DNA from: a virus
Virus record (IMG/VR): IMGVR_UViG_3300029258_004290
Span: 22,915 to 86,914 of that record
Length of the DNA: 64,000 nucleotides
Direction: 5' to 3' (one strand)
Shown: positions 1 to 64,000 of the stretch, one piece after another
Layout of the letters: each line of letters starts with the position of its first letter
Position numbering within the stretch: position 1 is the stretch's first letter
Program-made: the position numbers and the translations under genes
The notes under the pieces: generated by a model
What the model was told of the DNA's origin: nothing
The model's input: the letters and a program-made list of their open reading frames with translations, nothing else
Database searches by the model: none

Positions 1-1
1 G

Positions 2-154
2 CCGCTCGCTTACTCGTGGCAACGGTGGTGGAGCCCGTTGTGGTGTCCGCCTGGTTGGCCGTACACGACGGTTGACGCGCCGAACTCCTCCGGCGCGATA
101 CAAGGAAGCGTGGTCATCAATGGGGTGACGTATGAGGCGAAGCGTGAATGCTGA
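2..154 (+). CDS. C-terminal end of a truncated unknown protein
   Basis: The start lies upstream of the window. The reading frame from base 2 is open for 50 codons and ends ...VINGVTYEAKREC, with its TGA overlapping the ATG of the next gene in the arrangement ATGCTGA. That coupling is the main reason for choosing this frame. A competing frame starting at base 1 is open only to base 75. The visible part is rich in Trp and Pro at first and then looks like a small beta segment. No family is recognised. Confidence 0.45.
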   Translation, partial: PLAYSWQRWWSPLWCPPGWPYTTVDAPNSSGAIQGSVVINGVTYEAKREC

Positions 155-453
155 GCAAGAGAGACAGGCGCTGCATCCGCCACATGGCCATGACGGCGCC
201 GCTGCGGTACCCCCAGGTCCTGCGGCCGGAGCAGCAGCGGAGGATAGCGCTGCTCCTGGCGAGGCTCGAGGGGCTCGAGGACGGTCTGGCGGGGAAGGAC
301 ACGGAGGCGGAGTGGCGGAAGGCGTGTGGGCCTGTCCGGCGTGCGGGGGCACGACGTTCAAGAAGAACATCGTCAGGCCGGGCGTCTGGCGGTGCGAGGC
401 GTGCCGGCGCGAGTGGTCGACGCTCGCGCTCGTGCGCTCGGCGCGCTAAGTAA
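148..453 (+). CDS. Small unknown protein whose 3' part is overlapped by a zinc-ribbon frame
   Basis: ATG at 148 overlaps the previous stop (ATGCTGA), which suggests translational coupling. Codons up to about 324 have GC-rich third positions typical of this genome and encode a helical, Leu/Arg/Glu-rich segment (residues about 20-58). After that the frame becomes Arg/Ser-rich with poor third-position bias and looks like a shadow of the overlapping zinc-ribbon frame. There is no stop where the coding signal ends. Either the two frames form one protein through a frameshift (natural or a sequence error), or two genes overlap by about 140 bases. Function unknown. Confidence 0.5.
   Translation: MLSKRDRRCIRHMAMTAPLRYPQVLRPEQQRRIALLLARLEGLEDGLAGKDTEAEWRKACGPVRRAGARRSRRTSSGRASGGARRAGASGRRSRSCARRAK
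312..449 (+). CDS. Small zinc-ribbon protein (45 aa) or C-terminal half of the preceding gene
   Basis: This frame contains two CxxC pairs, CPAC and CEAC, about 19 residues apart, a typical zinc-ribbon knuckle pair. Third-position GC bias is strong only from about 312 on. GTG at 312 has GGAGG a few bases upstream and is the likely start if the gene is independent; the frame itself stays open back to ATG 132. Zinc ribbons of this kind bind nucleic acid or proteins; no specific role can be given. It may instead be the C-terminal domain of the gene at 148, reached by a frameshift. Confidence 0.55.
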   Translation: MAEGVWACPACGGTTFKKNIVRPGVWRCEACRREWSTLALVRSAR

Positions 454-463
454 GGAGGGGATC

Positions 464-784
464 ATGAGAGAGAGCAGGTGGATTTTCGTATCGGCGTTGG
501 TGGCGCTTGCCGCGGGAGCCGTGACGTGGGCGGTGCTGGACTACGCCAACAAGCCGGCGCAGGCAGCTGTCGCGTCGCCGCCGGCGGTGCACTTCGTGGA
601 GCTGCCGGTGCTCCATGAGGGGGCGCGGCTTTACGCGGCCCGGACGCCGGAGGGCTGGCTCGTGTGGGGCCGCGGTGGGGGTTTGACGTACGTCCCGGAC
701 CCCGATATGAAGTGGGGGCCGGCCGCGGCGGAGCTGCGTGAGCTCGAGGGATTGATGCCGGCTAAGGGACACGCGTCCCGGTGA
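464..784 (+). CDS. Small membrane-anchored protein (106 aa)
   Basis: ATG at 464 follows a clear ribosome-binding site (GGAGGGG, 454-460). Residues about 7-25 form one hydrophobic segment (WIFVSALVALAAGAVTWAVL) after a basic start, so the protein is probably anchored with its C-terminal domain outside the cytoplasm. The remaining 80 residues are a small mixed domain ending in a charged helix. Its stop overlaps the GTG of the next membrane protein, so the two are probably made together. An earlier in-frame ATG at 326 was rejected because it lies inside the zinc-ribbon gene. Family unknown. Confidence 0.7.
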   Translation: MRESRWIFVSALVALAAGAVTWAVLDYANKPAQAAVASPPAVHFVELPVLHEGARLYAARTPEGWLVWGRGGGLTYVPDPDMKWGPAAAELRELEGLMPAKGHASR

Positions 785-1722
785 GTTTCTGGAGGGACGT
801 CCTGCGGCCCTGGCTGAAGTATCTGGCGATCGTCGGCATCGTCGCGGCGGTCATCGGCCTGTGGTGCTGGCTGGTCCTGGGGTGCGACGGCAACGAGACG
901 CCGCCGCAGGCGCGGGAGTACCCCGACGACTTCAGCATCGGGACGCACCCGAGGACGCAGGCCGGAGAGCGCAGCTTCCACAATGGGGTGAAGCTCTACA
1001 ACCTCAGGGAGTACGAGGACGCGGAGGTCCTGCTGGCGAAGTACGTCTTCGAGAAGGGCAGGTTGGAGGCCCGGCCGATGGCCTACCTGCTCCTAGGGGA
1101 GATCCAGCGGGAGAAGGACGACCACTGCGGGTCGATACCGTACTACGAGCACGCGCTGAAGTACGGCAGTCCGTACGTCCGGCACCACGCCGGGGTCAAC
1201 CTCGTCTACGCGGCCCTGCGGTGCGACCGCGTGGACCTCGCCGAGCAGGTTTCCACCAATCTCATGAATGACAGCGAGGCCCGGTTTCGGAAGGCCGACG
1301 TCGGGGCGAACGACGACATCGAGACGGCGCGGGCGTTCGTCTACCGGCGGATGGGCCACGACGCGGCGAACAAGGGGTGGTGGGTCACCGCGGTCGATAA
1401 CTACCATTGCGCCTTGGAGCTGAGGCCGGACCTGGTGGACGTGGCCTGCGACAAGGCGTGGGCTCTGCTGCGCCTGGCTGAGACGGTGTGGCGAAGCGGC
1501 CTGCGCGACCGGAGCATGCGGCACCTGGTGGATGCGAAGGACATCCTCTACGACCCGAGGTACTCCCGCTTCGATGACGGCCGGTGCGCCGACCTGCGCG
1601 TGGAGATCGAGAGCGAGATCACCCGGCAGTACGGCTTGACGGTCGGCCGGGACAAGGCGAGATACGAGGATCCGCGGCACATGCGGATCCTGGCGGAGAT
1701 AACGAACGGAGGAGGCAGCTGA
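781..1722 (+). CDS. Membrane-anchored TPR-like protein (313 aa)
   Basis: GTG at 781 overlaps the preceding stop (GTGA). Residues about 14-34 form one membrane helix rich in Ile, Val and Trp, followed by a Cys and a short linker. From about residue 60 the protein is alpha-helical with TPR-like features: helices with small/aromatic spacing, alternating polar faces, and segments such as ALKYGSPYVRHHAGVNLVYA and ALELRPDLVDVACDKAW. TPR domains are protein-interaction scaffolds. It is probably a membrane-tethered adaptor, together with the membrane protein just upstream. The TPR call rests on helix pattern, not on a profile match. Confidence 0.6.
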   Translation: MSFWRDVLRPWLKYLAIVGIVAAVIGLWCWLVLGCDGNETPPQAREYPDDFSIGTHPRTQAGERSFHNGVKLYNLREYEDAEVLLAKYVFEKGRLEARPMAYLLLGEIQREKDDHCGSIPYYEHALKYGSPYVRHHAGVNLVYAALRCDRVDLAEQVSTNLMNDSEARFRKADVGANDDIETARAFVYRRMGHDAANKGWWVTAVDNYHCALELRPDLVDVACDKAWALLRLAETVWRSGLRDRSMRHLVDAKDILYDPRYSRFDDGRCADLRVEIESEITRQYGLTVGRDKARYEDPRHMRILAEITNGGGS

Positions 1723-1940
1723 TGCCAGTGAAAAAGAGGAAACCGCGGAGGCGGGTGAAGAAGGCGGTCGCAAAGGCCCGGGACCGGAAAGACCCGGGCT
1801 TCAAGATCGTGAAGGTGACGAAGGTGGGGTTCGGGGAGCTCGAGGTCGTCGTACGCGTCTCGCTGCTCAATGTCCTGAAGAAGGCGGTCGCCGCAGCGGT
1901 GGCCGGGATAGCGAAGAGGAAAGCGAGGAAAGCGAAGTGA
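1722..1940 (+). CDS. Small highly basic protein (72 aa)
   Basis: ATG at 1722 overlaps the previous stop (TGATG), with GGAGG at about 1710-1714. The first 25 residues and the last 10 are dominated by Lys and Arg; between them lies a hydrophobic beta/helix segment (VTKVGFGELEVVVRVSLLNV) and an Ala/Val-rich stretch. The composition suggests a nucleic-acid-binding or membrane-associated peptide. No family is recognised. Confidence 0.6.
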   Translation: MPVKKRKPRRRVKKAVAKARDRKDPGFKIVKVTKVGFGELEVVVRVSLLNVLKKAVAAAVAGIAKRKARKAK

Positions 1941-2278
1941 GAAAGACCATCGACACGAACAGGGCCCTCGAGGCGCTGGACCGGGAGGCGACGCAGTGCG
2001 ACCTGCTCGCCGGCCAGGCGGTGCGGAAGGGCGACGAGAAGAACGCGCAGCGGTTCGCGGGGGCGGGCTCGCTCGCCTTGTCGCTGGCGGCCGCGATCCG
2101 CGCGGACAACTGGCCGACGCCTGCCAAGGAGCAGGAGGCCGAGAACCTGATGGCCGGCCTCGACAAGGCGGCGAAGGCCGCGGAGAAGGCCGTGGAGGAC
2201 GCGAAGGCCGGCGCGAAGGAGCCCGCGGCCGTGGACGGCGGAAAGGCGAAAGACGACGGGAAGGGGGCGGCCCAATGA
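1937..2278 (+). CDS. Ala/Lys-rich helical protein (113 aa)
   Basis: GTG at 1937 overlaps the previous TGA. The sequence is helical throughout: a 70-residue region with leucines and alanines, then a Lys/Ala/Glu-rich tail that looks like coiled coil or disordered linker. It is followed by a 4-base overlap with the RMF-like gene. No motif identifies a function. Confidence 0.6.
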   Translation: MRKTIDTNRALEALDREATQCDLLAGQAVRKGDEKNAQRFAGAGSLALSLAAAIRADNWPTPAKEQEAENLMAGLDKAAKAAEKAVEDAKAGAKEPAAVDGGKAKDDGKGAAQ

Positions 2279-2637
2279 GCCTGGAGGAGAGGAAGCCGAC
2301 GTTCAAGGAGCGCAGCGAGTGCTGCAAGAAGGCGTTCACCGACGGCCTGAAGACCGCGATCCTGCAGGTGCTCCGCACGCTGCGGGACGAGGCGAAGCTG
2401 CCGGACGTGCTCGGGCAGGGCATGTACTTCGCGATGGGCGAGGAGTGCGAGTGCCCGTACGGCGAGGGGCCGGACCGCAACACGTGGATGGCCGGCTGGA
2501 TGAGGGCGTGCCGTCAGGACCACGCCAACAGGGCGCAGAAGGAGGGCCGCGACCGGGACAAGGCTGTGGTTGAGGAGGCCCAGAAGGCCATAGACCGGTT
2601 CGGCGAGAAGCTGGGCTTCATGGCCGCCAACGTCTAG
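2275..2637 (+). CDS. RMF-like domain protein (120 aa)
   Basis: ATG at 2275 overlaps the previous TGA. Residues about 49-88 carry the ribosome modulation factor signature: a Gly-rich helix, CPY, a short linker, R-x3-W-x2-GW and a following helix (CPYGEGPDRNTWMAGWMRAC). In bacterial RMF this fold binds the 30S mRNA exit region and promotes 70S dimerisation during hibernation. Here the domain is preceded by about 45 residues with a helical segment (KKAFTDGLKTAILQVLRTL) absent from RMF (about 55 aa). A ribosome-directed role is inference from the motif; a second copy occurs at 6820. Confidence 0.65.
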   Translation: MSLEERKPTFKERSECCKKAFTDGLKTAILQVLRTLRDEAKLPDVLGQGMYFAMGEECECPYGEGPDRNTWMAGWMRACRQDHANRAQKEGRDRDKAVVEEAQKAIDRFGEKLGFMAANV

Positions 2638-2641
2638 AGCC

Positions 2642-2899
2642 GTGGGAAAGCCGAGAAGGCGGGCGCTGCGCTGCCCGGTGTGCCGGGGGAAGATGGTCGT
2701 GACGCGCAACCGCGTCGACTACCCCGTCGTCTACGAGGTGAACGGCACGCCGCACCCCGACAGGAGGACGCCGCCGACCGCCGAGGCGAGCGCGGTCTGC
2801 CTGTGCGGGGCCGCGGTCGACCTGTCGGGCGACGGGCACAAGGTCGCCGACTTCGTGTCCGGCCTCGAGCTCGGAGACCTGCGGGCGGTCTCGCTGTGA
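2642..2899 (+). CDS. Zinc-ribbon protein (85 aa)
   Basis: GTG at 2642 lies 4 bases after the previous stop. CPVC at residues about 11-14 and CLC near residue 54 provide four cysteines for a zinc ribbon, with a beta-rich segment between. It belongs to a run of several small cysteine-bearing genes upstream and downstream of the terminase. Nucleic-acid or protein binding is likely; no specific role is visible. Confidence 0.6.
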   Translation: MGKPRRRALRCPVCRGKMVVTRNRVDYPVVYEVNGTPHPDRRTPPTAEASAVCLCGAAVDLSGDGHKVADFVSGLELGDLRAVSL

Positions 2900-3117
2900 A
2901 GAGGGGGAAGGCCGTCTACACGTCGGGGAAGGTCGTGGCGTGCGTGGCCGAGGACTCGGCCGGCGTCACGCAGGTCTGCATCGAGTACCCGGAGCAGTCG
3001 CACACGGCGGCGGTGTGGGTGCCGCTAGGGGAGTTCGGCGACCTGCGCGAGATCGTGAGGCAGGTCGAGACGTACGAGCTGACCGGCCCGACGCGGCGGG
3101 AGACGCTGGGACGGTGA
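2896..3117 (+). CDS. Small unknown protein (73 aa)
   Basis: GTG at 2896 overlaps the previous TGA. The translation is a compact beta-rich domain (KAVYTSGKVVACVAEDSAG then VCIEYPEQSHTAAVWVPLGEF) followed by one helix. No membrane segment. No family is recognised. Confidence 0.55.
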   Translation: MKRGKAVYTSGKVVACVAEDSAGVTQVCIEYPEQSHTAAVWVPLGEFGDLREIVRQVETYELTGPTRRETLGR

Positions 3118-3263
3118 GGTGGCGGATCGCCCTGGCGCGCCGCGTCGCGGCCGGGAAGAGGATCGGGGCGTCGGTGGGCGCGCCGCGGCGGCTGGCCTCG
3201 TGGGTCGGCGACAGGTTCCGGTGGCTGCACGGGTACGATCCCGAGACGGAGGGGGCGTGGTAG
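3114..3263 (+). CDS. Small basic protein (49 aa)
   Basis: GTG at 3114 overlaps the previous TGA. It encodes an Arg/Trp-rich peptide with amphipathic helices (RIALARRVAAGKRIGA and RLASWVGDRFRWL). Third positions are GC-rich. It ends inside the start of the next membrane protein. Function unknown. Confidence 0.45.
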   Translation: MRWRIALARRVAAGKRIGASVGAPRRLASWVGDRFRWLHGYDPETEGAW

Positions 3264-3466
3264 CGGGCAGGCGAGCGGGCGTGTGGAGGTGGCTGGCGCC
3301 GGTCCTCGCCGGGCTGGTCGCGACGCTGGCGCCGATCGCGTACCGGTGCTACGAGGACAACCGGACGGAGCCGCCGGGGAGGATCGTCATCGAGCAGCGC
3401 GTCGTCGGCGGAGGGGGCGGGGGCGTGACGATCGACAAGACAGTCACGGTGCGGAGCAACCGGTGA
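3257..3466 (+). CDS. Small single-pass membrane protein (69 aa)
   Basis: GTG at 3257 overlaps the previous TAG. Residues about 10-27 form a membrane helix (WLAPVLAGLVATLAPIAY), followed by a Cys, a charged linker and a Gly-rich segment with a beta-strand end (VTIDKTVTVRS). Membrane protein upstream of the terminase gene; role unknown. Confidence 0.5.
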   Translation: MVAGRRAGVWRWLAPVLAGLVATLAPIAYRCYEDNRTEPPGRIVIEQRVVGGGGGGVTIDKTVTVRSNR

Positions 3467-3543
3467 CCAGGGAGCTGGCGTTGCGCCTGGAGTTCACCCG
3501 CCGCGTCATCGAGGAGATCGTGAGGCGGCTGCGGCGTGCCTAG
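3463..3543 (+). CDS. 26-residue peptide gene
   Basis: GTG at 3463 overlaps the previous TGA, and the TAG at 3541-3543 overlaps the GTG start of the terminase at 3536. It encodes a single amphipathic Arg/Glu helix. It may exist mainly to couple ribosomes into the terminase gene. It is accepted because it fills an otherwise uncoupled gap with the genome's usual third-position bias. Confidence 0.35.
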   Translation: MTRELALRLEFTRRVIEEIVRRLRRA

Positions 3544-5341
3544 CCTCGAGAACCTGAAGAGGGAGGCGGAGCTCCGCAAGGAGAAGCTGCGGCGGGACAG
3601 CCGCAAGCTCTTCTGGGCGCTCTACCACCACCGCAACACGAGGGGGAGGCGCATGTCCTTCAGGGACGCGCGCTTCCTCGTCCCCATCTACAAGGCGCTC
3701 GACGCGCACCGCGAGGTCGTGCTCGAGAAGAGCGTGCAGTGCGGGATCAGCGAGGCGTTCGTCATCTCCCACCTGGAGGAGGCGGCGAGGGGCTTGGCCG
3801 TCATCTACGCGCTGCCGACCGGGGACCTGCGGAACGGGTTCGTCCAGCACAGGGTCAACAAGCCGATCAAGGACATCCCGCTCTACGCCAGGATCCTGAA
3901 GGACACACCGGTCGCGAGGGCCGACAGCGTGAGGCAGAAGAACTTCGGGCGGGGCGTGATAAGGTACGCGGCGTCGGACGTCGTGGAGAGCTGGAAGGAA
4001 TTCCCGGCGGACGCGGTCTACCTCGACGAGAAGGACGAGATGGACCAGGACGTCATCAGGATGGCGCCGGACAGGCTGAAGTCGTCGGAGCACAGGCTCT
4101 TCAGGGCGGTGAGCAACCCGACGGTCGAGAACTACGGGATCGACGTGGACTGGAGGGAGTCGAGCAAGGGCCTGTGGCACGTGAGGTGCGGGTGCGGGGC
4201 GTGGCAGCCGCTCGAGTGGTACCGGAACGTGGTGAGGCGGGTCGGCGACGGGGAGTGGGAGTTCCTCGACAGAGAGTGGGACCCGGAGGACCCGGCGTCG
4301 GAGCTGAGGCCGGTGTGCGGGGAGTGCGGGAGGCCGCTGGACCGCTTCATGGCCGGGGAGTACGTGCACGAGAGGCCGGGGGCCAGGAAGCGCGGCTTCA
4401 GGGTGGACCAGACGTTCGGCGCGCCGAAGGTGCCGCTGCGGGAGGTCGGCGAGTGGTTCCTGAAGTCTAGGGGGAGCGCGCACGCGGAGCAGCTGTTCGA
4501 CAACAGCGCGTGCGGGATGCCGCACTCGAGCTCCGAGAACAGGGTGGACAGGGCCGCGCTCAGGGGGTGCGAGGTCCCCGGGGCGCGGAGGGCCAGGCCG
4601 CGGGCGGAGGGCGAGGAGCCGCTGCGGAACGCGGTGGCCGGGATCGACGTCGGCAAGCGGTGGAACATGGTGGTCAGGCAGGCGTTCAGGGCCGGCGAGG
4701 GGCTGCGGGCGCCGCTCGTCTGGTGCGGCGTCGTGGACGGCCCGGAGGGCGCGCGGGCGGAGCTGAGGAGGTGGGGCGTGAAGCGCGCCGTGGTGGACGC
4801 GCTGCCCGAGGCGAGGCTCGTGAAGGAGGCGCAGAAGCAGGAGAAGGGCCTGTGGAGGTGCTACTTCTCCGACTCCGCTAAGTACCCCATCGTGAATAGA
4901 GACGAGAGGGCCCTGACGCTGGACAGGACGGAGGCCATCGACGCCGTGCTGGCGCTGGTGAGGGCGCGGGGGTACGAGAACCCGCCCTGGCTGATGGACG
5001 TCCCCGACTACGCCGACCAGATGGGGGCGAACACCAGGGTCTTCGTCGAGAAGCGCGGCCGGTTCGCCTGGCTGCAGACCGGGCCGGACCACTACCTCCT
5101 GGCGGAGGCCTACTGCGTCCAGGCCGCGCTGATGACGGTGAAGGTCGACTTCCTGGACTTCTACAAGGACGCGAGCGGAGAGGCCCAGGACGAGATCGAG
5201 AGGCTCGCGGCCCAGGAGCCGTCGTTCGGCCAGAAGGTGGCGGCGGCGACCGAGGGCATGAGGCCGGACCAGGCGCTCGCGGCGATCGCGAGGCTGAACG
5301 GGTCTGAGGCCGCGCCGCCGGGGATACTCGGCGGCTTCTGA
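3536..5341 (+). CDS. terL: Terminase large subunit (GpA-like)
   Basis: The packaging motor ATPase and nuclease, docked on the portal. The N-terminal ATPase half has a degenerate Walker A (KSVQCGISE, residues 65-73), as in GpA-type terminases, and a Walker B at 161-165 (VYLDE, D164/E165). Four cysteines in CGCG and CGECG near residues 220-265 suggest the zinc-finger insertion seen in GpA-like proteins. The C-terminal RuvC-like nuclease has D371 (AGIDVG), D421 (VVDAL) and probably D491 as metal ligands. Length of 601 aa fits the family. GTG at 3536 overlaps the preceding small ORF. No small terminase was identified. Confidence 0.9.
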   Translation: MPSLENLKREAELRKEKLRRDSRKLFWALYHHRNTRGRRMSFRDARFLVPIYKALDAHREVVLEKSVQCGISEAFVISHLEEAARGLAVIYALPTGDLRNGFVQHRVNKPIKDIPLYARILKDTPVARADSVRQKNFGRGVIRYAASDVVESWKEFPADAVYLDEKDEMDQDVIRMAPDRLKSSEHRLFRAVSNPTVENYGIDVDWRESSKGLWHVRCGCGAWQPLEWYRNVVRRVGDGEWEFLDREWDPEDPASELRPVCGECGRPLDRFMAGEYVHERPGARKRGFRVDQTFGAPKVPLREVGEWFLKSRGSAHAEQLFDNSACGMPHSSSENRVDRAALRGCEVPGARRARPRAEGEEPLRNAVAGIDVGKRWNMVVRQAFRAGEGLRAPLVWCGVVDGPEGARAELRRWGVKRAVVDALPEARLVKEAQKQEKGLWRCYFSDSAKYPIVNRDERALTLDRTEAIDAVLALVRARGYENPPWLMDVPDYADQMGANTRVFVEKRGRFAWLQTGPDHYLLAEAYCVQAALMTVKVDFLDFYKDASGEAQDEIERLAAQEPSFGQKVAAATEGMRPDQALAAIARLNGSEAAPPGILGGF

Positions 5342-5352
5342 GGGGAGAGAAG

Positions 5353-5781
5353 ATGGAAGAGGGCCAGGACGTCAGGGAGCTCGAGACGCGCGTCAGCGTG
5401 GTCGCCGAGCCCGTCATACTGAGGCCGCGGTGCCAGCACGGCCACGAGTGCCCGCACGCCGGGTCGCACGAGACGACCGGCGAGCCGGAGACCCTGTCGG
5501 TCGACGCGGCGGACCTGGTCGAGCTGGCGCAGTCCAACCCGGGCCACCAGCCGCCGGAGCCGTGGCACGCGAGGATGACGCTCCGCGACGGGCGGAGGTT
5601 CGTCCTGCGCGCCGAGAGGGACTTCGCGGCGCTGGTCGAGGCGCACCGGAACAGGCTGCGGATCGACATCCTCGCGGAGCAGGCCAGGCAGGCCGAGGTC
5701 TGGTTGCGGCGGCACGGGCACGAGGGGCTGGCGGTCGAGGCCTGCGCCGAGCGCGCCGAGCTGACCGGGGCGGGCGAGTGA
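5353..5781 (+). CDS. Unknown protein after terminase (142 aa)
   Basis: ATG at 5353 follows GGGGAGAG. The N-terminal third has a C/H-rich segment (CQHGHECPHAGSHE, about residues 27-40) that could bind metal. The middle contains a beta hairpin (RMTLRDGRRFVLRAERDF) and the rest is helical. It ends in a 4-base overlap with another zinc-ribbon gene. Function unknown. Confidence 0.6.
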   Translation: MEEGQDVRELETRVSVVAEPVILRPRCQHGHECPHAGSHETTGEPETLSVDAADLVELAQSNPGHQPPEPWHARMTLRDGRRFVLRAERDFAALVEAHRNRLRIDILAEQARQAEVWLRRHGHEGLAVEACAERAELTGAGE

Positions 5782-6113
5782 GCGCCCTGGTCTGCCCCTG
5801 CGGCGGCAGGGTGAGGGCGAGCGACGACCTCATGACCCTCGAGTGCGGCAAGTGCAAGGAGAGGTGGACCGGCGCGGACGCGGTCGACCTGCTCCGGACG
5901 GTCAACGAGGGCTCGGCGTCGCCACTGGACGCGGTCGACGAGCTGGTCGGGGCGCAGCGGAAACTGGCCGCCAGGATGGCGGCGGAGATCAGCGAGGACC
6001 GCACGGACGAGAAGAGGCGCCGGGCCGAGAGGGACCTGGCGCAGGCGAGGAAGAACGACGCGGAGCACACGCCGGAGAGGCTGAACGCGATCATGGGAGG
6101 AAAGACATGCTGA
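5778..6113 (+). CDS. Zinc-ribbon/helical protein (111 aa)
   Basis: GTG at 5778 overlaps the previous TGA. CPC near residue 6 and CGKC near residue 23 form a zinc ribbon (VCPCGGRVRASDDLMTLECG), followed by about 80 residues of charged helix, probably coiled coil. The arrangement suggests a small adaptor. Its stop overlaps the ATG of the next gene. Confidence 0.6.
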   Translation: MSALVCPCGGRVRASDDLMTLECGKCKERWTGADAVDLLRTVNEGSASPLDAVDELVGAQRKLAARMAAEISEDRTDEKRRRAERDLAQARKNDAEHTPERLNAIMGGKTC

Positions 6114-6355
6114 CGACGAAGAACACAGAAGACGGGAAGAAGAGGGGCGACGACAAGCCCAAGGCGAGGAAGAAGGCCGAGCCGAAGCCGTGCAAGGGCC
6201 ACGTCTTCAAGGTGGACCCCGGGCACGCGGGCCCGGCGGTGAAGTACGGGCGGGACGGGGCCGTCACGGTCGCGCCGGCGACCTGCGAGAACTGCGGGCG
6301 GACGACGATCGAGGCCGTCAACGAGGCGCTCGAGGGCGCCGAGTTCAGGCGGTAG
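6107..6355 (+). CDS. Small Lys-rich protein with a Cys pair (82 aa)
   Basis: ATG at 6107 overlaps the previous stop (ATGCTGA), with GGGAGG at 6095-6100. The first 30 residues are Lys-rich and probably disordered; the C-terminal domain holds one CPC-like Cys and a CENC pair near residues 65-68, which may bind zinc. Function unknown. Confidence 0.5.
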   Translation: MLTTKNTEDGKKRGDDKPKARKKAEPKPCKGHVFKVDPGHAGPAVKYGRDGAVTVAPATCENCGRTTIEAVNEALEGAEFRR

Positions 6356-6356
6356 C

Positions 6357-6482
6357 GTGGTCCACTGGGCCTGGGTGCTGATCGCGTTCGCGGGGGGCGC
6401 CGCCGCCATGCTAGGCGGCATGGCCTTGGCGGTGCTGTCCGACCTGGGCCCGCACCACCGGCCCAGGGGGCGGAAGCCGTGA
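6357..6482 (+). CDS. 41-residue membrane peptide
   Basis: GTG at 6357 follows the previous stop by one base, and the TGA overlaps the next GTG. The peptide is almost entirely one hydrophobic helix (VLIAFAGGAAAMLGGMALAV) with a basic C-terminal tail. It is short but has the genome's coding bias and exact stop/start overlap on the downstream side. Confidence 0.5.
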   Translation: MVHWAWVLIAFAGGAAAMLGGMALAVLSDLGPHHRPRGRKP

Positions 6483-6823
6483 CGCGCTACCCGCAGGTCC
6501 GCAGGTTCCCCCTGACGAGGGAGGGCGACGCCGCCAGGCACGCGAGCAAGGGCGGCATCGCCCTCGTCGTGCACCCGTCCAAGAAGATAGGGTACGACCG
6601 CAGGACCGCGGAGTTCGGGATCCTGATGCACAACGTCCGGGGCGTGCTCGAGCAGTTCGCCTCCAACCTCGGGAACAAGTACCCGACCATCACGCGGCGG
6701 TCCGCGAGGTGCTGGGAGGCGCAGCTGTTCGGCAAGCCGCTCGAGAACGCGAAGGGGCGGTCCGCGCCGGCGAGCCGGTTCGGCGTCTGCCAGGGGCTGA
6801 AGCGGCTCAGGAGGGCGAAGTGA
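6479..6823 (+). CDS. Unknown basic protein (114 aa)
   Basis: GTG at 6479 overlaps the previous TGA, and the stop overlaps the GTG of the RMF-like gene. Mixed alpha/beta sequence, strongly basic, no cysteine cluster and no membrane segment. No family is recognised. Confidence 0.55.
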   Translation: MTRYPQVRRFPLTREGDAARHASKGGIALVVHPSKKIGYDRRTAEFGILMHNVRGVLEQFASNLGNKYPTITRRSARCWEAQLFGKPLENAKGRSAPASRFGVCQGLKRLRRAK

Positions 6824-7089
6824 CGAACACGGCCTACTTCATAGGCGCCGCGGACTACGCCCTGTACGGGGACAGCCGCAAGTGCCCGTACCCGGAAGGG
6901 ACGGAGGAGCGCGCGGCGTGGATCAAGGGCTGGGGCCGTGCCATGCGGCGCGACGAGGCCGCTAAGGCGGGGGTGCCTTGGGGCAAGGTCGGGCGGGGAA
7001 AGCTGACGGGAGACGCTAGGCGGGATGAGGCCGTCCAAAGGTTTACCCGCATGTCGAGGCTCCGGATACAGAGGGTGATCGCGAAGTGA
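6820..7089 (+). CDS. Second RMF-like domain protein (89 aa)
   Basis: GTG at 6820 overlaps the previous TGA. Residues about 8-46 match the ribosome modulation factor pattern: G-x-A-D-Y-A-x2-G, CPY, then R-x2-W-x2-GW-x2-A (CPYPEGTEERAAWIKGWGRA). The remaining 40 residues are a basic helical tail (MSRLRIQRVIAK) absent from RMF. Compared with the copy at 2275 the domain is N-terminal rather than central. By family knowledge it may bind the small ribosomal subunit; that is inference. Confidence 0.65.
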   Translation: MTNTAYFIGAADYALYGDSRKCPYPEGTEERAAWIKGWGRAMRRDEAAKAGVPWGKVGRGKLTGDARRDEAVQRFTRMSRLRIQRVIAK

Positions 7090-7157
7090 AGCTGGCGATG
7101 AAGTCGAAGGTCGTCCGCGTCCCGATCCACATGCCCACCGAGCTGACGGCCCGCTAG
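7086..7157 (+). CDS. 23-residue peptide ORF
   Basis: GTG at 7086 overlaps the previous TGA and the ORF ends at TAG 7155-7157, 46 bases before the next gene. It encodes a short basic peptide (KLAMKSKVVRVPIHMPTEL). Only coupling supports it; it could be non-functional read-through at the end of an operon segment. Confidence 0.3.
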   Translation: MKLAMKSKVVRVPIHMPTELTAR

Positions 7158-7203
7158 GGCCGCCGGCAGTCTTCATACCGACAACGACCAAGGAGGAACG
7201 CAG

Positions 7204-7557
7204 ATGGAGGCGAGGCTGACCCTCGACCTGAAGATCCAGGGGACCGGCGCGGCGACGGACCAGCGCCTGGACAAGGTCATAGACTCCGTGCAGTCGCTCG
7301 GGAACGGCCTGACCGTCGTGAAGGACGTGACGGTCGCGACAGGCGGCGGCGACGTGGCGATCGACCTCACGCAGGTCGCCACGGGCACGACGCTGCTCGT
7401 GAGCGCGCCCGCCGCGCTGAGCGCGAAGGTCAACGGGGGCCCGGCCGTCCAGTTCGGGCGGCTGCTCGTCATGCACTACGATGCGGCGGTCACGTCCCTG
7501 GTCCTGGTCAACGACACCGCGGCCGACGTGACCGCGACCGTGGCGGCGGCGTCGTGA
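7204..7557 (+). CDS. Probable small beta-rich structural protein (117 aa)
   Basis: ATG at 7204 has a strong ribosome-binding site (AAGGAGG, 7190-7196). The protein is almost all beta strands rich in Val, Thr and Ala (VTVATGGGDVAIDLTQVATG and LVLVNDTAADVTATVAAAS), like small head-decoration or fibre proteins. It directly precedes the module-bearing genes and overlaps the first of them. Family not recognised. Confidence 0.55.
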   Translation: MEARLTLDLKIQGTGAATDQRLDKVIDSVQSLGNGLTVVKDVTVATGGGDVAIDLTQVATGTTLLVSAPAALSAKVNGGPAVQFGRLLVMHYDAAVTSLVLVNDTAADVTATVAAAS

Positions 7558-8219
7558 CCGGCCTCAGGATAGGCGGGGAGAGCGAGCGCCCCCTCTCGCG
7601 GGAGCTGGCGCTGCGGGAGGCGCTGATGAAGGCCAGGTCGGGCCTCGTGCGGAAGAAGGTCACGGTCTCCCGCGGCGGCAGGACCTTCCAGACGACGGTG
7701 TGGGCCAGGCCGGATTTGACGGTCAGTGACCTGACCACCAGGCAGTACGAGGGCGTCCGGCGGGTCGTCGACGAGGCGATCGACTACGCCAAGGACAAGT
7801 ACTCGCCGTTTGCCCGCGCCGCGTTCGACAAGTACGTCGCGCACCGCAACAGCGGGCTGCCGCATCGCCAGGCCCTGGCAAGGCTGCGCGGCTCCCTGCA
7901 GAAGGAGCCGGCCGAGGCGGCCAAGAAGGGGGTCGGCGTCCCCAAGGACCTCGACGCGGCCTACGAGGAGAAGTACAAGGTCATGGAGGCCGCGGAAAAG
8001 GAGGCGCTGGCCGTCTTCAAGAAGCGCGGCATGAAGGTGCGCGACATCAGCGACCGCGCCGCCGACCGCCTCTCCGAGAACGTCGGCGACGAGCTGCAGG
8101 GCCTCATGGACAAGATCGACGAGGGAAAGCCCGTGTCCGCCAAGGAATGGAAGGCGGCGAAGGGCCGCGCCCAGGACCGGGGCGTGGACGCAATCATGGC
8201 CGCGATGGGAGAGACGTGA
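7554..8219 (+). CDS. Module-bearing protein 1 (221 aa)
   Basis: GTG at 7554 overlaps the previous TGA. Residues about 15-55 contain the module shared by several proteins in this region: helix RELALREALMKARSGL followed by a beta hairpin (VTVSRGGRTFQTTVWARP). The rest is a helical domain of about 160 residues, rich in Lys and Ala, without a recognised catalytic motif. The module's repeated use suggests a common tag for localisation, processing or delivery. Position between terminase and protease makes an internal virion protein plausible, but that is inference. Confidence 0.65.
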   Translation: MTGLRIGGESERPLSRELALREALMKARSGLVRKKVTVSRGGRTFQTTVWARPDLTVSDLTTRQYEGVRRVVDEAIDYAKDKYSPFARAAFDKYVAHRNSGLPHRQALARLRGSLQKEPAEAAKKGVGVPKDLDAAYEEKYKVMEAAEKEALAVFKKRGMKVRDISDRAADRLSENVGDELQGLMDKIDEGKPVSAKEWKAAKGRAQDRGVDAIMAAMGET

Positions 8220-8851
8220 TGGACATCCGCCGGAAAATGGAGCTGCAAGAGCGCCTGAGGAAGGCCCGGGAGGGGCTGGTGGCCAGGAAGAAGACGGTCT
8301 ACCGCAAGGGGAAGGCCGTGCAGACGACGGTGTACGTCAGGCCGGGCGAGAAGAGGGCGGCCGATAAGGAGGCGATCCGGGCCAAAGCGGGAAAGAAGCT
8401 GGCCGGCACAGGTAAAGCCGCGATGGACGCGGCCACAGAGGCGGCAAAACGCGCGTTAGGCGCCGACGCGGTTGTTAAGTACGGGCTGCGGACTGAGTGG
8501 GACAAGAAGCCGGAGTACTATGTGGAGACGAAGGACGCCGTTTATCCCGGCGCCAAGACTCCGGGCAAGGCGGTGGAGTCCGTGGTTTCCGAGCTCAGAA
8601 ACCGGGCCGGCGACATGGGCTTTAAGACGATCGGAGAGGTGCTAGTTTACGAGCGGGGCCTCGGCCGGGCTTCGACCTTCGCCAAAAGGCTGGAAAGGGC
8701 CGGTTGGCACGAAGACGACGCGTACGACTTTGCGATCACTGCCTACGACGAGGCCGTCAGCAGGGCCACGAAGGGCGGGAAGTCCATGACCGCCGAGGTC
8801 GCCAAGAAGGCGGTCGCCGCGGCGGCGAAGGCCGTAGAGGGGGAGGCGTAA
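8219..8851 (+). CDS. Module-bearing protein 2 (210 aa)
   Basis: ATG at 8219 overlaps the previous stop (TGATG). The shared module is at the extreme N-terminus, residues about 11-46 (RLRKAREGLVARKKTVYRKG then VQTTVYVRPGEKR). The following 160 residues are a distinct alpha/beta domain (ADAVVKYGLRTEWDKKPEYY and DDAYDFAITAYDEAVS) unlike that of protein 1. Codons from about 8400 to 8760 have noticeably more A/T at third positions than neighbours, so this domain may have been acquired separately. Confidence 0.65.
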   Translation: MDIRRKMELQERLRKAREGLVARKKTVYRKGKAVQTTVYVRPGEKRAADKEAIRAKAGKKLAGTGKAAMDAATEAAKRALGADAVVKYGLRTEWDKKPEYYVETKDAVYPGAKTPGKAVESVVSELRNRAGDMGFKTIGEVLVYERGLGRASTFAKRLERAGWHEDDAYDFAITAYDEAVSRATKGGKSMTAEVAKKAVAAAAKAVEGEA

Positions 8852-9405
8852 TGGACCCGCGGAGGGTCCTGGCGAAGTCCCGCTTGGCCCGCGACGTCGA
8901 GGGGCTGCGCAAGGGCGTCTCGGCCAGGCGCCGGGCCAGGCAGGCCGGGGCGGCGGGCACGCTCGGCCTGGCGAGGCAGCGGATGACCGGCGCGCCGCGG
9001 CCCGCGTTCGCGGCCAGGGTCGCGCTGCCGGGGGAGCGGCGCGAGTGGAAGGCCGGCACGCACCAGAAGACGGCCCAGGGCGGTTGGGTCAGGGTCGCGA
9101 AGACCGGGAGGGGCGCGAGGGTGAAGGGCCCGACGAACATACCGGAGGCGAACGCGATGGTCCGCGAGGCGATGCGGGGGGCGCGGGTCGTCGCCCGCAT
9201 GGTCGGCGTGAGGCACGAGTACGCCGTCCGCGTGGGCGAGCGGGACGTGATGGTCGGCGACGACCTCGGGACGCTGGTGCACGCGTTCCAGCGTGAGCAG
9301 AAGAGGAAGGCCAGGGAAGTCAAGACCGCCGTGGACGGGGTGCGCGGCGACGCGTACTCGCCCGTCATGCGGGTGAAAGGAGCCAGGAATGTCGGCAGGA
9401 ATTGA
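8851..9405 (+). CDS. Basic protein within the module cluster (184 aa)
   Basis: ATG at 8851 directly follows the previous TAA. It lacks the canonical module but has a possibly analogous segment at about residues 69-88 (THQKTAQGGWVRVAKTGRGA), after a long Arg-rich helical N-terminus. The second half is alpha/beta (VRHEYAVRVGERDVMVGDDL). It overlaps the next module gene. Function unknown; it is listed as a cluster member by position and composition. Confidence 0.55.
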   Translation: MDPRRVLAKSRLARDVEGLRKGVSARRRARQAGAAGTLGLARQRMTGAPRPAFAARVALPGERREWKAGTHQKTAQGGWVRVAKTGRGARVKGPTNIPEANAMVREAMRGARVVARMVGVRHEYAVRVGERDVMVGDDLGTLVHAFQREQKRKAREVKTAVDGVRGDAYSPVMRVKGARNVGRN

Positions 9406-9787
9406 CACCGCGCTGTCGCTGAGGGCGACGCTGCGCAAGGCGAAGGCGATCGGGGGCGGGCGGTTCGGCCTCGTCCGGCAGAAGAGGACGATCTCCCGCG
9501 CCGGGGGGACGTTCCAGACGACCGTCTACGTCCGCCCGGACAGGAAGGAGGCGAGGGCGATCAAGCCGGCGAAGGCCAGCGGCGCACCCGGGGTCGCGGC
9601 GCAAGCGAAGTCTGACGCGCTGAAGACGCAGAGGGCCCGCAAGGAGCGCTTCGACAAGGTGTACTCCGAGTACAACCAGGCGCTGGCGAAGCTGAGGCCG
9701 ACGGACAAGACGGCCGCGGCGGAGACGCTCCGCGCCATGCACCGGGGCCTGCAGCTGGCGAAGAACATCCTAGAGGGAGGCGGCTGA
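9389..9787 (+). CDS. Module-bearing protein 3 (132 aa)
   Basis: ATG at 9389 (AGGAGCCAGG upstream) lies inside the end of the previous gene. Residues about 7-52 are the module (LRKAKAIGGGRFGLVRQKRT then FQTTVYVRPDRK). Only about 80 further residues follow, mostly a Lys/Ala helix, making this one of the smallest carriers of the module and useful for defining its limits. Confidence 0.65.
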   Translation: MSAGIDTALSLRATLRKAKAIGGGRFGLVRQKRTISRAGGTFQTTVYVRPDRKEARAIKPAKASGAPGVAAQAKSDALKTQRARKERFDKVYSEYNQALAKLRPTDKTAAAETLRAMHRGLQLAKNILEGGG

Positions 9788-11625
9788 TGAGCATCGAGAG
9801 GGAGCTGATCCGGCGCGACGCGCTGCGGAAGGCCCGCCGGGGCTGCGGCGCGGGGAACGCCGTCGCCGGCAGGGGCGGCAGGCCGCTGACCGAGGAGGAG
9901 CGCCGCAGGCGCCACAAGCGCCTGACCGGCGAGGACGAGCCGCCCCCGCGCGGGGCCGGCCGCCGCGAGGGGCTGAGGAAGGCGAGGGGCCGCGAGGGCC
10001 TCACGCCGCAGAAGAAGACCGTCACCAGGGGCGGCAGGACCTTCCAAACGACCGTGTACGTTCGCTCGGGTGAGAAGCCGGCCGGCGACGGGGGCAAGAA
10101 GGACAAGGCCGCCAGGGAAAAGGCCGGCTACGTGTTCCGCAACCGCGCCGCGCGGAGGATCTTCAGCCGAATGGAGAAGTTCGCCCCGGACCCGTTCGGC
10201 AACAAGGCGGACCGCGCGGCGTGGGACGCGGCGGAGAAGGCCTGGGTCGACGCCACGGTCGCCGGGGCCACCAAGACCCCGGCCGACGACGCGGCGGTCG
10301 CGGCCGCCAAGAAAGCGCGCGCCGCGCACGCCGGCGAGGAGTTCAAGGAGAAGGGCGCGCGGGAGATGAAGTTGTCCGCGGAGGGAAAGACCGGCGTGAA
10401 GCAGGGCGAGGCGGCGGAACCGGCAAAGTGGTCCACGGCGGGGGTCGCCAGGGCCGCCGCGAGGGACGCGGCCAGGAAGATGCTCGCCGGGGCCAAGGCG
10501 GGCCCAAAGGAGTCCGGCGCGGAGGCGGCCGGGCGCCGGGACAGGGAGGCCGAGGCCCTGGCGAAGAAGATCGAGGGCGCGGTCGCCGCCGAGATCAAGG
10601 GCCTGGACCCGAAGAAGTCCGCGACGCTGAGCGCGGCGATGCGCGTCGCCAGGGCGGAGGCGGTCCGGGAGTCCGGCGGCGTCGCCAGCGCCTCGCAGGC
10701 GCGGGACGAGATCGATGACCCCTTCGTGACGGAGGTCAGCCAGGAGATGGGCCTCGAGGTTATGTCCATCCTGGGCATTGAGGAGCCGGCCGGGAAGTCG
10801 TTCGACGAGGCGTACGCCGCCGGCCACAACGCCTACGTCGCGGCGAGGATGGCCGGGCGGTCTGTGAAGCAGGCCGAGGGGGACGCCGTGTCCGCCGCCG
10901 CCGCCATGGCGGAGCGGATGAAGGAGGAGGACCCCTACGACGAGTTCCGGGAGCGGCGGGTCGCCGAGGCGCAGGCGCGGGCGAAAGGGAAGGCCGGCGG
11001 GCCGAAAGCCGCGGCCAGCAAGAAGAAGATGGAAGGCATGACCGTCGGCGAGTGGATGTCCGAGGGCCGCCCGCGGCGCCCGTCGCCCAGGAAGAGGGGC
11101 CCGGCCGCGCCGTGGCTCGGGCCCGCGGAGAAGTCCACGGCCATCGGGCGTGAGCTCGGCCGCAGGGAGGCCCCAAAGGGCGGAAGGGCCCCATCCAAGG
11201 AGAAGGGGACCTATGAGGAAAGGATGCACGCGAAGTTCACGGGCGCGCTCCCGAGGGACGAGCGGCGGGCCGAGTACTACAAGAAGAACATCAACCGCCT
11301 CAAGAATCTGTCGGCGAAGGGCAACGAGACGGCGTGGGAGACGGTCGCCGACATGGAGCTGGACAGGGCCTTCGGCTTCCCGAAGGGTGTGACCATGCGG
11401 ATCAGGAAGACCGGCAAGGGCTGGTTCGCCGTCGCGGACGCCACGCGCGTCTCCACCTACAACAAGACGCCGGAGGGGGCGCTCGGCAGCGCGCTGCATT
11501 GGCGGAAGATCGGCCGGACGGAGTATGGCAAGAAGAGGCCAGAGGCCAGGAAGTCCACGGCCATCGGGCGCGAGCTCGGCCGCAGGGAGGCCCTGCGCAA
11601 GGCCAGGCTGAGGGGGCTGATATGA
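9787..11625 (+). CDS. Large module-bearing helical protein (612 aa)
   Basis: ATG at 9787 overlaps the previous stop (TGATG). It starts with a module-like helix (ERELIRRDALRKARRG), has the full module at about residues 60-98 (PQKKTVTRGGRTFQTTVYVR), then a long Ala/Lys/Glu-rich helical region, and a compact alpha/beta domain at about 475-590. The module helix recurs twice late in the protein (STAIGRELGRREA at about 451 and 591), encoded by a 42-base direct repeat, and the protein ends in ...RREALRKARLRGLI. This looks like a mosaic built by repeated module capture. No catalytic motif seen. Confidence 0.6.
   Translation: MSIERELIRRDALRKARRGCGAGNAVAGRGGRPLTEEERRRRHKRLTGEDEPPPRGAGRREGLRKARGREGLTPQKKTVTRGGRTFQTTVYVRSGEKPAGDGGKKDKAAREKAGYVFRNRAARRIFSRMEKFAPDPFGNKADRAAWDAAEKAWVDATVAGATKTPADDAAVAAAKKARAAHAGEEFKEKGAREMKLSAEGKTGVKQGEAAEPAKWSTAGVARAAARDAARKMLAGAKAGPKESGAEAAGRRDREAEALAKKIEGAVAAEIKGLDPKKSATLSAAMRVARAEAVRESGGVASASQARDEIDDPFVTEVSQEMGLEVMSILGIEEPAGKSFDEAYAAGHNAYVAARMAGRSVKQAEGDAVSAAAAMAERMKEEDPYDEFRERRVAEAQARAKGKAGGPKAAASKKKMEGMTVGEWMSEGRPRRPSPRKRGPAAPWLGPAEKSTAIGRELGRREAPKGGRAPSKEKGTYEERMHAKFTGALPRDERRAEYYKKNINRLKNLSAKGNETAWETVADMELDRAFGFPKGVTMRIRKTGKGWFAVADATRVSTYNKTPEGALGSALHWRKIGRTEYGKKRPEARKSTAIGRELGRREALRKARLRGLI
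11131..11172 (+). repeat. 42-bp direct repeat, copy 1
   Basis: This 42-base stretch differs at one position (T/C at base 21) from 11551-11592. Both copies lie in frame inside the 612-residue protein and encode KSTAIGRELGRREA. Such near-identity over 42 bases contrasts with the protein-level-only similarity of other module copies, indicating a recent duplication or conversion. Confidence 0.85.
11551..11592 (+). repeat. 42-bp direct repeat, copy 2
   Basis: Second copy of the repeat at 11131-11172, 420 bases downstream (a multiple of three, so recombination between copies would delete 140 codons in frame). Confidence 0.85.
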
Positions 11626-12323
11626 CCGCCGACCAGGTCCGGCGCCGGCTGGCGCTTCTCGGGGAGCTGCGGAAGGCGAAGGGCCGGGCGCACGGCCGCG
11701 GCCACCTCGTCCCGCAGCAGAGGACCGTCATCCGCATGGGGAAGCAGGTGCAGACGACCGTGTGGGTGAGTCCGGGGGAGGCCGGGCCGACCGCGGAGGG
11801 CGAGGCGAAGCCGGCGGAGAAGAAGACCGGCGCCGACAAGCCGCAGGCCTCCCCGGTGTGGGAGGGTCCGGCGAAAGGGAGCGCGCAGTGGTGGGTGAGG
11901 CTCCGCCACGAGTGGGACTACTCCGGGCTCGGCCCGAGGGTCGCCGCCGTGCTCGGCAAGGTCGGGGGCGCCTCCGCCGAGGACTACGACGCCGCGGAGG
12001 GCCGCGTCATGGAGAAGTGGTACGCGGCCTACGATGAGGAGGAGCCGAAGAAAGCGGACCCCGTGGCCATGCGCGCCGCCAGGGCGGAGGCGAAGAGGCT
12101 GGCGAAGCCCGCGCCGAAGAAGGACAAGTTCGCGGAGTGGCAGAAGGCCTCCGACAAGGCGTGGCCCACCGTCGACCGCGTCGCCAGGGACCACGGCCTG
12201 GGCAAGGAGGAGCGCGGCCGGTTCCACACGGAGCTGTCCAATGCGATCATGGAGGGGAAGCCGACCGGCCCGATCGTCGGCAAGTACATCCCGAAGAACC
12301 CGGCCGTCCGCCACCGCTACTAG
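11622..12323 (+). CDS. Module-bearing protein 5 (233 aa)
   Basis: ATG at 11622 overlaps the previous TGA. The module is at residues 1-50 (RLALLGELRKAKGRAHGRGH, then QQRTVIRMGKQVQTTVWVSP). A Pro/Ala/Lys linker follows, then a Trp-rich helical domain (SAQWWVRLRHEWDYSGLGPR) and a C-terminal helix bundle. It is the last gene of the run before the intergenic region at 12324. No enzyme motif is recognised. Confidence 0.6.
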   Translation: MTADQVRRRLALLGELRKAKGRAHGRGHLVPQQRTVIRMGKQVQTTVWVSPGEAGPTAEGEAKPAEKKTGADKPQASPVWEGPAKGSAQWWVRLRHEWDYSGLGPRVAAVLGKVGGASAEDYDAAEGRVMEKWYAAYDEEEPKKADPVAMRAARAEAKRLAKPAPKKDKFAEWQKASDKAWPTVDRVARDHGLGKEERGRFHTELSNAIMEGKPTGPIVGKYIPKNPAVRHRY

Positions 12324-12443
12324 CAGGCACAACCTGCCCCCCTCGCCCGAAGCCAGGGCCGGGGAGCCAAAATAGCTACAGACTAGCCCCGCGGGCTCGG
12401 ACCCGGCGCCGTCGCAGTGGCGCGGCAGCCGGGCAACCGCGCG

Positions 12444-12461
12444 CGCCCGCAGAGGCGGGCG
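12444..12461 (+). terminator. GC hairpin in the 12324-12488 intergenic region
   Basis: CGCCCGC - AGAG - GCGGGCG forms a 7-bp stem with a 4-base loop. There is no U-tract, so it is a weak terminator candidate; it could equally be a processing or stability hairpin. The rest of the 165-base gap contains a weak AGCCC/GGGCT hairpin at 12385-12397 and a short A-rich patch (CAAAATAGCTACAG, 12368-12381) but no convincing promoter. Confidence 0.35.
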
Positions 12462-12488
12462 AGGCGAGCCGGGGGCAAGGAGAGTGGA

Positions 12489-13535
12489 ATGCTGCCTTCG
12501 ACAACGACACTGACCGCGAAGCAGCAGGACCGCCTCGACCGCATGTGCCCCGCCGGGCACAACGCGGCGATCGGGACGGTCGTGCGCGGCGTCCAGACGG
12601 ACATCGCAGACCTGCTGGGCTCGGCCTACGGGCCGGGGCTCACGCTCTACGTCGACGGGAAGTACGGGTCCGACGACGTCACCGTCGCCGCCCCGAACCG
12701 CTACCCCGCGAGCGCCGTCAACCACGGCACCACGTGGGCCACGGCGTTCAAGACCATCCAGGCCGCCCTGACGGTCGCGAGGGGCGCGGGCACGGGCTCC
12801 AACCCGGCGCTCGACAGCAACTACGACCAGGACCACCACGTCACGGTCGTGGTCGCGCCCGGCAACTACGCCGAGAACCTCATCATGGTCGGCGCGGGCA
12901 TCCGCCTGGTCGGCATCGGGGTCCCCGGCACGGACCGCGGCGTGAGCGTCACGCCCCCGGACATGAGCGGGAGCTACCCCGGGTCGATGATCGTCCAGGG
13001 GTCCGGGCTCGAGATCGGGAACATCCTGCTCGTCAACAACTTCGCCTACCCGACCATGTGGTTCGACAAGATGCACTCCAGCTGGGTGCACGACGTCGTC
13101 TTCTACGGGGACGGGGACGCGACGAAGGCGTTCACCACGAACGGGATGAAGAACTCGATCCTGGAGCACTGCCGGATCAGCGAGTTCTCGGCGGCCGGCA
13201 TCGAGGTCAATTACGACGCCAGTTCGCCCGACTACCTGATCGGGTCCCAGATCCGCCACAACCGGATCGGCCAGGGCTCGGGGACGGGCATCCTGGTCGA
13301 CGTCAACCTCGTCGCCTACGACAGCTCGATCTACGACAACACGGTCATCGGGGCCCTGACGCTTGGGATCGACAACAACGCCACCGGCCCGATCGCGATC
13401 CACGACAACTTCGCCTGTATCGTCGACAACACGGCGCCGATCGAGAGCGCCTCGACCATCGGCGGGATGCACCGGAACGCGGTCGTCTACAACGCCAACG
13501 GGACGCGGACGTTCCCGTTCCCGGCGAACGCGTAG
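12489..13535 (+). CDS. Parallel beta-helix protein (348 aa)
   Basis: ATG at 12489 follows AAGGAGAG. After a 45-residue helical N-terminus, the sequence has pectate-lyase-like features: LYVDGKYGSDDVT, TTWATAFKTIQAAL, then successive beta coils with turn asparagines (NHGTTW, IRHNRIGQGSGTGILV, IYDNTVIGALTLGIDNN). These folds occur in phage fibres and receptor-binding or capsular depolymerase proteins. Its position before the portal is unusual for a tail fibre, so a head-fibre or surface decoration role is possible. Confidence 0.65.
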   Translation: MLPSTTTLTAKQQDRLDRMCPAGHNAAIGTVVRGVQTDIADLLGSAYGPGLTLYVDGKYGSDDVTVAAPNRYPASAVNHGTTWATAFKTIQAALTVARGAGTGSNPALDSNYDQDHHVTVVVAPGNYAENLIMVGAGIRLVGIGVPGTDRGVSVTPPDMSGSYPGSMIVQGSGLEIGNILLVNNFAYPTMWFDKMHSSWVHDVVFYGDGDATKAFTTNGMKNSILEHCRISEFSAAGIEVNYDASSPDYLIGSQIRHNRIGQGSGTGILVDVNLVAYDSSIYDNTVIGALTLGIDNNATGPIAIHDNFACIVDNTAPIESASTIGGMHRNAVVYNANGTRTFPFPANA

Positions 13536-13570
13536 GCGCGCCGGAAGCCCGAGGAAAGGAGAACAGGACA

Positions 13571-13750
13571 GTGAAGACGGAAAAGGTCCACGACGAGAAG
13601 ACGGCCGCGGAGGTCGCCGCCGGATTCCGCAAGAGCGGCGTCGGCATGGCCCCCGAGCAGGCCGGGAAGATGTTCCCGCCCCCCTCCGAGGAGGCGCAGG
13701 CCGCGGCGAAGCCCGAGGCCGCGAAGAAGAAGGCCGGCGGGAAGAAGTAG
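13571..13750 (+). CDS. Small Lys/Ala-rich protein (59 aa)
   Basis: GTG at 13571 is preceded by GAAAGGAG. The peptide has a helical first half (EKTAAEVAAGFRKSGVGM), a PPP turn and a Lys/Ala tail. It lies alone between the beta-helix gene and the portal. Function unknown. Confidence 0.45.
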   Translation: MKTEKVHDEKTAAEVAAGFRKSGVGMAPEQAGKMFPPPSEEAQAAAKPEAAKKKAGGKK

Positions 13751-13811
13751 CACAGCCTTCGGCGCCCCCTTGGGGGGATTGACCGGGGGGTAGGCATCTA
13801 GCACTGCCTCC

Positions 13812-13831
13812 GGGGCCCGTCCGCGGGCCCC
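13812..13831 (+). terminator. Strong GC hairpin upstream of the portal gene
   Basis: GGGGCCCG - TCCG - CGGGCCCC is a perfect 8-bp stem with a tetraloop in the 209-base gap before the portal. A smaller CCCCC-TT-GGGGG hairpin lies at 13765-13776. Neither has a U-tract. Probably a terminator-like, attenuating or RNA-stability element; the gap shows no clear promoter. Confidence 0.45.
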
Positions 13832-13959
13832 CCTCGCCGCCGCCTCCCCGCGCCCGCCTAGGCCACGGGGACCCGGAACCCGCCGGATCGCGGGCCGGGA
13901 TGCGGGGGGCGGCGAGGAAGACCCGCGGGCCGACAGAACAAAGGAGAGAAGGGGAGAGC

Positions 13960-15588
13960 ATGGCGACCAAGAGCCTGAAGGACATAGGGAGCCCCGGCAA
14001 GCTGCTCGCGCAGCTGACCACCGGCGGCTTCGTCCCGTTCGCGGAGGGCGTGCGCCGGCGCGTGATGCGCGTCAGCTTCGCCGTCCTCGAGCGGATGGCC
14101 GACCGCAACCCGATCGCGAACGCGATCGTCAACAAGCGGTGCCAGCAGGTGCGGCCGTTCTGCCGCGTCTCGACCGACCCCGCGGAGAGGGGCTTCTCCA
14201 TCCAGCCGAAGTCCGGCCTCACGCCGAAGATGAAGGAGGGGAAGAAGCCGCGGCGCATCGTCGAGCTCGAGGACTTCGTGATGAACACGGGGTTCGCCTA
14301 CGAGCCCGACAGGGAGGACGACTTCCCGGACTTCGCGCAGATGCTGGTCCGCGACGTCCTCACCTTCGACCAGAACGCGACGGAGCTGCGCAGGACGAAC
14401 GCCGGCAAGGTCTTCGACTACTGGTACATCGACCCGACGACCATCGCCCGCGCCGTCCCGATCGGGGGCGGCCAGGTGCACCACCCCTCGCCCGCGCCGG
14501 TCGGCGGGAAGGGCGCGGCATCGGCCACGCTCCGCTCCTGGATGGAGAGGGCGCGGGGCCCCAAGGGCCGGGACGTGCGCTTCGTGCAGCGCGAGCTGCA
14601 GAACAACCGGACGAAGATCACCGCGACGTTCACCGCGGAGAACATGATCTTCGACTACATGTACAAGAGGAGCCGGCAGCAGTACCGGGGCTACGGCTAC
14701 TCGCCGCTCGAGCAGTGCATCGACACGGTGACCACGCTCCTGTTCGGACTCACCTACAACAAGGACCTCTTCATACGCGAGCGCCTGCCCAAGGGCTTCC
14801 TCAAGGTCATGGGCGACGTCGACGCGGCGACGCTCCGGGCGGTGAAGAACGCCTGGGTCGCGGAGATGACCGGCTACGGGGCGAAGTTCCGCGTGCCGAT
14901 CATCCCCTCCGGCAAGGAGGGCGTCGGGATCGACTGGCAGGCGCTCGGCCAGTCCAACCGCGACATGGAGTACACCAAGCTCCTCCACCTCATCATTTCC
15001 ATCATGTGCGCCGTCTTCACCATCGACCCGATTGAGATCGGGATCAAGACGGACCTCGCGCCCCAGGGCCTCGGGCACTCCGGCACTAAGCCGAAGATCG
15101 AGGAGAGCAAGGACACCGGGCTCGGCGCGCTCCTCATGTACATCGAGACCTACATGAACAAGATCCTCCACAAGGTGGACGAGGACGTCGTCTTCAAGTT
15201 CACCGGCGTGAAGGAAGGGGACGCCAAGAAGAAGGCGGAGCTGCGGGAGATGCAGATCAAGCAGAGCCGGAGCGTCGACGACTTCCGCCGAGCCGACGGC
15301 CTCGAGCCCTACGAGGAGCTGTGGAGCAGCATCCCGCTGCGGCCCGAGATCGTGCAGCTGGTCCAGGCCGAGAAGCAGGAGCAGCAGATGGCCGCGATGG
15401 GCGGCGGGGCGCAGCCCGGCGGCGGGGAGGAACCCGCGGACGAGGGCGGGGACGGCGGCGAGGGCGGCCGGTTCTCCTGGGAGGTCGGCGAGGGGGACGC
15501 CGAGCTCGAGGGCGGGGCCGCGGAGAAGTCGCTAGCCTCCCTCGAGGACGCGCTCTTCAAGGGCGGGCCGTTGGAGGTCGTCATCTGA
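13960..15588 (+). CDS. Portal protein (HK97-like)
   Basis: The dodecameric ring at the head vertex through which DNA is packaged and ejected. ATG at 13960 follows AAGGAGAGAAGGGGAG. The 542 residues show portal hallmarks: ADRNPIANAIVNKRCQQV near residue 46, a wing/stem region with beta strands (FDYWYIDPTTIARAVP), YRGYGYSPLEQCIDTV, a TYNKDLFIRERLPKGFLKV segment, and a helical C-terminal crown followed by a Gly/Glu-rich disordered tail. It lies directly upstream of the ADP-ribosyltransferase-like gene, a common place for minor head proteins. Confidence 0.85.
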   Translation: MATKSLKDIGSPGKLLAQLTTGGFVPFAEGVRRRVMRVSFAVLERMADRNPIANAIVNKRCQQVRPFCRVSTDPAERGFSIQPKSGLTPKMKEGKKPRRIVELEDFVMNTGFAYEPDREDDFPDFAQMLVRDVLTFDQNATELRRTNAGKVFDYWYIDPTTIARAVPIGGGQVHHPSPAPVGGKGAASATLRSWMERARGPKGRDVRFVQRELQNNRTKITATFTAENMIFDYMYKRSRQQYRGYGYSPLEQCIDTVTTLLFGLTYNKDLFIRERLPKGFLKVMGDVDAATLRAVKNAWVAEMTGYGAKFRVPIIPSGKEGVGIDWQALGQSNRDMEYTKLLHLIISIMCAVFTIDPIEIGIKTDLAPQGLGHSGTKPKIEESKDTGLGALLMYIETYMNKILHKVDEDVVFKFTGVKEGDAKKKAELREMQIKQSRSVDDFRRADGLEPYEELWSSIPLRPEIVQLVQAEKQEQQMAAMGGGAQPGGGEEPADEGGDGGEGGRFSWEVGEGDAELEGGAAEKSLASLEDALFKGGPLEVVI

Positions 15589-15589
15589 C

Positions 15590-17419
15590 ATGAGGCCCCT
15601 GACCCTCATACCCAGGCCGCGCAGCGCCCTGAGGAAGGCGTTCGGCAAGCAGGCCGACCCCGACTTCACGGTCAAGCGCTTCTCCGACGGCAACTATCAC
15701 ATGAAGGTCCCCGGCAAGGGGTGGATGAAGCTCGGCAAGGACCGCGCGCGGGCGGAGGAGTTCGCCAGGAAGCGCAGGGCAGGCGGCGGCGAGAAGCCGC
15801 AGGCCAAGGTCGGCCAGACCGTCCGCATCAGGGGGAGCGGCCGCGGGTCGCTCGGCCGGGGCGTCGTGGGGAAGATCAAGGAGATAGGCCAGGGGTTCGT
15901 GCGCGTGGCGGACGAGGCGGGGCGCGTGTTCCGCGTCAAGACGCCCGCGCTCGCCCTGGCCAAGGCCGCGCCGCCCCCCGAGCCCGGGCCGTCGGGCCCC
16001 CTCGCGCTGTACAAGGCGCGGCCCGGGCTGGTGCGCCAGGCGCGCCTGGCCGCGCGGGGCGGCCGGACGTTCCGGACCCACGTGTGGGTGAGGCCCGGCG
16101 ATCGCCCGGCCGCGGCGGGGGGCTCCCGCGCCGCCGCCGTCAAGGAGTGGCTGAAGAGCCGCTCCTCCCTCGAGGTCGAGACGCTGTCGCCGGCCGAGGC
16201 GGCGTCGGTCCTCAACTCCCTCGGGACGGACCCGGACCGCCTGCACGCGGCCAGGGAGCCGGCGAACGCCGCGCACGCCGTCGGCAGGATCGCCGCGTCC
16301 GCCCTCGTCCGCCGGGCCGCGGGGCAGGACCTCTCCGCATTCCGCTCCCGCCTCGAGGACCTCGAGAGGGCCACCGGCGACGCGGTGTGGAACATGGACA
16401 TCCGCGAGGAGGCGACCCTCTACGACCCCTCCTCCTCCGAGGAGGACGTGGCCTACGCCATGATGGGCGCCTGGGGCAGCTCCACCAACAAGGTGGCGGC
16501 AGTGATGCTGCAGGAGGCCGCGGCGGAAGAGTTGCTGGGGGTAACCAAGTTCCGCGTCTGGCAACGGCACAACATGCCGGCGGTCAGGGACGAGGAGGCC
16601 AGGAGGCTGGAGGCCGAGGTAGTCCGCGCGCAGAAGGCCTGGCAGGTGACGCCCGCCAACACCCCCGAGTCTGCGGCGGCCTTCGACGAGCTGGACGGGC
16701 GGAGGGCGGCGCTGCACCGCCATCAAGACGCGGCACGGGCCAGCGGCACGAGGGCCTACGTGCCCCCGGAGGTGTTCGCCAGGGCGCGCCGCGCCGTCCG
16801 CGCCATGTGGGGGCGGACCCAGGAGGAGCTCCGCACGAGGCCCCCGTGGTCCCTCGAGGCCCAGGGAAGGGAGCGGGCGTGGCGCGTGGCCTGCAACACG
16901 GCGGCGATCCGGCTGCAGGACGTCCCGGGGTCCGCCGACGTGCTGGCGCGAATGGCGACGGCCGGCTCCAACGCGGCCGCCACGATGCGGGACTACTTCG
17001 GGGAGGTACCGGCCGACTGGTCCTCCCCGTCGGCGGAGGCCCCACGGCGGGTGCTGGCGGAGGCGCATTCGCTCATGGCCGGCGCCGTGGAGGAGGGGCG
17101 CGACCCGTTCGACGAGGAGACGTTCCGCCGGTGCGCGGCAGCCGTGGCGGAGGAGCTGACGCGGAAGCGGCCGTTGCTGCTGTATCGGGGCGTGACGCAG
17201 GACACCGTCGCCGGCAACGTCGTGGAGAGCTGGTCCACGTCGCGGAGCGTCGCCCGGCAGTTCGACGGCTACGACATCCTCGAGGACGCCGGCGTGCCGT
17301 ACGGCCGGATCCTCGCGTTCTGGGGGTCCGACAGCAAGCTGGCCAGGAACAACCTGCACCACGGGGAGAAGGAGTTCCTGCTGCTGTTTGACGACCCGGG
17401 AGAGGGCGGCCGGCCGTGA
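15590..17419 (+). CDS. Polyvalent-type protein with ADP-ribosyltransferase domain (609 aa)
   Basis: ATG at 15590, one base after the portal stop. In order: a small domain (DPDFTVKRFSDGNYHMKVPG, about 22-60), an SH3-like beta segment (about 72-118), the shared module (KARPGLVRQARLAARGGRTF, about 142-174), a helical region (about 180-515), and a C-terminal ART fold. ART motifs of the R-S-E class are complete: R533 in LLLYRG, S549-T-S551 in ESWSTS, and E593-K-E595 before FLLL. Such enzymes transfer ADP-ribose from NAD to Arg or other residues. Likely packaged and injected, by analogy with phage polyvalent and MuF-ART proteins; target unknown. Confidence 0.75.
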   Translation: MRPLTLIPRPRSALRKAFGKQADPDFTVKRFSDGNYHMKVPGKGWMKLGKDRARAEEFARKRRAGGGEKPQAKVGQTVRIRGSGRGSLGRGVVGKIKEIGQGFVRVADEAGRVFRVKTPALALAKAAPPPEPGPSGPLALYKARPGLVRQARLAARGGRTFRTHVWVRPGDRPAAAGGSRAAAVKEWLKSRSSLEVETLSPAEAASVLNSLGTDPDRLHAAREPANAAHAVGRIAASALVRRAAGQDLSAFRSRLEDLERATGDAVWNMDIREEATLYDPSSSEEDVAYAMMGAWGSSTNKVAAVMLQEAAAEELLGVTKFRVWQRHNMPAVRDEEARRLEAEVVRAQKAWQVTPANTPESAAAFDELDGRRAALHRHQDAARASGTRAYVPPEVFARARRAVRAMWGRTQEELRTRPPWSLEAQGRERAWRVACNTAAIRLQDVPGSADVLARMATAGSNAAATMRDYFGEVPADWSSPSAEAPRRVLAEAHSLMAGAVEEGRDPFDEETFRRCAAAVAEELTRKRPLLLYRGVTQDTVAGNVVESWSTSRSVARQFDGYDILEDAGVPYGRILAFWGSDSKLARNNLHHGEKEFLLLFDDPGEGGRP

Positions 17420-20400
17420 AGCGCCGCGCGCTCCGGGGCCTCGGCGGCCGGCGGGTGGAGGTCCTGACGCCCGAGACCGAGGCCGACGCGGCCCGCCTCG
17501 CCTCCGCGGCGGCGGCGGGGGAGGCCGACGGCCGCGCCTCGTTCGGCGACGGGCGCCCCCTGCGCAAGGCCCGCCGCGGGATGGTGCTGGGTAGGCGCGG
17601 CCGCCTGGTCCCCGAGAAGCGGACCGTCACCCGCGGCGGCAGGACGTTCCAGCAGACGGTGTGGGTCCGGCCGGGCGAGAGGCCGAAGGCGCCGGCAACG
17701 GCGGCCGCGGTGGCAAGGGCGATCGAGCCCGTCGTGGCCGAGGTGAAGCGCATGGCCCCGAAGTGGCTGGCCTTCCGGCAGCAGGGAGAGCCCGCCTGGG
17801 GCGGCAAGCGGAAGAAGGAGACGGCCGCGGGCCTCGCCAGGTCCGCGATGCACGACTGGGACATCGGCAAGCAGGTGACGGCGATCCTCCGGAAAAGACC
17901 GAGGCTGGCGGCGGCGTTCTTCAACGACATGGAGGGCGTCAACCGCGAGCTGAAGAGGCAGACCGGGCTCGCGATGGACTACGCCCGCTTCGGCGAGATT
18001 GACCTGCTGGACACGATGAAGGCGGCGGCCGCCTCCGGTGAGAGCCTCGCCGGGTTCCGCGCGCAGGCGAAGGGGCTCGGCGAGAGGTACGACAAGGGCC
18101 GGATCATCGACAACCCGCGCTACGACCGCGGGCTGCGGTGGGTCGCCACCATGCACGACCCGACCTCGACGACCGAGGAGATCCAGCACGCGATGCTCGC
18201 GCAGTGGGAGCGTGGCGGCCTCGGGGCGAACGCGGTCACGCACCAGATCGTGCAGAGCGCGTTCGCCGGCAAGCCGGTCCGGGACGCGGGCATCCCCGAC
18301 GTTATGGTGGAGAAGGCGAAGCACGCTGTCCTCGACCTGTATCGCCGGACCCAGGACGCGCTGCGCGCCAGGGGCGAGAAGAAGATCCGCCTCTATCGCG
18401 GCGTACAGACGATGGCGGGCGGCAACATCCTCGAGAGCTGGACCCCGGACGAGGAGATGGCCACGTTCTTCGCCAACATCGGCAAGTTCAAGGGCAAGGT
18501 CCGGCGCGGGAACATCCCGGCCGCGCGCGTCCTGGCGACGTACGACACGCCGCCGGGCGAGGGCATCCTCCGCGACAATGAGCAGGAGTACATGGTCCTG
18601 ACCAAGCGGCCCGACGCGTTCGGCAAGAGCATGGCGTGGATCCTGGAAAAGGCTCGAGCCGGCCTGGTGCAGCGCGAGGTCCAGGTCAAGGGGCGGCGCA
18701 GGTTCTACTTCGCGAAGCGCTGGGTGAAGGTCGGGCCGGAAGAGGACGACCTGGAGCCGATGGCGCTCTCCACCATGCCGAAGCCGGTCGGCTACATCAC
18801 GCCGTCGGGGAACGTCCGCCGGCTGAGCAAGGCGGGCAGGTACGGCTGGGGCAAGGCGTCGAGGGCGCAGCTCGAGCGCTGGCGCGACGTCATCACCGGG
18901 AAGGCTGCGCCGGAGACCGAGGCGGAGCGGCTCGGCCGCCGGGAGTACGAGGCCGGCGAGTACGGCGGCACGCCGCCGGGGTACGAGCACAAGCATGGCA
19001 AGATGCCAGACGGGAGCCCGCCGCCCGGGGACGGGAGCAGGGCTACGCCGGAGCGGATGCTCGCGGAGTGCCCGAAGATCGGCGAGGCGCTGCGGAACAT
19101 GGCCGGGCCCTGGGACTACCTGGGGTCGCACGGCGACCAACGGATGTTCTTCGACGCGTACTCGGGAAAGGACGCCGTCCCGGTCGAATACCAGGACCGC
19201 TTCTGCCAGGACTACGAGTTCGCGTTCAAGACCTGGCGCGCCGCGGCCCCTGACGGGAGCCCGCGAAGGGGGATCCCGACGCCGCACGAGCTCGTCTCCA
19301 AGCTGCCCGGGGTCAAGGGCGTGCTCGGCCGGCTGAAGGGCGCGCAGGTGAAGAAGGCGGCGAAATGGCTGTGGGACCACCTGGCGTCGGTCGCGTGGGG
19401 CAGCTTCGTCAAGGGCGTGAAGACCGTGACCGAGGCGCAGCGCGCCCAGGCCGACGCGTGGATCGCGGCCTTCAAGGACCCGGAGGGGATGGGCATCTCG
19501 TACGCCGGGGCCCGCGCGCTCGCCCTCTACTCCGACGCGTGCCACCGGGAGGCGGAGGCGCAGAGCTACACGAAGCAGCGGACGAAGCGCCTGGTCGCGG
19601 GGATGAAGAACGCGGAGGGCTACGACTTCGCCGGCAGGCAGATCACGCCGAAGGAGGCGAAGGGGATCGACGCCATGCTCGGCCGGATAAGGGGCCTGGT
19701 GCCGAGCGCGAACCGCCTGGCCACGGCGTGGCAGCTGCGGGTCAACGTCATCGCGCTCGGGTCGATCAAGGGGCCGACGGGCCAGGGCGTCGCGGGCCAG
19801 TACTGGCCCGACCTCGGGCCGGAGGACGCCGCCGGCGAGCCGGAAACCTGGCGGAAGAGGGGCGTCAAGTCCCGCGAGCTGGACCTGGACTACAAGCACA
19901 CCTACGCGGTCGCGCACGAGCTCATGCACTCGTGGGACGACGCGGCGAAGAAGGGCATCGCCGTTGACCCGGGCGCCGGCGCCCCGAAGGCCAGGGGCTC
20001 CATTGGCTGGAAGTTCCGCGAGCTGATGGGCGACGCCATGGTGGAGAACGGCACGCTCGCCCGGTGGTACCGCTTCGGCACGGACGCGGCCATACCGACG
20101 ACCGCGAACGAGCGAGAGTACCGCGACGCGTCCGATAAGCTGGCCTACGCGGTCGGCGAGCCGGAGGCCTCGATCACCGCGCAGCTCGTGCGTTTCACCC
20201 ACACGAAGCACGGAAGCCGCGTCAAGACCCTCGACGCCGTGAGCAAGGCGTTCCGGAAGGCTGCCACGGAGGCGGGCCTGACGGAGAGCGAGAGCGGCGT
20301 GTTCTGGAAGGACGTGCGTCACACGTGGGAGGCGCGGCGGTCGCCCTTCGCCCGGCTGGTCCGCACCAAGTACGGGACGCGCAAGGAGACCGTCTACGAG

Positions 20401-22170
20401 ACCCTGCAGCGCGAGAAGAACTCCGGCGCGTACCTCTGCAGCACGGCGGAGTATACGGCGCGGTTCTTCGAGCAGTACGCCGCGTGGAAGCACCGCGGCA
20501 AGGAGATCGACGGGCCGGCCGGGTTCCTCAAGTGGGAGCGGTACCTCCGGCGGTCGCACTACTTCACCGAGGCGGAGTTCAAGGCGCTGCTCCCCCACTT
20601 CAAGGCCGCGTGCAGGGAGCGGATGGGCGAGAAGTTCCTCAAGTCGCTCCTCCGCCGGCTCACGCTGCTCCTGAAGGGCAAGGGCTTCCCGGTCGGGACC
20701 ATCCGGAAGATGGCCGGCCTGTGGCACAAGAAGCTCCCGACCGGGAAGTGGTGGCCGCTGAAGAAGGACGAGGTGAAGGCGCACGAGGCCATGCTCAAGG
20801 AGAAGGGCCTCCTGAAGCCGGGCGAGGAGCAGAAGCCGCGCAGGCGGAAGAAGAAGGGCGAGGCGCAGGACAAGGCGCCGCCGCCCCCGCCGGGGCCGGT
20901 CGGCGAGATGGCCGCCGCGATCGTGAAGAACAACCCGAGCGCCGGCAGGATCAAGCCGACGCCGGGGGCGACGTCCCAGAACTACGCCGTCCCCTACGAC
21001 TACGGCCAGCTCCTCGCCGAGTACACGAAGGACGACCCGGACCTCGCGGCGTCCGTGCTCAACGACCTCGAAGGGACGATGCGCGCCATCGCCCAGGCGT
21101 CGGGCGGCGTGAGCCCCCCGAACAGCGGCGCCTTCGCCGCGCTTCTCAACCGCATCACCGACTCAAACCTGCAGGCGATGCTGCTGGCCGCCCACAAGGG
21201 CGGGAAGTCGCTCGCCGGCCTCCGGGCGAAGATGCCGGCGTACGCGAAGCTCACCGGCAACAAAGAGTGGGACCTGCAGCGGAGGGAGTGGGCGACGTGG
21301 CCCGACCCGATGTCATCCAGGCAGGACGTCCACTACGCCATGCTCGGCGCCTGGGGCTCTAGCTCCGGGAAGCCGGGCGCGGTGCTGCTGCAGCAGACGG
21401 TCGGCGAGGTGCTCCTCGGGCGGAAGCCGTTCATCTGGCAGCACCTCGTGGCGAAGAAGGGCAAGGGCGGCAAGTTCCCCATCCACCCGAAGGTGCGCGA
21501 GACCGCGAAGGACGCGGTGCGCTGGCTGTACGCGCAGACGCAGCGGAGGCTCAAGGAGGTCGATGACATCAAGACGCTCCAGGACCTGGACTACAGGGGC
21601 AAGGACGCCGCCGCCCTGATGGACGCGGTCGGCGCGGAGCTCACGAGGGACATGCCGCCCGGCGACGCCAAAACCAAGCGCCTGGAGATCTACGCCGAGG
21701 TCGCCAAGTCGCTGCCGCGGGAGTACCCGACCTTCTTCGTATCCGAGCAGAACACCGTGCAGGTCATGCAGGCGATCGTGGCGATCGCCGCGGAACCGCT
21801 CAAGGCGGCCGGCCTGGACCAGCCGTACGGCATCGAAGTGACCGTCAGGAACGCGCTCAGGAAGGCCATGAAGGGGACGGCGGCGAAGGCCGGGTCGAAG
21901 GACAGGCTGGTCCTGTTCCGCGGCGTCAAGGCCCCGACCGTCGCGCGCAACGCCGTCGAAAGCTGGACCCGCCGCAAGTCCACCGCCGACAGCTTCGACC
22001 ACCACAAGGTGTTCCGCGAGGAGGTCCCGCTCTCGCAGATCCTTGCGTTCCCCAAGACCGACAGCAAGCTCGCGGCGAACGAGGGCAAGTACGGAGAGGA
22101 CGAGTTCCTCCTCCTAGCCACACCACCGCTCGAGCACCTGGCCACGCAGGCCAAGGAGGCGCACTCATGA
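17416..22170 (+). CDS. Giant polyvalent-type protein: two ART-like domains and a zincin motif (1584 aa)
   Basis: GTG at 17416 overlaps the previous TGA. Order: small N-terminal domain (VEVLTPETEADAARL, 14-45); shared module (47-90); helical region; ART-like domain 1 (R328 in LYRG, ESWTPDEE, E389-Q-E391); a second, diverged module copy (KARAGLVQREVQVKGRRRFY, about 412-442); a long region with HELMH at 834-838, the HExxH signature of zinc metallopeptidases; Lys/Pro linker (about 1135-1160); helical region and ART-like domain 2 (R1502 in LFRG, ESWTRRKS, E1561-D-E1563). The first Ser of the STS motif is Thr in both ART copies. Probably an injected multi-effector. Confidence 0.75.
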   Translation: MKRRALRGLGGRRVEVLTPETEADAARLASAAAAGEADGRASFGDGRPLRKARRGMVLGRRGRLVPEKRTVTRGGRTFQQTVWVRPGERPKAPATAAAVARAIEPVVAEVKRMAPKWLAFRQQGEPAWGGKRKKETAAGLARSAMHDWDIGKQVTAILRKRPRLAAAFFNDMEGVNRELKRQTGLAMDYARFGEIDLLDTMKAAAASGESLAGFRAQAKGLGERYDKGRIIDNPRYDRGLRWVATMHDPTSTTEEIQHAMLAQWERGGLGANAVTHQIVQSAFAGKPVRDAGIPDVMVEKAKHAVLDLYRRTQDALRARGEKKIRLYRGVQTMAGGNILESWTPDEEMATFFANIGKFKGKVRRGNIPAARVLATYDTPPGEGILRDNEQEYMVLTKRPDAFGKSMAWILEKARAGLVQREVQVKGRRRFYFAKRWVKVGPEEDDLEPMALSTMPKPVGYITPSGNVRRLSKAGRYGWGKASRAQLERWRDVITGKAAPETEAERLGRREYEAGEYGGTPPGYEHKHGKMPDGSPPPGDGSRATPERMLAECPKIGEALRNMAGPWDYLGSHGDQRMFFDAYSGKDAVPVEYQDRFCQDYEFAFKTWRAAAPDGSPRRGIPTPHELVSKLPGVKGVLGRLKGAQVKKAAKWLWDHLASVAWGSFVKGVKTVTEAQRAQADAWIAAFKDPEGMGISYAGARALALYSDACHREAEAQSYTKQRTKRLVAGMKNAEGYDFAGRQITPKEAKGIDAMLGRIRGLVPSANRLATAWQLRVNVIALGSIKGPTGQGVAGQYWPDLGPEDAAGEPETWRKRGVKSRELDLDYKHTYAVAHELMHSWDDAAKKGIAVDPGAGAPKARGSIGWKFRELMGDAMVENGTLARWYRFGTDAAIPTTANEREYRDASDKLAYAVGEPEASITAQLVRFTHTKHGSRVKTLDAVSKAFRKAATEAGLTESESGVFWKDVRHTWEARRSPFARLVRTKYGTRKETVYETLQREKNSGAYLCSTAEYTARFFEQYAAWKHRGKEIDGPAGFLKWERYLRRSHYFTEAEFKALLPHFKAACRERMGEKFLKSLLRRLTLLLKGKGFPVGTIRKMAGLWHKKLPTGKWWPLKKDEVKAHEAMLKEKGLLKPGEEQKPRRRKKKGEAQDKAPPPPPGPVGEMAAAIVKNNPSAGRIKPTPGATSQNYAVPYDYGQLLAEYTKDDPDLAASVLNDLEGTMRAIAQASGGVSPPNSGAFAALLNRITDSNLQAMLLAAHKGGKSLAGLRAKMPAYAKLTGNKEWDLQRREWATWPDPMSSRQDVHYAMLGAWGSSSGKPGAVLLQQTVGEVLLGRKPFIWQHLVAKKGKGGKFPIHPKVRETAKDAVRWLYAQTQRRLKEVDDIKTLQDLDYRGKDAAALMDAVGAELTRDMPPGDAKTKRLEIYAEVAKSLPREYPTFFVSEQNTVQVMQAIVAIAAEPLKAAGLDQPYGIEVTVRNALRKAMKGTAAKAGSKDRLVLFRGVKAPTVARNAVESWTRRKSTADSFDHHKVFREEVPLSQILAFPKTDSKLAANEGKYGEDEFLLLATPPLEHLATQAKEAHS

Positions 22171-22811
22171 GGCTCATAGTCTTCACCAAGGCGAAGAAGG
22201 AGACCGCCCCCTCGTCCCGGCCGCCGAAGGGCTGGTGGGAGAGGGTCACGGCCGCTCTCGGGGGGGAGAAGGGCGTCAAGTCGGTCCGCCGCCTCGCCGG
22301 CTGGATTTGGTACCACGGGATCAAGACCGGCAAGGGCCGCCAGGAGCGGCGGAAGGCCGAGGGGAAGACGTACCGGTGGCGCGAGGGCGAGAAGAAGAAG
22401 GGCACCAGGAAGTCCCTGGCCGCGGTCTTCTCGCCGTCCGCGATGCGTAAGTCCCGTGTCGGCGAGGAGGACTTCGGCAAGAAGTTCGCGGCCCTGGTCA
22501 AGAAGGGCGACCTGTCCGACGAGACGTTCCACGCCTGGGCCAAGCGCCAGGGCTGGGACGAGCACCGGGCCGAGGAGGCCGCGTACCGGATGCTCGCGTC
22601 CTTCCTGGGTGGCGGACTCGCCAGGAAGAAGGGCTTCACCGAGAAGGACGCCGACCCGAAGGAGCTCCGCCTGGGCGTCAAGGTCGAGATGGAGCACACC
22701 AACTCCAGGTGGATCGCGAAGCGCATCGCGCTCGACCACCTGGCCGAGAACCCGCGGTACTACTCCGAGGTCCTCCTGCCGGCCGAGAAGAGGGCGGGGT
22801 CAGCGCACTGA
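22167..22811 (+). CDS. Protein with a DUF5661-like C-terminal domain (214 aa)
   Basis: ATG at 22167 overlaps the previous TGA. The basic N-terminal half contains a Trp/Lys-rich segment (RLAGWIWYHGIKTGKGRQER). Residues about 160-205 resemble the small domain often annotated DUF5661 in phages (LRLGVKVEMEHTNSRWIAKR, then IALDHLAENPRYYSEVL). The domain's function is not known. Follows the giant polyvalent gene and may belong to the same delivery set. Confidence 0.6.
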   Translation: MRLIVFTKAKKETAPSSRPPKGWWERVTAALGGEKGVKSVRRLAGWIWYHGIKTGKGRQERRKAEGKTYRWREGEKKKGTRKSLAAVFSPSAMRKSRVGEEDFGKKFAALVKKGDLSDETFHAWAKRQGWDEHRAEEAAYRMLASFLGGGLARKKGFTEKDADPKELRLGVKVEMEHTNSRWIAKRIALDHLAENPRYYSEVLLPAEKRAGSAH

Positions 22812-23053
22812 TGCCGCTGGCCGGAGGAAAGGAGCCCACCGGGAAGGACAAGGCCCGGTGGGAGGAGGCGAAGGCCGCGGCCCGGAAGAAGGGGCTGAAG
22901 GGCGATCGCTTCTGGGCGTACGCGAACTCGATCTACCAGACCCGCGCCGGGCGGAAGTCTTGGGCCGATGACCTCGAGGCGCACCACCGCTTCAAGTACG
23001 GCGAGCCCGGGGTCACGCGCATACGCTTTTACGTGAGGAGGGGCATCCATTGA
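22811..23053 (+). CDS. Small protein of a recurrent phage type (80 aa)
   Basis: ATG at 22811 directly abuts the previous TGA. The core ARWEEAKAAARKKGLKGDRF then WAYANSIYQT resembles a short helical domain found near head genes in many phages (W-x2-AK ... W-x2-V/A-N-x-IY). No catalytic motif. The stop overlaps the TTG of the next gene. Confidence 0.55.
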   Translation: MPLAGGKEPTGKDKARWEEAKAAARKKGLKGDRFWAYANSIYQTRAGRKSWADDLEAHHRFKYGEPGVTRIRFYVRRGIH

Positions 23054-23277
23054 AGCGGCACAAGGTGCTCGCCTGGGACGGCGGCACGGTCGAGGTCGTC
23101 GAGGCGGAGAACGAGAGGGACGCGGCGGAGATCCTGAGGGGGGTCAGGTCCGGCGCGATCGACGGGCGTGCGAGCCACGCGGACATGAGGGAGTCCGTGC
23201 GGCGCGGCGAGCTCGGCAGGTCGCACCCGACGGGGCCGACCCGGCGGCTGACGATCCGGCGCAAGCGGCGCCGCTAG
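23050..23277 (+). CDS. Small protein related to the N-terminus of the 1584-aa protein (75 aa)
   Basis: TTG at 23050 overlaps the previous TGA. Residues about 13-46 (VEVVEAENERDAAEILRG, then DGRASHAD) align with residues about 14-45 of the giant polyvalent protein (VEVLTPETEADAARLASA, then DGRASFGD). It may be a free-standing copy of that domain, perhaps an adaptor. C-terminus is very basic (RRLTIRRKRRR). Confidence 0.55.
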   Translation: MKRHKVLAWDGGTVEVVEAENERDAAEILRGVRSGAIDGRASHADMRESVRRGELGRSHPTGPTRRLTIRRKRRR

Positions 23278-23282
23278 CGACA

Positions 23283-23295
23283 CAACGGTAGGGAG
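23283..23295 (+). promoter_or_regulatory. CAACGGTAGGGAG leader motif, copy 1
   Basis: A 13-base sequence six bases before the ATG of the MuF-like gene. An identical copy is at 28091-28103 and a diverged one (CAACGGTAGTTAG) at 24421-24433. It includes a weak ribosome-binding site but is longer than needed for one. Confidence 0.5.
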
Positions 23296-23300
23296 AGACC

Positions 23301-24395
23301 ATGGGGAAGGAGAGGGAGCTGACGCTCCGCGTCCGCCTGGACGGCGACGACGGGGAGCGGCGCGCCAGGCTCGCCAGGGGCGTGGCCGTCATGGCCAAGG
23401 CGCTCCGGACGCGGGCCAAGATTAGCGACGGCGACCCGCAGGCGCACCAGAAGGAGGTGCCCCTGCCGGTCGTCGCGGAGGTCGAGGAGGAGTTCAAGCG
23501 GCTCGGGCACGCGATCGGTCAGGAGCTCGCGGTCCTGGTGGCGAGGCACACGGGCCTGCTGTCCAAGGCTGCGGCCCCGTTCAGGCTGGGGACGAGGGTC
23601 TTCGTCGACCCGGCGACCGGCAAGCCGCTCACCCAGCGGCAGTGGAACCGCCTGACCAGGGCGATCGACGGCTACATCAAGCAGAGGATCGGCGGCGCGG
23701 CCGAGCGCCTGGTCGCGCGGCAGACGGCGCTCGGGGCCATCACGCAGCGGCTCGAGGCGCGCGGCCAGGACCCGGAGGCGCTGAAGCTGGCGGACATCCG
23801 GCAGCCGCTGCCCGCGTCCGCGAAGGCCGCGTCCGCCATCTTCAAGGAGGCGGCGCTGGCGGCGCGGCCCGCGTTCAACACCGAGCGGACGGCGCAGTAC
23901 GTGACCTCCGCCTCGGAGAAGATGCGGAACGACATCAAGCGCGTCATCAACGACGGTCTGTCGCAGCGGAAGGGCCGGGGCCAGATGGCCCAGGAGCTCC
24001 TCGAGCTGCGGGGCAAGTGGAACCGGGACTGGGACCGGATCGTCGAGACCGAGAGCCAGGACGCCTTCAACGACGGGTACCTGGCCTCGGAGCTCGACCA
24101 GGCCGACCCCGGGGAACCGGTCTACATGGTCGGGAAGGGGGCGGCGAACGCCTGCCCGGTCTGCCGGCGGGACGTCGTCGGCCGGGTGGTGCGGCTCCTG
24201 CCCGGCCCCCCGGAGGGCGGAGGGGAGAAGATTCGCGACCCGCACACGGACACGGCCATCTGGCCCGGGAAGTCGAGCGTCGGGCACGGGGCGAAGGAGT
24301 CGTACGCCGTCATCACGCGGCACCCCTGGTGCTGCTGCCGCTGGGCCAGGACCTACCCAGAGGACATCGAGTTTGAGAACACGCCGGCCCCGTAG
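23301..24395 (+). CDS. MuF-like minor head protein
   Basis: Head morphogenesis protein of the SPP1 gp7 / Mu gpF type, usually portal-bound inside the head. ATG at 23301. The long helical N-terminal part is followed by the typical C-terminal domain: TESQDAFNDGYLA, then ACPVCRRDVVGRVV (C285, C288) and the terminal HPWCCCRW, equivalent to the C-x2-C ... HPxCRC signature of the family. Length of 364 aa is normal. It lies between the polyvalent genes and protease, which fits an internal minor capsid role. Confidence 0.75.
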   Translation: MGKERELTLRVRLDGDDGERRARLARGVAVMAKALRTRAKISDGDPQAHQKEVPLPVVAEVEEEFKRLGHAIGQELAVLVARHTGLLSKAAAPFRLGTRVFVDPATGKPLTQRQWNRLTRAIDGYIKQRIGGAAERLVARQTALGAITQRLEARGQDPEALKLADIRQPLPASAKAASAIFKEAALAARPAFNTERTAQYVTSASEKMRNDIKRVINDGLSQRKGRGQMAQELLELRGKWNRDWDRIVETESQDAFNDGYLASELDQADPGEPVYMVGKGAANACPVCRRDVVGRVVRLLPGPPEGGGEKIRDPHTDTAIWPGKSSVGHGAKESYAVITRHPWCCCRWARTYPEDIEFENTPAP

Positions 24396-24420
24396 GACGC
24401 TTCCGCAGGCGCTAAGGGCC

Positions 24421-24433
24421 CAACGGTAGTTAG
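24421..24433 (+). promoter_or_regulatory. Variant CAACGGTAG leader motif
   Basis: CAACGGTAGTTAG, 10 bases before the HNH endonuclease ATG. The first nine bases match the copies at 23283 and 28091. The replaced GGG weakens any ribosome-binding role, which may indicate that the element existed before the endonuclease gene inserted. Confidence 0.35.
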
Positions 24434-24443
24434 AGAACCCTAT

Positions 24444-24833
24444 ATGTCGAACCAATGGAAAAAGGATCATCCCGAGAAGGCGCGCGAGATTGGAAGGGCG
24501 GCGTCCGCCCGCTTTCGCGTTAAGCATCCGCGCCGGCACAAGGACCAGTACATCCGCTGGAAATACGGTATCAGTTTGAAGGAGTTTGAGACCCTGCTCA
24601 AGGCTCAGGGGTATTGCTGCGCTATTTGTGGTGGCAATCTACGTGGGCGGCGGAGAAAGAACATCGACCACGACCATGAGACCGGTGAAGTGCGCGGGGT
24701 CCTCTGCTATGCCTGTAACTTGATGCTCGGGTTTGGGCGGGATAACCCGGAAACCCTGAGGCGCGCTGCGAAATATCTCGAAGCCGAGAAAGGGTCCGTC
24801 CTCTGGCTGGTAAGGAGCGAGGCCAATGGATAA
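24444..24833 (+). CDS. Endonuclease VII-like HNH nuclease (probable free-standing homing endonuclease)
   Basis: ATG at 24444. A basic N-terminal tail precedes [20 protein letters not shown], then two zinc-binding pairs (C59/C62 and C88/C91) flanking the DHDH catalytic core (residues 75-78) and [12 protein letters not shown], followed by [15 protein letters not shown]. This matches the recombination endonuclease VII family, widely used as free-standing homing nucleases in phages. It sits between two capsid-assembly genes, overlaps the protease start, and is lower in GC than its neighbours, all signs of an intruding selfish gene. A structural-resolution role cannot be excluded. Confidence 0.8.
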
Positions 24834-25698
24834 ATACGCGTATATCACTCTGCCGTCCATTCTCATTAAGGCAGATAAAAAGGAGAAGGACATCCTCTAT
24901 TTGGAGGCGTCCAATCCGCAGGTTGACCAGCAAAGAGAGAAGGTGCTGCCATCCGCGCTTGAAGACGAGGCGCACAACTTCCTCAAGTCCGGCGTCATTA
25001 GCTGGGATCACCAGCACAAAATCCGTCAAGACCCGTCTTACATCATCGGGGAGCCCCTCGACGTCCGTGTCGGGAAGAAGCGCGCAACCCTGGTGAAGGC
25101 GCGGATCTACCGGGACTGCCGGTACGGGAGGGCGGTGCTCGAGCTCGCGAAGTCCGCGTGCACCCGCCTGGGCGCCAGTATCGGCGGCTTCATTGTGAAG
25201 AGGGTCACGCAGTTCGACGCGGCCCTGAAGAAGTCCATCCCCACGATCGCGAAGATCCTGTGGGACGAGGTGGCCATCACCCATCGGGCCGTCAACGCCG
25301 CGACCGCGGCGGCCGGCGGCGGGCAGGGCGTGTCGATCACGCCCTTCGCGGAGTTCGCGAAGAGCTGGATCCTGGACGAGGCCGAGCGGGCGGAGGTCAT
25401 CAAGGGCCTGACCGCCGGCTACGGGACGGACGCCGCGGCGTACGCGGGCGGCCGCGCCCTCCAGAAGGAGAGCCTCATGGGGGCGAAGGAGCCGATGGAC
25501 TCGCAGCACCGCCGGCACCTGCAGGGGGCGTTCGTGGACCTGCTGCGCCACCTGTCGACCGGGCAGGTGCGGCACTACGGGGATTTGACGAGGGTGCTCC
25601 GCGCCCACGGCGCGGAGGACGCGGCGGACGAGGCCGCGAAGCTCATCGTGGAGAATAAAGACCGACTCAAGCGCATGCTACCAACCATAAGGAGGTAA
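24826..25698 (+). CDS. Prohead maturation protease
   Basis: Serine protease that processes scaffold and capsid during head maturation. ATG at 24826 overlaps the HNH gene end. The catalytic pattern is visible: H62 or H64 in SWDHQH and S118 in LGASIGG, with a third residue probably the His of ITHRAVN. Residues from 195 ([18 protein letters not shown]) repeat the N-terminal segment of the major capsid protein, possibly a shared cleavage or docking site. The first 85 or so codons are lower in GC than the rest. Confidence 0.7.
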
Positions 25699-25705
25699 GA
25701 ACGGC

Positions 25706-26584
25706 ATGGACGTGACGAAGGAAGCCAGGGACCTGGCGCGCCTGCTCAAGTCCGCCGCGGGCGGCGAGGCCGCCGCGGAGGCCGAGGCCGAGGAGTCGCC
25801 CACGCGGGCGGCGTTCGACCAGGCCGCCGAGGAGCTCCGGAAGGCCGCGGGCCTCCCGGGTCCCGAGGACGAGGACGAGGAGACGGACGCCGGCGACGAC
25901 GACGCGGAGGAGGCCCCTGAGGCCGACGCCGACGACGAGGCAACCGAGGAGAGCGGCGAGGACGCCGCCGACGACACGGAGCCGACCCCGGAGAACCTGA
26001 AGAAGGCCTGGGACGACTTCATGAAGAAGAAGAAGAACGGGAAGAAGAACGGGAAGAAGGGCAAGAAGGACAACGAGGACGACGACGACGAGGAGGACGA
26101 GGCCTACAAGTCCCGCGCCGTCGCCGAGACCGTCGCCGCCGACCCGGAGGCCGAGGCGGCCATGGACATCGAGCCCTTCCTCAAGGCGCTCGTCCACGGC
26201 ATCGACCGCCGGCTCGACGCGATCGAGGCGACCGTCGCCAAGGCCGCCAAGGCCCAGGAGGCGGTGTTCGCGGTCCAGAAGAGCGCGGCGGGCCTGGCCC
26301 TGTCGCACGGCGACCTGGTCCGCGAGGTCCACGAGGTCGTCTCCGCGGCCGGCGGCCAGCCCGCGGAGCGCCGCGGCAGGCTCCGCGTCGTCGAGCGCTT
26401 CGGGAAGAGCGCCGCCGAGGACGGCGCCGACTACGACCCCCAGGAGGCGAAGGCCAAGCTGCTCGAGCTCGCCAAGAGCAAGGCGCTGTCGCCGGAGCAG
26501 ATCGGGGTCTGCGAGATGCGGATCAACCACGGGCAGGAGCTGCCCGCCTACTTCGCGAAGCACTTCGCCGGGTCCGGCGAGTAG
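25706..26584 (+). CDS. Scaffolding protein (292 aa)
   Basis: Placed between protease and major capsid, the normal scaffold position. ATG at 25706 follows AAGGAGG. Residues about 50-93 are an almost continuous run of Asp and Glu, followed by a Lys/Asn-rich patch and another acidic run, then a helical, coiled-coil-like C-terminal half (FLKALVHGIDRRLDAIEATV). Highly acidic, helical, low-complexity composition is typical of scaffolds that are removed during maturation. Confidence 0.65.
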   Translation: MDVTKEARDLARLLKSAAGGEAAAEAEAEESPTRAAFDQAAEELRKAAGLPGPEDEDEETDAGDDDAEEAPEADADDEATEESGEDAADDTEPTPENLKKAWDDFMKKKKNGKKNGKKGKKDNEDDDDEEDEAYKSRAVAETVAADPEAEAAMDIEPFLKALVHGIDRRLDAIEATVAKAAKAQEAVFAVQKSAAGLALSHGDLVREVHEVVSAAGGQPAERRGRLRVVERFGKSAAEDGADYDPQEAKAKLLELAKSKALSPEQIGVCEMRINHGQELPAYFAKHFAGSGE

Positions 26585-26619
26585 CCGAGCGCAGAGAGAA
26601 CACAAGGAGGTAAAGGGCA

Positions 26620-28011
26620 GTGGAAAACGCTGTTGTGGAACTTCTCGCGTCGCAGGCCGGTGACGGCTTCGCGATGGCGAACGACCTGGTGCTCGAGGAC
26701 CTGCAGAAGGCCCTGACCGCCGGGTACGGCACCGACGCCGCCACCTTCACGGGCGGCCGCGCGCTCATGCCCGAGTCCCTGGACACGACGCTCGTCTCCG
26801 TCCTGCACACGCAGGAGGAGGCCAAGCTCTTCCAGCGGCTCAAGAAGCAGCCGGTCAGCTCGACCGTGCACCAGTACGTGAAGCGGACCGAGGTCGGGGA
26901 CGACGACGGGGCGTTCGTCGCAGAGGGCGGCAACTCCCAGGAGAAGGACCAGACCCTCGCCCGCAAGATCGTCAACATGAAGTACCTGCAGACCAAGAGG
27001 CAGGCGACGATCCAGGCGGTCACGGCGAACACCATCGAGGACGCCATGGCCATCGAGCAGAACGCGGCGACCCTCTGGGTCATCCGCAACGTCGAGAAGA
27101 CCCTGTTCACCGGGAACAGCTCCTTCGTGACCGAGCAGTTCGACGGGCTCGACGCGCTCCTCACCACGCACGTCCTGGACATGCGCGGCGGGGACGCGAC
27201 CGGCTCGGCGTTCGAGAACAAGGTCAACGAGAGCTGCCGCCGCATCCGGGACTACTTCGGGAAGCCGAGCCTCATGCTCAGCTCGACGATGGTCATGGAG
27301 GACATCCAGAAGCTCCTCCGCGACCGGATCCGCGTCGGCACCGGGGAGATCGTCTCCGGCAACGTCGTCTTCAACGCCTACCCGACCAAGTTCGGGAAGC
27401 CGGAGCTCGAGGACGACGTGTTCATCAAGGAGGGGACCACGCCGGTCGCCTCCACGATCACCGCGTCCAGGCCGGGCGCGCCCACGATCAACTCCGAGGC
27501 CGCCGGCGCCCACGCCTCCAGCGAGTTCGCCGCGGCCGACGCCGGCGCCTACTGGTACAAGGTGGTCGCGGTCAACGCCTACGGCGACTCGACCGCCGAC
27601 ACCTCGTCCAGCGCCGTCACCGTCGCCTCGGGGGACCGCGTCACGCTCAACGTGACCGAGGGCTCCCCAGCCGCCACCGCGTACAAGGTCTACCGGAGCC
27701 AGAAGGGCGCGGCCACCGCGGCCGACTGCCGGTACGCCTTCACGGTCGCGCGCACCGCGGCCACCCAGGACATCTACGACACCAACTCGTTCCTGCCGGG
27801 GACGTCGAGCGTCTACATCCTCACGATGGAGGCGCTCTACAACGGCATCGAGTGGAACCAGTTCCTCCCGATGATGAAGTTCCCCCTGTTCCCGACCGCC
27901 GCCGCGGTCTACCCGTTCCTGATGCTTCTCTTCGGCGCGCTCAACGTGAAGAAGGAAGAGCAGATGGTCCGGATCAAGAACGTGGCCTACAGCGGGATGG
28001 GGTGGTTCTAG
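26620..28011 (+). CDS. Major capsid protein with inserted Ig/FnIII-like domain (463 aa)
   Basis: GTG at 26620 follows AAGGAGGTAAA. The N-terminus has [19 protein letters not shown] then GGRALMPESLD, typical of a group of myovirus major capsid proteins. The shell domain continues to about residue 280 and resumes near 395 (VYILTMEALYNGIEWNQF). Between them lies an Ig/FnIII-like insertion (SRPGAPTINSEAAG, YWYKVVAVNAYGDS, AYKVYRSQKG), probably displayed on the capsid surface. It ends ...KNVAYSGMGWF. It lies after protease and scaffold, as expected. Confidence 0.8.
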   Translation: MENAVVELLASQAGDGFAMANDLVLEDLQKALTAGYGTDAATFTGGRALMPESLDTTLVSVLHTQEEAKLFQRLKKQPVSSTVHQYVKRTEVGDDDGAFVAEGGNSQEKDQTLARKIVNMKYLQTKRQATIQAVTANTIEDAMAIEQNAATLWVIRNVEKTLFTGNSSFVTEQFDGLDALLTTHVLDMRGGDATGSAFENKVNESCRRIRDYFGKPSLMLSSTMVMEDIQKLLRDRIRVGTGEIVSGNVVFNAYPTKFGKPELEDDVFIKEGTTPVASTITASRPGAPTINSEAAGAHASSEFAAADAGAYWYKVVAVNAYGDSTADTSSSAVTVASGDRVTLNVTEGSPAATAYKVYRSQKGAATAADCRYAFTVARTAATQDIYDTNSFLPGTSSVYILTMEALYNGIEWNQFLPMMKFPLFPTAAAVYPFLMLLFGALNVKKEEQMVRIKNVAYSGMGWF

Positions 28012-28036
28012 GCCCCGCCACAACCGAGTGACTGAC

Positions 28037-28074
28037 GCGGGCGCGCCCGCCGGCATCGAGCCGGGCCAGGGCGC
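28037..28074 (+). terminator. Paired GGGCGCGCCC palindromes after the capsid gene
   Basis: The 101-base gap after the major capsid gene holds two copies of a GGGCGCGCCCG palindrome (28039-28049 and 28059-28069) flanking CCGGC/GCCGG arms. The arms can pair to form a larger stem. No U-tract. Likely a transcript-stabilising or partial terminator structure behind the highly expressed capsid gene. Confidence 0.35.
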
Positions 28075-28090
28075 GCCCGCCCGCGCATAA

Positions 28091-28103
28091 CAACGGTAGG
28101 GAG
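28091..28103 (+). promoter_or_regulatory. CAACGGTAGGGAG leader motif, copy 2
   Basis: Identical over 13 bases to the element before the MuF-like gene at 23283-23295, here 9 bases before the ATG at 28113. Confidence 0.5.
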
Positions 28104-28112
28104 TGCAAAGAC

Positions 28113-28556
28113 ATGGCAAAGGCGAAGAAGAAGAAGAAGGAGACCGACGGGGAGGAGGCGGAGGAGCTCGACCAGGCGGCAGCCGAGGCGGCCCTCGACG
28201 GCATCGTCGAGAGCGAGCCCGAGCCCGAGCCCGAGCCCGAGGACGAGGACGAGCCCGACGAGGAAGAGGAAGAGGAAGACGAGGACGAGGTGGACGAGCC
28301 CAAGCCCAGGAAGAGGGACAGAATGGACTTCGTGTCCCAGGCGGAGGCGACCAAGGAGCGGAGGGAAGCGCCGGTGACGGTGAAGAGCCCCGAGCTCCGC
28401 GAGTCGAAGCTCTGGCTCAACAAGCCGGGGTGCGAGGGCCAAATCACGTTCGACGAGTTCGGCGAGGCCACGGTCCCGCAGTACATCGCCGACGAGCTGA
28501 TGCGCATCCACCCGCACGTCACGATCGCCGAGAAGAAGAAGAGAAGCCGGCGCTAG
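28113..28556 (+). CDS. Acidic protein after the capsid gene (147 aa)
   Basis: ATG at 28113. The first 10 residues are Lys-rich, then residues about 33-64 are an extreme Glu/Pro/Asp run encoded by GAGCCC and GAAGAG repeats, and the C-terminal 70 residues form a folded domain (SKLWLNKPGCEGQITFDEFG). Position suggests a head-completion or decoration protein; the C-terminal part resembles small head-associated domains in general character only. Confidence 0.5.
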   Translation: MAKAKKKKKETDGEEAEELDQAAAEAALDGIVESEPEPEPEPEDEDEPDEEEEEEDEDEVDEPKPRKRDRMDFVSQAEATKERREAPVTVKSPELRESKLWLNKPGCEGQITFDEFGEATVPQYIADELMRIHPHVTIAEKKKRSRR

Positions 28557-28563
28557 CGCCGGA

Positions 28564-28579
28564 GGGGGCCTGCGCCCCC
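28564..28579 (+). terminator. GC hairpin after the 28113 gene
   Basis: GGGGGC - CTGC - GCCCCC, a 6-bp stem with a tetraloop, 8 bases after the stop. No U-tract. Within a 151-base intergenic region that has no other clear element besides the AGGAGGGA ribosome-binding site at 28696-28703. Confidence 0.4.
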
Positions 28580-28707
28580 GCCATCCCCCGCCCGCCAGAC
28601 CTCCTCTAGCTGGACCGGGCCCAGGGACGCAGACACGCCCCCAAACCGATCGCGGCGGGGGATAGCGGGAACGCAGGACAGCCCACCCACCACACAGGAG
28701 GGACCAC

Positions 28708-30426
28708 ATGCCCAACAAGGACTTCACCCGCGCACAGATCGGCGCCGACGAGGTGCTGGCCTACATCGCGGTCGACACGGACGACGACGGGAAGCCGGAC
28801 GCGATAGGCGTCTGCAACGCCGACGGGTCGTCCGTCGGCACCGCGGCGACCGTCCTCGACGACATGGAGGACGCGGCGCCCTGGTCCGCCATCTCCGGCC
28901 TGGCGGCGGACAACCTGGCCGAGTCCACAACCCACAAGATCGGCTCCAAGTCGCTCGAGTTCGACAAGGCCGCCGGCCACGTGGACGCCGGCGTCGAGCG
29001 GACCTTCAACGTGCCGTTCGACCTCGGGACCGCGGAGGCGACCAGGAAGAGCATCCAGTTCGCGGTCAACCTCTCCAGCCTGACCGACGTCGTCTCGGCG
29101 TGGGTCCGGCTCGGGACCGACGGCAGCAACTACGCCGAGTTCCGGGTCCCGGTCGCGGACCTGGCCAGCGGGTGGAACAGGTGCACCAGGCACCTGCTCG
29201 ACAACGGCTGGACTCAGGCCGGGACCGGGCTCAACACGGCCGCGCTCACCTACCTGGCCGTCGGCGTGGAGTTCTCCGCCGCCGGCGACACGCTCGCCGA
29301 CATCCTCTTCGACAACGTCCTGTTCCTCGAGCACGTCGAAGTGGAGAGCAAGGTGCTCCTATCGACGTCCGTCACCGTAGGCGTCGTCGACGCGAACATG
29401 CGGGACGGCGGCGGGACGGCGCTCACCTCGACGACCGTTGGGGCTGACCGCGCCCTGGACGTCAACGTGGTCCAGGCCGTCGGCGGCGCCGGGCTCGCGA
29501 CTGAGGCGACCCTCGCGTCGATGGCGGCGGCCGTGGCGACGGCGGCGAACCAGGCCACCGGGAACGCGAGCCTGGCGACGGTTGCCGGGGACACGACGTC
29601 GATGGATGGGAAGATGCCGGCGGACCCGGCGCGCGAGGGTGGGAACCTCGCGACCGCGGTCACGCATCTCTCTACCGTCGCGGGGGACACGACGAGCATC
29701 GACGCGAAGGTGTCGACCGCCGCGAACCAAGCGACCGCGAACGGGCTGCTCGCGACGATCGACTCCGACACGAGCGATCTCGCGAGCACGGTCGGGACTT
29801 ACGCGGGAGGGTTCGCCAACAAGCTGCTGGTCGTCGGCGGGCACGACAGCGGTACGCTTCGCGCTCTGGAGCTGGACAGCAACCGGTACCTCCACGTGAC
29901 GGTGAAGGACGCGCCGTATTTCAATGCGTGGGAGGGCGCTGCGAGGCCGGCGTTCGCCGTCCACGACAACGCGCTCGGTGCGTCCACGGGGCTCCACGTC
30001 CTCGGGTCGCGGTACGAGAGCAGCCTGTCGAAGGTGTCCACCGACGGGGACTGGACGCGACAGAAGGCGACGATCGAGGGCATCCCGCTCACGCGGCCGG
30101 AGCACCCGACGTCGACGACGCATGGCGAGACATTCGCGGCGGCGCAGACGGACTACAGCCCGGCCAACGGGAAGTGGGACGCCCCCGGGGCGGGGAAGCG
30201 GCTGGTGATCGTTGGTTACGATTTCTCGGCAGCGGCGGCGCAGGGGTTCTCGCTGCAGGACGAAGACGACAACGAGCTGATCGGAAAGGTCTGGCTGCCC
30301 GCGACCGGCAACAAGGGGAAGGAGAAGTGCTACATCCCCTTGCCGACGAACAAGGCGCTGGAGCTGACGACGGACAACGCGGTTAACCATTCGGCGACAG
30401 TGAGCGTAATCACGGAGCAGGTGTAG
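28708..30426 (+). CDS. Probable virion fibre/decoration protein (572 aa)
   Basis: ATG at 28708 follows AGGAGGGACCAC. The N-terminal 210 residues look like a beta jelly roll (LEFDKAAGHVDAGVERTF, SAWVRLGTDGSNYAEF), as in carbohydrate-binding domains. Residues about 265-370 contain repeated short units (LATVAGDTTSMDGK, LSTVAGDTTSIDAK, AANQATANGLLATI) typical of trimeric fibre shafts. A beta-rich C-terminal domain follows. It lies directly downstream of capsid genes, so it may be a head fibre rather than a tail fibre. Third positions become less GC-rich in the second half. Confidence 0.55.
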   Translation: MPNKDFTRAQIGADEVLAYIAVDTDDDGKPDAIGVCNADGSSVGTAATVLDDMEDAAPWSAISGLAADNLAESTTHKIGSKSLEFDKAAGHVDAGVERTFNVPFDLGTAEATRKSIQFAVNLSSLTDVVSAWVRLGTDGSNYAEFRVPVADLASGWNRCTRHLLDNGWTQAGTGLNTAALTYLAVGVEFSAAGDTLADILFDNVLFLEHVEVESKVLLSTSVTVGVVDANMRDGGGTALTSTTVGADRALDVNVVQAVGGAGLATEATLASMAAAVATAANQATGNASLATVAGDTTSMDGKMPADPAREGGNLATAVTHLSTVAGDTTSIDAKVSTAANQATANGLLATIDSDTSDLASTVGTYAGGFANKLLVVGGHDSGTLRALELDSNRYLHVTVKDAPYFNAWEGAARPAFAVHDNALGASTGLHVLGSRYESSLSKVSTDGDWTRQKATIEGIPLTRPEHPTSTTHGETFAAAQTDYSPANGKWDAPGAGKRLVIVGYDFSAAAAQGFSLQDEDDNELIGKVWLPATGNKGKEKCYIPLPTNKALELTTDNAVNHSATVSVITEQV

Positions 30427-30968
30427 TGAAGGCGCTCGTCGTCTACGAGACGGCAACGGGGATCGTCAAGAAGATCGCGTGGGACCGGGAGGACCCGGGG
30501 ACTGCGGCGCTGCCGGCTGGATGCGATTGGGTCGTCATCGGCGAGTTCGCCACGCGGAAGGACGTCAAGAACCGCTACCTGAACACGGCGGTCGTGGTCC
30601 CGCACACGATCATGGACAAGGACACGCCGGACCTCGTGAAGAAGTGCCGTTACCTGACGATCGAGGCACCGGCGAGTTGTACGGTTGGGGAGCCCGTGAG
30701 CGTGACGGTGAAGGCGTGGAACGCTGATGGTTCTCCTTGCACAGCGAGCGGAACGTATCGCCGGAGGGTGTGGTACGCGAAGACCATGTGGATCGAAACG
30801 CTGGAACGTCCGATCAGCGGAGGCGAAGACACGTGGGGCGGAACAGTCCCAGACAGGCCAACCGTTGAGGGAGAGCCGCACGCGGGAGGGATCGTGGTTG
30901 AGGTCAAGCCGAATTTCGATCTCGCGTACGGTGCGCGGTGCCATATCGACGTGGAGGACCCGGCATGA
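30426..30968 (+). CDS. Unknown protein with an Ig-like half (180 aa)
   Basis: GTG at 30426 overlaps the TAG of the previous gene. The first 75 residues are a small alpha/beta domain; residues about 78-175 look Ig-like (YLTIEAPASCTVGEPVSVTV, then KAWNADGSPC), a common adhesive fold. Codon usage is less GC-biased than in neighbouring head genes. Probably attached to the virion surface; not recognised further. Confidence 0.5.
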   Translation: MKALVVYETATGIVKKIAWDREDPGTAALPAGCDWVVIGEFATRKDVKNRYLNTAVVVPHTIMDKDTPDLVKKCRYLTIEAPASCTVGEPVSVTVKAWNADGSPCTASGTYRRRVWYAKTMWIETLERPISGGEDTWGGTVPDRPTVEGEPHAGGIVVEVKPNFDLAYGARCHIDVEDPA

Positions 30969-32137
30969 CGACGCTGACGGTTGGATCGACCGGTGACTAC
31001 TCTACGTTCGGGGACCTGCTGACCTACCTGCGCGGGATAGATCCGCTTGGCGACGACTACACGATCCTCGTGCAAGACGAGACGTTCAACGAGCTGGTCT
31101 ACTGGGACGTGGACAACGGTGGCAACACGGTGACGATCGAGCCAGTGCCGGGGGCGACGCCGATCATCGACGGAGAGAGTACTCGCGACCACGCGATCGA
31201 CATCGAAGGTGGCGGTGGGCTCATCATCAAAAGCATCCAGATGGAGGACACGCTCGGGGGCGCGGTCTGCGTCCACAGCGACGTCACGCAGGCTGTTCAG
31301 GTGCTCGGCTGCTCCTTCTACCGATGCCTCCGCGGCGTGAACGACGGGAACAACGACATGGACCTGCTGGTGCAGGGCTGCTACTTCGAGGACATGGACG
31401 AAGACGCGGTCGACTGCTATTCGTACAACGGGTTGAAGATCATCCGCGGGTGCCATGCACATTGGACGAGCAGCGGGCCCACAGCAGATTTCGGCTTCGA
31501 GTTTGACGGGACCGGGGACGCGAACTGCATCATTGAGGGATGCAGGATAGACACGGACGACGTTACAAAGGGGCCGGCGCACGCCATCTTCGGTGCGAAT
31601 TACACCGTGGACAGATGCAAGGTCTTCAACCCGCGAGGGTCGTTCTTCCGGCCGGGGTGGGGGAGCACGTTCGTTCTGCGCCGATCGCTCGCGTCTGCAA
31701 GCGCAGGATCGTGCTACCACGGGGTCTACTCAACCGGAGGGACAACGTGGACGATCTTGAACTGCCTCATCCGTGGGGCAGGCCGGAGCTACACGGGGGT
31801 CCGCGTCACGGGCGGATCGACGGTGACGATCAAGAACACCGGGTTCCTAGACCTGTCGAGCGACAGCGCAGTGGACACGGATGCTGGAACGACGGTCGAC
31901 AACAGCTACAACGGCTACTACAACTGCGCGACGAAGGTTGGTGGCGGCGGAAGCTGGAACAACCCGGAGACAGGCGAAGTCACGACGGACCCGACGGAGT
32001 ATGGAGACGATGGCGACCTGATCCCAGAGGGCTCTCCGTGGGAGGGGGCCGGGACCGATGTTGGACTTCCGTACCCGGGAACGGCAGCGGACATCGGGTG
32101 CGAAGAGCTGATGCCGGCGAACCTCATGGAGTCATGA
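30965..32137 (+). CDS. Parallel beta-helix protein (390 aa)
   Basis: ATG at 30965 overlaps the previous TGA. The start (TLTVGSTGDYSTFGDLLTYL) and the succession of coils with turn residues (VLGCSFYRCLRGVNDGNN, QGCYFEDMDEDAVDC, IIEGCRIDTDDV, ILNCLIRGAGRSYTGV) are typical of right-handed beta-helix virion proteins. Several Cys recur at equivalent rung positions. It ends in a Pro/Glu-rich segment. Likely a surface polysaccharide-binding or degrading protein; lower third-position GC suggests separate acquisition. Confidence 0.65.
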   Translation: MTTLTVGSTGDYSTFGDLLTYLRGIDPLGDDYTILVQDETFNELVYWDVDNGGNTVTIEPVPGATPIIDGESTRDHAIDIEGGGGLIIKSIQMEDTLGGAVCVHSDVTQAVQVLGCSFYRCLRGVNDGNNDMDLLVQGCYFEDMDEDAVDCYSYNGLKIIRGCHAHWTSSGPTADFGFEFDGTGDANCIIEGCRIDTDDVTKGPAHAIFGANYTVDRCKVFNPRGSFFRPGWGSTFVLRRSLASASAGSCYHGVYSTGGTTWTILNCLIRGAGRSYTGVRVTGGSTVTIKNTGFLDLSSDSAVDTDAGTTVDNSYNGYYNCATKVGGGGSWNNPETGEVTTDPTEYGDDGDLIPEGSPWEGAGTDVGLPYPGTAADIGCEELMPANLMES

Positions 32138-32138
32138 C

Positions 32139-33092
32139 ATGAAGAGGATATTGCAGGTCGACGGAGGAGGGATCATGGGGATCATCCCCGCGGTCTTCCT
32201 CGCAGGGCTTGAGGCCCGGCTCCGCGAGAGGGGGATCACGACACCACTGTACGATCTGTTCGATCTCATGTCCGGAAGCAGCACGGGCGCCGTCCTCACG
32301 GCAGCGTTGGCGAGCGGGCTCACGGCCGAGCAGGCATCGAAGATCTACACGGAGGAGGGCGTGGCACTCTTCGCCGACGCGGTCCACCGCAACTGGCGTT
32401 TCCGGCGACCGTGGAGGGGGAAGTACCGCCGGGAGGATTTCGTCGAGGAGTTCCGCCGGCATCTGAGCAAGGGGACGCTTGCCGACCTTCACTGTCGCAT
32501 CATGATAACCGCGGTCTCGATCGTGGACTTCCGAACGCACTACCTCAAGAGCGACGACACACGGAGACCGAGCCGGGGGGGACCGGCGGACGCGGAAATC
32601 CGAGTGATCGACGCCGTTGCCAGAAGCGGACTGAGCGCACCGTACTACTTCAACCCGGTTGACGATCCCGCCGGCAAGCAGGTCTGGATCGACGGCGGGA
32701 GCTTCACGGAGAACTGCTCCGCGGAGGAGTGCGTCATCGAGGCGATCGACCGCGGCTGGCACAACAAGGCGGAGGTCCGGGTCTTGTCCCTGGGGACGGG
32801 GCACTACGACCCGTCGCGGACTTTCGAGAAGGCCGTCAAGGTCGAGTCCTGGGGGACGGTCACCGACTACGTCAACCGGGCGCGGCAGCTGTGCGTGCCC
32901 CGGCAGTTCGAGCGCATGAAGAAGGGGTTGCTCAAGCTGGCCCCCCAGATCAGGGTCATGCGCGTGGACATGCCGGTGCCGAAGGAGGTCAACGTCCTGG
33001 ACGGCGCGGAGCACGCCGAGAAGTACAAGAGCTTCGGCCTGCAGCTGGGCGAGGGCCTGGCCGAGAAGGCCGCCGAGTTCCTGGAGGTGTAG
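32139..33092 (+). CDS. Patatin-like phospholipase (317 aa)
   Basis: ATG at 32139, one base after the previous stop. The patatin Ser/Asp dyad pattern is complete: oxyanion-hole DGGGIMG at residues 8-14, nucleophile elbow GSSTG at 46-50 (S48), and D185 in IDGG. Patatin enzymes hydrolyse acyl esters of membrane lipids, and some are bacterial effectors or CBASS effectors. Here the gene lies between surface-decoration genes and neck genes, so a virion-associated or lysis-assisting lipase, or an early effector, is possible. No signal peptide. Confidence 0.8.
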   Translation: MKRILQVDGGGIMGIIPAVFLAGLEARLRERGITTPLYDLFDLMSGSSTGAVLTAALASGLTAEQASKIYTEEGVALFADAVHRNWRFRRPWRGKYRREDFVEEFRRHLSKGTLADLHCRIMITAVSIVDFRTHYLKSDDTRRPSRGGPADAEIRVIDAVARSGLSAPYYFNPVDDPAGKQVWIDGGSFTENCSAEECVIEAIDRGWHNKAEVRVLSLGTGHYDPSRTFEKAVKVESWGTVTDYVNRARQLCVPRQFERMKKGLLKLAPQIRVMRVDMPVPKEVNVLDGAEHAEKYKSFGLQLGEGLAEKAAEFLEV

Positions 33093-33093
33093 G

Positions 33094-33960
33094 ATGCCCA
33101 AGACCGGTCACACGTTCGGCAACTACACGCCGCCCGCGGGGGAGTGGGGCGACGGCCTGACGCCGGACGACATCCGCTACACCTTCCTCTACGGGGTCGA
33201 CCTGGTCGCGAACAACGGCCAGGAGGTCGAGGACGAGCAGCTCCGCTACATGTCCAGGGTCGCCGTCGCGTTCGTGGAGAGGTCGCTCGGCCTCACGATC
33301 CGGAAGAGGATCTTCAAGACCAGGCCGGCTGCTTCGCTCGTCAGGGCGAAGGAGGTCGGCCCCGGCGTCGACTACACGGACGAGGAGGACACGTACGCCT
33401 ACGACTCCGACACGTGGGCGAACGGGTACGCGTTCCTCCAGCTGCGGCACAGGCCGGTCATCTCGGTCGAGAGCGCGGTCCTGAAGTCCCCGGTCGACAC
33501 GGACGTCATCCTGCTGTCGGCCGACAACTGGACCCGCCTGCAGAAGCAGGCCGGCCAGTGCTACTTCTACCCGAGGTCCGGGGTCGGGACGCTCACGCAC
33601 GGGCCGTTCCTCGGGGCGTACGGCACGGTCGTCTCGCGCTTCCGCGGCTACTACCCCGACGGCTACTTCATCGACTACACCGCGGGCTACGAGACGGCGA
33701 ACGACATGCCGGAGGACCTGCGGGAGGCGGTGTCGAAGATCGCCACCGTCGGGACGCTGCAGTGGGTCGGGGACGGCCTGCTCGCCGGCTTCTCGAGCTC
33801 GTCCATCAGCATGGACGGCCTGAGCGAGAGTTTCAGCTCGACGCAGTCCGCGACGAGCGCCTACTTCGGCGCGCGCATCCTCTCGCTCCAGAAGGAGTGG
33901 AAGGAGCTGCTCAAGGAGCTGAAGCGCAAGTACCAAAACCTTCCCATCGAGTTCTGCTAG
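33094..33960 (+). CDS. Probable head-tail connector/neck protein (288 aa)
   Basis: ATG at 33094, one base after the lipase stop. Position directly before several small neck genes and its helical frame (DEQLRYMSRVAVAFVERSLG near the N-terminus, then LRHRPVISVESAVL) resemble adaptor proteins of the gp6/gp15 type, though this one is longer because of a beta-rich middle. Pairing with the portal is inferred from order, not from a motif. Confidence 0.45.
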   Translation: MPKTGHTFGNYTPPAGEWGDGLTPDDIRYTFLYGVDLVANNGQEVEDEQLRYMSRVAVAFVERSLGLTIRKRIFKTRPAASLVRAKEVGPGVDYTDEEDTYAYDSDTWANGYAFLQLRHRPVISVESAVLKSPVDTDVILLSADNWTRLQKQAGQCYFYPRSGVGTLTHGPFLGAYGTVVSRFRGYYPDGYFIDYTAGYETANDMPEDLREAVSKIATVGTLQWVGDGLLAGFSSSSISMDGLSESFSSTQSATSAYFGARILSLQKEWKELLKELKRKYQNLPIEFC

Positions 33961-33977
33961 GCAAAGGAGAGAGACGC

Positions 33978-34355
33978 ATGATCTTCAACAACAGGCTGGT
34001 GCTCCGGAAGGCGAAGTCCGGCGACCTTAAGCCCGTGCCCGCGAAGGAGGGCGCGATCACCAGGGAGAACGTCGAGGCGAAGATCCAGGCGGTCGACCTG
34101 ATCGTGAAGAACCTCTGCGAGAAGATGGGGCTGTTCCAGATGGAGAACACCTGGACGGACAAGAAGGGCCTCGTCGGACAGTGGGCGACGGTGCGGCGCG
34201 AGCTGGCCGACAAGGCGAGCGCGTGCCTCCGCCGGGAGGCGGACGCCTCCAGGGCGAAGGCCGCGAAGAGGCTCGTCGAGGAGGCGGGGCTCGATCCGGC
34301 CCCGGCGTACGGCGACTCCACGGTCCGCCTCGCGAAGTCCAGGTTCGAGGCCTGA
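33978..34355 (+). CDS. Unknown protein in the neck cluster (125 aa)
   Basis: ATG at 33978 follows AAAGGAGAGAG. Mostly helical and charged, with KAKSGDLKPVPAKEGAITRE at the start and a basic C-terminus. By position a head-completion or neck component. Not recognised. Confidence 0.45.
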   Translation: MIFNNRLVLRKAKSGDLKPVPAKEGAITRENVEAKIQAVDLIVKNLCEKMGLFQMENTWTDKKGLVGQWATVRRELADKASACLRREADASRAKAAKRLVEEAGLDPAPAYGDSTVRLAKSRFEA

Positions 34356-34364
34356 CCGGGGAAC

Positions 34365-35516
34365 ATGCCCTCCGCGCGCTCCGGCATCGACGTCTTCCTG
34401 ACGCAGGAGTCCTACGACAGGCAGATCACCAAGCACGGTCAGTGGGTCCGGTGGCTCCGCTCTCAGCCGTGCTTCTGCATCCTGAACACCGGGCAGCCGG
34501 ACCCGGGGTGCGACAAGTGCGTCGGCCGCGGGAGGCTCTTCTCCCACCAGGAGAGGGCCGCGGTGAAGTCGGAGAACAGCGCGCACGACCTGTCGGAGGT
34601 CCTGCCGACGAACACGCCGGTCACCTCCGTCCAGGCGGTGAGGCGCGGCGTCAACGGGACCGACGAGTACGCCGTGACGGGCTTCACCGACACGAAGGTC
34701 ACGATCGCGGCGACCGCCGCCCTGCCGGAGCTCCCGCGGCCGCACCAGACCCTGGAGGTCGACTACACCTACTCCATGGTCCAGGAGCTGACCCAGGCCC
34801 CGACGTACCGGGGGAACGGCGTCTTCGACGTGGTCCTGCCGCCGGTGCGGACCAGGAACCAGGAGCCGGTCACCGGCGAGGTGGTCTCGGTCTCGAACCT
34901 GGAGAACACGACGAAGGGCGTGACGTACGCTGTCTCGGCGACGGCGCGGAGCGAGATCCACGCGGAGTTCGTCGACCCCGGCGACGAGCCGGCCGCCGGC
35001 GACGCGCTCACGGCGACCTTCAAGTACGCGAACCCTGTCCTGGCGCTCCTGCTGGGGGTCCAGGAGAGGCTTCGCTCGGAGGACCCCTCGCTCGCCATCG
35101 GCGGCGAGGCGGTCATCACGGTCCCCTACAACCTGGCGATCGGGTCGGGCGACCTCATCACGCAGCTGGCAGGCTTCCAGCGCGGCACCGCCGTCCAGGA
35201 GCCGACGCACGGGTCGGACGTCGACGAGATCGCGTCCGCGTTCGAGGTGCACTCGGTCCTGCGGGTCGTGGACGCGGTACGCGACTACGAGGAGGGGACG
35301 GACTTCGTCCTCTGGGGGCGCAACGGGATCAAGTGGGTCCAGGGCGGGAGCAGGCCCGGGGGATACTACTCGATCATGTACAACTACCACCCCACGTTCT
35401 CCGCGCTCCCCGGCCGGCCGATGGTGCGGGCGGGCGAGAACCTCCGGCTGCCGCGGCGCGTCGGGCTCACCGTCTTCGACAAGGTGAGCGCGCGCTTCGA
35501 CGCGGAGGTGAGGTAG
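34365..35516 (+). CDS. Neck/tail-completion protein with an N-terminal Cys cluster (383 aa)
   Basis: ATG at 34365. Residues about 36-58 hold four cysteines (CFCILNTGQPDPGCDKC), which could bind zinc or iron. The rest is beta-rich, with repeated strands and a C-terminal domain (YYSIMYNYHPTFSALPGRPM). It overlaps the next gene by one base. Its order before the tail genes suggests a neck protein that joins head and tail. Confidence 0.5.
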   Translation: MPSARSGIDVFLTQESYDRQITKHGQWVRWLRSQPCFCILNTGQPDPGCDKCVGRGRLFSHQERAAVKSENSAHDLSEVLPTNTPVTSVQAVRRGVNGTDEYAVTGFTDTKVTIAATAALPELPRPHQTLEVDYTYSMVQELTQAPTYRGNGVFDVVLPPVRTRNQEPVTGEVVSVSNLENTTKGVTYAVSATARSEIHAEFVDPGDEPAAGDALTATFKYANPVLALLLGVQERLRSEDPSLAIGGEAVITVPYNLAIGSGDLITQLAGFQRGTAVQEPTHGSDVDEIASAFEVHSVLRVVDAVRDYEEGTDFVLWGRNGIKWVQGGSRPGGYYSIMYNYHPTFSALPGRPMVRAGENLRLPRRVGLTVFDKVSARFDAEVR

Positions 35517-36304
35517 TGGCCGAGATCTTCGACCTGCGCCGGCTCGAGGCGAGCATCGCCCCGCTCCTGGCCGCGGGGGAGGCGCTGACCAGGCACGAAC
35601 TGCCGGCGACCAGGCACGCGCTCAAGCGCGCGGCTGCGTACGTCGAGCGGACCTGGATCGACTTCGCCAGCGGGCATCCGATCCCCGGCACGGACCGGAC
35701 GGTCAACAGCACGGAGTACCGCAACGGCATCACCAAGACCCAGGTCGGGCGGTTCGCGTGGATCATCCACAACACGGCCGGCGCCGTCGCCGACAGGGTC
35801 GAGGACGGAACGCCGAAGCGGGACCTCAAGGAGGAGGTCGCCACCTGGCGCCGCCGCCGTGAGACGAACGACGGCCTCGCCTCCTACGCGCACATCCCGT
35901 TCCGGCACAAGGTCGCCGCCATAAAGAAGGCGGCCGCGAAGTCGCCGGGCCTGGCGCGCCGGATCACCCGCATGAAGAAGAGCCGGGTGGTCGGCCGCTA
36001 CAAGGACAAGCGCGGGATCATGCGCAACGCCTACCGGTGGGGGGCCAGGGTCAAGAGCGACCCGGAGCTCGACGTGCCGGCGCGGCTCGTCGGGATGGTG
36101 CGGTTCGAGGCGTCGGCGGGCAAGGCCGGCAGCTCGGTCTACATGACGTTCCGCACGGTGTCGACGCGGAGCCCGGCGGGCACCTGGATCATAAAGAAGA
36201 AGGACGGGGTCCCGATGGTGCAGAAGGTCCGGGAGGCGACCGAGCAGAGAGTCACGCAGATGGTGGCCGAGGGCCTCGACACTGACCTGGGGATGCTGGG
36301 ATGA
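35516..36304 (+). CDS. HK97 gp10-like tail-completion protein (262 aa)
   Basis: GTG at 35516 overlaps the previous TAG. The N-terminal helix (LEASIAPLLAAGEALTRHEL, then KRAAAYVERTWIDFASG) and position just before a terminator-like gene resemble HK97 gp10-type tail-completion proteins. The middle is Lys/Arg-rich and the C-terminus is helical. Similarity is by pattern and gene order only. Its stop overlaps the next ATG. Confidence 0.45.
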   Translation: MAEIFDLRRLEASIAPLLAAGEALTRHELPATRHALKRAAAYVERTWIDFASGHPIPGTDRTVNSTEYRNGITKTQVGRFAWIIHNTAGAVADRVEDGTPKRDLKEEVATWRRRRETNDGLASYAHIPFRHKVAAIKKAAAKSPGLARRITRMKKSRVVGRYKDKRGIMRNAYRWGARVKSDPELDVPARLVGMVRFEASAGKAGSSVYMTFRTVSTRSPAGTWIIKKKDGVPMVQKVREATEQRVTQMVAEGLDTDLGMLG

Positions 36305-37032
36305 TCTTCAAGTTCGCGGCGCGGGAGAACATCAAGTCCGACACGATCGACGCGCTCAAGGCCTACCTGCACGACGCCGACGGCATCGGGTGGAAGGAGC
36401 TCTTCCCCCACCACAGCCCGGTCCGCGTCGAGGCGACGCACCCCTTCGCCAGGATCAACGCGGCGAAGATCGCGGGCCAGGCGGAGCCGGCCGGGCTGTT
36501 CCCCTCGGTGACCGTGAGCGTGACCAGCGAGACGGACGCGGAGCAGCTGCTGGCGTTCTCGAACCAGGTCGCGACGGTGACTGAGGCGATCATACAGGGC
36601 TGGATCGGCCTGGAGGCGCACCAGCGGCTCCTGTCGAAGGCGCGGCTGCAGCAGCTCCTTGCAGCGGCGCAGGGCAAGGGGGGCCAGGTCTTCGCGGAGG
36701 TGAAGACCCGGCACTTCACGCAGCAGGTCGCGTTCTCCGTTTGGTCGGAGAACGACGCGGTCTCCGACTCGCTCTACTACGCGACCAAGGCGTTCATCGA
36801 GCAGAACCTGGAGACGTTCTCCGACGCCGGCATGGAGAACCTGGCCCTGAGCGGGTCGCCGAACGGCATCTACAGCGTCGACACCGGGCGCGTCCTCTAC
36901 GGGGGCGAGCTCATGCTGTCCGGCACGAACCGGACGGAGGCTTACTACATAGACACGGAGTGGACCCAGTCGACGGTCATCAAGCACTCCGCGGCGAACA
37001 ACGACATCCAGAACGTTGACTGGAACCCCTGA
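36301..37032 (+). CDS. Probable tail terminator protein (243 aa)
   Basis: ATG at 36301 overlaps the previous TGA. Alpha/beta sequence with a clear strand-helix pattern (FPSVTVSVTSETDAEQLLAF, ATKAFIEQNLETFSDAGMEN). Gene order (after gp10-like, before sheath) is where tail terminators lie in myoviruses. No diagnostic motif. RBS of the next gene (GGAGGAGGG) follows at once. Confidence 0.45.
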   Translation: MIFKFAARENIKSDTIDALKAYLHDADGIGWKELFPHHSPVRVEATHPFARINAAKIAGQAEPAGLFPSVTVSVTSETDAEQLLAFSNQVATVTEAIIQGWIGLEAHQRLLSKARLQQLLAAAQGKGGQVFAEVKTRHFTQQVAFSVWSENDAVSDSLYYATKAFIEQNLETFSDAGMENLALSGSPNGIYSVDTGRVLYGGELMLSGTNRTEAYYIDTEWTQSTVIKHSAANNDIQNVDWNP

Positions 37033-37046
37033 CGGAGGAGGGCGCA

Positions 37047-37325
37047 ATGAGCGGAAAGATCCTAGGGAAGAAGCGTAAGGCGGAAGAGGCCGAGCCGGCC
37101 GCGGCCGCCGACGAGAAGGAGCCCGTCGAAAAGGAGGCGAAGCCGGCGGAGCCGGACGCGCCGCCCGAGGGGCCGGTGAAGCTCGACGTCTACCTGGCGT
37201 ACACGCCGATGGACAAGTACCTGAAGGCGCTGCTGCGGCAGGCGCACGGGACCGAGCTGCACGACATGCGCGAGTGGTCCGAGCTGGCCAAGGCGGCCAC
37301 GGCGCAGGAACACAGAAGCGACTAA
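37047..37325 (+). CDS. Small Pro/Glu-rich protein (92 aa)
   Basis: ATG at 37047 follows GGAGGAGGGC. The first 45 residues are a Lys/Glu/Ala/Pro disordered segment, followed by a short folded part (VKLDVYLAYTPMDKYLKALL). Lies directly before the sheath gene; role unknown. Confidence 0.5.
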   Translation: MSGKILGKKRKAEEAEPAAAADEKEPVEKEAKPAEPDAPPEGPVKLDVYLAYTPMDKYLKALLRQAHGTELHDMREWSELAKAATAQEHRSD

Positions 37326-37340
37326 GGAGGAAACCAGGCC

Positions 37341-39077
37341 ATGAGTGTCAAGACCAGAACATTCACCTCTGCCGGTCGGACCACGCAGCACACCATCCCC
37401 GGCGCGTACTCGCGCTTCACGAGCGCGAAGGGGGCGGGCGGGCTCGCGTCGACCAGCAACTGCGTCTTCCTGGGCACCGCGTTCGGCGGCGAGCCCGGGA
37501 AGATCCACGTGGTGCAGAACGCCGACGACGCCGTCGCCCTCCTGCAGGGGCAGGGCAACCTGATGGAGTGCATCCGCGCGTTCTTCAAGCCGGGGAACGA
37601 GCTGCGCCCGCAGGAGGTCGGCATCTACCGGATCAACACGGCGGTCCAGGCGTCGGCGTTCATCGAGGACGCGGCGACGGACAACGTCGTGAAGATCCTC
37701 AGCCGCGACTACGGGATCCTGTTCAACCAGATCCAGTACAAGGTCGAGACGGGGACGGTCGCGGGGACGAAGAAGTTCACCGAGAAGTTCAAGGGGGTGG
37801 AGAACGTCTTCGACAACATCGAGAAGAAGTCCTTCACCGTCCAGTACACCGGGGCCGCGGCGAGCGCCACCATGACGATCAGCGCCACCCAGCTGACGAC
37901 GTCGTGCGCGGCGACCCCCGCCGACGACCTCACCATCCTGTTCAGCGCGTACCCGAACGTGGAGGCGCTCGTCGCCTACATCAACAACCACGCCTCGTAC
38001 ACGTGCACGGCAGACGACGCGAACGCGGCCTCCGCGGCGTGCTCGGAGCTGGACGCGGTGACCGCGCAGGACATCAAGACCGCCCCGTACACGGCGGACA
38101 GCAACGTCCAGGCCATGATCGACACGATCACCGACCAGGCGTCGTTCGTGACGGCGGAGCTCGTCGCCGCGGCGGTGCGGGACCCGCTCGCCAACACGAC
38201 CGGCTACCCGTACCTCACCGGCGGGTCGGAGGGGAGCGCGACCTCCACGGAGTGGACCGCGGCCCTGACGGACCTCGAGGACGAGGACGTCCAGCTGATC
38301 GGCGTCGCCATCGAGGACGCGTCGATCAACACGCTGGTCGAGACCCACCTCGACACGACCAACTCCGAGACCGGGAAGCGGGAGCGGCGCGCGCTGCTGC
38401 CGTCGACCCAGTCCACGATCGACACGGCCATCACCGAGGCGGAGGGGAAGAACCGCTACGCCGAGGGCATGGCCTACGGGGCCTACAACGACTACAACGT
38501 CAACAACGTCTGGACGGGCTTCACCTCCATGCACGTGGCGGCGAAGCTGCTCGGCATGACGGTGGCGCTCAGCCTCAACGAGCCGCTCACCTACAAGTGG
38601 CTCGACGTCGGGGAGCTCACCTCCAAGCCGACCAAGACCCAGCAGAAGAACGCGATCCTGGCGGGGCTCATGATCCCCCGGGTCGACGGGAGCCTGGCCC
38701 GCGTCGTGCGGAGCGTCACGACCTCGAAGCTCGACGACCTGAAGTACGTCGAGTGGAGCTGCGTCGGCGAGATGCTCTTCATGAGCTACGACATGCGGAC
38801 GCTCCTGGAGACCACGTTCACCGGGAAGGCGGGGACCAACAGCTCCATGGTCGCGGTCGAGCCGACGATGCGGGAGCGCCTGCAGGTCTACGAGGAGCGG
38901 GAGAAGCTGATCGTGGCCGACCCCGACAACCCGAAGGCCAACCCGGCCTTCGACGACATCCAGGTCATCCGGCAGGCGGACGTCACGCGCGCCCGCTACA
39001 AGGCGAACATCGTGGCGCCCAACAACTTCATCTTCCTGACCCACTACTTCGACCTCCTGGTCCAGGCGGCGACGTAG
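37341..39077 (+). CDS. Tail sheath protein (578 aa)
   Basis: The contractile sheath subunit. ATG at 37341 follows AAGGAGG. Residues 1-60 match sheath N-termini (TIPGAYSRFTSAKG, VFLGTAFGGEPGK), the middle holds beta-rich insertions, and the C-terminal third has the conserved sheath core (DDLKYVEWSCVGEMLFMSYD, RDTLLETTFTG-type segment, RQADVTRARYKANIVAP). Length and position before the tube gene fit. It is the main evidence that the phage is a myovirus. Confidence 0.85.
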   Translation: MSVKTRTFTSAGRTTQHTIPGAYSRFTSAKGAGGLASTSNCVFLGTAFGGEPGKIHVVQNADDAVALLQGQGNLMECIRAFFKPGNELRPQEVGIYRINTAVQASAFIEDAATDNVVKILSRDYGILFNQIQYKVETGTVAGTKKFTEKFKGVENVFDNIEKKSFTVQYTGAAASATMTISATQLTTSCAATPADDLTILFSAYPNVEALVAYINNHASYTCTADDANAASAACSELDAVTAQDIKTAPYTADSNVQAMIDTITDQASFVTAELVAAAVRDPLANTTGYPYLTGGSEGSATSTEWTAALTDLEDEDVQLIGVAIEDASINTLVETHLDTTNSETGKRERRALLPSTQSTIDTAITEAEGKNRYAEGMAYGAYNDYNVNNVWTGFTSMHVAAKLLGMTVALSLNEPLTYKWLDVGELTSKPTKTQQKNAILAGLMIPRVDGSLARVVRSVTTSKLDDLKYVEWSCVGEMLFMSYDMRTLLETTFTGKAGTNSSMVAVEPTMRERLQVYEEREKLIVADPDNPKANPAFDDIQVIRQADVTRARYKANIVAPNNFIFLTHYFDLLVQAAT

Positions 39078-39104
39078 GGGCGCGGGTGAAAGGAGAATAG
39101 GGAG

Positions 39105-39527
39105 ATGGCAAAGCAGCTTGCAACGTCGATCGCCGGCGGCGCGTGGGTCGAGGTCCAGGTGGACGGGGTGCCGATCCTCCTAGCGCAGGGGTGCTCCTAC
39201 TCCGAGGACTTCAACGTCCAGCCGCTCGAGACCCTCGGGTTCCTCGGCGCGCGGGAGTACGAGTCCTTCGGCTACACGTGTGAGATCACCCTCCGGTGGC
39301 TCATCGCGAAGAACAAGGCAGACTACAACCGCCTGGTCCCGAAGCGCAGCGACATCCAGAAGGACGGCCTGCTCCAGGACCACGTCGTCACGTTCGTCGA
39401 CATCTCGCAGCAGACGGTGCACACCGCGTTCCGCGGCGCCGTCATCGCGAGGGCGGGGGAGAACATCGACGCCAACCAGTTCGTGGCCGGCGACGTGACC
39501 ATGTTCTCGGTCGAGCGGATCCAGTAG
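39105..39527 (+). CDS. Tail tube protein (140 aa)
   Basis: ATG at 39105 follows AAAGGAGAATAGGGAG. Beta-rich protein of typical tube size, with the characteristic pattern of a single domain ending in VAGDVTMFSVERIQ. It lies directly after the sheath and before the chaperone pair, the standard myovirus order. Confidence 0.75.
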   Translation: MAKQLATSIAGGAWVEVQVDGVPILLAQGCSYSEDFNVQPLETLGFLGAREYESFGYTCEITLRWLIAKNKADYNRLVPKRSDIQKDGLLQDHVVTFVDISQQTVHTAFRGAVIARAGENIDANQFVAGDVTMFSVERIQ

Positions 39528-39541
39528 GGGTCCGAGCAACG

Positions 39542-39575
39542 GGCCGGCGGCGGTTTCGGTAGGCCGCCGCCGGCC
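39542..39575 (+). promoter_or_regulatory. Very strong hairpin between tail tube and chaperone genes
   Basis: GGCCGGCGGCGG (39542-39553) pairs perfectly with CCGCCGCCGGCC (39564-39575): 12 bp of GC stem with a 10-base loop. It starts 14 bases after the tube stop and ends 18 bases before the chaperone start. Without a U-tract it is probably an attenuator or 3'-end-protecting structure, helping make tube protein in great excess over chaperone. Confidence 0.6.
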
Positions 39576-39593
39576 AGAGAAGGGGAAGAGAAA

Positions 39594-40112
39594 ATGAGGA
39601 AGGTTTCAGAGACGCCCGAGAAGTACACAGACGAGGAGATCCGCATCGGCGACTACCTCCTCAACCGGGAGGACGTCACCAAGGAGATAGACACGCCCAG
39701 GGGGACGTTCACCATCAGGATACCGTCGGCGGGGATGCGGAGACTCATCATCTCTTCGACCGCCAAGTCGCTCGGAGCACCGCTCGACCACGTCCCCGCG
39801 GAGGACTACCTGTTCGTGGCCGCCCTCTGCACCCTCGACAGGGTGCTGGTGGGGTGGCCCGACTGGTGGAAGGGCGCGGCGCAGTGCCACGACGAGGAGC
39901 TGATCGGCACCATCTTCGCGGCGTTCCGCGAGTTCGACGAAGCCTTCAGGAGGCGTCTTCGGGGAGACGGACCTGGCGCGAGTGGCGAAGTCGAGGTCGC
40001 TGGAGGCGTGGGTGATAAACAAGTTCCGCGTGCTGCCGACGGATCCCCGCTTCCAGGAGCTGACGGAGGAGCAGATGCTGCTCCTATACGAGATGGAGGC
40101 GAACCTACCTAG
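39594..40112 (+). CDS. Tail assembly chaperone, first frame (gpG-like)
   Basis: ATG at 39594 follows AGAAGGGGAAGAG. Small helical protein before the tape measure gene, the position of gpG/gpGT-type chaperones. Coding bias is good up to about 39948 (...FREFDEAF) and is lost afterward, while the +1 frame becomes coding (GGVFGETDLARVAKSR). The annotated 172-residue product is the unshifted form; the shifted product would continue into the next frame. Confidence 0.65.
   Translation: MRKVSETPEKYTDEEIRIGDYLLNREDVTKEIDTPRGTFTIRIPSAGMRRLIISSTAKSLGAPLDHVPAEDYLFVAALCTLDRVLVGWPDWWKGAAQCHDEELIGTIFAAFREFDEAFRRRLRGDGPGASGEVEVAGGVGDKQVPRAADGSPLPGADGGADAAPIRDGGEPT
39945..39956 (+). other. Probable +1/-2 programmed frameshift site
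   Basis: At TTC-AGG-AGG-CGT the coding signal moves from the frame of 39594 to the frame of 39982, a +1 (or -2) change. The AGGAGG inside the site resembles a ribosome-binding sequence that can stimulate frameshifting. AGG is a common Arg codon in this genome, so starvation at rare codons is not the likely mechanism. Confidence 0.55.
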
Positions 40113-40383
40113 CGAAGAGGAGGTGCGGCTCGGCATCCGGCTGGCGGCGCGGCGCAAGGTCGAGGCCGACGAGCGGGTGCACGAGCGCGCCAAGGGCATG
40201 GGGATCGACCTCAGGGGAGCGCTCGACCTCATCGCGGGGAAGGGCGGGCCCGCGCCGACCCCCGGGGAGCAGCACGTGACCAAGGAGCAGTTCTACGGCA
40301 AGCGCCAGGCGCCCGCGCGCCGCGCGCCCCGGACGCTGCGGCGGCACCCCGGCCTCGGGGGCTGGAAGCGGAGAAGAAGATAG
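39982..40383 (+). CDS. Tail assembly chaperone, frameshifted extension (gpT-like)
   Basis: The frame is coding from about 39950, upstream of its first start (GTG 39982): GGVFGETDLARVAKSRSLEA. That the coding signal begins before any start codon argues for production by frameshifting from the 39594 gene, as in lambda gpG-T and Mu. The extension is helical, then basic at its C-terminus (QAPARRAPRTLRRHPGLGG). It ends 7 bases before the tape measure gene. Confidence 0.6.
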   Translation: MAKSRSLEAWVINKFRVLPTDPRFQELTEEQMLLLYEMEANLPSEEEVRLGIRLAARRKVEADERVHERAKGMGIDLRGALDLIAGKGGPAPTPGEQHVTKEQFYGKRQAPARRAPRTLRRHPGLGGWKRRRR

Positions 40384-40389
40384 GACGGC

Positions 40390-42390
40390 ATGCCGACGGG
40401 TAGACACAACATCTGGCTCGGCTTCAGCGGACCCTGGGAGCGCCAGCTCAAGACGCTCTACAGGGAGCTAGAGAAGAACGCGCAGTCCGCGAAGAAGTTC
40501 GCGTCGACGAAGTCGTCTGCGATCCAGGACCAGATCGCGGCCCTGGGCAAGGAGCAGGCGGCGACCGAGGCCAGCTGGAAGGCCGGCGAGCGCCAGGAGC
40601 GGCGCGGCCGCTCGGTCCGCCAGCGCCAGGCCCAGATGATCCGGTCCGCCGCGACGGCGCCCCTGGCCGCGGTCAGCGGCGGGATGGGCGCCGGCCCGAT
40701 CGGTGCGGCCGGCGGCGGCGCGGAGGCCGTCGGCGGCATGCTCCAAAACCGGGGAATGCTGCGCACGGGCGTCGCGGTCGCGGCCGGCGGCATGATCGCC
40801 AAGTTCCTGGGGCAGCAGGCCGCGTCGTTCGCGCCGATCCTCGAGCAGCTACAGTCGCTCCGCGCCCTGACGGGGACGTTCGGGGGCGAGACGACGCGGG
40901 CGCAGCTCGACCGGTACCAGGCGCTTGCCAGGGAGACCGGCATCGCCCCGCGGGACATGCGGCAGGCCGCGCTCATCATCGCGCAGCAGACCGGGGAGGC
41001 GGTCGAGGACGCGGACATGAAGCAGCTCGGCCTGGTCGCCAGGACGGTCGGGATGCAGGCCGAGGAGCTCGCGCAGTTCCGCGCCATACAGGAGCGGTTC
41101 GGCACGGGCCAGGCGTTCACGGACGCGATCGTCAAGGGCACCGCGGCCGGCCTCACCAAGGGCCAGATGCCGGAGTTCCTGAAGTCGATCGTCTCCCTGC
41201 AGCAGCAGCAGGCGCAGGCCGGCGTCGAGGACCGCGGCGAGATGGCCGCCACCCTGGCCAGGCTCGGGGAGATCAACACGACGTGGGAGGGCCAGTTCGG
41301 CGCGGCGAAGCTGCAGGGGATGGCCGGGGCGTTCCGCGGGGCCGCGGCCGGCGCCGGCGGCTTCGGGGCGAACCTCATGTTCTCCGCGCTCTCGGCGGCG
41401 GACCCCTCCGCCGGCTACTACAAGCTCCTCGAGCAGATGGAGAAGGGCGCGACGGACGAGAACATCACCGCCGTCGTCAGGCGCCTCGAGAAGATGGGGG
41501 GCACGGAGGAGAGCCGCGCGCGCCTGCTGCAGCGGGTGTTCACCAGCCTGACCTACACGGACGCCCTGGCGCTGAGCCGGGACTACGCCGACGACTCGCC
41601 GGCGAGGCGGTCGGCCAGGGAGGAGAAGGCCCGACTGGCGCTCGAGGACGCGGGCGAGGCGTACATGGGCGACGAGACCCGGTACCAGCTGCAGAGCAAG
41701 ATCGCCACCGACGTCTTCGGCGAGGAGGTCAAGTCCCTATCGGCCGGCATCGTCGGCGGCCTCGTAAAGGAGGTTCAGGGCGGGCCCGAGCAGGTGGACC
41801 TGCAGCGCCGGGCGCTGACGCACCTCCGGGCGCTGGAGCGCGGGGAGTTCATCGGCCAGCAAGGCGCGTTCCGCCCGGTCGATCCGGAGTCGCGGTACAT
41901 CGTGGCCGCGAAGTACCTCAGCCTGAAGTACGGCGAGGAGCAGGCGGCCACGATGCTCGCCGGCTACGCGCAGAAGGAGGGCGTCAGGTACGGGACCGGC
42001 GGCCAGATGGACCCGGCGACGGTGTACAACATCGGCAAGCGGGTCTACCAGGAGGAGTTCGGCGGCGGGGCGTTCCGCTACATGCGCCGCGGCGCCGAGG
42101 CCCAGGGTCGCGCCGCGCAGGTCCGCACGTTCCTCGAGGCGCAGCCCGACATCGGCAGGCGCTTCTACATGACCGAGGGCGAGGCCAGGGCCGAGGCCTA
42201 CACCATGATCGCGTCGCACTTCGAGAAGCTCGGGGAGAGCGCGGACGCGGACCGCGCGGCCATGGTCGAGACGCTCGTCGCCGGGCTGCGGGAGGTCCTC
42301 ACCGAGGACCGCGAGGCCGGCAGGAAGGTCACGATCTTCGCCGGCAAGGCTGAGGTCGCCGAGGGCCAGGAAGGGGACGTGCGCAAGTGA
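40390..42390 (+). CDS. Tape measure protein (666 aa)
   Basis: Sets tail length and occupies the tube lumen. ATG at 40390, just after the chaperone pair. Long, mainly helical, with a basic N-terminus, a Gly/Ala-rich hydrophobic stretch (AATAPLAAVSGGMGAGPIGA, about residues 86-140) and QQQQ-containing helices in the middle (about 270-280). For a myovirus tail this length would suggest a short tail (roughly 100 nm by the usual 1.5 angstrom per residue rule). Overlaps the next GTG. Confidence 0.75.
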   Translation: MPTGRHNIWLGFSGPWERQLKTLYRELEKNAQSAKKFASTKSSAIQDQIAALGKEQAATEASWKAGERQERRGRSVRQRQAQMIRSAATAPLAAVSGGMGAGPIGAAGGGAEAVGGMLQNRGMLRTGVAVAAGGMIAKFLGQQAASFAPILEQLQSLRALTGTFGGETTRAQLDRYQALARETGIAPRDMRQAALIIAQQTGEAVEDADMKQLGLVARTVGMQAEELAQFRAIQERFGTGQAFTDAIVKGTAAGLTKGQMPEFLKSIVSLQQQQAQAGVEDRGEMAATLARLGEINTTWEGQFGAAKLQGMAGAFRGAAAGAGGFGANLMFSALSAADPSAGYYKLLEQMEKGATDENITAVVRRLEKMGGTEESRARLLQRVFTSLTYTDALALSRDYADDSPARRSAREEKARLALEDAGEAYMGDETRYQLQSKIATDVFGEEVKSLSAGIVGGLVKEVQGGPEQVDLQRRALTHLRALERGEFIGQQGAFRPVDPESRYIVAAKYLSLKYGEEQAATMLAGYAQKEGVRYGTGGQMDPATVYNIGKRVYQEEFGGGAFRYMRRGAEAQGRAAQVRTFLEAQPDIGRRFYMTEGEARAEAYTMIASHFEKLGESADADRAAMVETLVAGLREVLTEDREAGRKVTIFAGKAEVAEGQEGDVRK

Positions 42391-43748
42391 GCGTCATCGC
42401 CAGGCCGGCGAGCAAGGCGAACCTGGACGTCCGGGTCTTCCGCCGCAGCCGGCCCGAGGCGCCGCTGACGCTGGCGGGCCCGCGCAACACGCACCTCCTG
42501 TCGCTGCAGATCCAGAAGACGATGCAGCAGCCGGTCGGCGGCCTGTCCGCGGAGCTCGCGAACGTCGGCCCCCACCAGGACTGGGAGCGGCAGATCGAGA
42601 ACGGCGACCTGATCCACGCGCGGGTCGACGGCAAGCTGAAGATGCTGGGGATCATCAACTCCGTCGGCGCGGCCTCGACCGTCGGAGACAAGGGGCAGAT
42701 CAACAACCGGGTGGCGATCAAGGCCGCGGACTTCGGGATCCTCTTCACGAACTTCGCGCAGCTCATCCACGACGCGACGTGGGGCGGGGAGCGCTTCAAC
42801 CTGGGCGCGACGTTCGCCCTCGTGTTCGAGGCCATCCACGCGGCCATCACCATGGAGGGGCTGCGCGACGGGTACAACATTAAGGGTCTCCTGCAGCTGA
42901 CGTGGGACAAGATCATGACCGCCTATTCCGACGTCGCCGCGGCGATGGGGCAGCCGCTGCGGTTCGCGGACGGCTCGGACTTCAAGACCATGTTCGGCGG
43001 GGCGAGGGGGGCCAGGCTGTTCGAGACGGTCTCCTCCGCGTACGACACGCGGTACCCGCTGCTGGTGCACATCCCCGAGGAGCACAAGGCCCTGTGGGAC
43101 CTGTGGACCGCGGCGGCGAACATGCCGTTCAACGAGATCTGGGCGGATACGTGCTACGCGGGGCAGCTCGTCGACACGCTCGACCCCCTGACTACGCCCG
43201 TGACGGCGGAGGGCTTCCGGGTCATCTGCCGGCCGAACCCCTGGCTGGGGGGCCGGTTCGCGGACATGGCGGACCACGAGTACCCCGCGAGCAAGATCAC
43301 CGCCGTCAACGCGGTGAAGAGCGCGGCGGAGGTCAAGTCCCTCTACCTGGTGTACCCGGCGTCCGACCAGCGCAACGCGAACGACATGCGGGCGACCGGG
43401 AACTACGCGGTCGACAAGCGCCTCTTCTCCATCTGGGGGCCGGGGGCGCAGGAGACCGCGCTCAACTTCGTCGACGGCAGCGAGGACCCGATCGCGGCGG
43501 CCGCGGGCCTGGCCGACCTCCTCCAGGAGGGGTACGCCGACATCGACAGCTACTGGGCCGGGACCCTGGCCGGCCGGTACCACGACGTGCGCGTCGGCCA
43601 GAAAATCCTGTTCCCCAGGAAGCTGCACTACCCGACCCGGCTGACCGCGGCGCTGGCGCAGTCGGTCACGGACAAGCTCGACTTCAGCGCGGGGGCGCCC
43701 AAGCTCACGACGCAGGTGACCTTTACCAGGGGGGTGGACTACTACTGA
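42387..43748 (+). CDS. Baseplate hub protein (gp27/gpD-like, 453 aa)
   Basis: GTG at 42387 overlaps the previous TGA. Beta-rich start (KANLDVRVFRRSRPEAPLTL, then LLSLQIQKTMQQPVGGLSAE), then a mixed middle and a C-terminal strand-rich region (GQKILFPRKLHYPTRLTAAL, KLTTQVTFTRGVDYY). Located between tape measure and spike gene, where gp27/gpD-type hub proteins lie. Assigned by order and general pattern. Confidence 0.6.
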   Translation: MSVIARPASKANLDVRVFRRSRPEAPLTLAGPRNTHLLSLQIQKTMQQPVGGLSAELANVGPHQDWERQIENGDLIHARVDGKLKMLGIINSVGAASTVGDKGQINNRVAIKAADFGILFTNFAQLIHDATWGGERFNLGATFALVFEAIHAAITMEGLRDGYNIKGLLQLTWDKIMTAYSDVAAAMGQPLRFADGSDFKTMFGGARGARLFETVSSAYDTRYPLLVHIPEEHKALWDLWTAAANMPFNEIWADTCYAGQLVDTLDPLTTPVTAEGFRVICRPNPWLGGRFADMADHEYPASKITAVNAVKSAAEVKSLYLVYPASDQRNANDMRATGNYAVDKRLFSIWGPGAQETALNFVDGSEDPIAAAAGLADLLQEGYADIDSYWAGTLAGRYHDVRVGQKILFPRKLHYPTRLTAALAQSVTDKLDFSAGAPKLTTQVTFTRGVDYY

Positions 43749-44506
43749 TGCTCGGCGTGAAGGACATGCTGACGGACACCTACAAGTACGTCGCGCAGCG
43801 CGCGGACGTGCCCAAACACGTGAGGGACGTCCTCGGAGCGACCAAGGCGGTGTTCGTCACCGTCGAGGCCGCCTACGAGGACGACTACACGGTCGACGTC
43901 ACGCTCGGCACGCCGACCCCGCAGGGAAAAAAGCGGACGCTTTACCGGAGGTGCCTGGTCGTGTCCCCCGGCGGTGTGCCGGCCGCAGGCCAGGAGTGGG
44001 CCGAGCTCGGGCTGCCCCTGAAGAACAGCCAAGCGCTGGCCCTCTTCGTGCCGGGGCGAACGACCCCCGTCGTCATTGGCGGCCTGTACTTCCCGGACGC
44101 GACGATACAGAAGGGGATGCGGGGGCTCATCGCGGAGCTCACGGACCCCGGCGACAGGATCGCGACGCACCCCAGCGGTGTGAAGATTAAGCTCTTGAAG
44201 GACAAGACCGTCGAGATCACGCAGCCGGCCGGCGCGGAGGTCACCATCTCCCCGGCGGGCGAGATCCACCTAAAGCAGAAAAGCGGCGAGAAGATCAAGG
44301 TCGGCCTGACCTCGACGGACAAGGTGGTGATGGAGGCGCTGCTGCAAACGCGGTGGGCGGCGTTCAAGACGTGGCTGTCGGCCCACGTTCACCCGACCCC
44401 GGCCGGCCCGTCCGGGCCGCCCGTTTCCCCCGCGCCCCCGTTGCCCCCGACCGCGATACCCGACATGACGGGCGCGGGCAGCGCGACTGTCGATGGGCAG
44501 CCGTAG
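43748..44506 (+). CDS. Baseplate spike protein (gpV/gp45-like, 252 aa)
   Basis: ATG at 43748 overlaps the previous TGA. After an OB-like N-terminal domain (TVDVTLGTPTPQGKKRTLYR, LVVSPGGVPAAGQEWAELG) come short beta repeats (ITQPAGAEVTISPAGEIHLK) typical of the triple-stranded spike shaft, then AHVHPTPAGPSGPPVSPAPP, a His/Pro/Gly-rich tip sequence often seen at spike ends. It pierces the outer membrane on contraction. Confidence 0.75.
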   Translation: MLGVKDMLTDTYKYVAQRADVPKHVRDVLGATKAVFVTVEAAYEDDYTVDVTLGTPTPQGKKRTLYRRCLVVSPGGVPAAGQEWAELGLPLKNSQALALFVPGRTTPVVIGGLYFPDATIQKGMRGLIAELTDPGDRIATHPSGVKIKLLKDKTVEITQPAGAEVTISPAGEIHLKQKSGEKIKVGLTSTDKVVMEALLQTRWAAFKTWLSAHVHPTPAGPSGPPVSPAPPLPPTAIPDMTGAGSATVDGQP

Positions 44507-44515
44507 GAGACGTCG

Positions 44516-45046
44516 ATGGCGATGACTGTAGGTGACGCGGAAAACTACACCGGGCTCGCCGGCCGGTTTCGCACTCGGATGGAGGCGGAGTTCGGGGCCG
44601 CCTACGTCTATGACCAGAGCTCGCGGAAGTTCCTCAACTCAATGGCGCAGGGTGTCGTGGACGAGGTGGAGCTCGAGGGGCCGGGCAACGCCACGAAATA
44701 CGTTTCGATAACGCGGGCGACAATCTTCGACACGACGGAGCCGGTCATAGGCGCCTGGACCCCGGTGGACATTTCCAGCGTCATTCCTGCGGACGCGTTC
44801 GCGGTGCAGATGATGACGAAGCTGTACAACCCCGACACCGACTCGCTCATGTACTGGGGGCCCGTCGCCGCAAGCAGCGAGCTGGAGCTGTTCGTCGGTT
44901 CGGCGTCGAACTACTGGGGGTCAGCGGCTGGCATCGTGAACGTCGGCCCAAGTAGGACCCTTCAGTACCTGGCCCAGGGCGACGCAACATGGAACTTCAA
45001 CCGGGCATTCGTGTTCGGCTACTACATTTTGGCGGCTGACGTATGA
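44516..45046 (+). CDS. Unknown baseplate-region protein (176 aa)
   Basis: ATG at 44516 with AGGAGACGTCG upstream. Beta-rich, with Tyr/Asp/Asn strands (KLYNPDTDSLMYWGPVAASS). Third-position GC is lower than for its neighbours, and it interrupts the spike and wedge genes, so it and the next gene look like an inserted accessory pair. A fibre or receptor-related role is possible; not recognised. Confidence 0.5.
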   Translation: MAMTVGDAENYTGLAGRFRTRMEAEFGAAYVYDQSSRKFLNSMAQGVVDEVELEGPGNATKYVSITRATIFDTTEPVIGAWTPVDISSVIPADAFAVQMMTKLYNPDTDSLMYWGPVAASSELELFVGSASNYWGSAAGIVNVGPSRTLQYLAQGDATWNFNRAFVFGYYILAADV

Positions 45047-45297
45047 GTTACCTGTATACCAAGCCGAACGGGACGATCACGGCGTTCTGTGTTGGGCGGC
45101 TACCGGACCGCCTCGACGCCGGCGACACGGAGCACGTCGTGTCCGAGTATCCTAAAGAGGTGGGCGAAGTGGATAGTCTCTCGTACTTCACTTACATCGA
45201 CAAGGTGGTAAAGAGGGTGACCGCTACTCCGGCCATAGGGCCGTCGGAGGTCGAGAAGCTGAAGGCCCGGGTCGACGCATTGGAGGCGAAGCAATAG
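45043..45297 (+). CDS. Small fibre-associated protein (84 aa)
   Basis: ATG at 45043 overlaps the previous TGA. N-terminal beta segment (YLYTKPNGTITAFCVGRLPD) and a C-terminal coiled-coil (EVEKLKARVDALEAKQ) suggest a small oligomeric component of the same accessory pair. Function unknown. Confidence 0.5.
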   Translation: MSYLYTKPNGTITAFCVGRLPDRLDAGDTEHVVSEYPKEVGEVDSLSYFTYIDKVVKRVTATPAIGPSEVEKLKARVDALEAKQ

Positions 45298-45298
45298 A

Positions 45299-47038
45299 AT
45301 GCCGCTAAGGAGCGAGTTCTACCGGTTCGAGTTGGTGAGGGGCGGCCTCATCCTCGACCAGTTCAATTTCGTCGTGCCCCCGCAGGAGATGCAGTACCAG
45401 GGCAAGTACCGCGGCACGGTCTACAAGACGTTTGGCGGGACGCACGTCGACCTGCAGGGGATGGACAACATCAAGATCACCCTGTCGGGGACGACGGGCG
45501 GGCCGCGCGCGAGGCGCAGGTGGGGGCGCCAGCTTCTGGCCGGCGACGGCCTCGACGCGCTGAAGTACTTCCGCGACAGGATCTGGCGGTACCCCGAGAA
45601 CCCGCGCTACGTGGGGAACTTCGAGGACCTCGCGGTCCGCTTCTGGGACATCGAGCTCGGGGAGTCCTACTGGGTGTTCATTGACAACTTCACCTTCAAG
45701 AAGAGCAAGGCGAGACCGGTCGGCGGCTGGTACGACTTCACCATCGCCATGACGGCGACGGACCCGCCCGAGGAGAAGCAGAAGCTCGGGAAGTATTTCC
45801 AGGCACTGAAGAAGTACCGCCAGGCCATGCAGGGCGCGCTGCTGGGGGTGCAGGACACCATCGACGAGCTGCGCGGCTACGTCGACAAGGGGCTCGAGTA
45901 CGTCGACGCGACGCTCGGCTTCGTCGACGTCTCGATCGAGTTCCTGACCGGCATCCTGGACCAGGCCACCGACATCCTCACCATCCTGGAGGACACGACG
46001 CTCGCGCTACTCGACAGGGCGCGGCAGACCGTCAACCTGCTGTCCGACACGGCCGAGGCCGTGGACCGGATGGTCGCGGCCGGCGAGACGTTCGGCGGCT
46101 TCTTCGAGGGGGAGTTCGGCGAGTCCGTCGAGAAGACGTTCAACGACCTGAAGACGGCGTGCGAGCAGCTGCGCCTGGACTTCGAGCAGGCACTCGAGAC
46201 CAACCGGCGCCTGGAGGCGCCCGGCGAGGAGGCGCCGTTCATCTATGCGAACGAGGCGCAGCGGGCGCAGGACGCGGAGAACGACGTCATCCTGGAGCAG
46301 TCCCGGGAGTCGGCCGCGCAGGCGACGGACGACACGGAGGACAGCCAGGCGATCCTCGTCGCGACGTACCCGAAGGAGGACGGCACCACGACGGCCAGCG
46401 ACGTCGCCCCGGGGAGCACCGGCGACCCGCCCTGGACCCGGGCGAACCGCGTGCTCCTCGTCATCGCGGGGGACGGCACGACGCTCACCGACCTGTCGAT
46501 CGAGTACTACGGCACCATCGACGGCGCCGAGGCGATCGCGGCCTTCAACAACCTGACGACGTCCGACCTCGAGCCGGGCCAGGTGGTCCGCGTCCCGACC
46601 TACGTCGACCAGGCCTCGCTCGAGGACAACCTGGTCCTCGACCGGTCGGGCGACCAGTACGGCCAGGACATCCGGCTGCACCACTCCAGCCCGGCCACCC
46701 TGGTGGTGGCGTCGACCGGGGACCTGGCCGTCACGTCCGAGGCCCAGACGATCATGCAGGCCCTGCAGAACCGCGTCACCGCGTCGACCGGGGACCTCAG
46801 GTCCGACAACAACTACGGCTTCCCCCGCGAGTCGACGATCGGGGAGCCCGGCATAACCGAGGCGCGAGCGCTGTTCGCCGCCAGGGTCCGCGAGATGGTC
46901 GAGGCCGACCCGCGCGTCGACGAGGCCGAGATCCTGGGCGTGACCATCTCCTCCGACACGTTCGAGATGCAGACGCGCGTGCGCCTGGCCGACGGGCTGG
47001 AGTCGGACACCACACTCTACGTCAGGAGCAAGGACTGA
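45299..47038 (+). CDS. Baseplate wedge fusion: gp53-like, LysM and gp25-like (579 aa)
   Basis: ATG at 45299, one base after the previous stop. N-terminal beta-rich domain (about 1-165; FVVPPQEMQYQGKYRGTVYK) as in DNA-circulation/gp53-related proteins, then a long helical part, then a LysM domain (about 384-430; GDGTTLTDLSIEYYGTIDGA) and a C-terminal gp25-like domain (about 450-579; LAVTSEAQTIMQALQNRVTA, then RVREMVEADPRVDEAEILGV). In many phages the LysM/gp53 and gp25 parts are separate genes. Confidence 0.7.
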   Translation: MPLRSEFYRFELVRGGLILDQFNFVVPPQEMQYQGKYRGTVYKTFGGTHVDLQGMDNIKITLSGTTGGPRARRRWGRQLLAGDGLDALKYFRDRIWRYPENPRYVGNFEDLAVRFWDIELGESYWVFIDNFTFKKSKARPVGGWYDFTIAMTATDPPEEKQKLGKYFQALKKYRQAMQGALLGVQDTIDELRGYVDKGLEYVDATLGFVDVSIEFLTGILDQATDILTILEDTTLALLDRARQTVNLLSDTAEAVDRMVAAGETFGGFFEGEFGESVEKTFNDLKTACEQLRLDFEQALETNRRLEAPGEEAPFIYANEAQRAQDAENDVILEQSRESAAQATDDTEDSQAILVATYPKEDGTTTASDVAPGSTGDPPWTRANRVLLVIAGDGTTLTDLSIEYYGTIDGAEAIAAFNNLTTSDLEPGQVVRVPTYVDQASLEDNLVLDRSGDQYGQDIRLHHSSPATLVVASTGDLAVTSEAQTIMQALQNRVTASTGDLRSDNNYGFPRESTIGEPGITEARALFAARVREMVEADPRVDEAEILGVTISSDTFEMQTRVRLADGLESDTTLYVRSKD

Positions 47039-48126
47039 TGGCAGGCTTCGTTCGAAAGCGGTTCGGGGACATCGTATCCCGCATGATCCAATGGGTCACC
47101 ACGTACTCCACCAAGCTCACCGACTTCAACACGGGCAGCGCGACGCGGACGATGCTGGAGGCCGTGGCGTGGGTGGTCGAGGACCTGTACGAGGACCTCT
47201 TCCTGGGGTTCAGGGAGATGGTCCGCCTCTTCATCTACGACCTCTTCGCGTTCCGGCGGAAGGACGCCGTCAAGTCGGGCGGCTCCGTCGTCTTCAGCAG
47301 GAACGTCGCGGACCCCTCCGTCATCGACATCCCGATCGGGACCATCGTCGAGACGACCGACGGGGTGCAGTTCGAGACGACCGAGAACGCGACGATCGCC
47401 GCGTCAGCGACGGACAGCGCGGCCACGGCCATCCGGGCGCTGGTCGCCGGGACGAGCGGGGACGTGCCGGCCCACACGATCACCAACATGGTGACGGACG
47501 TCGCGGGGGTGGACGCCGTGGACAACTCCGCGGACACCGGCGACGGCCGCGACCGGGAGAGCGACACGGACCTCCAGGTCCGCTTCAGGAAGTTCGTGAC
47601 GAACCTAGCGAAGACCACGAAGTACGGCCTCGAGGCGGGGGCCGAGCAGGTCCAGGGGGTCTACCAGGCGAAGATCGTGGAGCACCCGACGACGCGCGGC
47701 CACCTGTACCTCTACATCGACGACGGGAGCGGGTCCGCCGGTTCCGCCCTGCTCACCGCGGTGCGCGCCAAAATCGAGGGGAGCGGCATAGCCATAGACC
47801 CGGGGTGGCGCGGGGCCGGGACGTTCATCGAGTACCTGTCCGCGTCCGCGGTCCTGGTCAACATCACCCAGACCCTGTTCCTGGTGTCGGGGGCGGACGC
47901 CGCCGCGGTCTTAGCCGCGGTCGAGTCCGCGCAGGCGTCCTACGTCAACCAGCACCGGATGGGGGTCGACGTGGTCAAGGAGCAGCTGAAGCACGTCGCG
48001 AAGAAGAACCCGGACGTCCGGGACATCTCCATGACGATCCCGGCCGGCAACACCGCGGTAGCCGATGGGCAGGTCGCGAAGATCGGGACCATTACCACCG
48101 CGACCACGGACTTCGTGGACGCTTAA
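47038..48126 (+). CDS. Baseplate wedge protein J-like (362 aa)
   Basis: ATG at 47038 overlaps the previous TGA. Matches the gpJ/gp6 pattern: N-terminal helices (FNTGSATRTMLEAVAWVVED), the beta domain DIPIGTIVETTDGVQFETTE, the DGRDRESDTDLQVRFRKFV segment, and a C-terminal region with VRDISMTIP. It forms the wedge ring of the contractile baseplate. Directly follows the gp25-like gene, the standard order. Confidence 0.8.
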   Translation: MAGFVRKRFGDIVSRMIQWVTTYSTKLTDFNTGSATRTMLEAVAWVVEDLYEDLFLGFREMVRLFIYDLFAFRRKDAVKSGGSVVFSRNVADPSVIDIPIGTIVETTDGVQFETTENATIAASATDSAATAIRALVAGTSGDVPAHTITNMVTDVAGVDAVDNSADTGDGRDRESDTDLQVRFRKFVTNLAKTTKYGLEAGAEQVQGVYQAKIVEHPTTRGHLYLYIDDGSGSAGSALLTAVRAKIEGSGIAIDPGWRGAGTFIEYLSASAVLVNITQTLFLVSGADAAAVLAAVESAQASYVNQHRMGVDVVKEQLKHVAKKNPDVRDISMTIPAGNTAVADGQVAKIGTITTATTDFVDA

Positions 48127-48138
48127 GGAGGACAGGCA

Positions 48139-49413
48139 GTGCCGCCCACCATCCTGGGAAGGGACATCGAGGCCAGCCGGGTCCTGGAGGAGAGTCGCGT
48201 CAACGGCCGCAGGTCCAGGACGATGATCGAGCGCCTCAACCGGCACATGCGCCCGTTCCTCGACGTGGAGGGGGACGCGGAGTACCAGGCGCTCTTCGGG
48301 GCGGAGGGCAACGACTTCGACTTCGACTTCGCGGGCTGCGAGGTGTGGAAGACGTGGTTCCCGACGTTCCTGCACAGGTCCCCGCTGCGGGTCGACCCGC
48401 AGATCGACGTTGCGAGCCCCGGCTCCCTCAACCAGGCGCTCGGGACGAGCGGGACGGACTACTTCTACGTCTTCCTGAACGGCGGGGCGGCGTACAAGGG
48501 GACGGCGAACAGCACGACCCTGGCGGTCATGTCCGGGTCGACGGTGCCGACGACGCAGCGCGACAGCGGTTTCATGTTCATCGCCGCCGATCCCGGCAAC
48601 GCGGCCGGGGGGATCACGCTCGGGGCGGCGCTGGACAGGGTGAAGGTCACGATGCCGAAGGTCGGCGGCGGCAGCCACGAGGTGTGGCTCGCCCTGCCGA
48701 AGGGCGACGCGGTCTTGGCCCCCGGGGAGTTCCTCTTCTTCGACGCCTACGGGAACGCGTTCTCCGGGATGGAAATGCGGCGGGACACGTTCCTCGCCTG
48801 CTTCACCATCCAGCCGTCGCCCCCGGCCACGTTCGAGGGGACCCCGCCGGCCGGCGAGGGCGCGGACCGCTTCGCCGAGGGGGCCATCGCGAACGAGCTG
48901 GAGCTGGTTCGCGCGCACGGGAGGTACGTGGCCGGCGCCATGAATCCCCGCAACGCCAGGGGGTACGAGCTGGACCACCTGGCCGAGAAGTGGTTCGACG
49001 TCCCGCGGAGGTCGGGGGAGCCCGACGCGGCGCTGATCGACCGCATAATCGCCATGACCGTCGGGGAGAAGGCGACGCCCTACGCGATCGCGGCGGCGCT
49101 CCTGACCTTCAGCCCCTGGGTCATCATCTCTGAGGGGATGACCGGGTACGGGGCGTACGGGCGGGCGTTTTACCACTCGGAGGCCGGCGGGCCGCCGCAC
49201 TACGAGCAGTGGACCGGCATCTCGCCTGGCCCGGCGTACACGGAGTTCGTCACGCTCCCGTTCTACAGCTCAGTGCGCGGGGGGCTGCTGTTCCTGCGCA
49301 TTCGCATCGAGTCCAACCCGGTTACGACTGACCCCATCACCGGGGCGTTCATCTACGACCTGATCGACCGCATCATACTAGGGGGGTGCGGCTTCGAGCT
49401 GACCCTGGTCTAG
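48139..49413 (+). CDS. Baseplate/tail protein in the gpI position (424 aa)
   Basis: GTG at 48139 follows AAGGAGGACAGGCA. The first half is beta-rich (DYFYVFLNGGAAYKGTANST), the second has a helical segment (LDHLAEKWFDVPRRSGEPDA, ALIDRIIAMTVGEKATPYAI) reminiscent of wedge or gpI-like proteins that connect baseplate to fibre. It lies between gpJ-like and the fibre gene. Family not certain. Confidence 0.5.
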   Translation: MPPTILGRDIEASRVLEESRVNGRRSRTMIERLNRHMRPFLDVEGDAEYQALFGAEGNDFDFDFAGCEVWKTWFPTFLHRSPLRVDPQIDVASPGSLNQALGTSGTDYFYVFLNGGAAYKGTANSTTLAVMSGSTVPTTQRDSGFMFIAADPGNAAGGITLGAALDRVKVTMPKVGGGSHEVWLALPKGDAVLAPGEFLFFDAYGNAFSGMEMRRDTFLACFTIQPSPPATFEGTPPAGEGADRFAEGAIANELELVRAHGRYVAGAMNPRNARGYELDHLAEKWFDVPRRSGEPDAALIDRIIAMTVGEKATPYAIAAALLTFSPWVIISEGMTGYGAYGRAFYHSEAGGPPHYEQWTGISPGPAYTEFVTLPFYSSVRGGLLFLRIRIESNPVTTDPITGAFIYDLIDRIILGGCGFELTLV

Positions 49414-49425
49414 GAGGAAGAGGCA

Positions 49426-52335
49426 TTGAAGACAGTCAAGTTCCACCAGTACGAGCTCATCGACGAGGGCGACCACGACGACGCGGGGGCCTTCGTCATC
49501 GACCAGCAGATCCGGGACCTGGCCACCCAGCTGCTCGCCGATACCGACGCGCCCGTCATCTTCAAGGGGCTGACCGTCCAGGCCACCGGGCCCGCGAGCT
49601 CGAACGTCGAGATCACGCCGGGCCTGGGCTTCGAGACGGACGGCGAGCCGCTCTCGTACGACGGCACGCAGCCGAGCGCGTCGGTCATCACGGTCGCCCT
49701 GGGGGGCGCGACGCCCGGGAACATCTGCAGCATCCTGGTTCGGAGGAAGGCCGGAGGGTACGACACCGACTCCCAGAGCCGGACGTTCATCGGGGCCGGC
49801 GGCGCCACGTCCACGGCGTTCGTGAACAAGACGAACGTCGTGGGCATCGAGGCGACGATCCAGGAGGGCTCCGCGGTAGCGGCGCCCACGCCGATCACCG
49901 CGGGGTGGGTGAAGATCGCGGAGGTCGTCGCCGGCGCGGCAATCGTGGCAGGGGACATCGCGAACGCCGACGCGGCGTACTCCGGGGTCGACAACACCGG
50001 GTGGACGAACGACAAGCAGGCCACGATCCGCGCGACGACCTACAAGAAGCACAGGGACACCTTCGACCACCCGGACGGGTCGATCGACTACGTCCACCTG
50101 AGCACGGCCTTGCAGGCGCTCATCGACGAGAGCCAGTACGACGTCGTCATCCGGACCCAGGCAGACTGGGAGAGCTACTTCGGCGACGGGACCGAGACGA
50201 CGCCGTCCGGTGCGCAGACCGCCGGCGGGTGGGACTACACCGTCGCCGCCGGCGTGACGACCGTCGAGTTTCCCGCCAGCACCCGGGTGCTCATCCTGCC
50301 GTGCGCGAGCGGCGGCACGACGAACACCTTCAACGGGAACCGCGGGTACGTCATGAAGACCCGCTGCCAGATGCAGGACGGGTCGCAGCTGATCGGCCTG
50401 GGCGAGGCGCAGACGATCGTCACGTTCGACCGGACCACGACCGGGGAAACCGGTTTCGAGGTCGCTCATCCGTCCGCCAAGACCGTGGGGACCGCCTTCG
50501 GCAGCAAGACCGTCACGTGCGCGGACACGTCCGGCTTGACGGTCGGCGACTACGTCCGCATCAACGAAGGCTACCGGCATCCCGGCAGCCCGGCCTGGGA
50601 GTCCTCGATCCAGATCTATCGCCTCACGGCGATCACCCCCACCGACGTCACCGTCGACAAGCTGGTTCACCAGACGAATGGGGCCGCGTCGCTCTGGCGA
50701 CTCACCCCGGACGTCGCGCTGTCCGGCTTCTCGTGTGATGGCCAGGCCGGGATCGGCGGGAGCACCCACGGAAGCCAGGTGTACATCGACGACACCCTGT
50801 TCGACATGAAGGGCTGTGTCCGGGGGGTGTTCGACGCCCACGTCCTTAACGTGCACATTGGGGACGGGGGCGGGACGTCGGCCGACCGCCTCTACGACCT
50901 CGATTTCAGCGGTTGCTGCAGGGTTGCGAACATCCGGCAAAGCAAGGTCGAGCAGGGATTCATTGTGGGGCATGCGCATCTCAGCATCATCGAGAACATC
51001 GAGGGGTGCGAGGTTACGGCGGCGGCCGGCCTCGTGGTCGCCTACTGCCACGGCAGCCTGATCCGGGGCATTCACAACATCCAGCTGGTACGGCGTTGCG
51101 TCTCCAGGTGCGACGAGGCCACCATCGACGACATCCGCTACGTCGAGTGCTCGGACACGGCGTTCAACGGGGCTGCCGTCTATTGGTGCGACTGGGCCAA
51201 CATCGGCTCCGTGCGCGACGTCAAGGCGAGCGCCGGCGGTGTCGGCGGTGCGATCGCGGAGAGCGACAACATTCGCGTCCGCGAGGTGCTGAACTGCCGG
51301 ACCCATTACGGCGGTGCGCTCTACGACTGTGACAACGTCACCGTGGGGAGGATCCTGTACTGCTACGGGGGCCTCTATGGGGGGGCGATGCACAGCTGCA
51401 ATGGCGGAACGGTGGAGGCCATCGTCGCCTGCGACGGGAACACGGACGGCGGTGCACTCTACGACTGCGACGACCTGAAGGTCGGGTATATCGCGAACTG
51501 TGATGCCGGGAACTACGGTGCTGCGCTCTATGACTGCGATCGGTGCACTGTGGGAAGGATCCACAACTGCACCACCACGGTCGACGGCGGCGCGTTGTAC
51601 ACCTGCGACGACTGCCGCGTCGAGGAGATCTACGGCTGCACTGCCACGAACGGGGACGGCGGCGCGCTCAAGTCCTGCAACCGGTGCAGCGTCGGGCACA
51701 TCGCCGATTGCACGGCCGACACGAACGGCGGCGCCCTGGACAGTTGCAGCGATTGTCGCGTTGACAAGATCCGCGACTGCACCGCCACGAATGGGGACGG
51801 CGGCGCTCTGCAGGGGTGCGTCCGGTGCAGCGTTGGCCTGGTGCAGGATTGCGCGGCTCCTAACGGGAACGGCGGCTGCGTCGAGGGCGGATCCAACAAC
51901 ACCTTCGACGTCATCGAGACGTGTACGGCGGACAAGGGCGGCGCCGGCTACGGAACGGTCGACTCCTACTTCAACTTCATCCGGAGCTGCGCCAGCACCG
52001 ACGCGACGGGCGATTCCGGGGGCGCGCTCGAGGAGTGCGACAAGTGCACCGTCTACGGGGGCCTGTGGGGCTGCACGTCCGGCGGGGCGAACCCCGCCGC
52101 GACCGGGGCGGCGGTTCTCAATTGCGATCACGTCGTCCTACAGGGTATCTGGTACAGCAACGCTGACGGCGCGGGTAACAACTACAAGAACGTGAAAGGG
52201 TGCAGCGGAGGGGCCCGGGCGTTGGCCGCGAACGCGGCAGCTACCGGCGCCTCGCCTTCGACCCCCAACTATTGGATCCGCGAACCGACCGGCGTTGCCG
52301 CGGGGCAGGACGAAAAGACTGGCATGGCGTGGTAA
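49426..52335 (+). CDS. Tail fibre with beta-helix and cysteine ladder (969 aa)
   Basis: Probable receptor-binding fibre. TTG at 49426 follows AGGAGGAAGAGG. The N-terminal 200 residues are a baseplate-attachment-type domain (LGFETDGEPLSYDGTQPSAS). From about residue 310 it becomes a parallel beta-helix. Residues about 580-885 consist of about 13 coils of 22-27 residues with pattern GGALxxCxxCxVxxIxxCxA. The Cys recur at fixed rung positions. Third-position GC is lower there than in the baseplate genes. Ends ...DEKTGMAW. Confidence 0.75.
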   Translation: MKTVKFHQYELIDEGDHDDAGAFVIDQQIRDLATQLLADTDAPVIFKGLTVQATGPASSNVEITPGLGFETDGEPLSYDGTQPSASVITVALGGATPGNICSILVRRKAGGYDTDSQSRTFIGAGGATSTAFVNKTNVVGIEATIQEGSAVAAPTPITAGWVKIAEVVAGAAIVAGDIANADAAYSGVDNTGWTNDKQATIRATTYKKHRDTFDHPDGSIDYVHLSTALQALIDESQYDVVIRTQADWESYFGDGTETTPSGAQTAGGWDYTVAAGVTTVEFPASTRVLILPCASGGTTNTFNGNRGYVMKTRCQMQDGSQLIGLGEAQTIVTFDRTTTGETGFEVAHPSAKTVGTAFGSKTVTCADTSGLTVGDYVRINEGYRHPGSPAWESSIQIYRLTAITPTDVTVDKLVHQTNGAASLWRLTPDVALSGFSCDGQAGIGGSTHGSQVYIDDTLFDMKGCVRGVFDAHVLNVHIGDGGGTSADRLYDLDFSGCCRVANIRQSKVEQGFIVGHAHLSIIENIEGCEVTAAAGLVVAYCHGSLIRGIHNIQLVRRCVSRCDEATIDDIRYVECSDTAFNGAAVYWCDWANIGSVRDVKASAGGVGGAIAESDNIRVREVLNCRTHYGGALYDCDNVTVGRILYCYGGLYGGAMHSCNGGTVEAIVACDGNTDGGALYDCDDLKVGYIANCDAGNYGAALYDCDRCTVGRIHNCTTTVDGGALYTCDDCRVEEIYGCTATNGDGGALKSCNRCSVGHIADCTADTNGGALDSCSDCRVDKIRDCTATNGDGGALQGCVRCSVGLVQDCAAPNGNGGCVEGGSNNTFDVIETCTADKGGAGYGTVDSYFNFIRSCASTDATGDSGGALEECDKCTVYGGLWGCTSGGANPAATGAAVLNCDHVVLQGIWYSNADGAGNNYKNVKGCSGGARALAANAAATGASPSTPNYWIREPTGVAAGQDEKTGMAW
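51168..52080 (+). repeat. Tandem beta-helix rungs with a cysteine ladder
   Basis: About 13 in-frame units of 66-81 bases, each encoding one coil: GGALYDCDNVTVGRILYC, GGALYTCDDCRVEEIYGC, GGALDSCSDCRVDKIRDC and so on. Units have diverged at the DNA level but preserve GGA at the turn and Cys at two or three fixed positions, so the selection is on the protein. Confidence 0.8.
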
Positions 52336-52354
52336 GGGAGAAAAGGAGTAAACA

Positions 52355-52633
52355 ATGCTCAAAAGCAGCAGGACAATCGAACTGAAGGCCGCCTCCGCCG
52401 CGGTGTCCATCGATGGCTTCGCAGTGAAGCATATCACCGTCGACGTCCAGCGGAGCCGCGTCGCGATCCGCGGGATACTGACACTCGCTGGTGAACCGGT
52501 CCGGATCAAGAGCCTGGAGATTGACGCGGGAGAACCCGCCATTGCGGCCTTCGTCGCCCAGGTCGAGACCGGCCTCAAAAAGAAGTTCGCCGAGAAACTC
52601 GGCTTCGACGACGCGAAGACGTCGGTCGAGTAG
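52355..52633 (+). CDS. Unknown small protein (92 aa)
   Basis: ATG at 52355 follows AAAAGGAGTAAAC. Beta-rich first half (TIELKAASAAVSIDGFAVKH) and a helical C-terminus (FVAQVETGLKKKFAEKLGF). Lies between fibre and lysis genes; perhaps a fibre chaperone or cap, but nothing identifies it. Confidence 0.5.
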   Translation: MLKSSRTIELKAASAAVSIDGFAVKHITVDVQRSRVAIRGILTLAGEPVRIKSLEIDAGEPAIAAFVAQVETGLKKKFAEKLGFDDAKTSVE

Positions 52634-52645
52634 TGGCGGCGCGTC

Positions 52646-52873
52646 ATGCCGCGAAGACGCTGGAAGGGCTTCGACCACCGCATCCTGGCGGTGGCCAGCA
52701 TCGTGCTCGTCTCCGCGTGCGTGGTGTACATGAACCAGAAGGACTCACTGGCGGAGTACCTGGGGGAGAAGACCGTCGTACTCCTGGACTTCGCCGTGGG
52801 CGTTGTAATGCTGGTCAACACACGCATGAGGGAGCTCTTCGGGCGCGGCCAGTACAGGGAGGACAACGAATGA
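52646..52873 (+). CDS. Holin-like membrane protein (75 aa)
   Basis: ATG at 52646. Two hydrophobic segments (ILAVASIVLVSACVVYM, residues about 13-29; TVVLLDFAVGVVMLVN, about 43-58) with a charged loop between, and a basic start. With the endolysin 340 bases downstream this is a plausible holin. Overlaps the next ATG. Confidence 0.6.
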   Translation: MPRRRWKGFDHRILAVASIVLVSACVVYMNQKDSLAEYLGEKTVVLLDFAVGVVMLVNTRMRELFGRGQYREDNE

Positions 52874-53211
52874 CCTTTACGGACGGGGCGCTGATAGCCG
52901 GCCTGCTCACCATGGGCGTTGGCCTGGTGAAGGTGGTGGAGAAGTTGGTGGACCGGCGGGGGGAGAAGCGGAACGGCAAGCTCTCAGAGGAAGCGACTCA
53001 GGCGCTCCTGACCGGGCAGACGGAGCTCAAATCGGGGATGATGTCAATCAACCAGAAGGTGCAAGACCGCGACGGCGTCCCGCTGGCCTTCCATTTGCGG
53101 GAGCACACCGCGATCATGCGGGCGATGCTCGCCAGGATGGAGACCACGGCCGAGCAGCAACGGGAAACGACCGCGATCCAGAAGACCATTCTGGAGAAGC
53201 TCGACAAGTGA
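52870..53211 (+). CDS. Membrane-anchored coiled-coil lysis protein (113 aa)
   Basis: ATG at 52870 overlaps the previous TGA. Short hydrophobic N-terminus (ALIAGLLTMGVGLVKVVEKL) followed by a long charged helix (EHTAIMRAMLARMETTAEQQ, then ETTAIQKTILEKLDK). The topology resembles XhlA- or Rz-like accessory lysis proteins, either a second holin-type component or a spanin. Overlaps the endolysin GTG. Confidence 0.5.
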   Translation: MTFTDGALIAGLLTMGVGLVKVVEKLVDRRGEKRNGKLSEEATQALLTGQTELKSGMMSINQKVQDRDGVPLAFHLREHTAIMRAMLARMETTAEQQRETTAIQKTILEKLDK

Positions 53212-53843
53212 GCCGGCTGCTCGCCTGGCTGCACGACTTCCTCTGGGGTGAGGCGGAAGAAACGGAGGGCATGATGTCCGAGAAGAGGACGATGTTCCAG
53301 CGGTGCCTGACGACGGTGTTAGGTCACGAGGGCGGGTATTCCGACCACGCGGCCGACCGCGGCGGGAAGACCAGGTACGGCATCACGGAGGCGAGGGCCA
53401 GGAGCTACGGCTACACCGGCGACATGCGGGAGCTGCCGCTGCCCCTGGCGGAGGCCATCTACAAGCAGAACTACTGGGATGCCCTGCGGCTCGACGACTG
53501 CCCAGACGAGGACGTGGCGCTCGAGCTGCTCGACACCGCCGTCAACTGCGGCCCCGGCATCGCGGCGCGGTTCCTTCAGGAGGGACTCAACGTCCTCAAC
53601 AACCAGGGCAGGCGCTGGGACGACCTGAAGGAGGACGGCAAGCTCGGGACGAAGACGATGACCGCCGTCTCGGCCGCGGTGCGCAGGAGCGCGACAAAGT
53701 CGTGCCTCCTCAAGCTCCTCAACGCCAAGCAGGCGGTCCGGTACGAGGCAATCGCGCGCGGCGACCCGACGCAGGAGGCCTTCATGATCGGGTGGCTCGA
53801 CAAGCGCGTCAGCCTCCCGCCGGCAGGGGGCGAGCGGCGGTAG
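53208..53843 (+). CDS. Endolysin, GH108-type N-acetylmuramidase (211 aa)
   Basis: GTG at 53208 overlaps the previous TGA. The catalytic motif VLGHEGGYSDHAADRGGKTR then YGIT is at about residues 37-60 (E41 the probable catalytic acid), followed by LPLPLAEAIYKQNYWDAL and a C-terminal peptidoglycan-binding-like helical domain. An internal ATG at 53271 (residue 22) with GGAGG just upstream may be the true start, since the first 21 residues are not part of the fold. Cleaves the glycan backbone at the end of infection. Confidence 0.85.
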   Translation: MSRLLAWLHDFLWGEAEETEGMMSEKRTMFQRCLTTVLGHEGGYSDHAADRGGKTRYGITEARARSYGYTGDMRELPLPLAEAIYKQNYWDALRLDDCPDEDVALELLDTAVNCGPGIAARFLQEGLNVLNNQGRRWDDLKEDGKLGTKTMTAVSAAVRRSATKSCLLKLLNAKQAVRYEAIARGDPTQEAFMIGWLDKRVSLPPAGGERR

Positions 53844-53877
53844 CCCTCCTCAATTTCTCGACCCCCTACCGAGCGTG

Positions 53878-53910
53878 GGCCCGCCCTAGGCATTGAGCCG
53901 AAGGCGGGCC
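53878..53910 (+). terminator. Terminator-like hairpin after the endolysin
   Basis: GGCCCGCC (53878-53885) pairs with GGCGGGCC (53903-53910) across a 17-base loop, followed by TTCG rather than a long U-run. It separates the late operon from the promoter region at 53948 and is the best placed transcription-end candidate of the window. Confidence 0.5.
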
Positions 53911-53947
53911 TTCGCGCGCAACGTGGGCATGCTGCGCCCGCGGCGCG

Positions 53948-53953
53948 TATAAT
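53948..53953 (+). promoter_or_regulatory. Consensus -10 box (TATAAT) before the replication operon
   Basis: A perfect TATAAT in an otherwise GC-rich region between the endolysin and HTH genes. No convincing -35 lies 16-18 bases upstream, so an activator may be needed. Transcription would start near 53960, exactly at the 5' arm of the leader hairpin. Confidence 0.6.
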
Positions 53954-53958
53954 AGTAC

Positions 53959-54022
53959 GGAGAGCCGGCAAGCGGGGCCGGCGGGAGTTTCGTCGTTCCC
54001 TCAACCGGCCCCGCGGCTCTCC
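53959..54022 (+). promoter_or_regulatory. Long leader hairpin at the predicted transcript start
   Basis: GGAGAGCC (53959-53966) plus GCGGGGCCGG (53972-53981) pair with CCGGCCCCGC and GGCTCTCC (54005-54022), an 18-bp stem interrupted only by a 5-base bulge, with a 23-base loop. It begins where the transcript from the 53948 promoter would begin and ends 8 bases before the ATG at 54031, which has no ribosome-binding site. It may protect the 5' end, or control translation or termination. Confidence 0.6.
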
Positions 54023-54030
54023 TCCCTTCT

Positions 54031-54735
54031 ATGATTGTAAGGCTGGGAGAGGACATACTGGACCGCGCCAGGGAGGTGGGACCCACCTCCCTGGCGTCGT
54101 ACGTCATGGTGGAGCGCCACGCCGCGCGGGGCACGAGCATCAACGAGGTGGCCAAGGACCTCGGGGTCTCGCGCCCGACTGCGGCGAAGGCGCTCTCGTC
54201 GTTGGGGGAGCTCAAGCTCGTCAAGAGAGTCGACGGCCTGCTCTTCCCCAACACGCCGAGGGTAAGAAAATCTTACAGGCTATCTTACATCTTCTACCGC
54301 TACATACTCAAGAACGTGGTAGGTGAAGAGAGAAAGAGGCCCCTGACGAAGTGGACGCGGGCCAAGGTCGCGAACATCCAGGCGAACGGAGTTACCACGC
54401 TCGAGGAGCTCGAGAGGTACTGCCGGTGGTGGAACCGCGAGAAGGCGCCGCGCAAGAACTTCGGCTGGGGGCTGTTCTGCTGCGACAGCATGCTCCACGA
54501 GTACGCGACACGGCCAGCCGCGAAGAAGCGTCCGGCGAAACAACCCGGGAGGAGGGATGGAGACGCGGCAACCTCCCACGACCAACGCAGCCGGGAGCTC
54601 CTCCGCGAGCTGGCGCGCGACGCGATCAGGCGGAAGAAGGCCGGCGAGAGGCTCGGCGCCGGGGACCGCGAGGTGCTCCGGCAGGCCAGGGAGGCCGGCA
54701 TAATCAGGAGACGCAAGAAGGAGGGAACGGCATGA
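54031..54735 (+). CDS. HTH replication/regulatory protein (234 aa)
   Basis: First gene of the replication operon. ATG at 54031 has no ribosome-binding site. Residues about 15-75 form a winged HTH (LASYVMVERHAARGTSINEV, then AKDLGVSRPTAAKALSSLGE), as in phage replication-initiation or DnaD-like N-terminal domains, then a basic region with two Cys (LFCCDSM) and a Lys/Arg-rich tail. A perfect 29-base palindrome lies inside its first codons (54067-54095), perhaps an autoregulatory operator. A shorter version from ATG 54106 is possible but would cut the HTH domain. Confidence 0.65.
   Translation: MIVRLGEDILDRAREVGPTSLASYVMVERHAARGTSINEVAKDLGVSRPTAAKALSSLGELKLVKRVDGLLFPNTPRVRKSYRLSYIFYRYILKNVVGEERKRPLTKWTRAKVANIQANGVTTLEELERYCRWWNREKAPRKNFGWGLFCCDSMLHEYATRPAAKKRPAKQPGRRDGDAATSHDQRSRELLRELARDAIRRKKAGERLGAGDREVLRQAREAGIIRRRKKEGTA
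54067..54095 (+). promoter_or_regulatory. Perfect 29-base palindrome inside the HTH gene
   Basis: GCCAGGGAGGTGGG - A - CCCACCTCCCTGGC: 14-bp arms with no mismatch around one central base, about 107 bases downstream of the predicted transcription start. It may be the binding site of the HTH protein it lies in, or an RNA hairpin that limits translation. Confidence 0.65.
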
Positions 54736-55040
54736 GCTACATCGCCGGCGAGGAGTTCTACGACAGGCTCGACGAGGTCAAGGACCTGCTGGCCCGGGCA
54801 AGGAAGAGCGGCAACCGCGCGTTCGCGGAGGCCGCCGCGGCCCTGGACTACACCGTGGCCACGCTCGTCCGGGCCAACACCGCAACCCGGCGATCCTTGC
54901 AGCTGCTCCGGCAGACGACGGGGGTGCTGCGGAAGGCCATGCCGGCCGGCGGCCCGCACAACACGGAGGTGGTCACCAAGGCGATCAAGCGGATCGTCGC
55001 GGTATCCGCGCGCCGGGATCTGAATAGGGCAGCATCGTGA
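54732..55040 (+). CDS. Helical unknown protein (102 aa)
   Basis: ATG at 54732 (GGAGGGAACGGC upstream) overlaps the previous TGA. Entirely helical, with repeated Leu/Ala/Arg spacing, perhaps a DNA- or helicase-associated small protein given the operon. No motif. Confidence 0.5.
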   Translation: MSYIAGEEFYDRLDEVKDLLARARKSGNRAFAEAAAALDYTVATLVRANTATRRSLQLLRQTTGVLRKAMPAGGPHNTEVVTKAIKRIVAVSARRDLNRAAS

Positions 55041-55246
55041 GCATCGAGAGGGTGATTACTTATTGTGTGCGGTGTGAGGGCCCGTGCCGCAAGACGCTCG
55101 GGCACCGCGGCGAGGCGTCAGACGTGGCGCACCTGTTCCTGACCAGGGAAGACGCCGCGGACGCGGCCGGGCGGGTGCAGTGGCTCGACGACGACAACCG
55201 GCACTTGTGCCCGGCTTGCCGCAGGACGGTGGAGGAGACGCGATGA
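55037..55246 (+). CDS. Small Cys-rich protein (69 aa)
   Basis: GTG at 55037 overlaps the previous TGA. Residues hold CVRCEGPC near the N-terminus and CPAC near the C-terminus, suggesting a zinc ribbon with an inserted helix. Overlaps the DnaC-like gene. Function unknown. Confidence 0.55.
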   Translation: MSIERVITYCVRCEGPCRKTLGHRGEASDVAHLFLTREDAADAAGRVQWLDDDNRHLCPACRRTVEETR

Positions 55247-56043
55247 AGTACAGCGAAGAGGAGTTCGCCCGCCTGAAGGAGATGCGCGACCGCCTCGTCT
55301 CAGCGTGCAAGTTTTGCGGGGGTTCGGGGGTGGACAGGCGGAACGAGGAGGACTGCCGGTGCATGGTGGCCTTCGACTGGCTGCGGGAGCTGACGCACGC
55401 CAATATCCCGCGGGAATACTGGGCACTCTCGCTTGAGGAGATTGAGACGGATGCCGCGGCCAAGCGGCTGGTCGCGACCTACATTGAGAACATGCGCAAT
55501 GCTCTGGACCAGGGGCTGGGCATGGTGCTGCTCGGGCCGCTCGGCGTGGGGAAGACGAGCCTCATGTGCGCCGTCGGAAAGGAGGCGTTGCTCCGCGGTG
55601 TGCCGGCCTATTACACCACGACGCAGGCGCTGCTCGACTCCCTGAAGCCCGGGGCGGACGAGGAGCACGGGGCCGCGGCCAGGGCGAAGGCCGCGCGGGT
55701 CGTTCTGCTCGACGAGCTCGACAAGGTCTACCTGAAGGCCGGGAGCGACTGGGCGCGCGGCAGGATCGAGGAGCTGCTCCGCGGCGGGATACCGCACCAC
55801 ACGGCCTTCCTCATCGGGACCAATCTCGAAGAGGAGGGGATTGCGGAGTCGTTCGGCGCGTCGGTCGCGTCGTTGGTCCGCGGCCACCTCAAGATGGTGA
55901 ACCTCTCCGGCGCCGACAGGCGCGACGGCATGCAGCGAGACTGGCTGGCCAGGCTGAAGACCGGGGGGTCTCTCGCCAGGCTGGCGAGGAACAAGGTCAT
56001 AGCCGCGGACGCCCGGCGGTTCCAGCTCTGGGGGAAACGGTGA
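55243..56043 (+). CDS. DnaC/IstB-like helicase loader ATPase (266 aa)
   Basis: ATG at 55243 overlaps the previous TGA. An N-terminal zinc knuckle (C22, C25, C38, C40) precedes the AAA+ domain: Walker A GPLGVGKT at 98-105, Walker B VVLLDELDK (D157, E158), then a sensor strand AFLIGTNLEEEG and a C-terminal basic region. Loads the replicative helicase encoded directly downstream onto DNA. Confidence 0.8.
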   Translation: MKYSEEEFARLKEMRDRLVSACKFCGGSGVDRRNEEDCRCMVAFDWLRELTHANIPREYWALSLEEIETDAAAKRLVATYIENMRNALDQGLGMVLLGPLGVGKTSLMCAVGKEALLRGVPAYYTTTQALLDSLKPGADEEHGAAARAKAARVVLLDELDKVYLKAGSDWARGRIEELLRGGIPHHTAFLIGTNLEEEGIAESFGASVASLVRGHLKMVNLSGADRRDGMQRDWLARLKTGGSLARLARNKVIAADARRFQLWGKR

Positions 56044-57416
56044 AGGACATCCTGGAGATCGTCGACGCGAAGTACCGGGACCTGAAGGCGGAGATCGCAC
56101 TGCTCGCCTACGTCATGAAGCGGCGGCTGCACCCGCAGGCGGAGGAGGGGCTGTTCAGCTCGCCGCCGCACCGCTTCCTCTTCAAGGTGGCCCGCGCCCA
56201 CAACGGGCCGGTGCCGAAGGCTGTCGCGCTGGACGAGATCGAGCGCCGGGTCCCGTCGATCCGCGCGGACGCGTACCGCGCCGCTGCGGACCGCGCGTAC
56301 GGAAGGAGGGTGAAGACCCTGACGGCCAAGGGCGTCAGGTCGCTGCTCGCTAGGCTGAAGCGCATGGCCGCGAGTCGGACGATCCTCGTCGACGCGGACA
56401 GGATTGTCGACAGCGTCCTGGACGGGAAGCTCGACGCCGCGCGCCAGCTAGGGCGGGGGATCGCGCTGGCCGGCAAGAGGCCCGGGTCGCAGTACGCGGG
56501 TGACTACCTGGCGGATTTCGAGGAAAGGCGCGCGATCGTGCGGGCCAGGCGGAAGAACCCCGACCGCGTCGGCATCCCGACGGGGATTCGGAAGTTCGAC
56601 GCGGCGGCCGGCGGCCTTATGCCCGGGGAGTTCGCCATCATCCTGGGGCAGACGAACATCGGGAAAAGCATGATGCTCGAGAACCTGGCGCTCAACGCCT
56701 GGCTCCCCGAGCTGAACGCGGCGGGGCGAGCTCACAACGTCCTCTACGTCTCCATCGAGATGACGAAGCACGAGCTCGAGTTCCGGGCGGACGCCCGGCT
56801 GGCCAGGGTGGAGCACATGAAGTTCCGGCTCGGCCGCGGCTGGACCAAGGAGGACGCACGGAGGTGGAAGTCGAGGATCGAGGACCTGCGCAACACGTCG
56901 GAGACGTTCCTCCACTTTGAGTGCGTGCCGCGGCACTGCACGCCGTCCATGATCGAGGCCGTCGCCGAGCGCGTGCAGGACGAGTATGGGAGGAAGCTCG
57001 ATCTCCTTATTGTGGACTACCTCAACATCCTGGGCGCGGACGGCGAGGAGAGGTCCGGCTCGAAGCAGTGGTACTTCCAGGCGGACATCGCCTGGCAGCT
57101 GAAGGCCCTGGCCACCGACTTCAACGACGGCGAGGGGTTGGCGCTGTGGACGGCGAACCAGCTCACGGACGAGGGCGCGCGGAAGGAGGTGCTCGACTTC
57201 ACGGCCACGAAGTACGGGCGTGCGGCGGCGGAGGTCGCACCGGTCGTGGTCGGCCTGGTCCGGACGCAGGACGACGCGCTGAAGAACCAGATGCAGCTGC
57301 AGGTGGTAAAGCACAGGGGGGCGCGGCGCGTGGACCCGATCATCCTCCGGCCGAACCTCGACTTCTGCACGATGGACGACGAGCGCCGCGGGCTCAAGAC
57401 GCTGGAGGCACTGTGA
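56040..57416 (+). CDS. DnaB-like replicative helicase (458 aa)
   Basis: GTG at 56040 overlaps the previous TGA. Helical N-terminal domain (about 1-150), linker, and RecA-like C-terminal domain with PTGIRKFDAAAGGLMPGEFA, Walker A GQTNIGKS (203-210), Walker B LLIVDYLNIL (D326), and the C-terminal Gln/Asn motif. Hexameric fork helicase. Neighbours are its loader and the primase. Confidence 0.8.
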   Translation: MKDILEIVDAKYRDLKAEIALLAYVMKRRLHPQAEEGLFSSPPHRFLFKVARAHNGPVPKAVALDEIERRVPSIRADAYRAAADRAYGRRVKTLTAKGVRSLLARLKRMAASRTILVDADRIVDSVLDGKLDAARQLGRGIALAGKRPGSQYAGDYLADFEERRAIVRARRKNPDRVGIPTGIRKFDAAAGGLMPGEFAIILGQTNIGKSMMLENLALNAWLPELNAAGRAHNVLYVSIEMTKHELEFRADARLARVEHMKFRLGRGWTKEDARRWKSRIEDLRNTSETFLHFECVPRHCTPSMIEAVAERVQDEYGRKLDLLIVDYLNILGADGEERSGSKQWYFQADIAWQLKALATDFNDGEGLALWTANQLTDEGARKEVLDFTATKYGRAAAEVAPVVVGLVRTQDDALKNQMQLQVVKHRGARRVDPIILRPNLDFCTMDDERRGLKTLEAL

Positions 57417-58315
57417 GGCTCGAGGCGTCGCAGCTGCGCGCCCTGGGCCTCGAGGGGGAGGCGCGCGGCGGGGAATTCGTCGCGCTCTGCCCGTTCCACG
57501 ACGACACGCAGCCGTCGCTCGGCGTCCGGCTGCGGGACGGGGTGTGGAACTGCCTCGGATGCGGGAGGCACGGCAGCTGGGCGACGCTGCGCAGGGAGCT
57601 AGGCGCGCCGCCGGACCCGCTTGAGGACGAGCTGGCGCCAGAACCCGATCCGGAGCCGGTCAGCTGGCAGCGGCGACTGAGGGAGAAGTCCAGGGCGGGT
57701 GGGCTGACGATCCGCGTGCTGCAGGAGAACACGCTCGAGCAGTTCCCGTGCGTGGAATGGGAGACCGTGGTGTGGCTGGCGGAGCGCCGCCGCATCTCGC
57801 CGGAGGTGGCCCTGACGTACGACGTCAGGACGGGGAAGGGCCGGCTCGCCGGGTACGCGGTCATCCCGATCCGCGACCGCAGGGGCCGGCTCATCTCGTT
57901 CACGGCCCGCCACATGTCCAGCAACGACCCGCGGGAAAAGGTGAGGAAGGCGACGAACACCGACGCGCGGAAGGTCCTCTTCGGGGAGGACGTGCTCGAG
58001 CGCTTCTGGTCCAAGACGAAGGAGGTAGCCTTGGTGGAGGGAGAGATCGACGCCATGTCCGGGATGCAGTGCGGCTTCCCGACGCTCGCCCTGATGGGGT
58101 GGGTGCCGACGCAGTCGCAGCTGCGGAAGATCCGCTCGCGCTTCCTGCGGGTTACGCTCTGCCTGGACTCGACCGTCGCGGCGGAGGACGTGGACCGCGT
58201 CGCCAGGATGCTGCGGCCGTACGTCCAGGTGCGGACGGCGTGCACCAGAGAGAAGGACCTGAACGCCGAGCTGTGCGAGCACGGCGTGACGGGGGTGCGG
58301 CATGCACTCGCCTGA
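57413..58315 (+). CDS. DnaG-like primase (300 aa)
   Basis: GTG at 57413 overlaps the previous TGA. CHC2-type zinc-binding residues C26, H29, C47, C50 (LCPFHDD, NCLGCG), an intervening RNA polymerase-like segment (RLISFTARHMSSNDPREKVR), and a Toprim motif with E209 (VALVEGEIDAMS; D213). Compact for a DnaG protein. Makes RNA primers for lagging-strand synthesis with the DnaB-like helicase. Confidence 0.8.
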   Translation: MRLEASQLRALGLEGEARGGEFVALCPFHDDTQPSLGVRLRDGVWNCLGCGRHGSWATLRRELGAPPDPLEDELAPEPDPEPVSWQRRLREKSRAGGLTIRVLQENTLEQFPCVEWETVVWLAERRRISPEVALTYDVRTGKGRLAGYAVIPIRDRRGRLISFTARHMSSNDPREKVRKATNTDARKVLFGEDVLERFWSKTKEVALVEGEIDAMSGMQCGFPTLALMGWVPTQSQLRKIRSRFLRVTLCLDSTVAAEDVDRVARMLRPYVQVRTACTREKDLNAELCEHGVTGVRHALA

Positions 58316-59834
58316 CTTCCCCAACCCGATGCGGGGCTTCCCGTACCCGGAGCCGCGCGACATCCAGCGCAAGGCGATCATGGCGACAATGAGGCAGCTC
58401 CTCAAGGGGAAGCGGGTCGTCGTGCTCGAGCTGCCGACCGGAGTGGGGAAGAGCGCGGTCGGCCTGACGCTCGCGCTGGCGGAGGGGCCGTGCTTTTACA
58501 TCACGGTGCAGAAGATGCTGCAGGACCAGTACGAGCGGGAGTTCCCCGACCGCTTCGCCGTGCTCAAGGGGAGGAACGCGTACGAGTGCGCGGCCGAGCG
58601 CGGGTCGAACTGCGCGGAGGGGCCGTGCACCGTCGACCCGGCGCTGAGGAAGCAGCACGCCGACCGCTGCCCGTACACGCAGGCGGCGGAGAGAGCGCTC
58701 AACCACGCCAGGCCGCTCTTCAACATGGACTCCTTCTACTACCAGTCGGAGCACGGCTGGTTCCGCGGCGCGCGGCGCCCCCTCCTGGTCGTCGACGAGG
58801 GGCACCTCATCGAGGACAAGTTCATGTCGTTCATCGAGGTCCGCGTCACGGCCGACGACTTCGGGGAGAAGCCGCCGGAGGAGGGGACGCCGCTCGCGGA
58901 CTGCGTGCCGTACCTTGAGGCGTGCAGGGTCGAGGCGGAGGCGGAGGTCGAGGCGAAGAAGGACTCGCCCGGCCTGACGAAGGCGGAGGCGAAGCGCCTG
59001 GCGCACCTACACTCGGTCGCGGCCAGGATCGGGGAGTTGCTCGACGACCTGCCGAAGAACCCGCAGAACTGGGTGCACCAGTGGGAGACGACCAGGCGCG
59101 GCCGCCAGGTCCTGGTCGTCAAGCCGGTCGTCGTCGGGAGGTGGGCGAGGGATCGGCTGTTCGACAAGGCGGAGCGCGCGGTCGTCATGAGCGCGACGAT
59201 CGTCTCCATCGAGCAGTGGTGCCAGGCCGTCGGGCTCGAGCGGTCGGAGGTCGCGTACCTCTGCGCCGGCTCGCCGTTCCCGAAGGAGAACCGGCGGATA
59301 GTCAAGCGGTACGCCGGGAGCATGTCGTTCCGCAACTACGAGAGGACCAGGCCGAAGATGCTGCGAGAGCTGCGCGCGATCCTGGCGGAGCACGAGGGGG
59401 AGCGCGGCATCGTGCACACCCACTCCTACAAGGTGGAGCGGGCGATCCGCGACGGCATCCGCGACCCGCGGCTGACGTTCAAGAACGGCGACGTCGCCGC
59501 GATGCTGCGCGAGCACGAGGCGAAGAGGGGCAGCGTCATCGTCGCGCCCGGCCTCGCGGAGGGGCTCGACCTCAAGGACGACCTCTCCAGGTTCCAGGTG
59601 GTGTGCAAGGTGCCGTACCCCTCGCTCGGCGACGCGCAGATGCAGCGGAGGTTCGAGCTGAGCAGGTCCTACTACGCCTACCGCACGATGCTCACGCTCG
59701 TGCAGGAGTACGGGCGGAGCGTGAGGCACGAGGGCGACCGCGCGGTGACGTACGTCGTCGACTCCGACCTCGACCGCTTCCTCCGGCAGAACGCCCGCAT
59801 CACCCCCTCGTGGTTCGCGGAGGCGCTGGAGTAG
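58302..59834 (+). CDS. DinG/XPD-like DNA helicase (510 aa)
   Basis: ATG at 58302 overlaps the primase end. Superfamily 2 helicase: Walker A PTGVGKS (45-51), four cysteines C96, C104, C109, C123 that match the iron-sulfur domain position of DinG/XPD proteins, DEGH box at 165-168, and C-terminal motifs including VVMSATI and APGLAEGLDLKDD (motif V/VI region). Probably unwinds DNA or R-loops during replication or recombination. Last gene before the regulatory region at 59835. Confidence 0.8.
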   Translation: MHSPDFPNPMRGFPYPEPRDIQRKAIMATMRQLLKGKRVVVLELPTGVGKSAVGLTLALAEGPCFYITVQKMLQDQYEREFPDRFAVLKGRNAYECAAERGSNCAEGPCTVDPALRKQHADRCPYTQAAERALNHARPLFNMDSFYYQSEHGWFRGARRPLLVVDEGHLIEDKFMSFIEVRVTADDFGEKPPEEGTPLADCVPYLEACRVEAEAEVEAKKDSPGLTKAEAKRLAHLHSVAARIGELLDDLPKNPQNWVHQWETTRRGRQVLVVKPVVVGRWARDRLFDKAERAVVMSATIVSIEQWCQAVGLERSEVAYLCAGSPFPKENRRIVKRYAGSMSFRNYERTRPKMLRELRAILAEHEGERGIVHTHSYKVERAIRDGIRDPRLTFKNGDVAAMLREHEAKRGSVIVAPGLAEGLDLKDDLSRFQVVCKVPYPSLGDAQMQRRFELSRSYYAYRTMLTLVQEYGRSVRHEGDRAVTYVVDSDLDRFLRQNARITPSWFAEALE

Positions 59835-59886
59835 GCCTCCGGGGCCGCGGGCGGGCCGAGCCCTCGCGGATCGGCCCGAAGGCCTA
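59832..59886 (+). terminator. Nested terminator-like hairpin after the helicase gene
   Basis: Inner stem GGGCCGA/TCGGCCC (59853-59859 with 59871-59877), outer stem TAGGCCT/AGGCCTA (59832-59838 with 59880-59886). No U-tract. Starts at the stop codon of the helicase gene and ends before the operator-promoter region. Confidence 0.45.
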
Positions 59887-59892
59887 GGTTGG

Positions 59893-59951
59893 GCTTACAT
59901 TATTCTAGAAAAGTGCTGTACGCGGCGGAGTTCCTACTTTATAATGTAAGC
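59893..59951 (+). promoter_or_regulatory. 11-bp inverted-repeat operator with -10 box
   Basis: GCTTACATTAT (59893-59903) and ATAATGTAAGC (59941-59951) are perfect inverted repeats, 37 bases apart; the right arm overlaps a consensus -10 box (TATAAT at 59940-59945). No good -35 is visible. Binding of a repressor at both arms could loop the DNA and block the promoter. A/T-rich compared with everything around. Confidence 0.7.
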
Positions 59952-59983
59952 AGATCAAAGCAAGGGGCGAGCAGCCCCGGAAA

Positions 59984-59998
59984 GAGGGAACGACGATG
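59984..59998 (+). promoter_or_regulatory. GAGGGAACGACG-ATG leader, copy 1
   Basis: The 12-base leader directly in front of ATG 59996. Four further perfect copies are at 60077, 60703, 61904 and 62333. It contains a Shine-Dalgarno-like GAGGGA, but conservation extends over all bases to the start codon. Confidence 0.75.
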
Positions 59999-60685
59999 GG
60001 AGCCGAGACGAAGAAGAGCGGAGCGAAGGGAACGAACGAAGAGGCCGCCATGGGAGCGGCCTCCAACATTTCCGAGGAGGGAACGACGATGGACACGAAC
60101 AACAACAACATGGTGGTGATCGACGAGCAGGGGACGACGGTGCCGGCCGACAGCGAGATGGCGGACGACGCGATCGAGGCCAGCGGAGAGGAAGAGGAGG
60201 CCGTTGACACGAGCATCCCGCTGCGCGTCCGCGTGCGGGCCGCCTTCAGCGCGGAGGAGCAGAGCGAGATCCTCAAGGGCAACGCCGCCCGCCTGCGGCT
60301 GCCCGCCCCCTACAAGGCGATGCAGTGCCCCAACGGCATGATGATCGAGAACAAGAAGACCGGACGCCGCGTGGTCGTCGGCAACTACGCCTTCGGAGAG
60401 GTCAGCCGCGCGCTGAACGCTCTCCTTTACGGCGGGAGCGGCAATGGCGACTACATCGACGCGGGGCAGTGGGCGGAGATCCGGCAGCACCTCTGCGGCG
60501 AGACGCCGCTCACCGACGAGCAGGTCAACGAGTTGTGGGCGATGGGAGACGGCTACGGGAAGCTGACCGCCGAGGAGGTCGCGGGCATGCTCTACGACTT
60601 CACGCACATCAAGGCCTCGAGCGTCGAGGCGAAGCGCGCCATCGCGGACGCGCTGAAGAACATGCTCGAAGGGGCGGCGGCGTAA
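59996..60685 (+). CDS. Unknown early protein, two possible starts (229 aa)
   Basis: ATG at 59996 and the in-frame ATG at 60089 are both preceded by the exact 12-base leader, so two forms 31 residues apart may be made. The N-terminal part is disordered (Gly, Thr, Asn), with GTTMDTNNNNMVVIDEQGTT. From about residue 75 a folded domain begins (IPLRVRVRAAFSAEEQSEIL). No family recognised. Confidence 0.6.
   Translation: MGAETKKSGAKGTNEEAAMGAASNISEEGTTMDTNNNNMVVIDEQGTTVPADSEMADDAIEASGEEEEAVDTSIPLRVRVRAAFSAEEQSEILKGNAARLRLPAPYKAMQCPNGMMIENKKTGRRVVVGNYAFGEVSRALNALLYGGSGNGDYIDAGQWAEIRQHLCGETPLTDEQVNELWAMGDGYGKLTAEEVAGMLYDFTHIKASSVEAKRAIADALKNMLEGAAA
60077..60091 (+). promoter_or_regulatory. GAGGGAACGACG-ATG leader, copy 2 (internal)
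   Basis: Second copy, located in frame inside the previous gene in front of ATG 60089. Confidence 0.75.
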
Positions 60686-60702
60686 GCCGCCCCCCGGGCA
60701 CG

Positions 60703-60717
60703 GAGGGAACGACGATG
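60703..60717 (+). promoter_or_regulatory. GAGGGAACGACG-ATG leader, copy 3
   Basis: Precedes ATG 60715; also preceded by a short GC-rich spacer (CGCCCCCCGGGCACG). Confidence 0.75.
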
Positions 60718-61623
60718 AACACTGAACTGAAGAACAACACCAACACGAACAAAGCCCCGGACCCCGAGGTCGCCAAGGCGATCGCGGCGGCGGAGGAGAA
60801 GCAGCGCGAGGCGGCCGAGCTGAGGCGGAAGGCCGAGACCCTCGAGAAGAAGGGCGTGTTCCAGCAGGAGGCGGCGCAGCGCCTCGCCGACGCGCAGAAG
60901 GAGTTCGGCGCCGAGACCGCGCTGCGCGTCGAGGAGGACGAGGACGGCCACGTCCACTGCGCCGTCTACGTCGGCGTCACCCGCTACGGCTACTCGCACC
61001 GCGGATGGCTCGACGCCCTGAATACGGCGCGGGGCTGGGTCGCCAGCCGCGAGACGCGCCGCCGCATCGCGCAGGGGTACAAGGACATCGCGTCGGCGTT
61101 CACCGGCGCGGGGTGCGTGGTCGAGCGCGGGGCCGAGAAGCTGGACTACGGCATCGTCTGCCGGAAGGTCGAGAAGGTCAACGGCACCCGGGTGCGCATC
61201 CACATCGAGGAGCAGTATCGCGGCGGCCACTACAGCTACCGCAGCACCGGCCGGCTGGTCGCCGTCGTGGAGCCGGCCAGCTGGCGGCAGGGCGACCGGG
61301 TGCGCCGCTACCCCGAGCTGAAGGCAGGGGGCTTCAACTATAAGAAGATCGTGGAGACGGTCCTCGAGGAGATCCGCATCGCGAAGGCCTGCGCGAAGAG
61401 GCGCTCTGAGGAGGAGGGGGCGCGCATGCGGTCGTCCGCCCTCGCCACCCACCTCAACCTGCAGCTCTTCGGCAAGGAGCGGCCCTACGGCGTCGGGACC
61501 TTCCGCGGCTGCATGTCCGGTGACAGGGTTGCGATGGACCTCCCGTCGACCGTGACGAAGGAGCAGGCGCGCGCGCTGCTGGCGACACTCCGTGAGCTCG
61601 GCCTCGCGAAGGAGGGGAAGTAA
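60715..61623 (+). CDS. Unknown early protein (302 aa)
   Basis: ATG at 60715 directly after the leader. Asn/Thr-rich start, then a helical coiled coil (about 20-65), then an alpha/beta domain (about 70-290) with strands VHCAVYVGVTRYGYSHRGWL, RVRIHIEEQYRGGHYSYRST and a late beta hairpin. No enzyme motif is visible. Confidence 0.6.
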   Translation: MNTELKNNTNTNKAPDPEVAKAIAAAEEKQREAAELRRKAETLEKKGVFQQEAAQRLADAQKEFGAETALRVEEDEDGHVHCAVYVGVTRYGYSHRGWLDALNTARGWVASRETRRRIAQGYKDIASAFTGAGCVVERGAEKLDYGIVCRKVEKVNGTRVRIHIEEQYRGGHYSYRSTGRLVAVVEPASWRQGDRVRRYPELKAGGFNYKKIVETVLEEIRIAKACAKRRSEEEGARMRSSALATHLNLQLFGKERPYGVGTFRGCMSGDRVAMDLPSTVTKEQARALLATLRELGLAKEGK

Positions 61624-61624
61624 G

Positions 61625-61885
61625 ATGCTGGGCACCGACACGATCCACGGTGACAAGGTCATAGCCGCGGCTCACCTCCCGTACGAGGAGGGCCGCGGTA
61701 TCCGCGACCGCAGGCTCGTGCTGGTAGACCGGGGCGCGGAGCGCGGGGAGGTCGGCTGCCGGTGGGTGGTCGCCCTCGAGAACTTCGGCGACGGGGAGTG
61801 GTACTCCAGCGGCTACCACAATACGAAGCAGAACGCGGTCGACGAGTTCGTCGCCCGCATGCGCGAGTACCTCGGCGTCGGCTGA
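61625..61885 (+). CDS. Small unknown early protein (86 aa)
   Basis: ATG at 61625 is 1 base after the previous stop, and unlike its neighbours has no 12-base leader, so translation may depend on coupling. Alpha/beta domain (RRLVLVDRGAERGEVGCRWV, then VALENFGDGEWYSSGYHN). Family unknown. Confidence 0.55.
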   Translation: MLGTDTIHGDKVIAAAHLPYEEGRGIRDRRLVLVDRGAERGEVGCRWVVALENFGDGEWYSSGYHNTKQNAVDEFVARMREYLGVG

Positions 61886-61903
61886 GGCGAATATGAAGGA
61901 AGA

Positions 61904-61918
61904 GAGGGAACGACGATG
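61904..61918 (+). promoter_or_regulatory. GAGGGAACGACG-ATG leader, copy 4
   Basis: Fourth perfect copy, in front of ATG 61916. Confidence 0.75.
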
Positions 61919-62320
61919 GCGAACGGAACACTGAGGAAGGCGGACGTGCGGGAGATCCTTGCGGCGACGTACCCGGGCTACCGGGGGCGGAAGTTCGGTG
62001 CGGAGCTCCTCCGAGACGGGAGGTACCTCGTGCAGGATCACTGGTCCGGGGGCACGAGGTACTACGTGAAGGCCGTGACGCGCGACCCGGAGACCGGCCG
62101 GCTGGTCGTGCGGGGCGCCGCGGCGTACAATCCCATCACGGTGGACCACAGCCGCCTCGAGATCGAGGTGCCGGACGACGTGCTCCTCGTCGAGCACGTG
62201 TACTTCTGCGGGAGGGACCTAGGGATCCGCTTCCGCATGACCGCGAGGTCCACGTGGACCCGCGAGCTCCCGTTCTCGCGGGTGCTCGCGCTGCCGCAGC
62301 CGCTCGAGGCGCTGCGATAA
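61916..62320 (+). CDS. Unknown early protein (134 aa)
   Basis: ATG at 61916 after the leader. Beta-rich with DVREILAATYPGYRGRKFGA, YYVKAVTRDPETGRLVVRGA and LLVEHVYFCGRDLGIRFRMT; one cysteine. Possibly a small nucleic-acid-binding or host-takeover protein; not recognised. Confidence 0.55.
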   Translation: MANGTLRKADVREILAATYPGYRGRKFGAELLRDGRYLVQDHWSGGTRYYVKAVTRDPETGRLVVRGAAAYNPITVDHSRLEIEVPDDVLLVEHVYFCGRDLGIRFRMTARSTWTRELPFSRVLALPQPLEALR

Positions 62321-62332
62321 AGAGAGGGAAGA

Positions 62333-62347
62333 GAGGGAACGACGATG
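62333..62347 (+). promoter_or_regulatory. GAGGGAACGACG-ATG leader, copy 5
   Basis: Fifth perfect copy, before ATG 62345, preceded by a partial duplication (AGAGAGGGAAGAGAGGGAA). Confidence 0.75.
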
Positions 62348-62962
62348 ACCAGAATGACGAAGACCATGCCCAGGAAGGGCAGGCGGGTCAAGGCGGCCGG
62401 CCTCCTCACGGAGGACGACGTGCGGGCCATGACGAAGGGGCAGCTGCGCAAGGTCGCGCTCGGGGCGCTCGAGGCGCACAGGTCGCTGACGGCGCGGCAC
62501 TACGCCGCGAGGCTGAAGGCCAAGGACTCGCCGGCCGACCGTCGCGAGGCGGACGTCGCCGCGGACGCGGCGTTCTGCGTCCGCCTCGCGCTCGCCCAGG
62601 CGATCGGGATGAAGAAGCTTGACGAGCTCGAAGGGCGCGCGGCCACGGGCAAGCCGACGCGCAGCAAGATAGAGAGGACGCCGCTCGGGGGCTACCTCGT
62701 CCGCGTCGGGAAGCTCGCGGTCGAGCGCTGGTGGAACCGGCAGGAGCGGTCGTGGGTCGTGATGCTGCTCGACGAGAACGGGTACCAGTTCGGGACGTCG
62801 ACGTACCTCTGCGGCAAGGAGGCCGCGGTGGGCCTGCAGGAGGGCTGGGTCCAGATCCTCGAGGCGGGGAAGCTTCCGGCCGAGGCGTTCCCCCCGCACG
62901 TGTGGAACCCCAAGATCGACGAGCGCGACCTCGTCGCGTCGGCAGAGGAGGCCCGCAAGTGA
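62345..62962 (+). CDS. Unknown early protein (205 aa)
   Basis: ATG at 62345. Basic N-terminus, a helical segment (about 25-100), then a beta/alpha part with LGGYLVRVGKLAVERWWNRQ and SWVVMLLDENGYQFGTSTYL. No catalytic signature. Overlaps the next GTG. Confidence 0.55.
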   Translation: MTRMTKTMPRKGRRVKAAGLLTEDDVRAMTKGQLRKVALGALEAHRSLTARHYAARLKAKDSPADRREADVAADAAFCVRLALAQAIGMKKLDELEGRAATGKPTRSKIERTPLGGYLVRVGKLAVERWWNRQERSWVVMLLDENGYQFGTSTYLCGKEAAVGLQEGWVQILEAGKLPAEAFPPHVWNPKIDERDLVASAEEARK

Positions 62963-63423
62963 CGACGAAGAAGGACCTGCGGCAGGAGTCGTCGGATACG
63001 AAGGGCGCGCTGCGGGAGTTGCGCCGCCGGAAGATGGTGATGCTCCACGACCTGCGGGAGCTGAACCGCGCGATCCGCTACCTCTCCAAGGAGCAGGAGC
63101 GGGTCGACAAGGCGCTGCGGAAGCCGCGGCGCAAGGCGCGGCCGATGAAGGAGCCGTGCACGTATCACGCCGAGACGCGCGTCGGCAAAAGTAAGTTCCG
63201 TCGGCTGCATGGCCGCGTCGACGCGGCGGGCTTTCATGCGCCGCGCTTCGCGGTGCTGCGCCGCCTCAACCGCCGGCTGCGCAACCCGGGCCAGTGGGAC
63301 GGGGTCAAGCTTGAGGTTATGACCGCGACGACCGCGCGGGAGTTCACCATGCAGGTGGTGGACGGCCGCGTGCAGCTCCTGTCGGCCTACGTCGCGCCCG
63401 ACCTGGCGAGGGAGACAGTCTGA
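62959..63423 (+). CDS. Basic unknown early protein (154 aa)
   Basis: GTG at 62959 overlaps the previous TGA. Long charged N-terminal helix (LRELRRRKMVMLHDLRELNR), basic middle (KALRKPRRKARPMKEPC), then a beta-rich C-terminal part. Not recognised. Confidence 0.5.
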   Translation: MTTKKDLRQESSDTKGALRELRRRKMVMLHDLRELNRAIRYLSKEQERVDKALRKPRRKARPMKEPCTYHAETRVGKSKFRRLHGRVDAAGFHAPRFAVLRRLNRRLRNPGQWDGVKLEVMTATTAREFTMQVVDGRVQLLSAYVAPDLARETV

Positions 63424-63932
63424 TGGCCTTCGGCGGCATGGCCAAGGAGAAGGTGATGGCCCGGGCGCGCAAGCGCTGGGGGGCCAAGGCGCACGCCGCG
63501 CCCGGCCACCTGTACGGGAAGAAGGAGTGCTGGGTCGGCTACAGAGCAGAGGGCGGGCGCTTCGAGGTGAAGGGGCGCGGTCCGACGTGGAAGGAGGCGT
63601 TCCGCATGGCCGATCACTTCGAGAACCCGGACCCGGAGCAGCTCCGTCTGGGGAAGGAGATCAATGGGAAGTGGCTGAAGGCGCACGTCGGGAAGACCGG
63701 CGTCCAGGTGAAGGACCGGCAGGGCGAGGGCACTGTGCGGCAGCTCGAGCGCCGTGCGAAGATCGACCTGGCCAAGGAGATGATCCAGGGCGGGAAGGGC
63801 AGGCACGAGACGATCGAGGCGATCATGGCGAAGTTCGAGGGCGGCACGTACAACTCCATCTCCTCCTCGATCATACAGGCGGCGCGCAAGGAGCTCGGCC
63901 TGAGCGGTGCCGGGAAGGTAAAGAGGAAATGA
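63423..63932 (+). CDS. Unknown protein with a C-terminal helical DNA-binding-like region (169 aa)
   Basis: ATG at 63423 overlaps the TGA of the previous gene. N-terminal part alpha/beta (YGKKECWVGYRAEGGRFEVK); C-terminal segment HETIEAIMAKFEGGTYNSIS, then SSIIQAARKELGLSG, resembles small HTH-type helical pairs. Tentative. Its TGA overlaps the next ATG. Confidence 0.5.
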   Translation: MAFGGMAKEKVMARARKRWGAKAHAAPGHLYGKKECWVGYRAEGGRFEVKGRGPTWKEAFRMADHFENPDPEQLRLGKEINGKWLKAHVGKTGVQVKDRQGEGTVRQLERRAKIDLAKEMIQGGKGRHETIEAIMAKFEGGTYNSISSSIIQAARKELGLSGAGKVKRK

Positions 63933-64000
63933 GCGCGGAGGGCTGGGACAAGAAGAGGGTCGTCGCCCTGCTCGACAGCAACCCGCGGGCGGTCGAGCGG
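63929..64000 (+). CDS. N-terminus of a protein cut by the window edge
   Basis: ATG at 63929 overlaps the previous TGA. The 24 visible residues (SAEGWDKKRVVALLDSNPRA) are a charged helix. No function can be given. Confidence 0.5.
   Translation, partial: MSAEGWDKKRVVALLDSNPRAVER

What the first reader, a model, noticed from the sequence alone, without database searches (positions are those of the whole stretch)
59984..62347. Five identical 12-base leaders fused to start codons
GAGGGAACGACG directly before ATG occurs at 59984, 60077, 60703, 61904 and 62333 in front of unrelated coding sequences. A ribosome-binding site needs only about six bases, so full identity up to the ATG suggests coordinated translational control, an RNA-binding protein site, or a recombination cassette boundary that lets genes be swapped behind one leader.
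Basis: seen in the sequence. Interest (0 to 1): 0.7.

Follow-up and report, generated by a model that had tools for sequence, protein, structure and literature searches.

The report
Repeated gene-start leader with antisense hairpin
A bacterial virus puts one identical 12-base sequence directly in front of at least five of its gene starts and carries, once, a strong RNA hairpin whose loop is the exact complement of that sequence, which suggests that one small RNA can switch off translation of the whole set at once.

Summary
The window is the last 64 kb of an 86.9-kb phage record whose 144-base terminal overlap indicates a circular genome. GAGGGAACGACG-ATG occurs five times, as reported. A sixth copy (one mismatch) lies in the same gene run just beyond the window's end. 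Allowing one mismatch, the record has six sense copies, all abutting ATG, and exactly one antisense copy.

The antisense copy is the key. At window 53991-54002 it forms the loop region of a very stable hairpin (53959-54022, z = -4.3) that starts about 6 nt after a promoter-like TATAAT. The RNA would expose UCGUCGUUCCCUC, which pairs with the whole leader plus the A of ATG.

Best reading: a trans-acting antisense RNA, or the 5' UTR of the replication operon, masks the Shine-Dalgarno and spacer of a regulon. This would explain why bases outside the ribosome-binding site are conserved. Expression and repression are inferred, and no relative was found to test covariation.

The closest known elements are the start-associated sequences of Cluster K mycobacteriophages. 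Their unexplained single reverse copy, in K1-type phages, also sits in a hairpin loop. The K2, K3 and K6-type phages and the EF phage examined lack it, so generality is open.

The parts
59984..59995 (+). leader copy 1, GAGGGAACGACG abutting ATG 59996
60077..60088 (+). leader copy 2, abutting ATG 60089, in frame inside ORF 59996-60685 (internal alternative start)
60703..60714 (+). leader copy 3, before ORF 60715-61623
61904..61915 (+). leader copy 4, before ORF 61916-62320
62333..62344 (+). leader copy 5, before ORF 62345-62962
54721..54731 (+). divergent leader variant GAGGGAACGGC before ATG 54732 (possible weak target)
59996..60685 (+). ORF behind copies 1 and 2 (229 aa, no family)
60715..61623 (+). 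ORF behind copy 3 (302 aa, no family)
61916..62320 (+). ORF behind copy 4 (134 aa, no family)
62345..62962 (+). ORF behind copy 5 (205 aa, no convincing family)
53959..54022 (+). stable RNA hairpin, 18 lower-stem pairs (8 + 10) with an internal bulge; candidate antisense RNA or 5' UTR element
   Evidence: MFE -44.7 kcal/mol for 53959-54036, z -4.3, 0 of 200 shuffles as stable
53990..54002 (+). anti-leader UCGUCGUUCCCUC in the loop and weak apical stem, complementary to GAGGGAACGACGA of the leaders
53924..53953 (+). promoter-like TGGGCA-N18-TATAAT whose start site would be the 5' end of the hairpin
59940..59945 (+). TATAAT upstream of the leader gene run
59893..59951 (.). perfect 11-bp inverted repeat GCTTACATTAT / ATAATGTAAGC (arms 59893-59903 and 59941-59951) overlapping that TATAAT; operator-like
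54031..54735 (+). helix-turn-helix-like ORF directly downstream of the hairpin, first gene of the DnaC/DnaB/primase/helicase run
   Evidence: HTH read from the sequence only, no PHROGs match

Best explanation
The 12-base leader is the target site of a phage-encoded antisense RNA. A transcript from the promoter-like site at 53924-53953 begins with a hairpin (53959-54022). Its loop and weak apical stem present UCGUCGUUCCCUC, the exact complement of GAGGGAACGACG plus the A of the ATG. By kissing and then invading the 5-bp apical stem, it forms a 13-bp duplex covering the Shine-Dalgarno, spacer and first base of the start codon. This would block 30S binding on every mRNA carrying the leader, and so turn down in trans a run of small genes of unknown function (59996 to record 656) when the replication operon (54031-59834) is transcribed. 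Shown: the leaders, their identity, the single antisense copy, the predicted hairpin and its position after a promoter-like site. Inferred: that the RNA is made, that it pairs in the cell, and that the effect is repression.
For: With up to one mismatch the record holds six sense copies, all before ATG, and one antisense copy. In 300 simulated genomes (order-3 Markov) only four antisense 12-mers arose, about 0.013 per genome. Only 5.6% of the record is noncoding, yet the antisense copy falls there, inside one of the most stable hairpins (0.06% of 64-nt windows as stable; z -4.3). UUUCGUCG is unpaired at 0.87-1.0 probability. The hairpin starts about 6 nt after TATAAT. Among 109 predicted genes, only one other start has an exact antisense 12-mer of its -12..-1, and it is low-complexity. 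Net pairing energy with opening costs is -11.7 to -17.7 kcal/mol for the six leaders, against a mean of -0.2 (sd 5.0) for other starts; the best other is -11.3 (record 20894), then -8.5 (the control list also held copy 5's gene at its second ATG, set aside here). Three leader starts lie in the least structured 2% of starts. Parallel: in Cluster K1-type mycobacteriophages the one reverse-orientation SAS (PMC3203893) is the invariant loop CCTCCTATCC of an intergenic hairpin with a pairing-conserved stem.
Against: No RNA-seq and no relative, so leader/loop covariation is untested. Only 8 nt of loop are free, plus UC beyond the apical stem; opening costs about 6.9 kcal/mol. The hairpin may be just the 5' UTR of ORF 54031, since no clear terminator follows it. 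The search was partly post hoc. In Cluster K the loop is not anti-SAS in Pixie, Keshu, Amgine, Unicorn, Shandong1, LeMond or SirPhilip although their SAS is unchanged; TM4 and the EF phage AnnaSerena show no anti-SAS loop.
Confidence: 0.6

Rival explanations
1. The leader is only an optimal ribosome-binding site plus spacer, kept identical by selection for strong early translation or by recent copying; the antisense loop is a coincidence.
For: It contains GAGG at good spacing, and most leader starts are unusually unstructured. Copies 4 and 5 share about 9 further bases upstream, as recent copying would leave. No other gene run of the record shares one leader.
Against: Eight non-Shine-Dalgarno bases are invariant in five copies while other starts of this phage vary freely. 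The exact antisense 12-mer is expected about 0.013 times per genome before its location in a noncoding hairpin loop is counted.
Confidence: 0.2
2. The leader is the binding site of a phage translational repressor protein, like T4 RegA, and the hairpin is unrelated or is the repressor's own control element.
For: RegA operators overlap or abut the AUG in about 30 T4 mRNAs (PMC3014915). The position here is the same.
Against: RegA sites lack clear sequence conservation (PMC3014915), whereas this site is exact. The hairpin carries the complement of the site, not the site itself, so it would not bind the same protein as single-stranded RNA. No RegA-like protein was seen among the proteins scanned, though not all proteins were scanned.
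Confidence: 0.12
3. The 12-mer is a DNA site (for example for the HTH-like protein 54031, or at an origin) that happens to lie at gene starts and, reversed, near the replication operon.
For: Sites occur in both orientations, and the reverse one is next to the replication operon promoter.
Against: All six sense copies end exactly at the ATG, which a DNA site has no reason to do. The site is not palindromic, and the reverse copy is the loop of a hairpin that starts at the presumed transcript end.
Confidence: 0.05
4. The leader is a recombination boundary that lets genes be swapped behind a fixed start.
For: Unrelated proteins follow the same 12 bases.
Against: No shared flanks beyond the 12 bases in most copies. 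One copy is internal to an ORF. No relatives with swapped genes are known.
Confidence: 0.03

Closest known systems
Start-Associated Sequences (SAS) of Cluster K mycobacteriophages (GGGATAGGAGCCC; PMC3203893) and of Cluster EF Microbacterium phages (GGGAAAGGACCCC; PMC7302621)
   Same: Short asymmetric repeat at the ribosome-binding position of many unrelated nonstructural genes, conserved beyond the Shine-Dalgarno bases, almost only on the coding strand and mostly before ATG. K1-type phages also have one reverse copy, which here proved to lie in a hairpin loop.
   Different: Different sequence; six copies rather than 11-19 per K genome; fixed zero spacing to ATG rather than 3-7 bp; no extended SAS inverted repeats; mostly short or no intergenic gaps. 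EF phage AnnaSerena, TM4 (K2) and Pixie (K3) show no antisense loop.
P1/P7 c4 antisense RNA (reviewed in PMC12197685)
   Same: Phage RNA, with complementary sequences probably in loops, pairing around a ribosome-binding site to block translation.
   Different: c4 controls the ant mRNA; here one loop matches at least five to six starts, in trans.
RNAIII and Rsa RNAs of Staphylococcus aureus (UCCC loops; PMC3861533)
   Same: C-rich hairpin loops that pair with Shine-Dalgarno regions of several mRNAs.
   Different: A bacterial chromosomal regulator with short UCCC seeds on diverse targets; here a 13-nt exact match to identical leaders in a phage.
T4 RegA translational repression (PMC3014915)
   Same: Coordinated control of many early phage mRNAs at the start codon.
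   Different: Acts by a protein on loosely similar AU-rich sites, not by an antisense RNA on identical sites.

Membership tests
Cluster K Start-Associated Sequences | 13-bp consensus GGGATAGGAGCCC (up to two mismatches) | tested here: not met
   The leader here is GAGGGAACGACG.
Cluster K Start-Associated Sequences | Repeat placed at the ribosome-binding position of several unrelated genes, one orientation, ATG starts | tested here: met
   Six copies abutting ATG; proteins unrelated.
Cluster K Start-Associated Sequences | About half carry 17-bp imperfect inverted repeats just upstream (ESAS) | tested here: not met
   No inverted repeat shared upstream of the copies.
Trans-acting antisense RNA (c4 / RNAIII kind) | Hairpin loop complementary to the ribosome-binding sites of targets | tested here: met
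   13-nt exact complement at 53990-54002.
Trans-acting antisense RNA (c4 / RNAIII kind) | RNA is expressed with defined ends | not testable with these tools
   Only a promoter-like site; no clear terminator.
Trans-acting antisense RNA (c4 / RNAIII kind) | Pairing maintained by covariation in relatives | tested here: inconclusive
   No relative found. In Cluster K1-type phages SAS and loop are both fixed; in other subclusters the loop differs.
Rfam RNA families | Match at the gathering score | tested here: not met
   Only sub-threshold matches in 53000-64000 and in the Angelica hairpin region.

The most novel reading that the evidence does not exclude
Repeated start-associated leaders and a single hairpin RNA with the complementary loop form a recurrent kind of phage regulon control: one antisense RNA silences a set of genes that all carry its target as their ribosome-binding leader. 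It arose independently in this orphan myovirus and in Cluster K1-type mycobacteriophages, where it would give the start-associated sequences, of unknown function since 2011, a partner.
Probability: 0.3. Interest if true: 0.82.

Novelty: new variant of a known kind. Interest (0 to 1): 0.62.

Why it matters
Identical start-site leaders in phages have been described since 2011 without a known partner or function. A complementary hairpin loop is a specific, cheap-to-test partner: swap three loop bases and see whether all leader genes escape control, then restore pairing in the leader. It also gives a sequence rule (repeated leader plus one antisense loop) for finding phage-encoded regulatory RNAs.

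Tried and rejected
Relatives were sought with the copy-1 ORF, helicase, major capsid, terminase, DnaB-like and HTH-like proteins in IMG/VR, the capsid protein in genome contigs, and tblastn or blastn in named phages: only proteins of about 23-42% identity, or nothing. The exact 15-mer occurs once each in 73 IMG/VR contigs, which looks like chance in so large a collection, so the multi-copy element seems specific to this phage. Recombination-cassette and DNA-site readings were considered and set low. Anti-SAS loops were not found in TM4, Pixie or AnnaSerena. Rfam gave nothing. RNA sequencing of a Cluster K phage (Dedrick et al. 2019, cited in PMC12699233) was not read, so whether the K hairpin has been seen as a transcript is unknown to me. 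Four early family searches failed on a coordinate error.

Full report
WHAT IS THERE. The window is G000:C1:22915-86914, the last 64 kb of a virus record of 86,914 bases. The two ends share 144 identical bases and genes run across the junction, so the record is best read as a circular 86,770-bp genome. It encodes terminase, portal, major head protein, tail sheath, baseplate protein and endolysin, i.e. a myovirus. All predicted genes lie on the + strand. GAGGGAACGACG-ATG occurs at the five stated places and is the commonest 15-mer of the record.

COPIES. Copy 2 (60077) is in frame inside the ORF that begins at copy 1, so it offers an internal start, and copies 1-5 serve four ORFs. A sixth copy with one change (GAGGGAACGACA-ATG) stands at record 372, in the same gene run across the contig junction; the following gene (record 653-1258) has a sigma-70 region 2 match. 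The proteins behind the leaders match no PHROGs or Pfam family convincingly and are unrelated to each other. With up to one mismatch the 12-mer has six sense copies, all before ATG, one antisense copy, and no others. The bases just outside (-13 upstream, +4 onward) vary.

NOT CHANCE. The expected number of the 15-mer on the + strand is about 0.0006. Other records rarely have more than three identical 12-mers abutting a start codon; one IMG/VR locus has four.

THE ANTISENSE COPY. CGTCGTTCCCTC lies at 53991-54002 between the endolysin gene and ORF 54031. The sequence is TGGGCA-N18-TATAAT (53924-53953), then a hairpin that begins about 6 bases later: GGAGAGCC GGCAA GCGGGGCCGG / CCGGCCCCGC GGCTCTCC enclosing CGGGAGUUUCGUCGUUCCCUCAA. 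Folding gives -44.7 kcal/mol, z = -4.3, none of 200 shuffles as stable; only 0.06% of 64-nt windows of the record are as stable. In the fold UUUCGUCG is an open 8-base loop; UUCCC pairs weakly with GGGAG, and UC is open again. The complement to the leaders is 13 bases, UCGUCGUUCCCUC, i.e. the whole leader plus the A of ATG.

HOW SURPRISING. A random genome of this composition holds such an antisense 12-mer with probability about 0.013 (4 in 300 simulations). That is before counting that it falls in the 5.6% noncoding part, in a top-ranked hairpin, right after one of only four places on the + strand with a TATAAT-like hexamer. Of 109 predicted gene starts only one other has an exact antisense of its -12..-1, a low-complexity one. 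Calculated pairing including opening costs is -17.7 to -11.7 kcal/mol for the six leaders, against a mean of -0.2 for other starts (the control list also contained copy 5's gene at its second ATG, which I set aside). The caution is that I looked for meaning in the antisense copy after finding it.

MECHANISM. Pairing would cover the Shine-Dalgarno, the spacer and the first base of the start codon, so repression of translation is the likely effect. Leader starts are mostly unstructured (three of six in the least structured 2% of all starts), hence open to ribosome and antisense RNA alike. The leader gene run has its own TATAAT at 59940 overlapping a perfect 11-bp inverted repeat. The hairpin lies at the 5' end of what would be the replication operon transcript (HTH-like protein, DnaC-like, DnaB-like, primase, helicase). 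A simple inference is that onset of replication-operon transcription turns down the leader genes. Whether the hairpin RNA is released as a small RNA is unknown; no clear terminator follows, though a second perfect 14-bp hairpin lies at 54067-54095.

COMPARISON WITH KNOWN ELEMENTS. The closest are the Start-Associated Sequences of Cluster K mycobacteriophages, 11-19 copies of GGGATAGGAGCCC at gene starts, conserved beyond what the ribosome needs, function unknown (PMC3203893), and a similar motif in Cluster EF Microbacterium phages (PMC7302621). A 2025 survey of 188 Cluster K phages still calls the function unverified and does not mention a hairpin or small RNA (PMC12699233). The 2011 paper notes a single reverse-orientation site in Anaya, Adephagia, Angelica and CrimD, not obviously tied to a gene start. 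I looked at three of them: in each it is the loop CCUCCUAUCC of a long hairpin in a noncoding or weakly annotated gap near the right genome end. The 256-base region around it has matches in 172 mycobacteriophage records, and the hairpin itself in 84 at 90% identity or more. In seven diverse sequences the loop is invariant while the stem keeps 92.7% of pairs, with two pairs showing changes on both sides; sliding the partner drops pairing to 37-49%. The shuffle control for covariation is only modest. In Pixie, Keshu, Amgine, Unicorn, Shandong1, LeMond and SirPhilip the loop is different although their SAS is unchanged, and TM4 and AnnaSerena show no such loop. So the parallel is real in K1-type phages but not universal. 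Phage antisense RNAs acting at ribosome-binding sites are known (c4 of P1/P7, PMC12197685), as are bacterial RNAs with C-rich loops that pair with Shine-Dalgarno regions (PMC3861533) and a phage protein doing the same job (T4 RegA, PMC3014915).

LIMITS. Gene calls come from a simple script. Promoters are consensus matches only. Nothing here shows expression.

VERDICT. The most economical explanation is a leader regulon controlled by an antisense hairpin RNA, about 60% likely. It works like known antisense regulators, is not a member of the Cluster K SAS family by sequence, and would be a new variant: one phage RNA against a built-in, repeated ribosome-binding leader.

Noticed in passing
L085 about 39850-39902, L086 about 46614-46666, L087 about 46662-46714 and relatives: Conserved intergenic hairpin with anti-SAS loop in K1-type mycobacteriophages, with matches to its region in 172 records; mostly unannotated.
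   Followed up: partly
54067-54095: Perfect 14-bp hairpin (GCCAGGGAGGTGGG / CCCACCTCCCTGGC) inside the first codons of ORF 54031; could be an attenuator.
   Followed up: no
59893-59951: Perfect 11-bp inverted repeat around the TATAAT that precedes the leader gene run; operator-like.
   Followed up: no
53924-53953 and L079 1196-1225: Two promoter-like sites share TGGGCA, an 18-base spacer and TATAAT/TATACT; possible phage promoter family.
   Followed up: partly
L079 653-1258: Gene with sigma-70 region 2 match (Pfam E 6.6e-8) directly after the sixth leader gene.
   Followed up: no
L080 about 1880-1909 (record 20894): Start with GGAGGGAATGATG, which could pair with the same loop through G-U wobble; possible further target.
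   Followed up: partly
59984-60142: The first leader ORF has near-copies of the leader in frame (60077 exact, 60128 CAGGGGACGACG-GTG), encoding repeated (E/Q)GTT(M/V); possible nested starts.
   Followed up: no
49426-52335: 969-residue ORF with many repeated motifs such as GGALYDCD; possibly a beta-helical tail spike.
   Followed up: no
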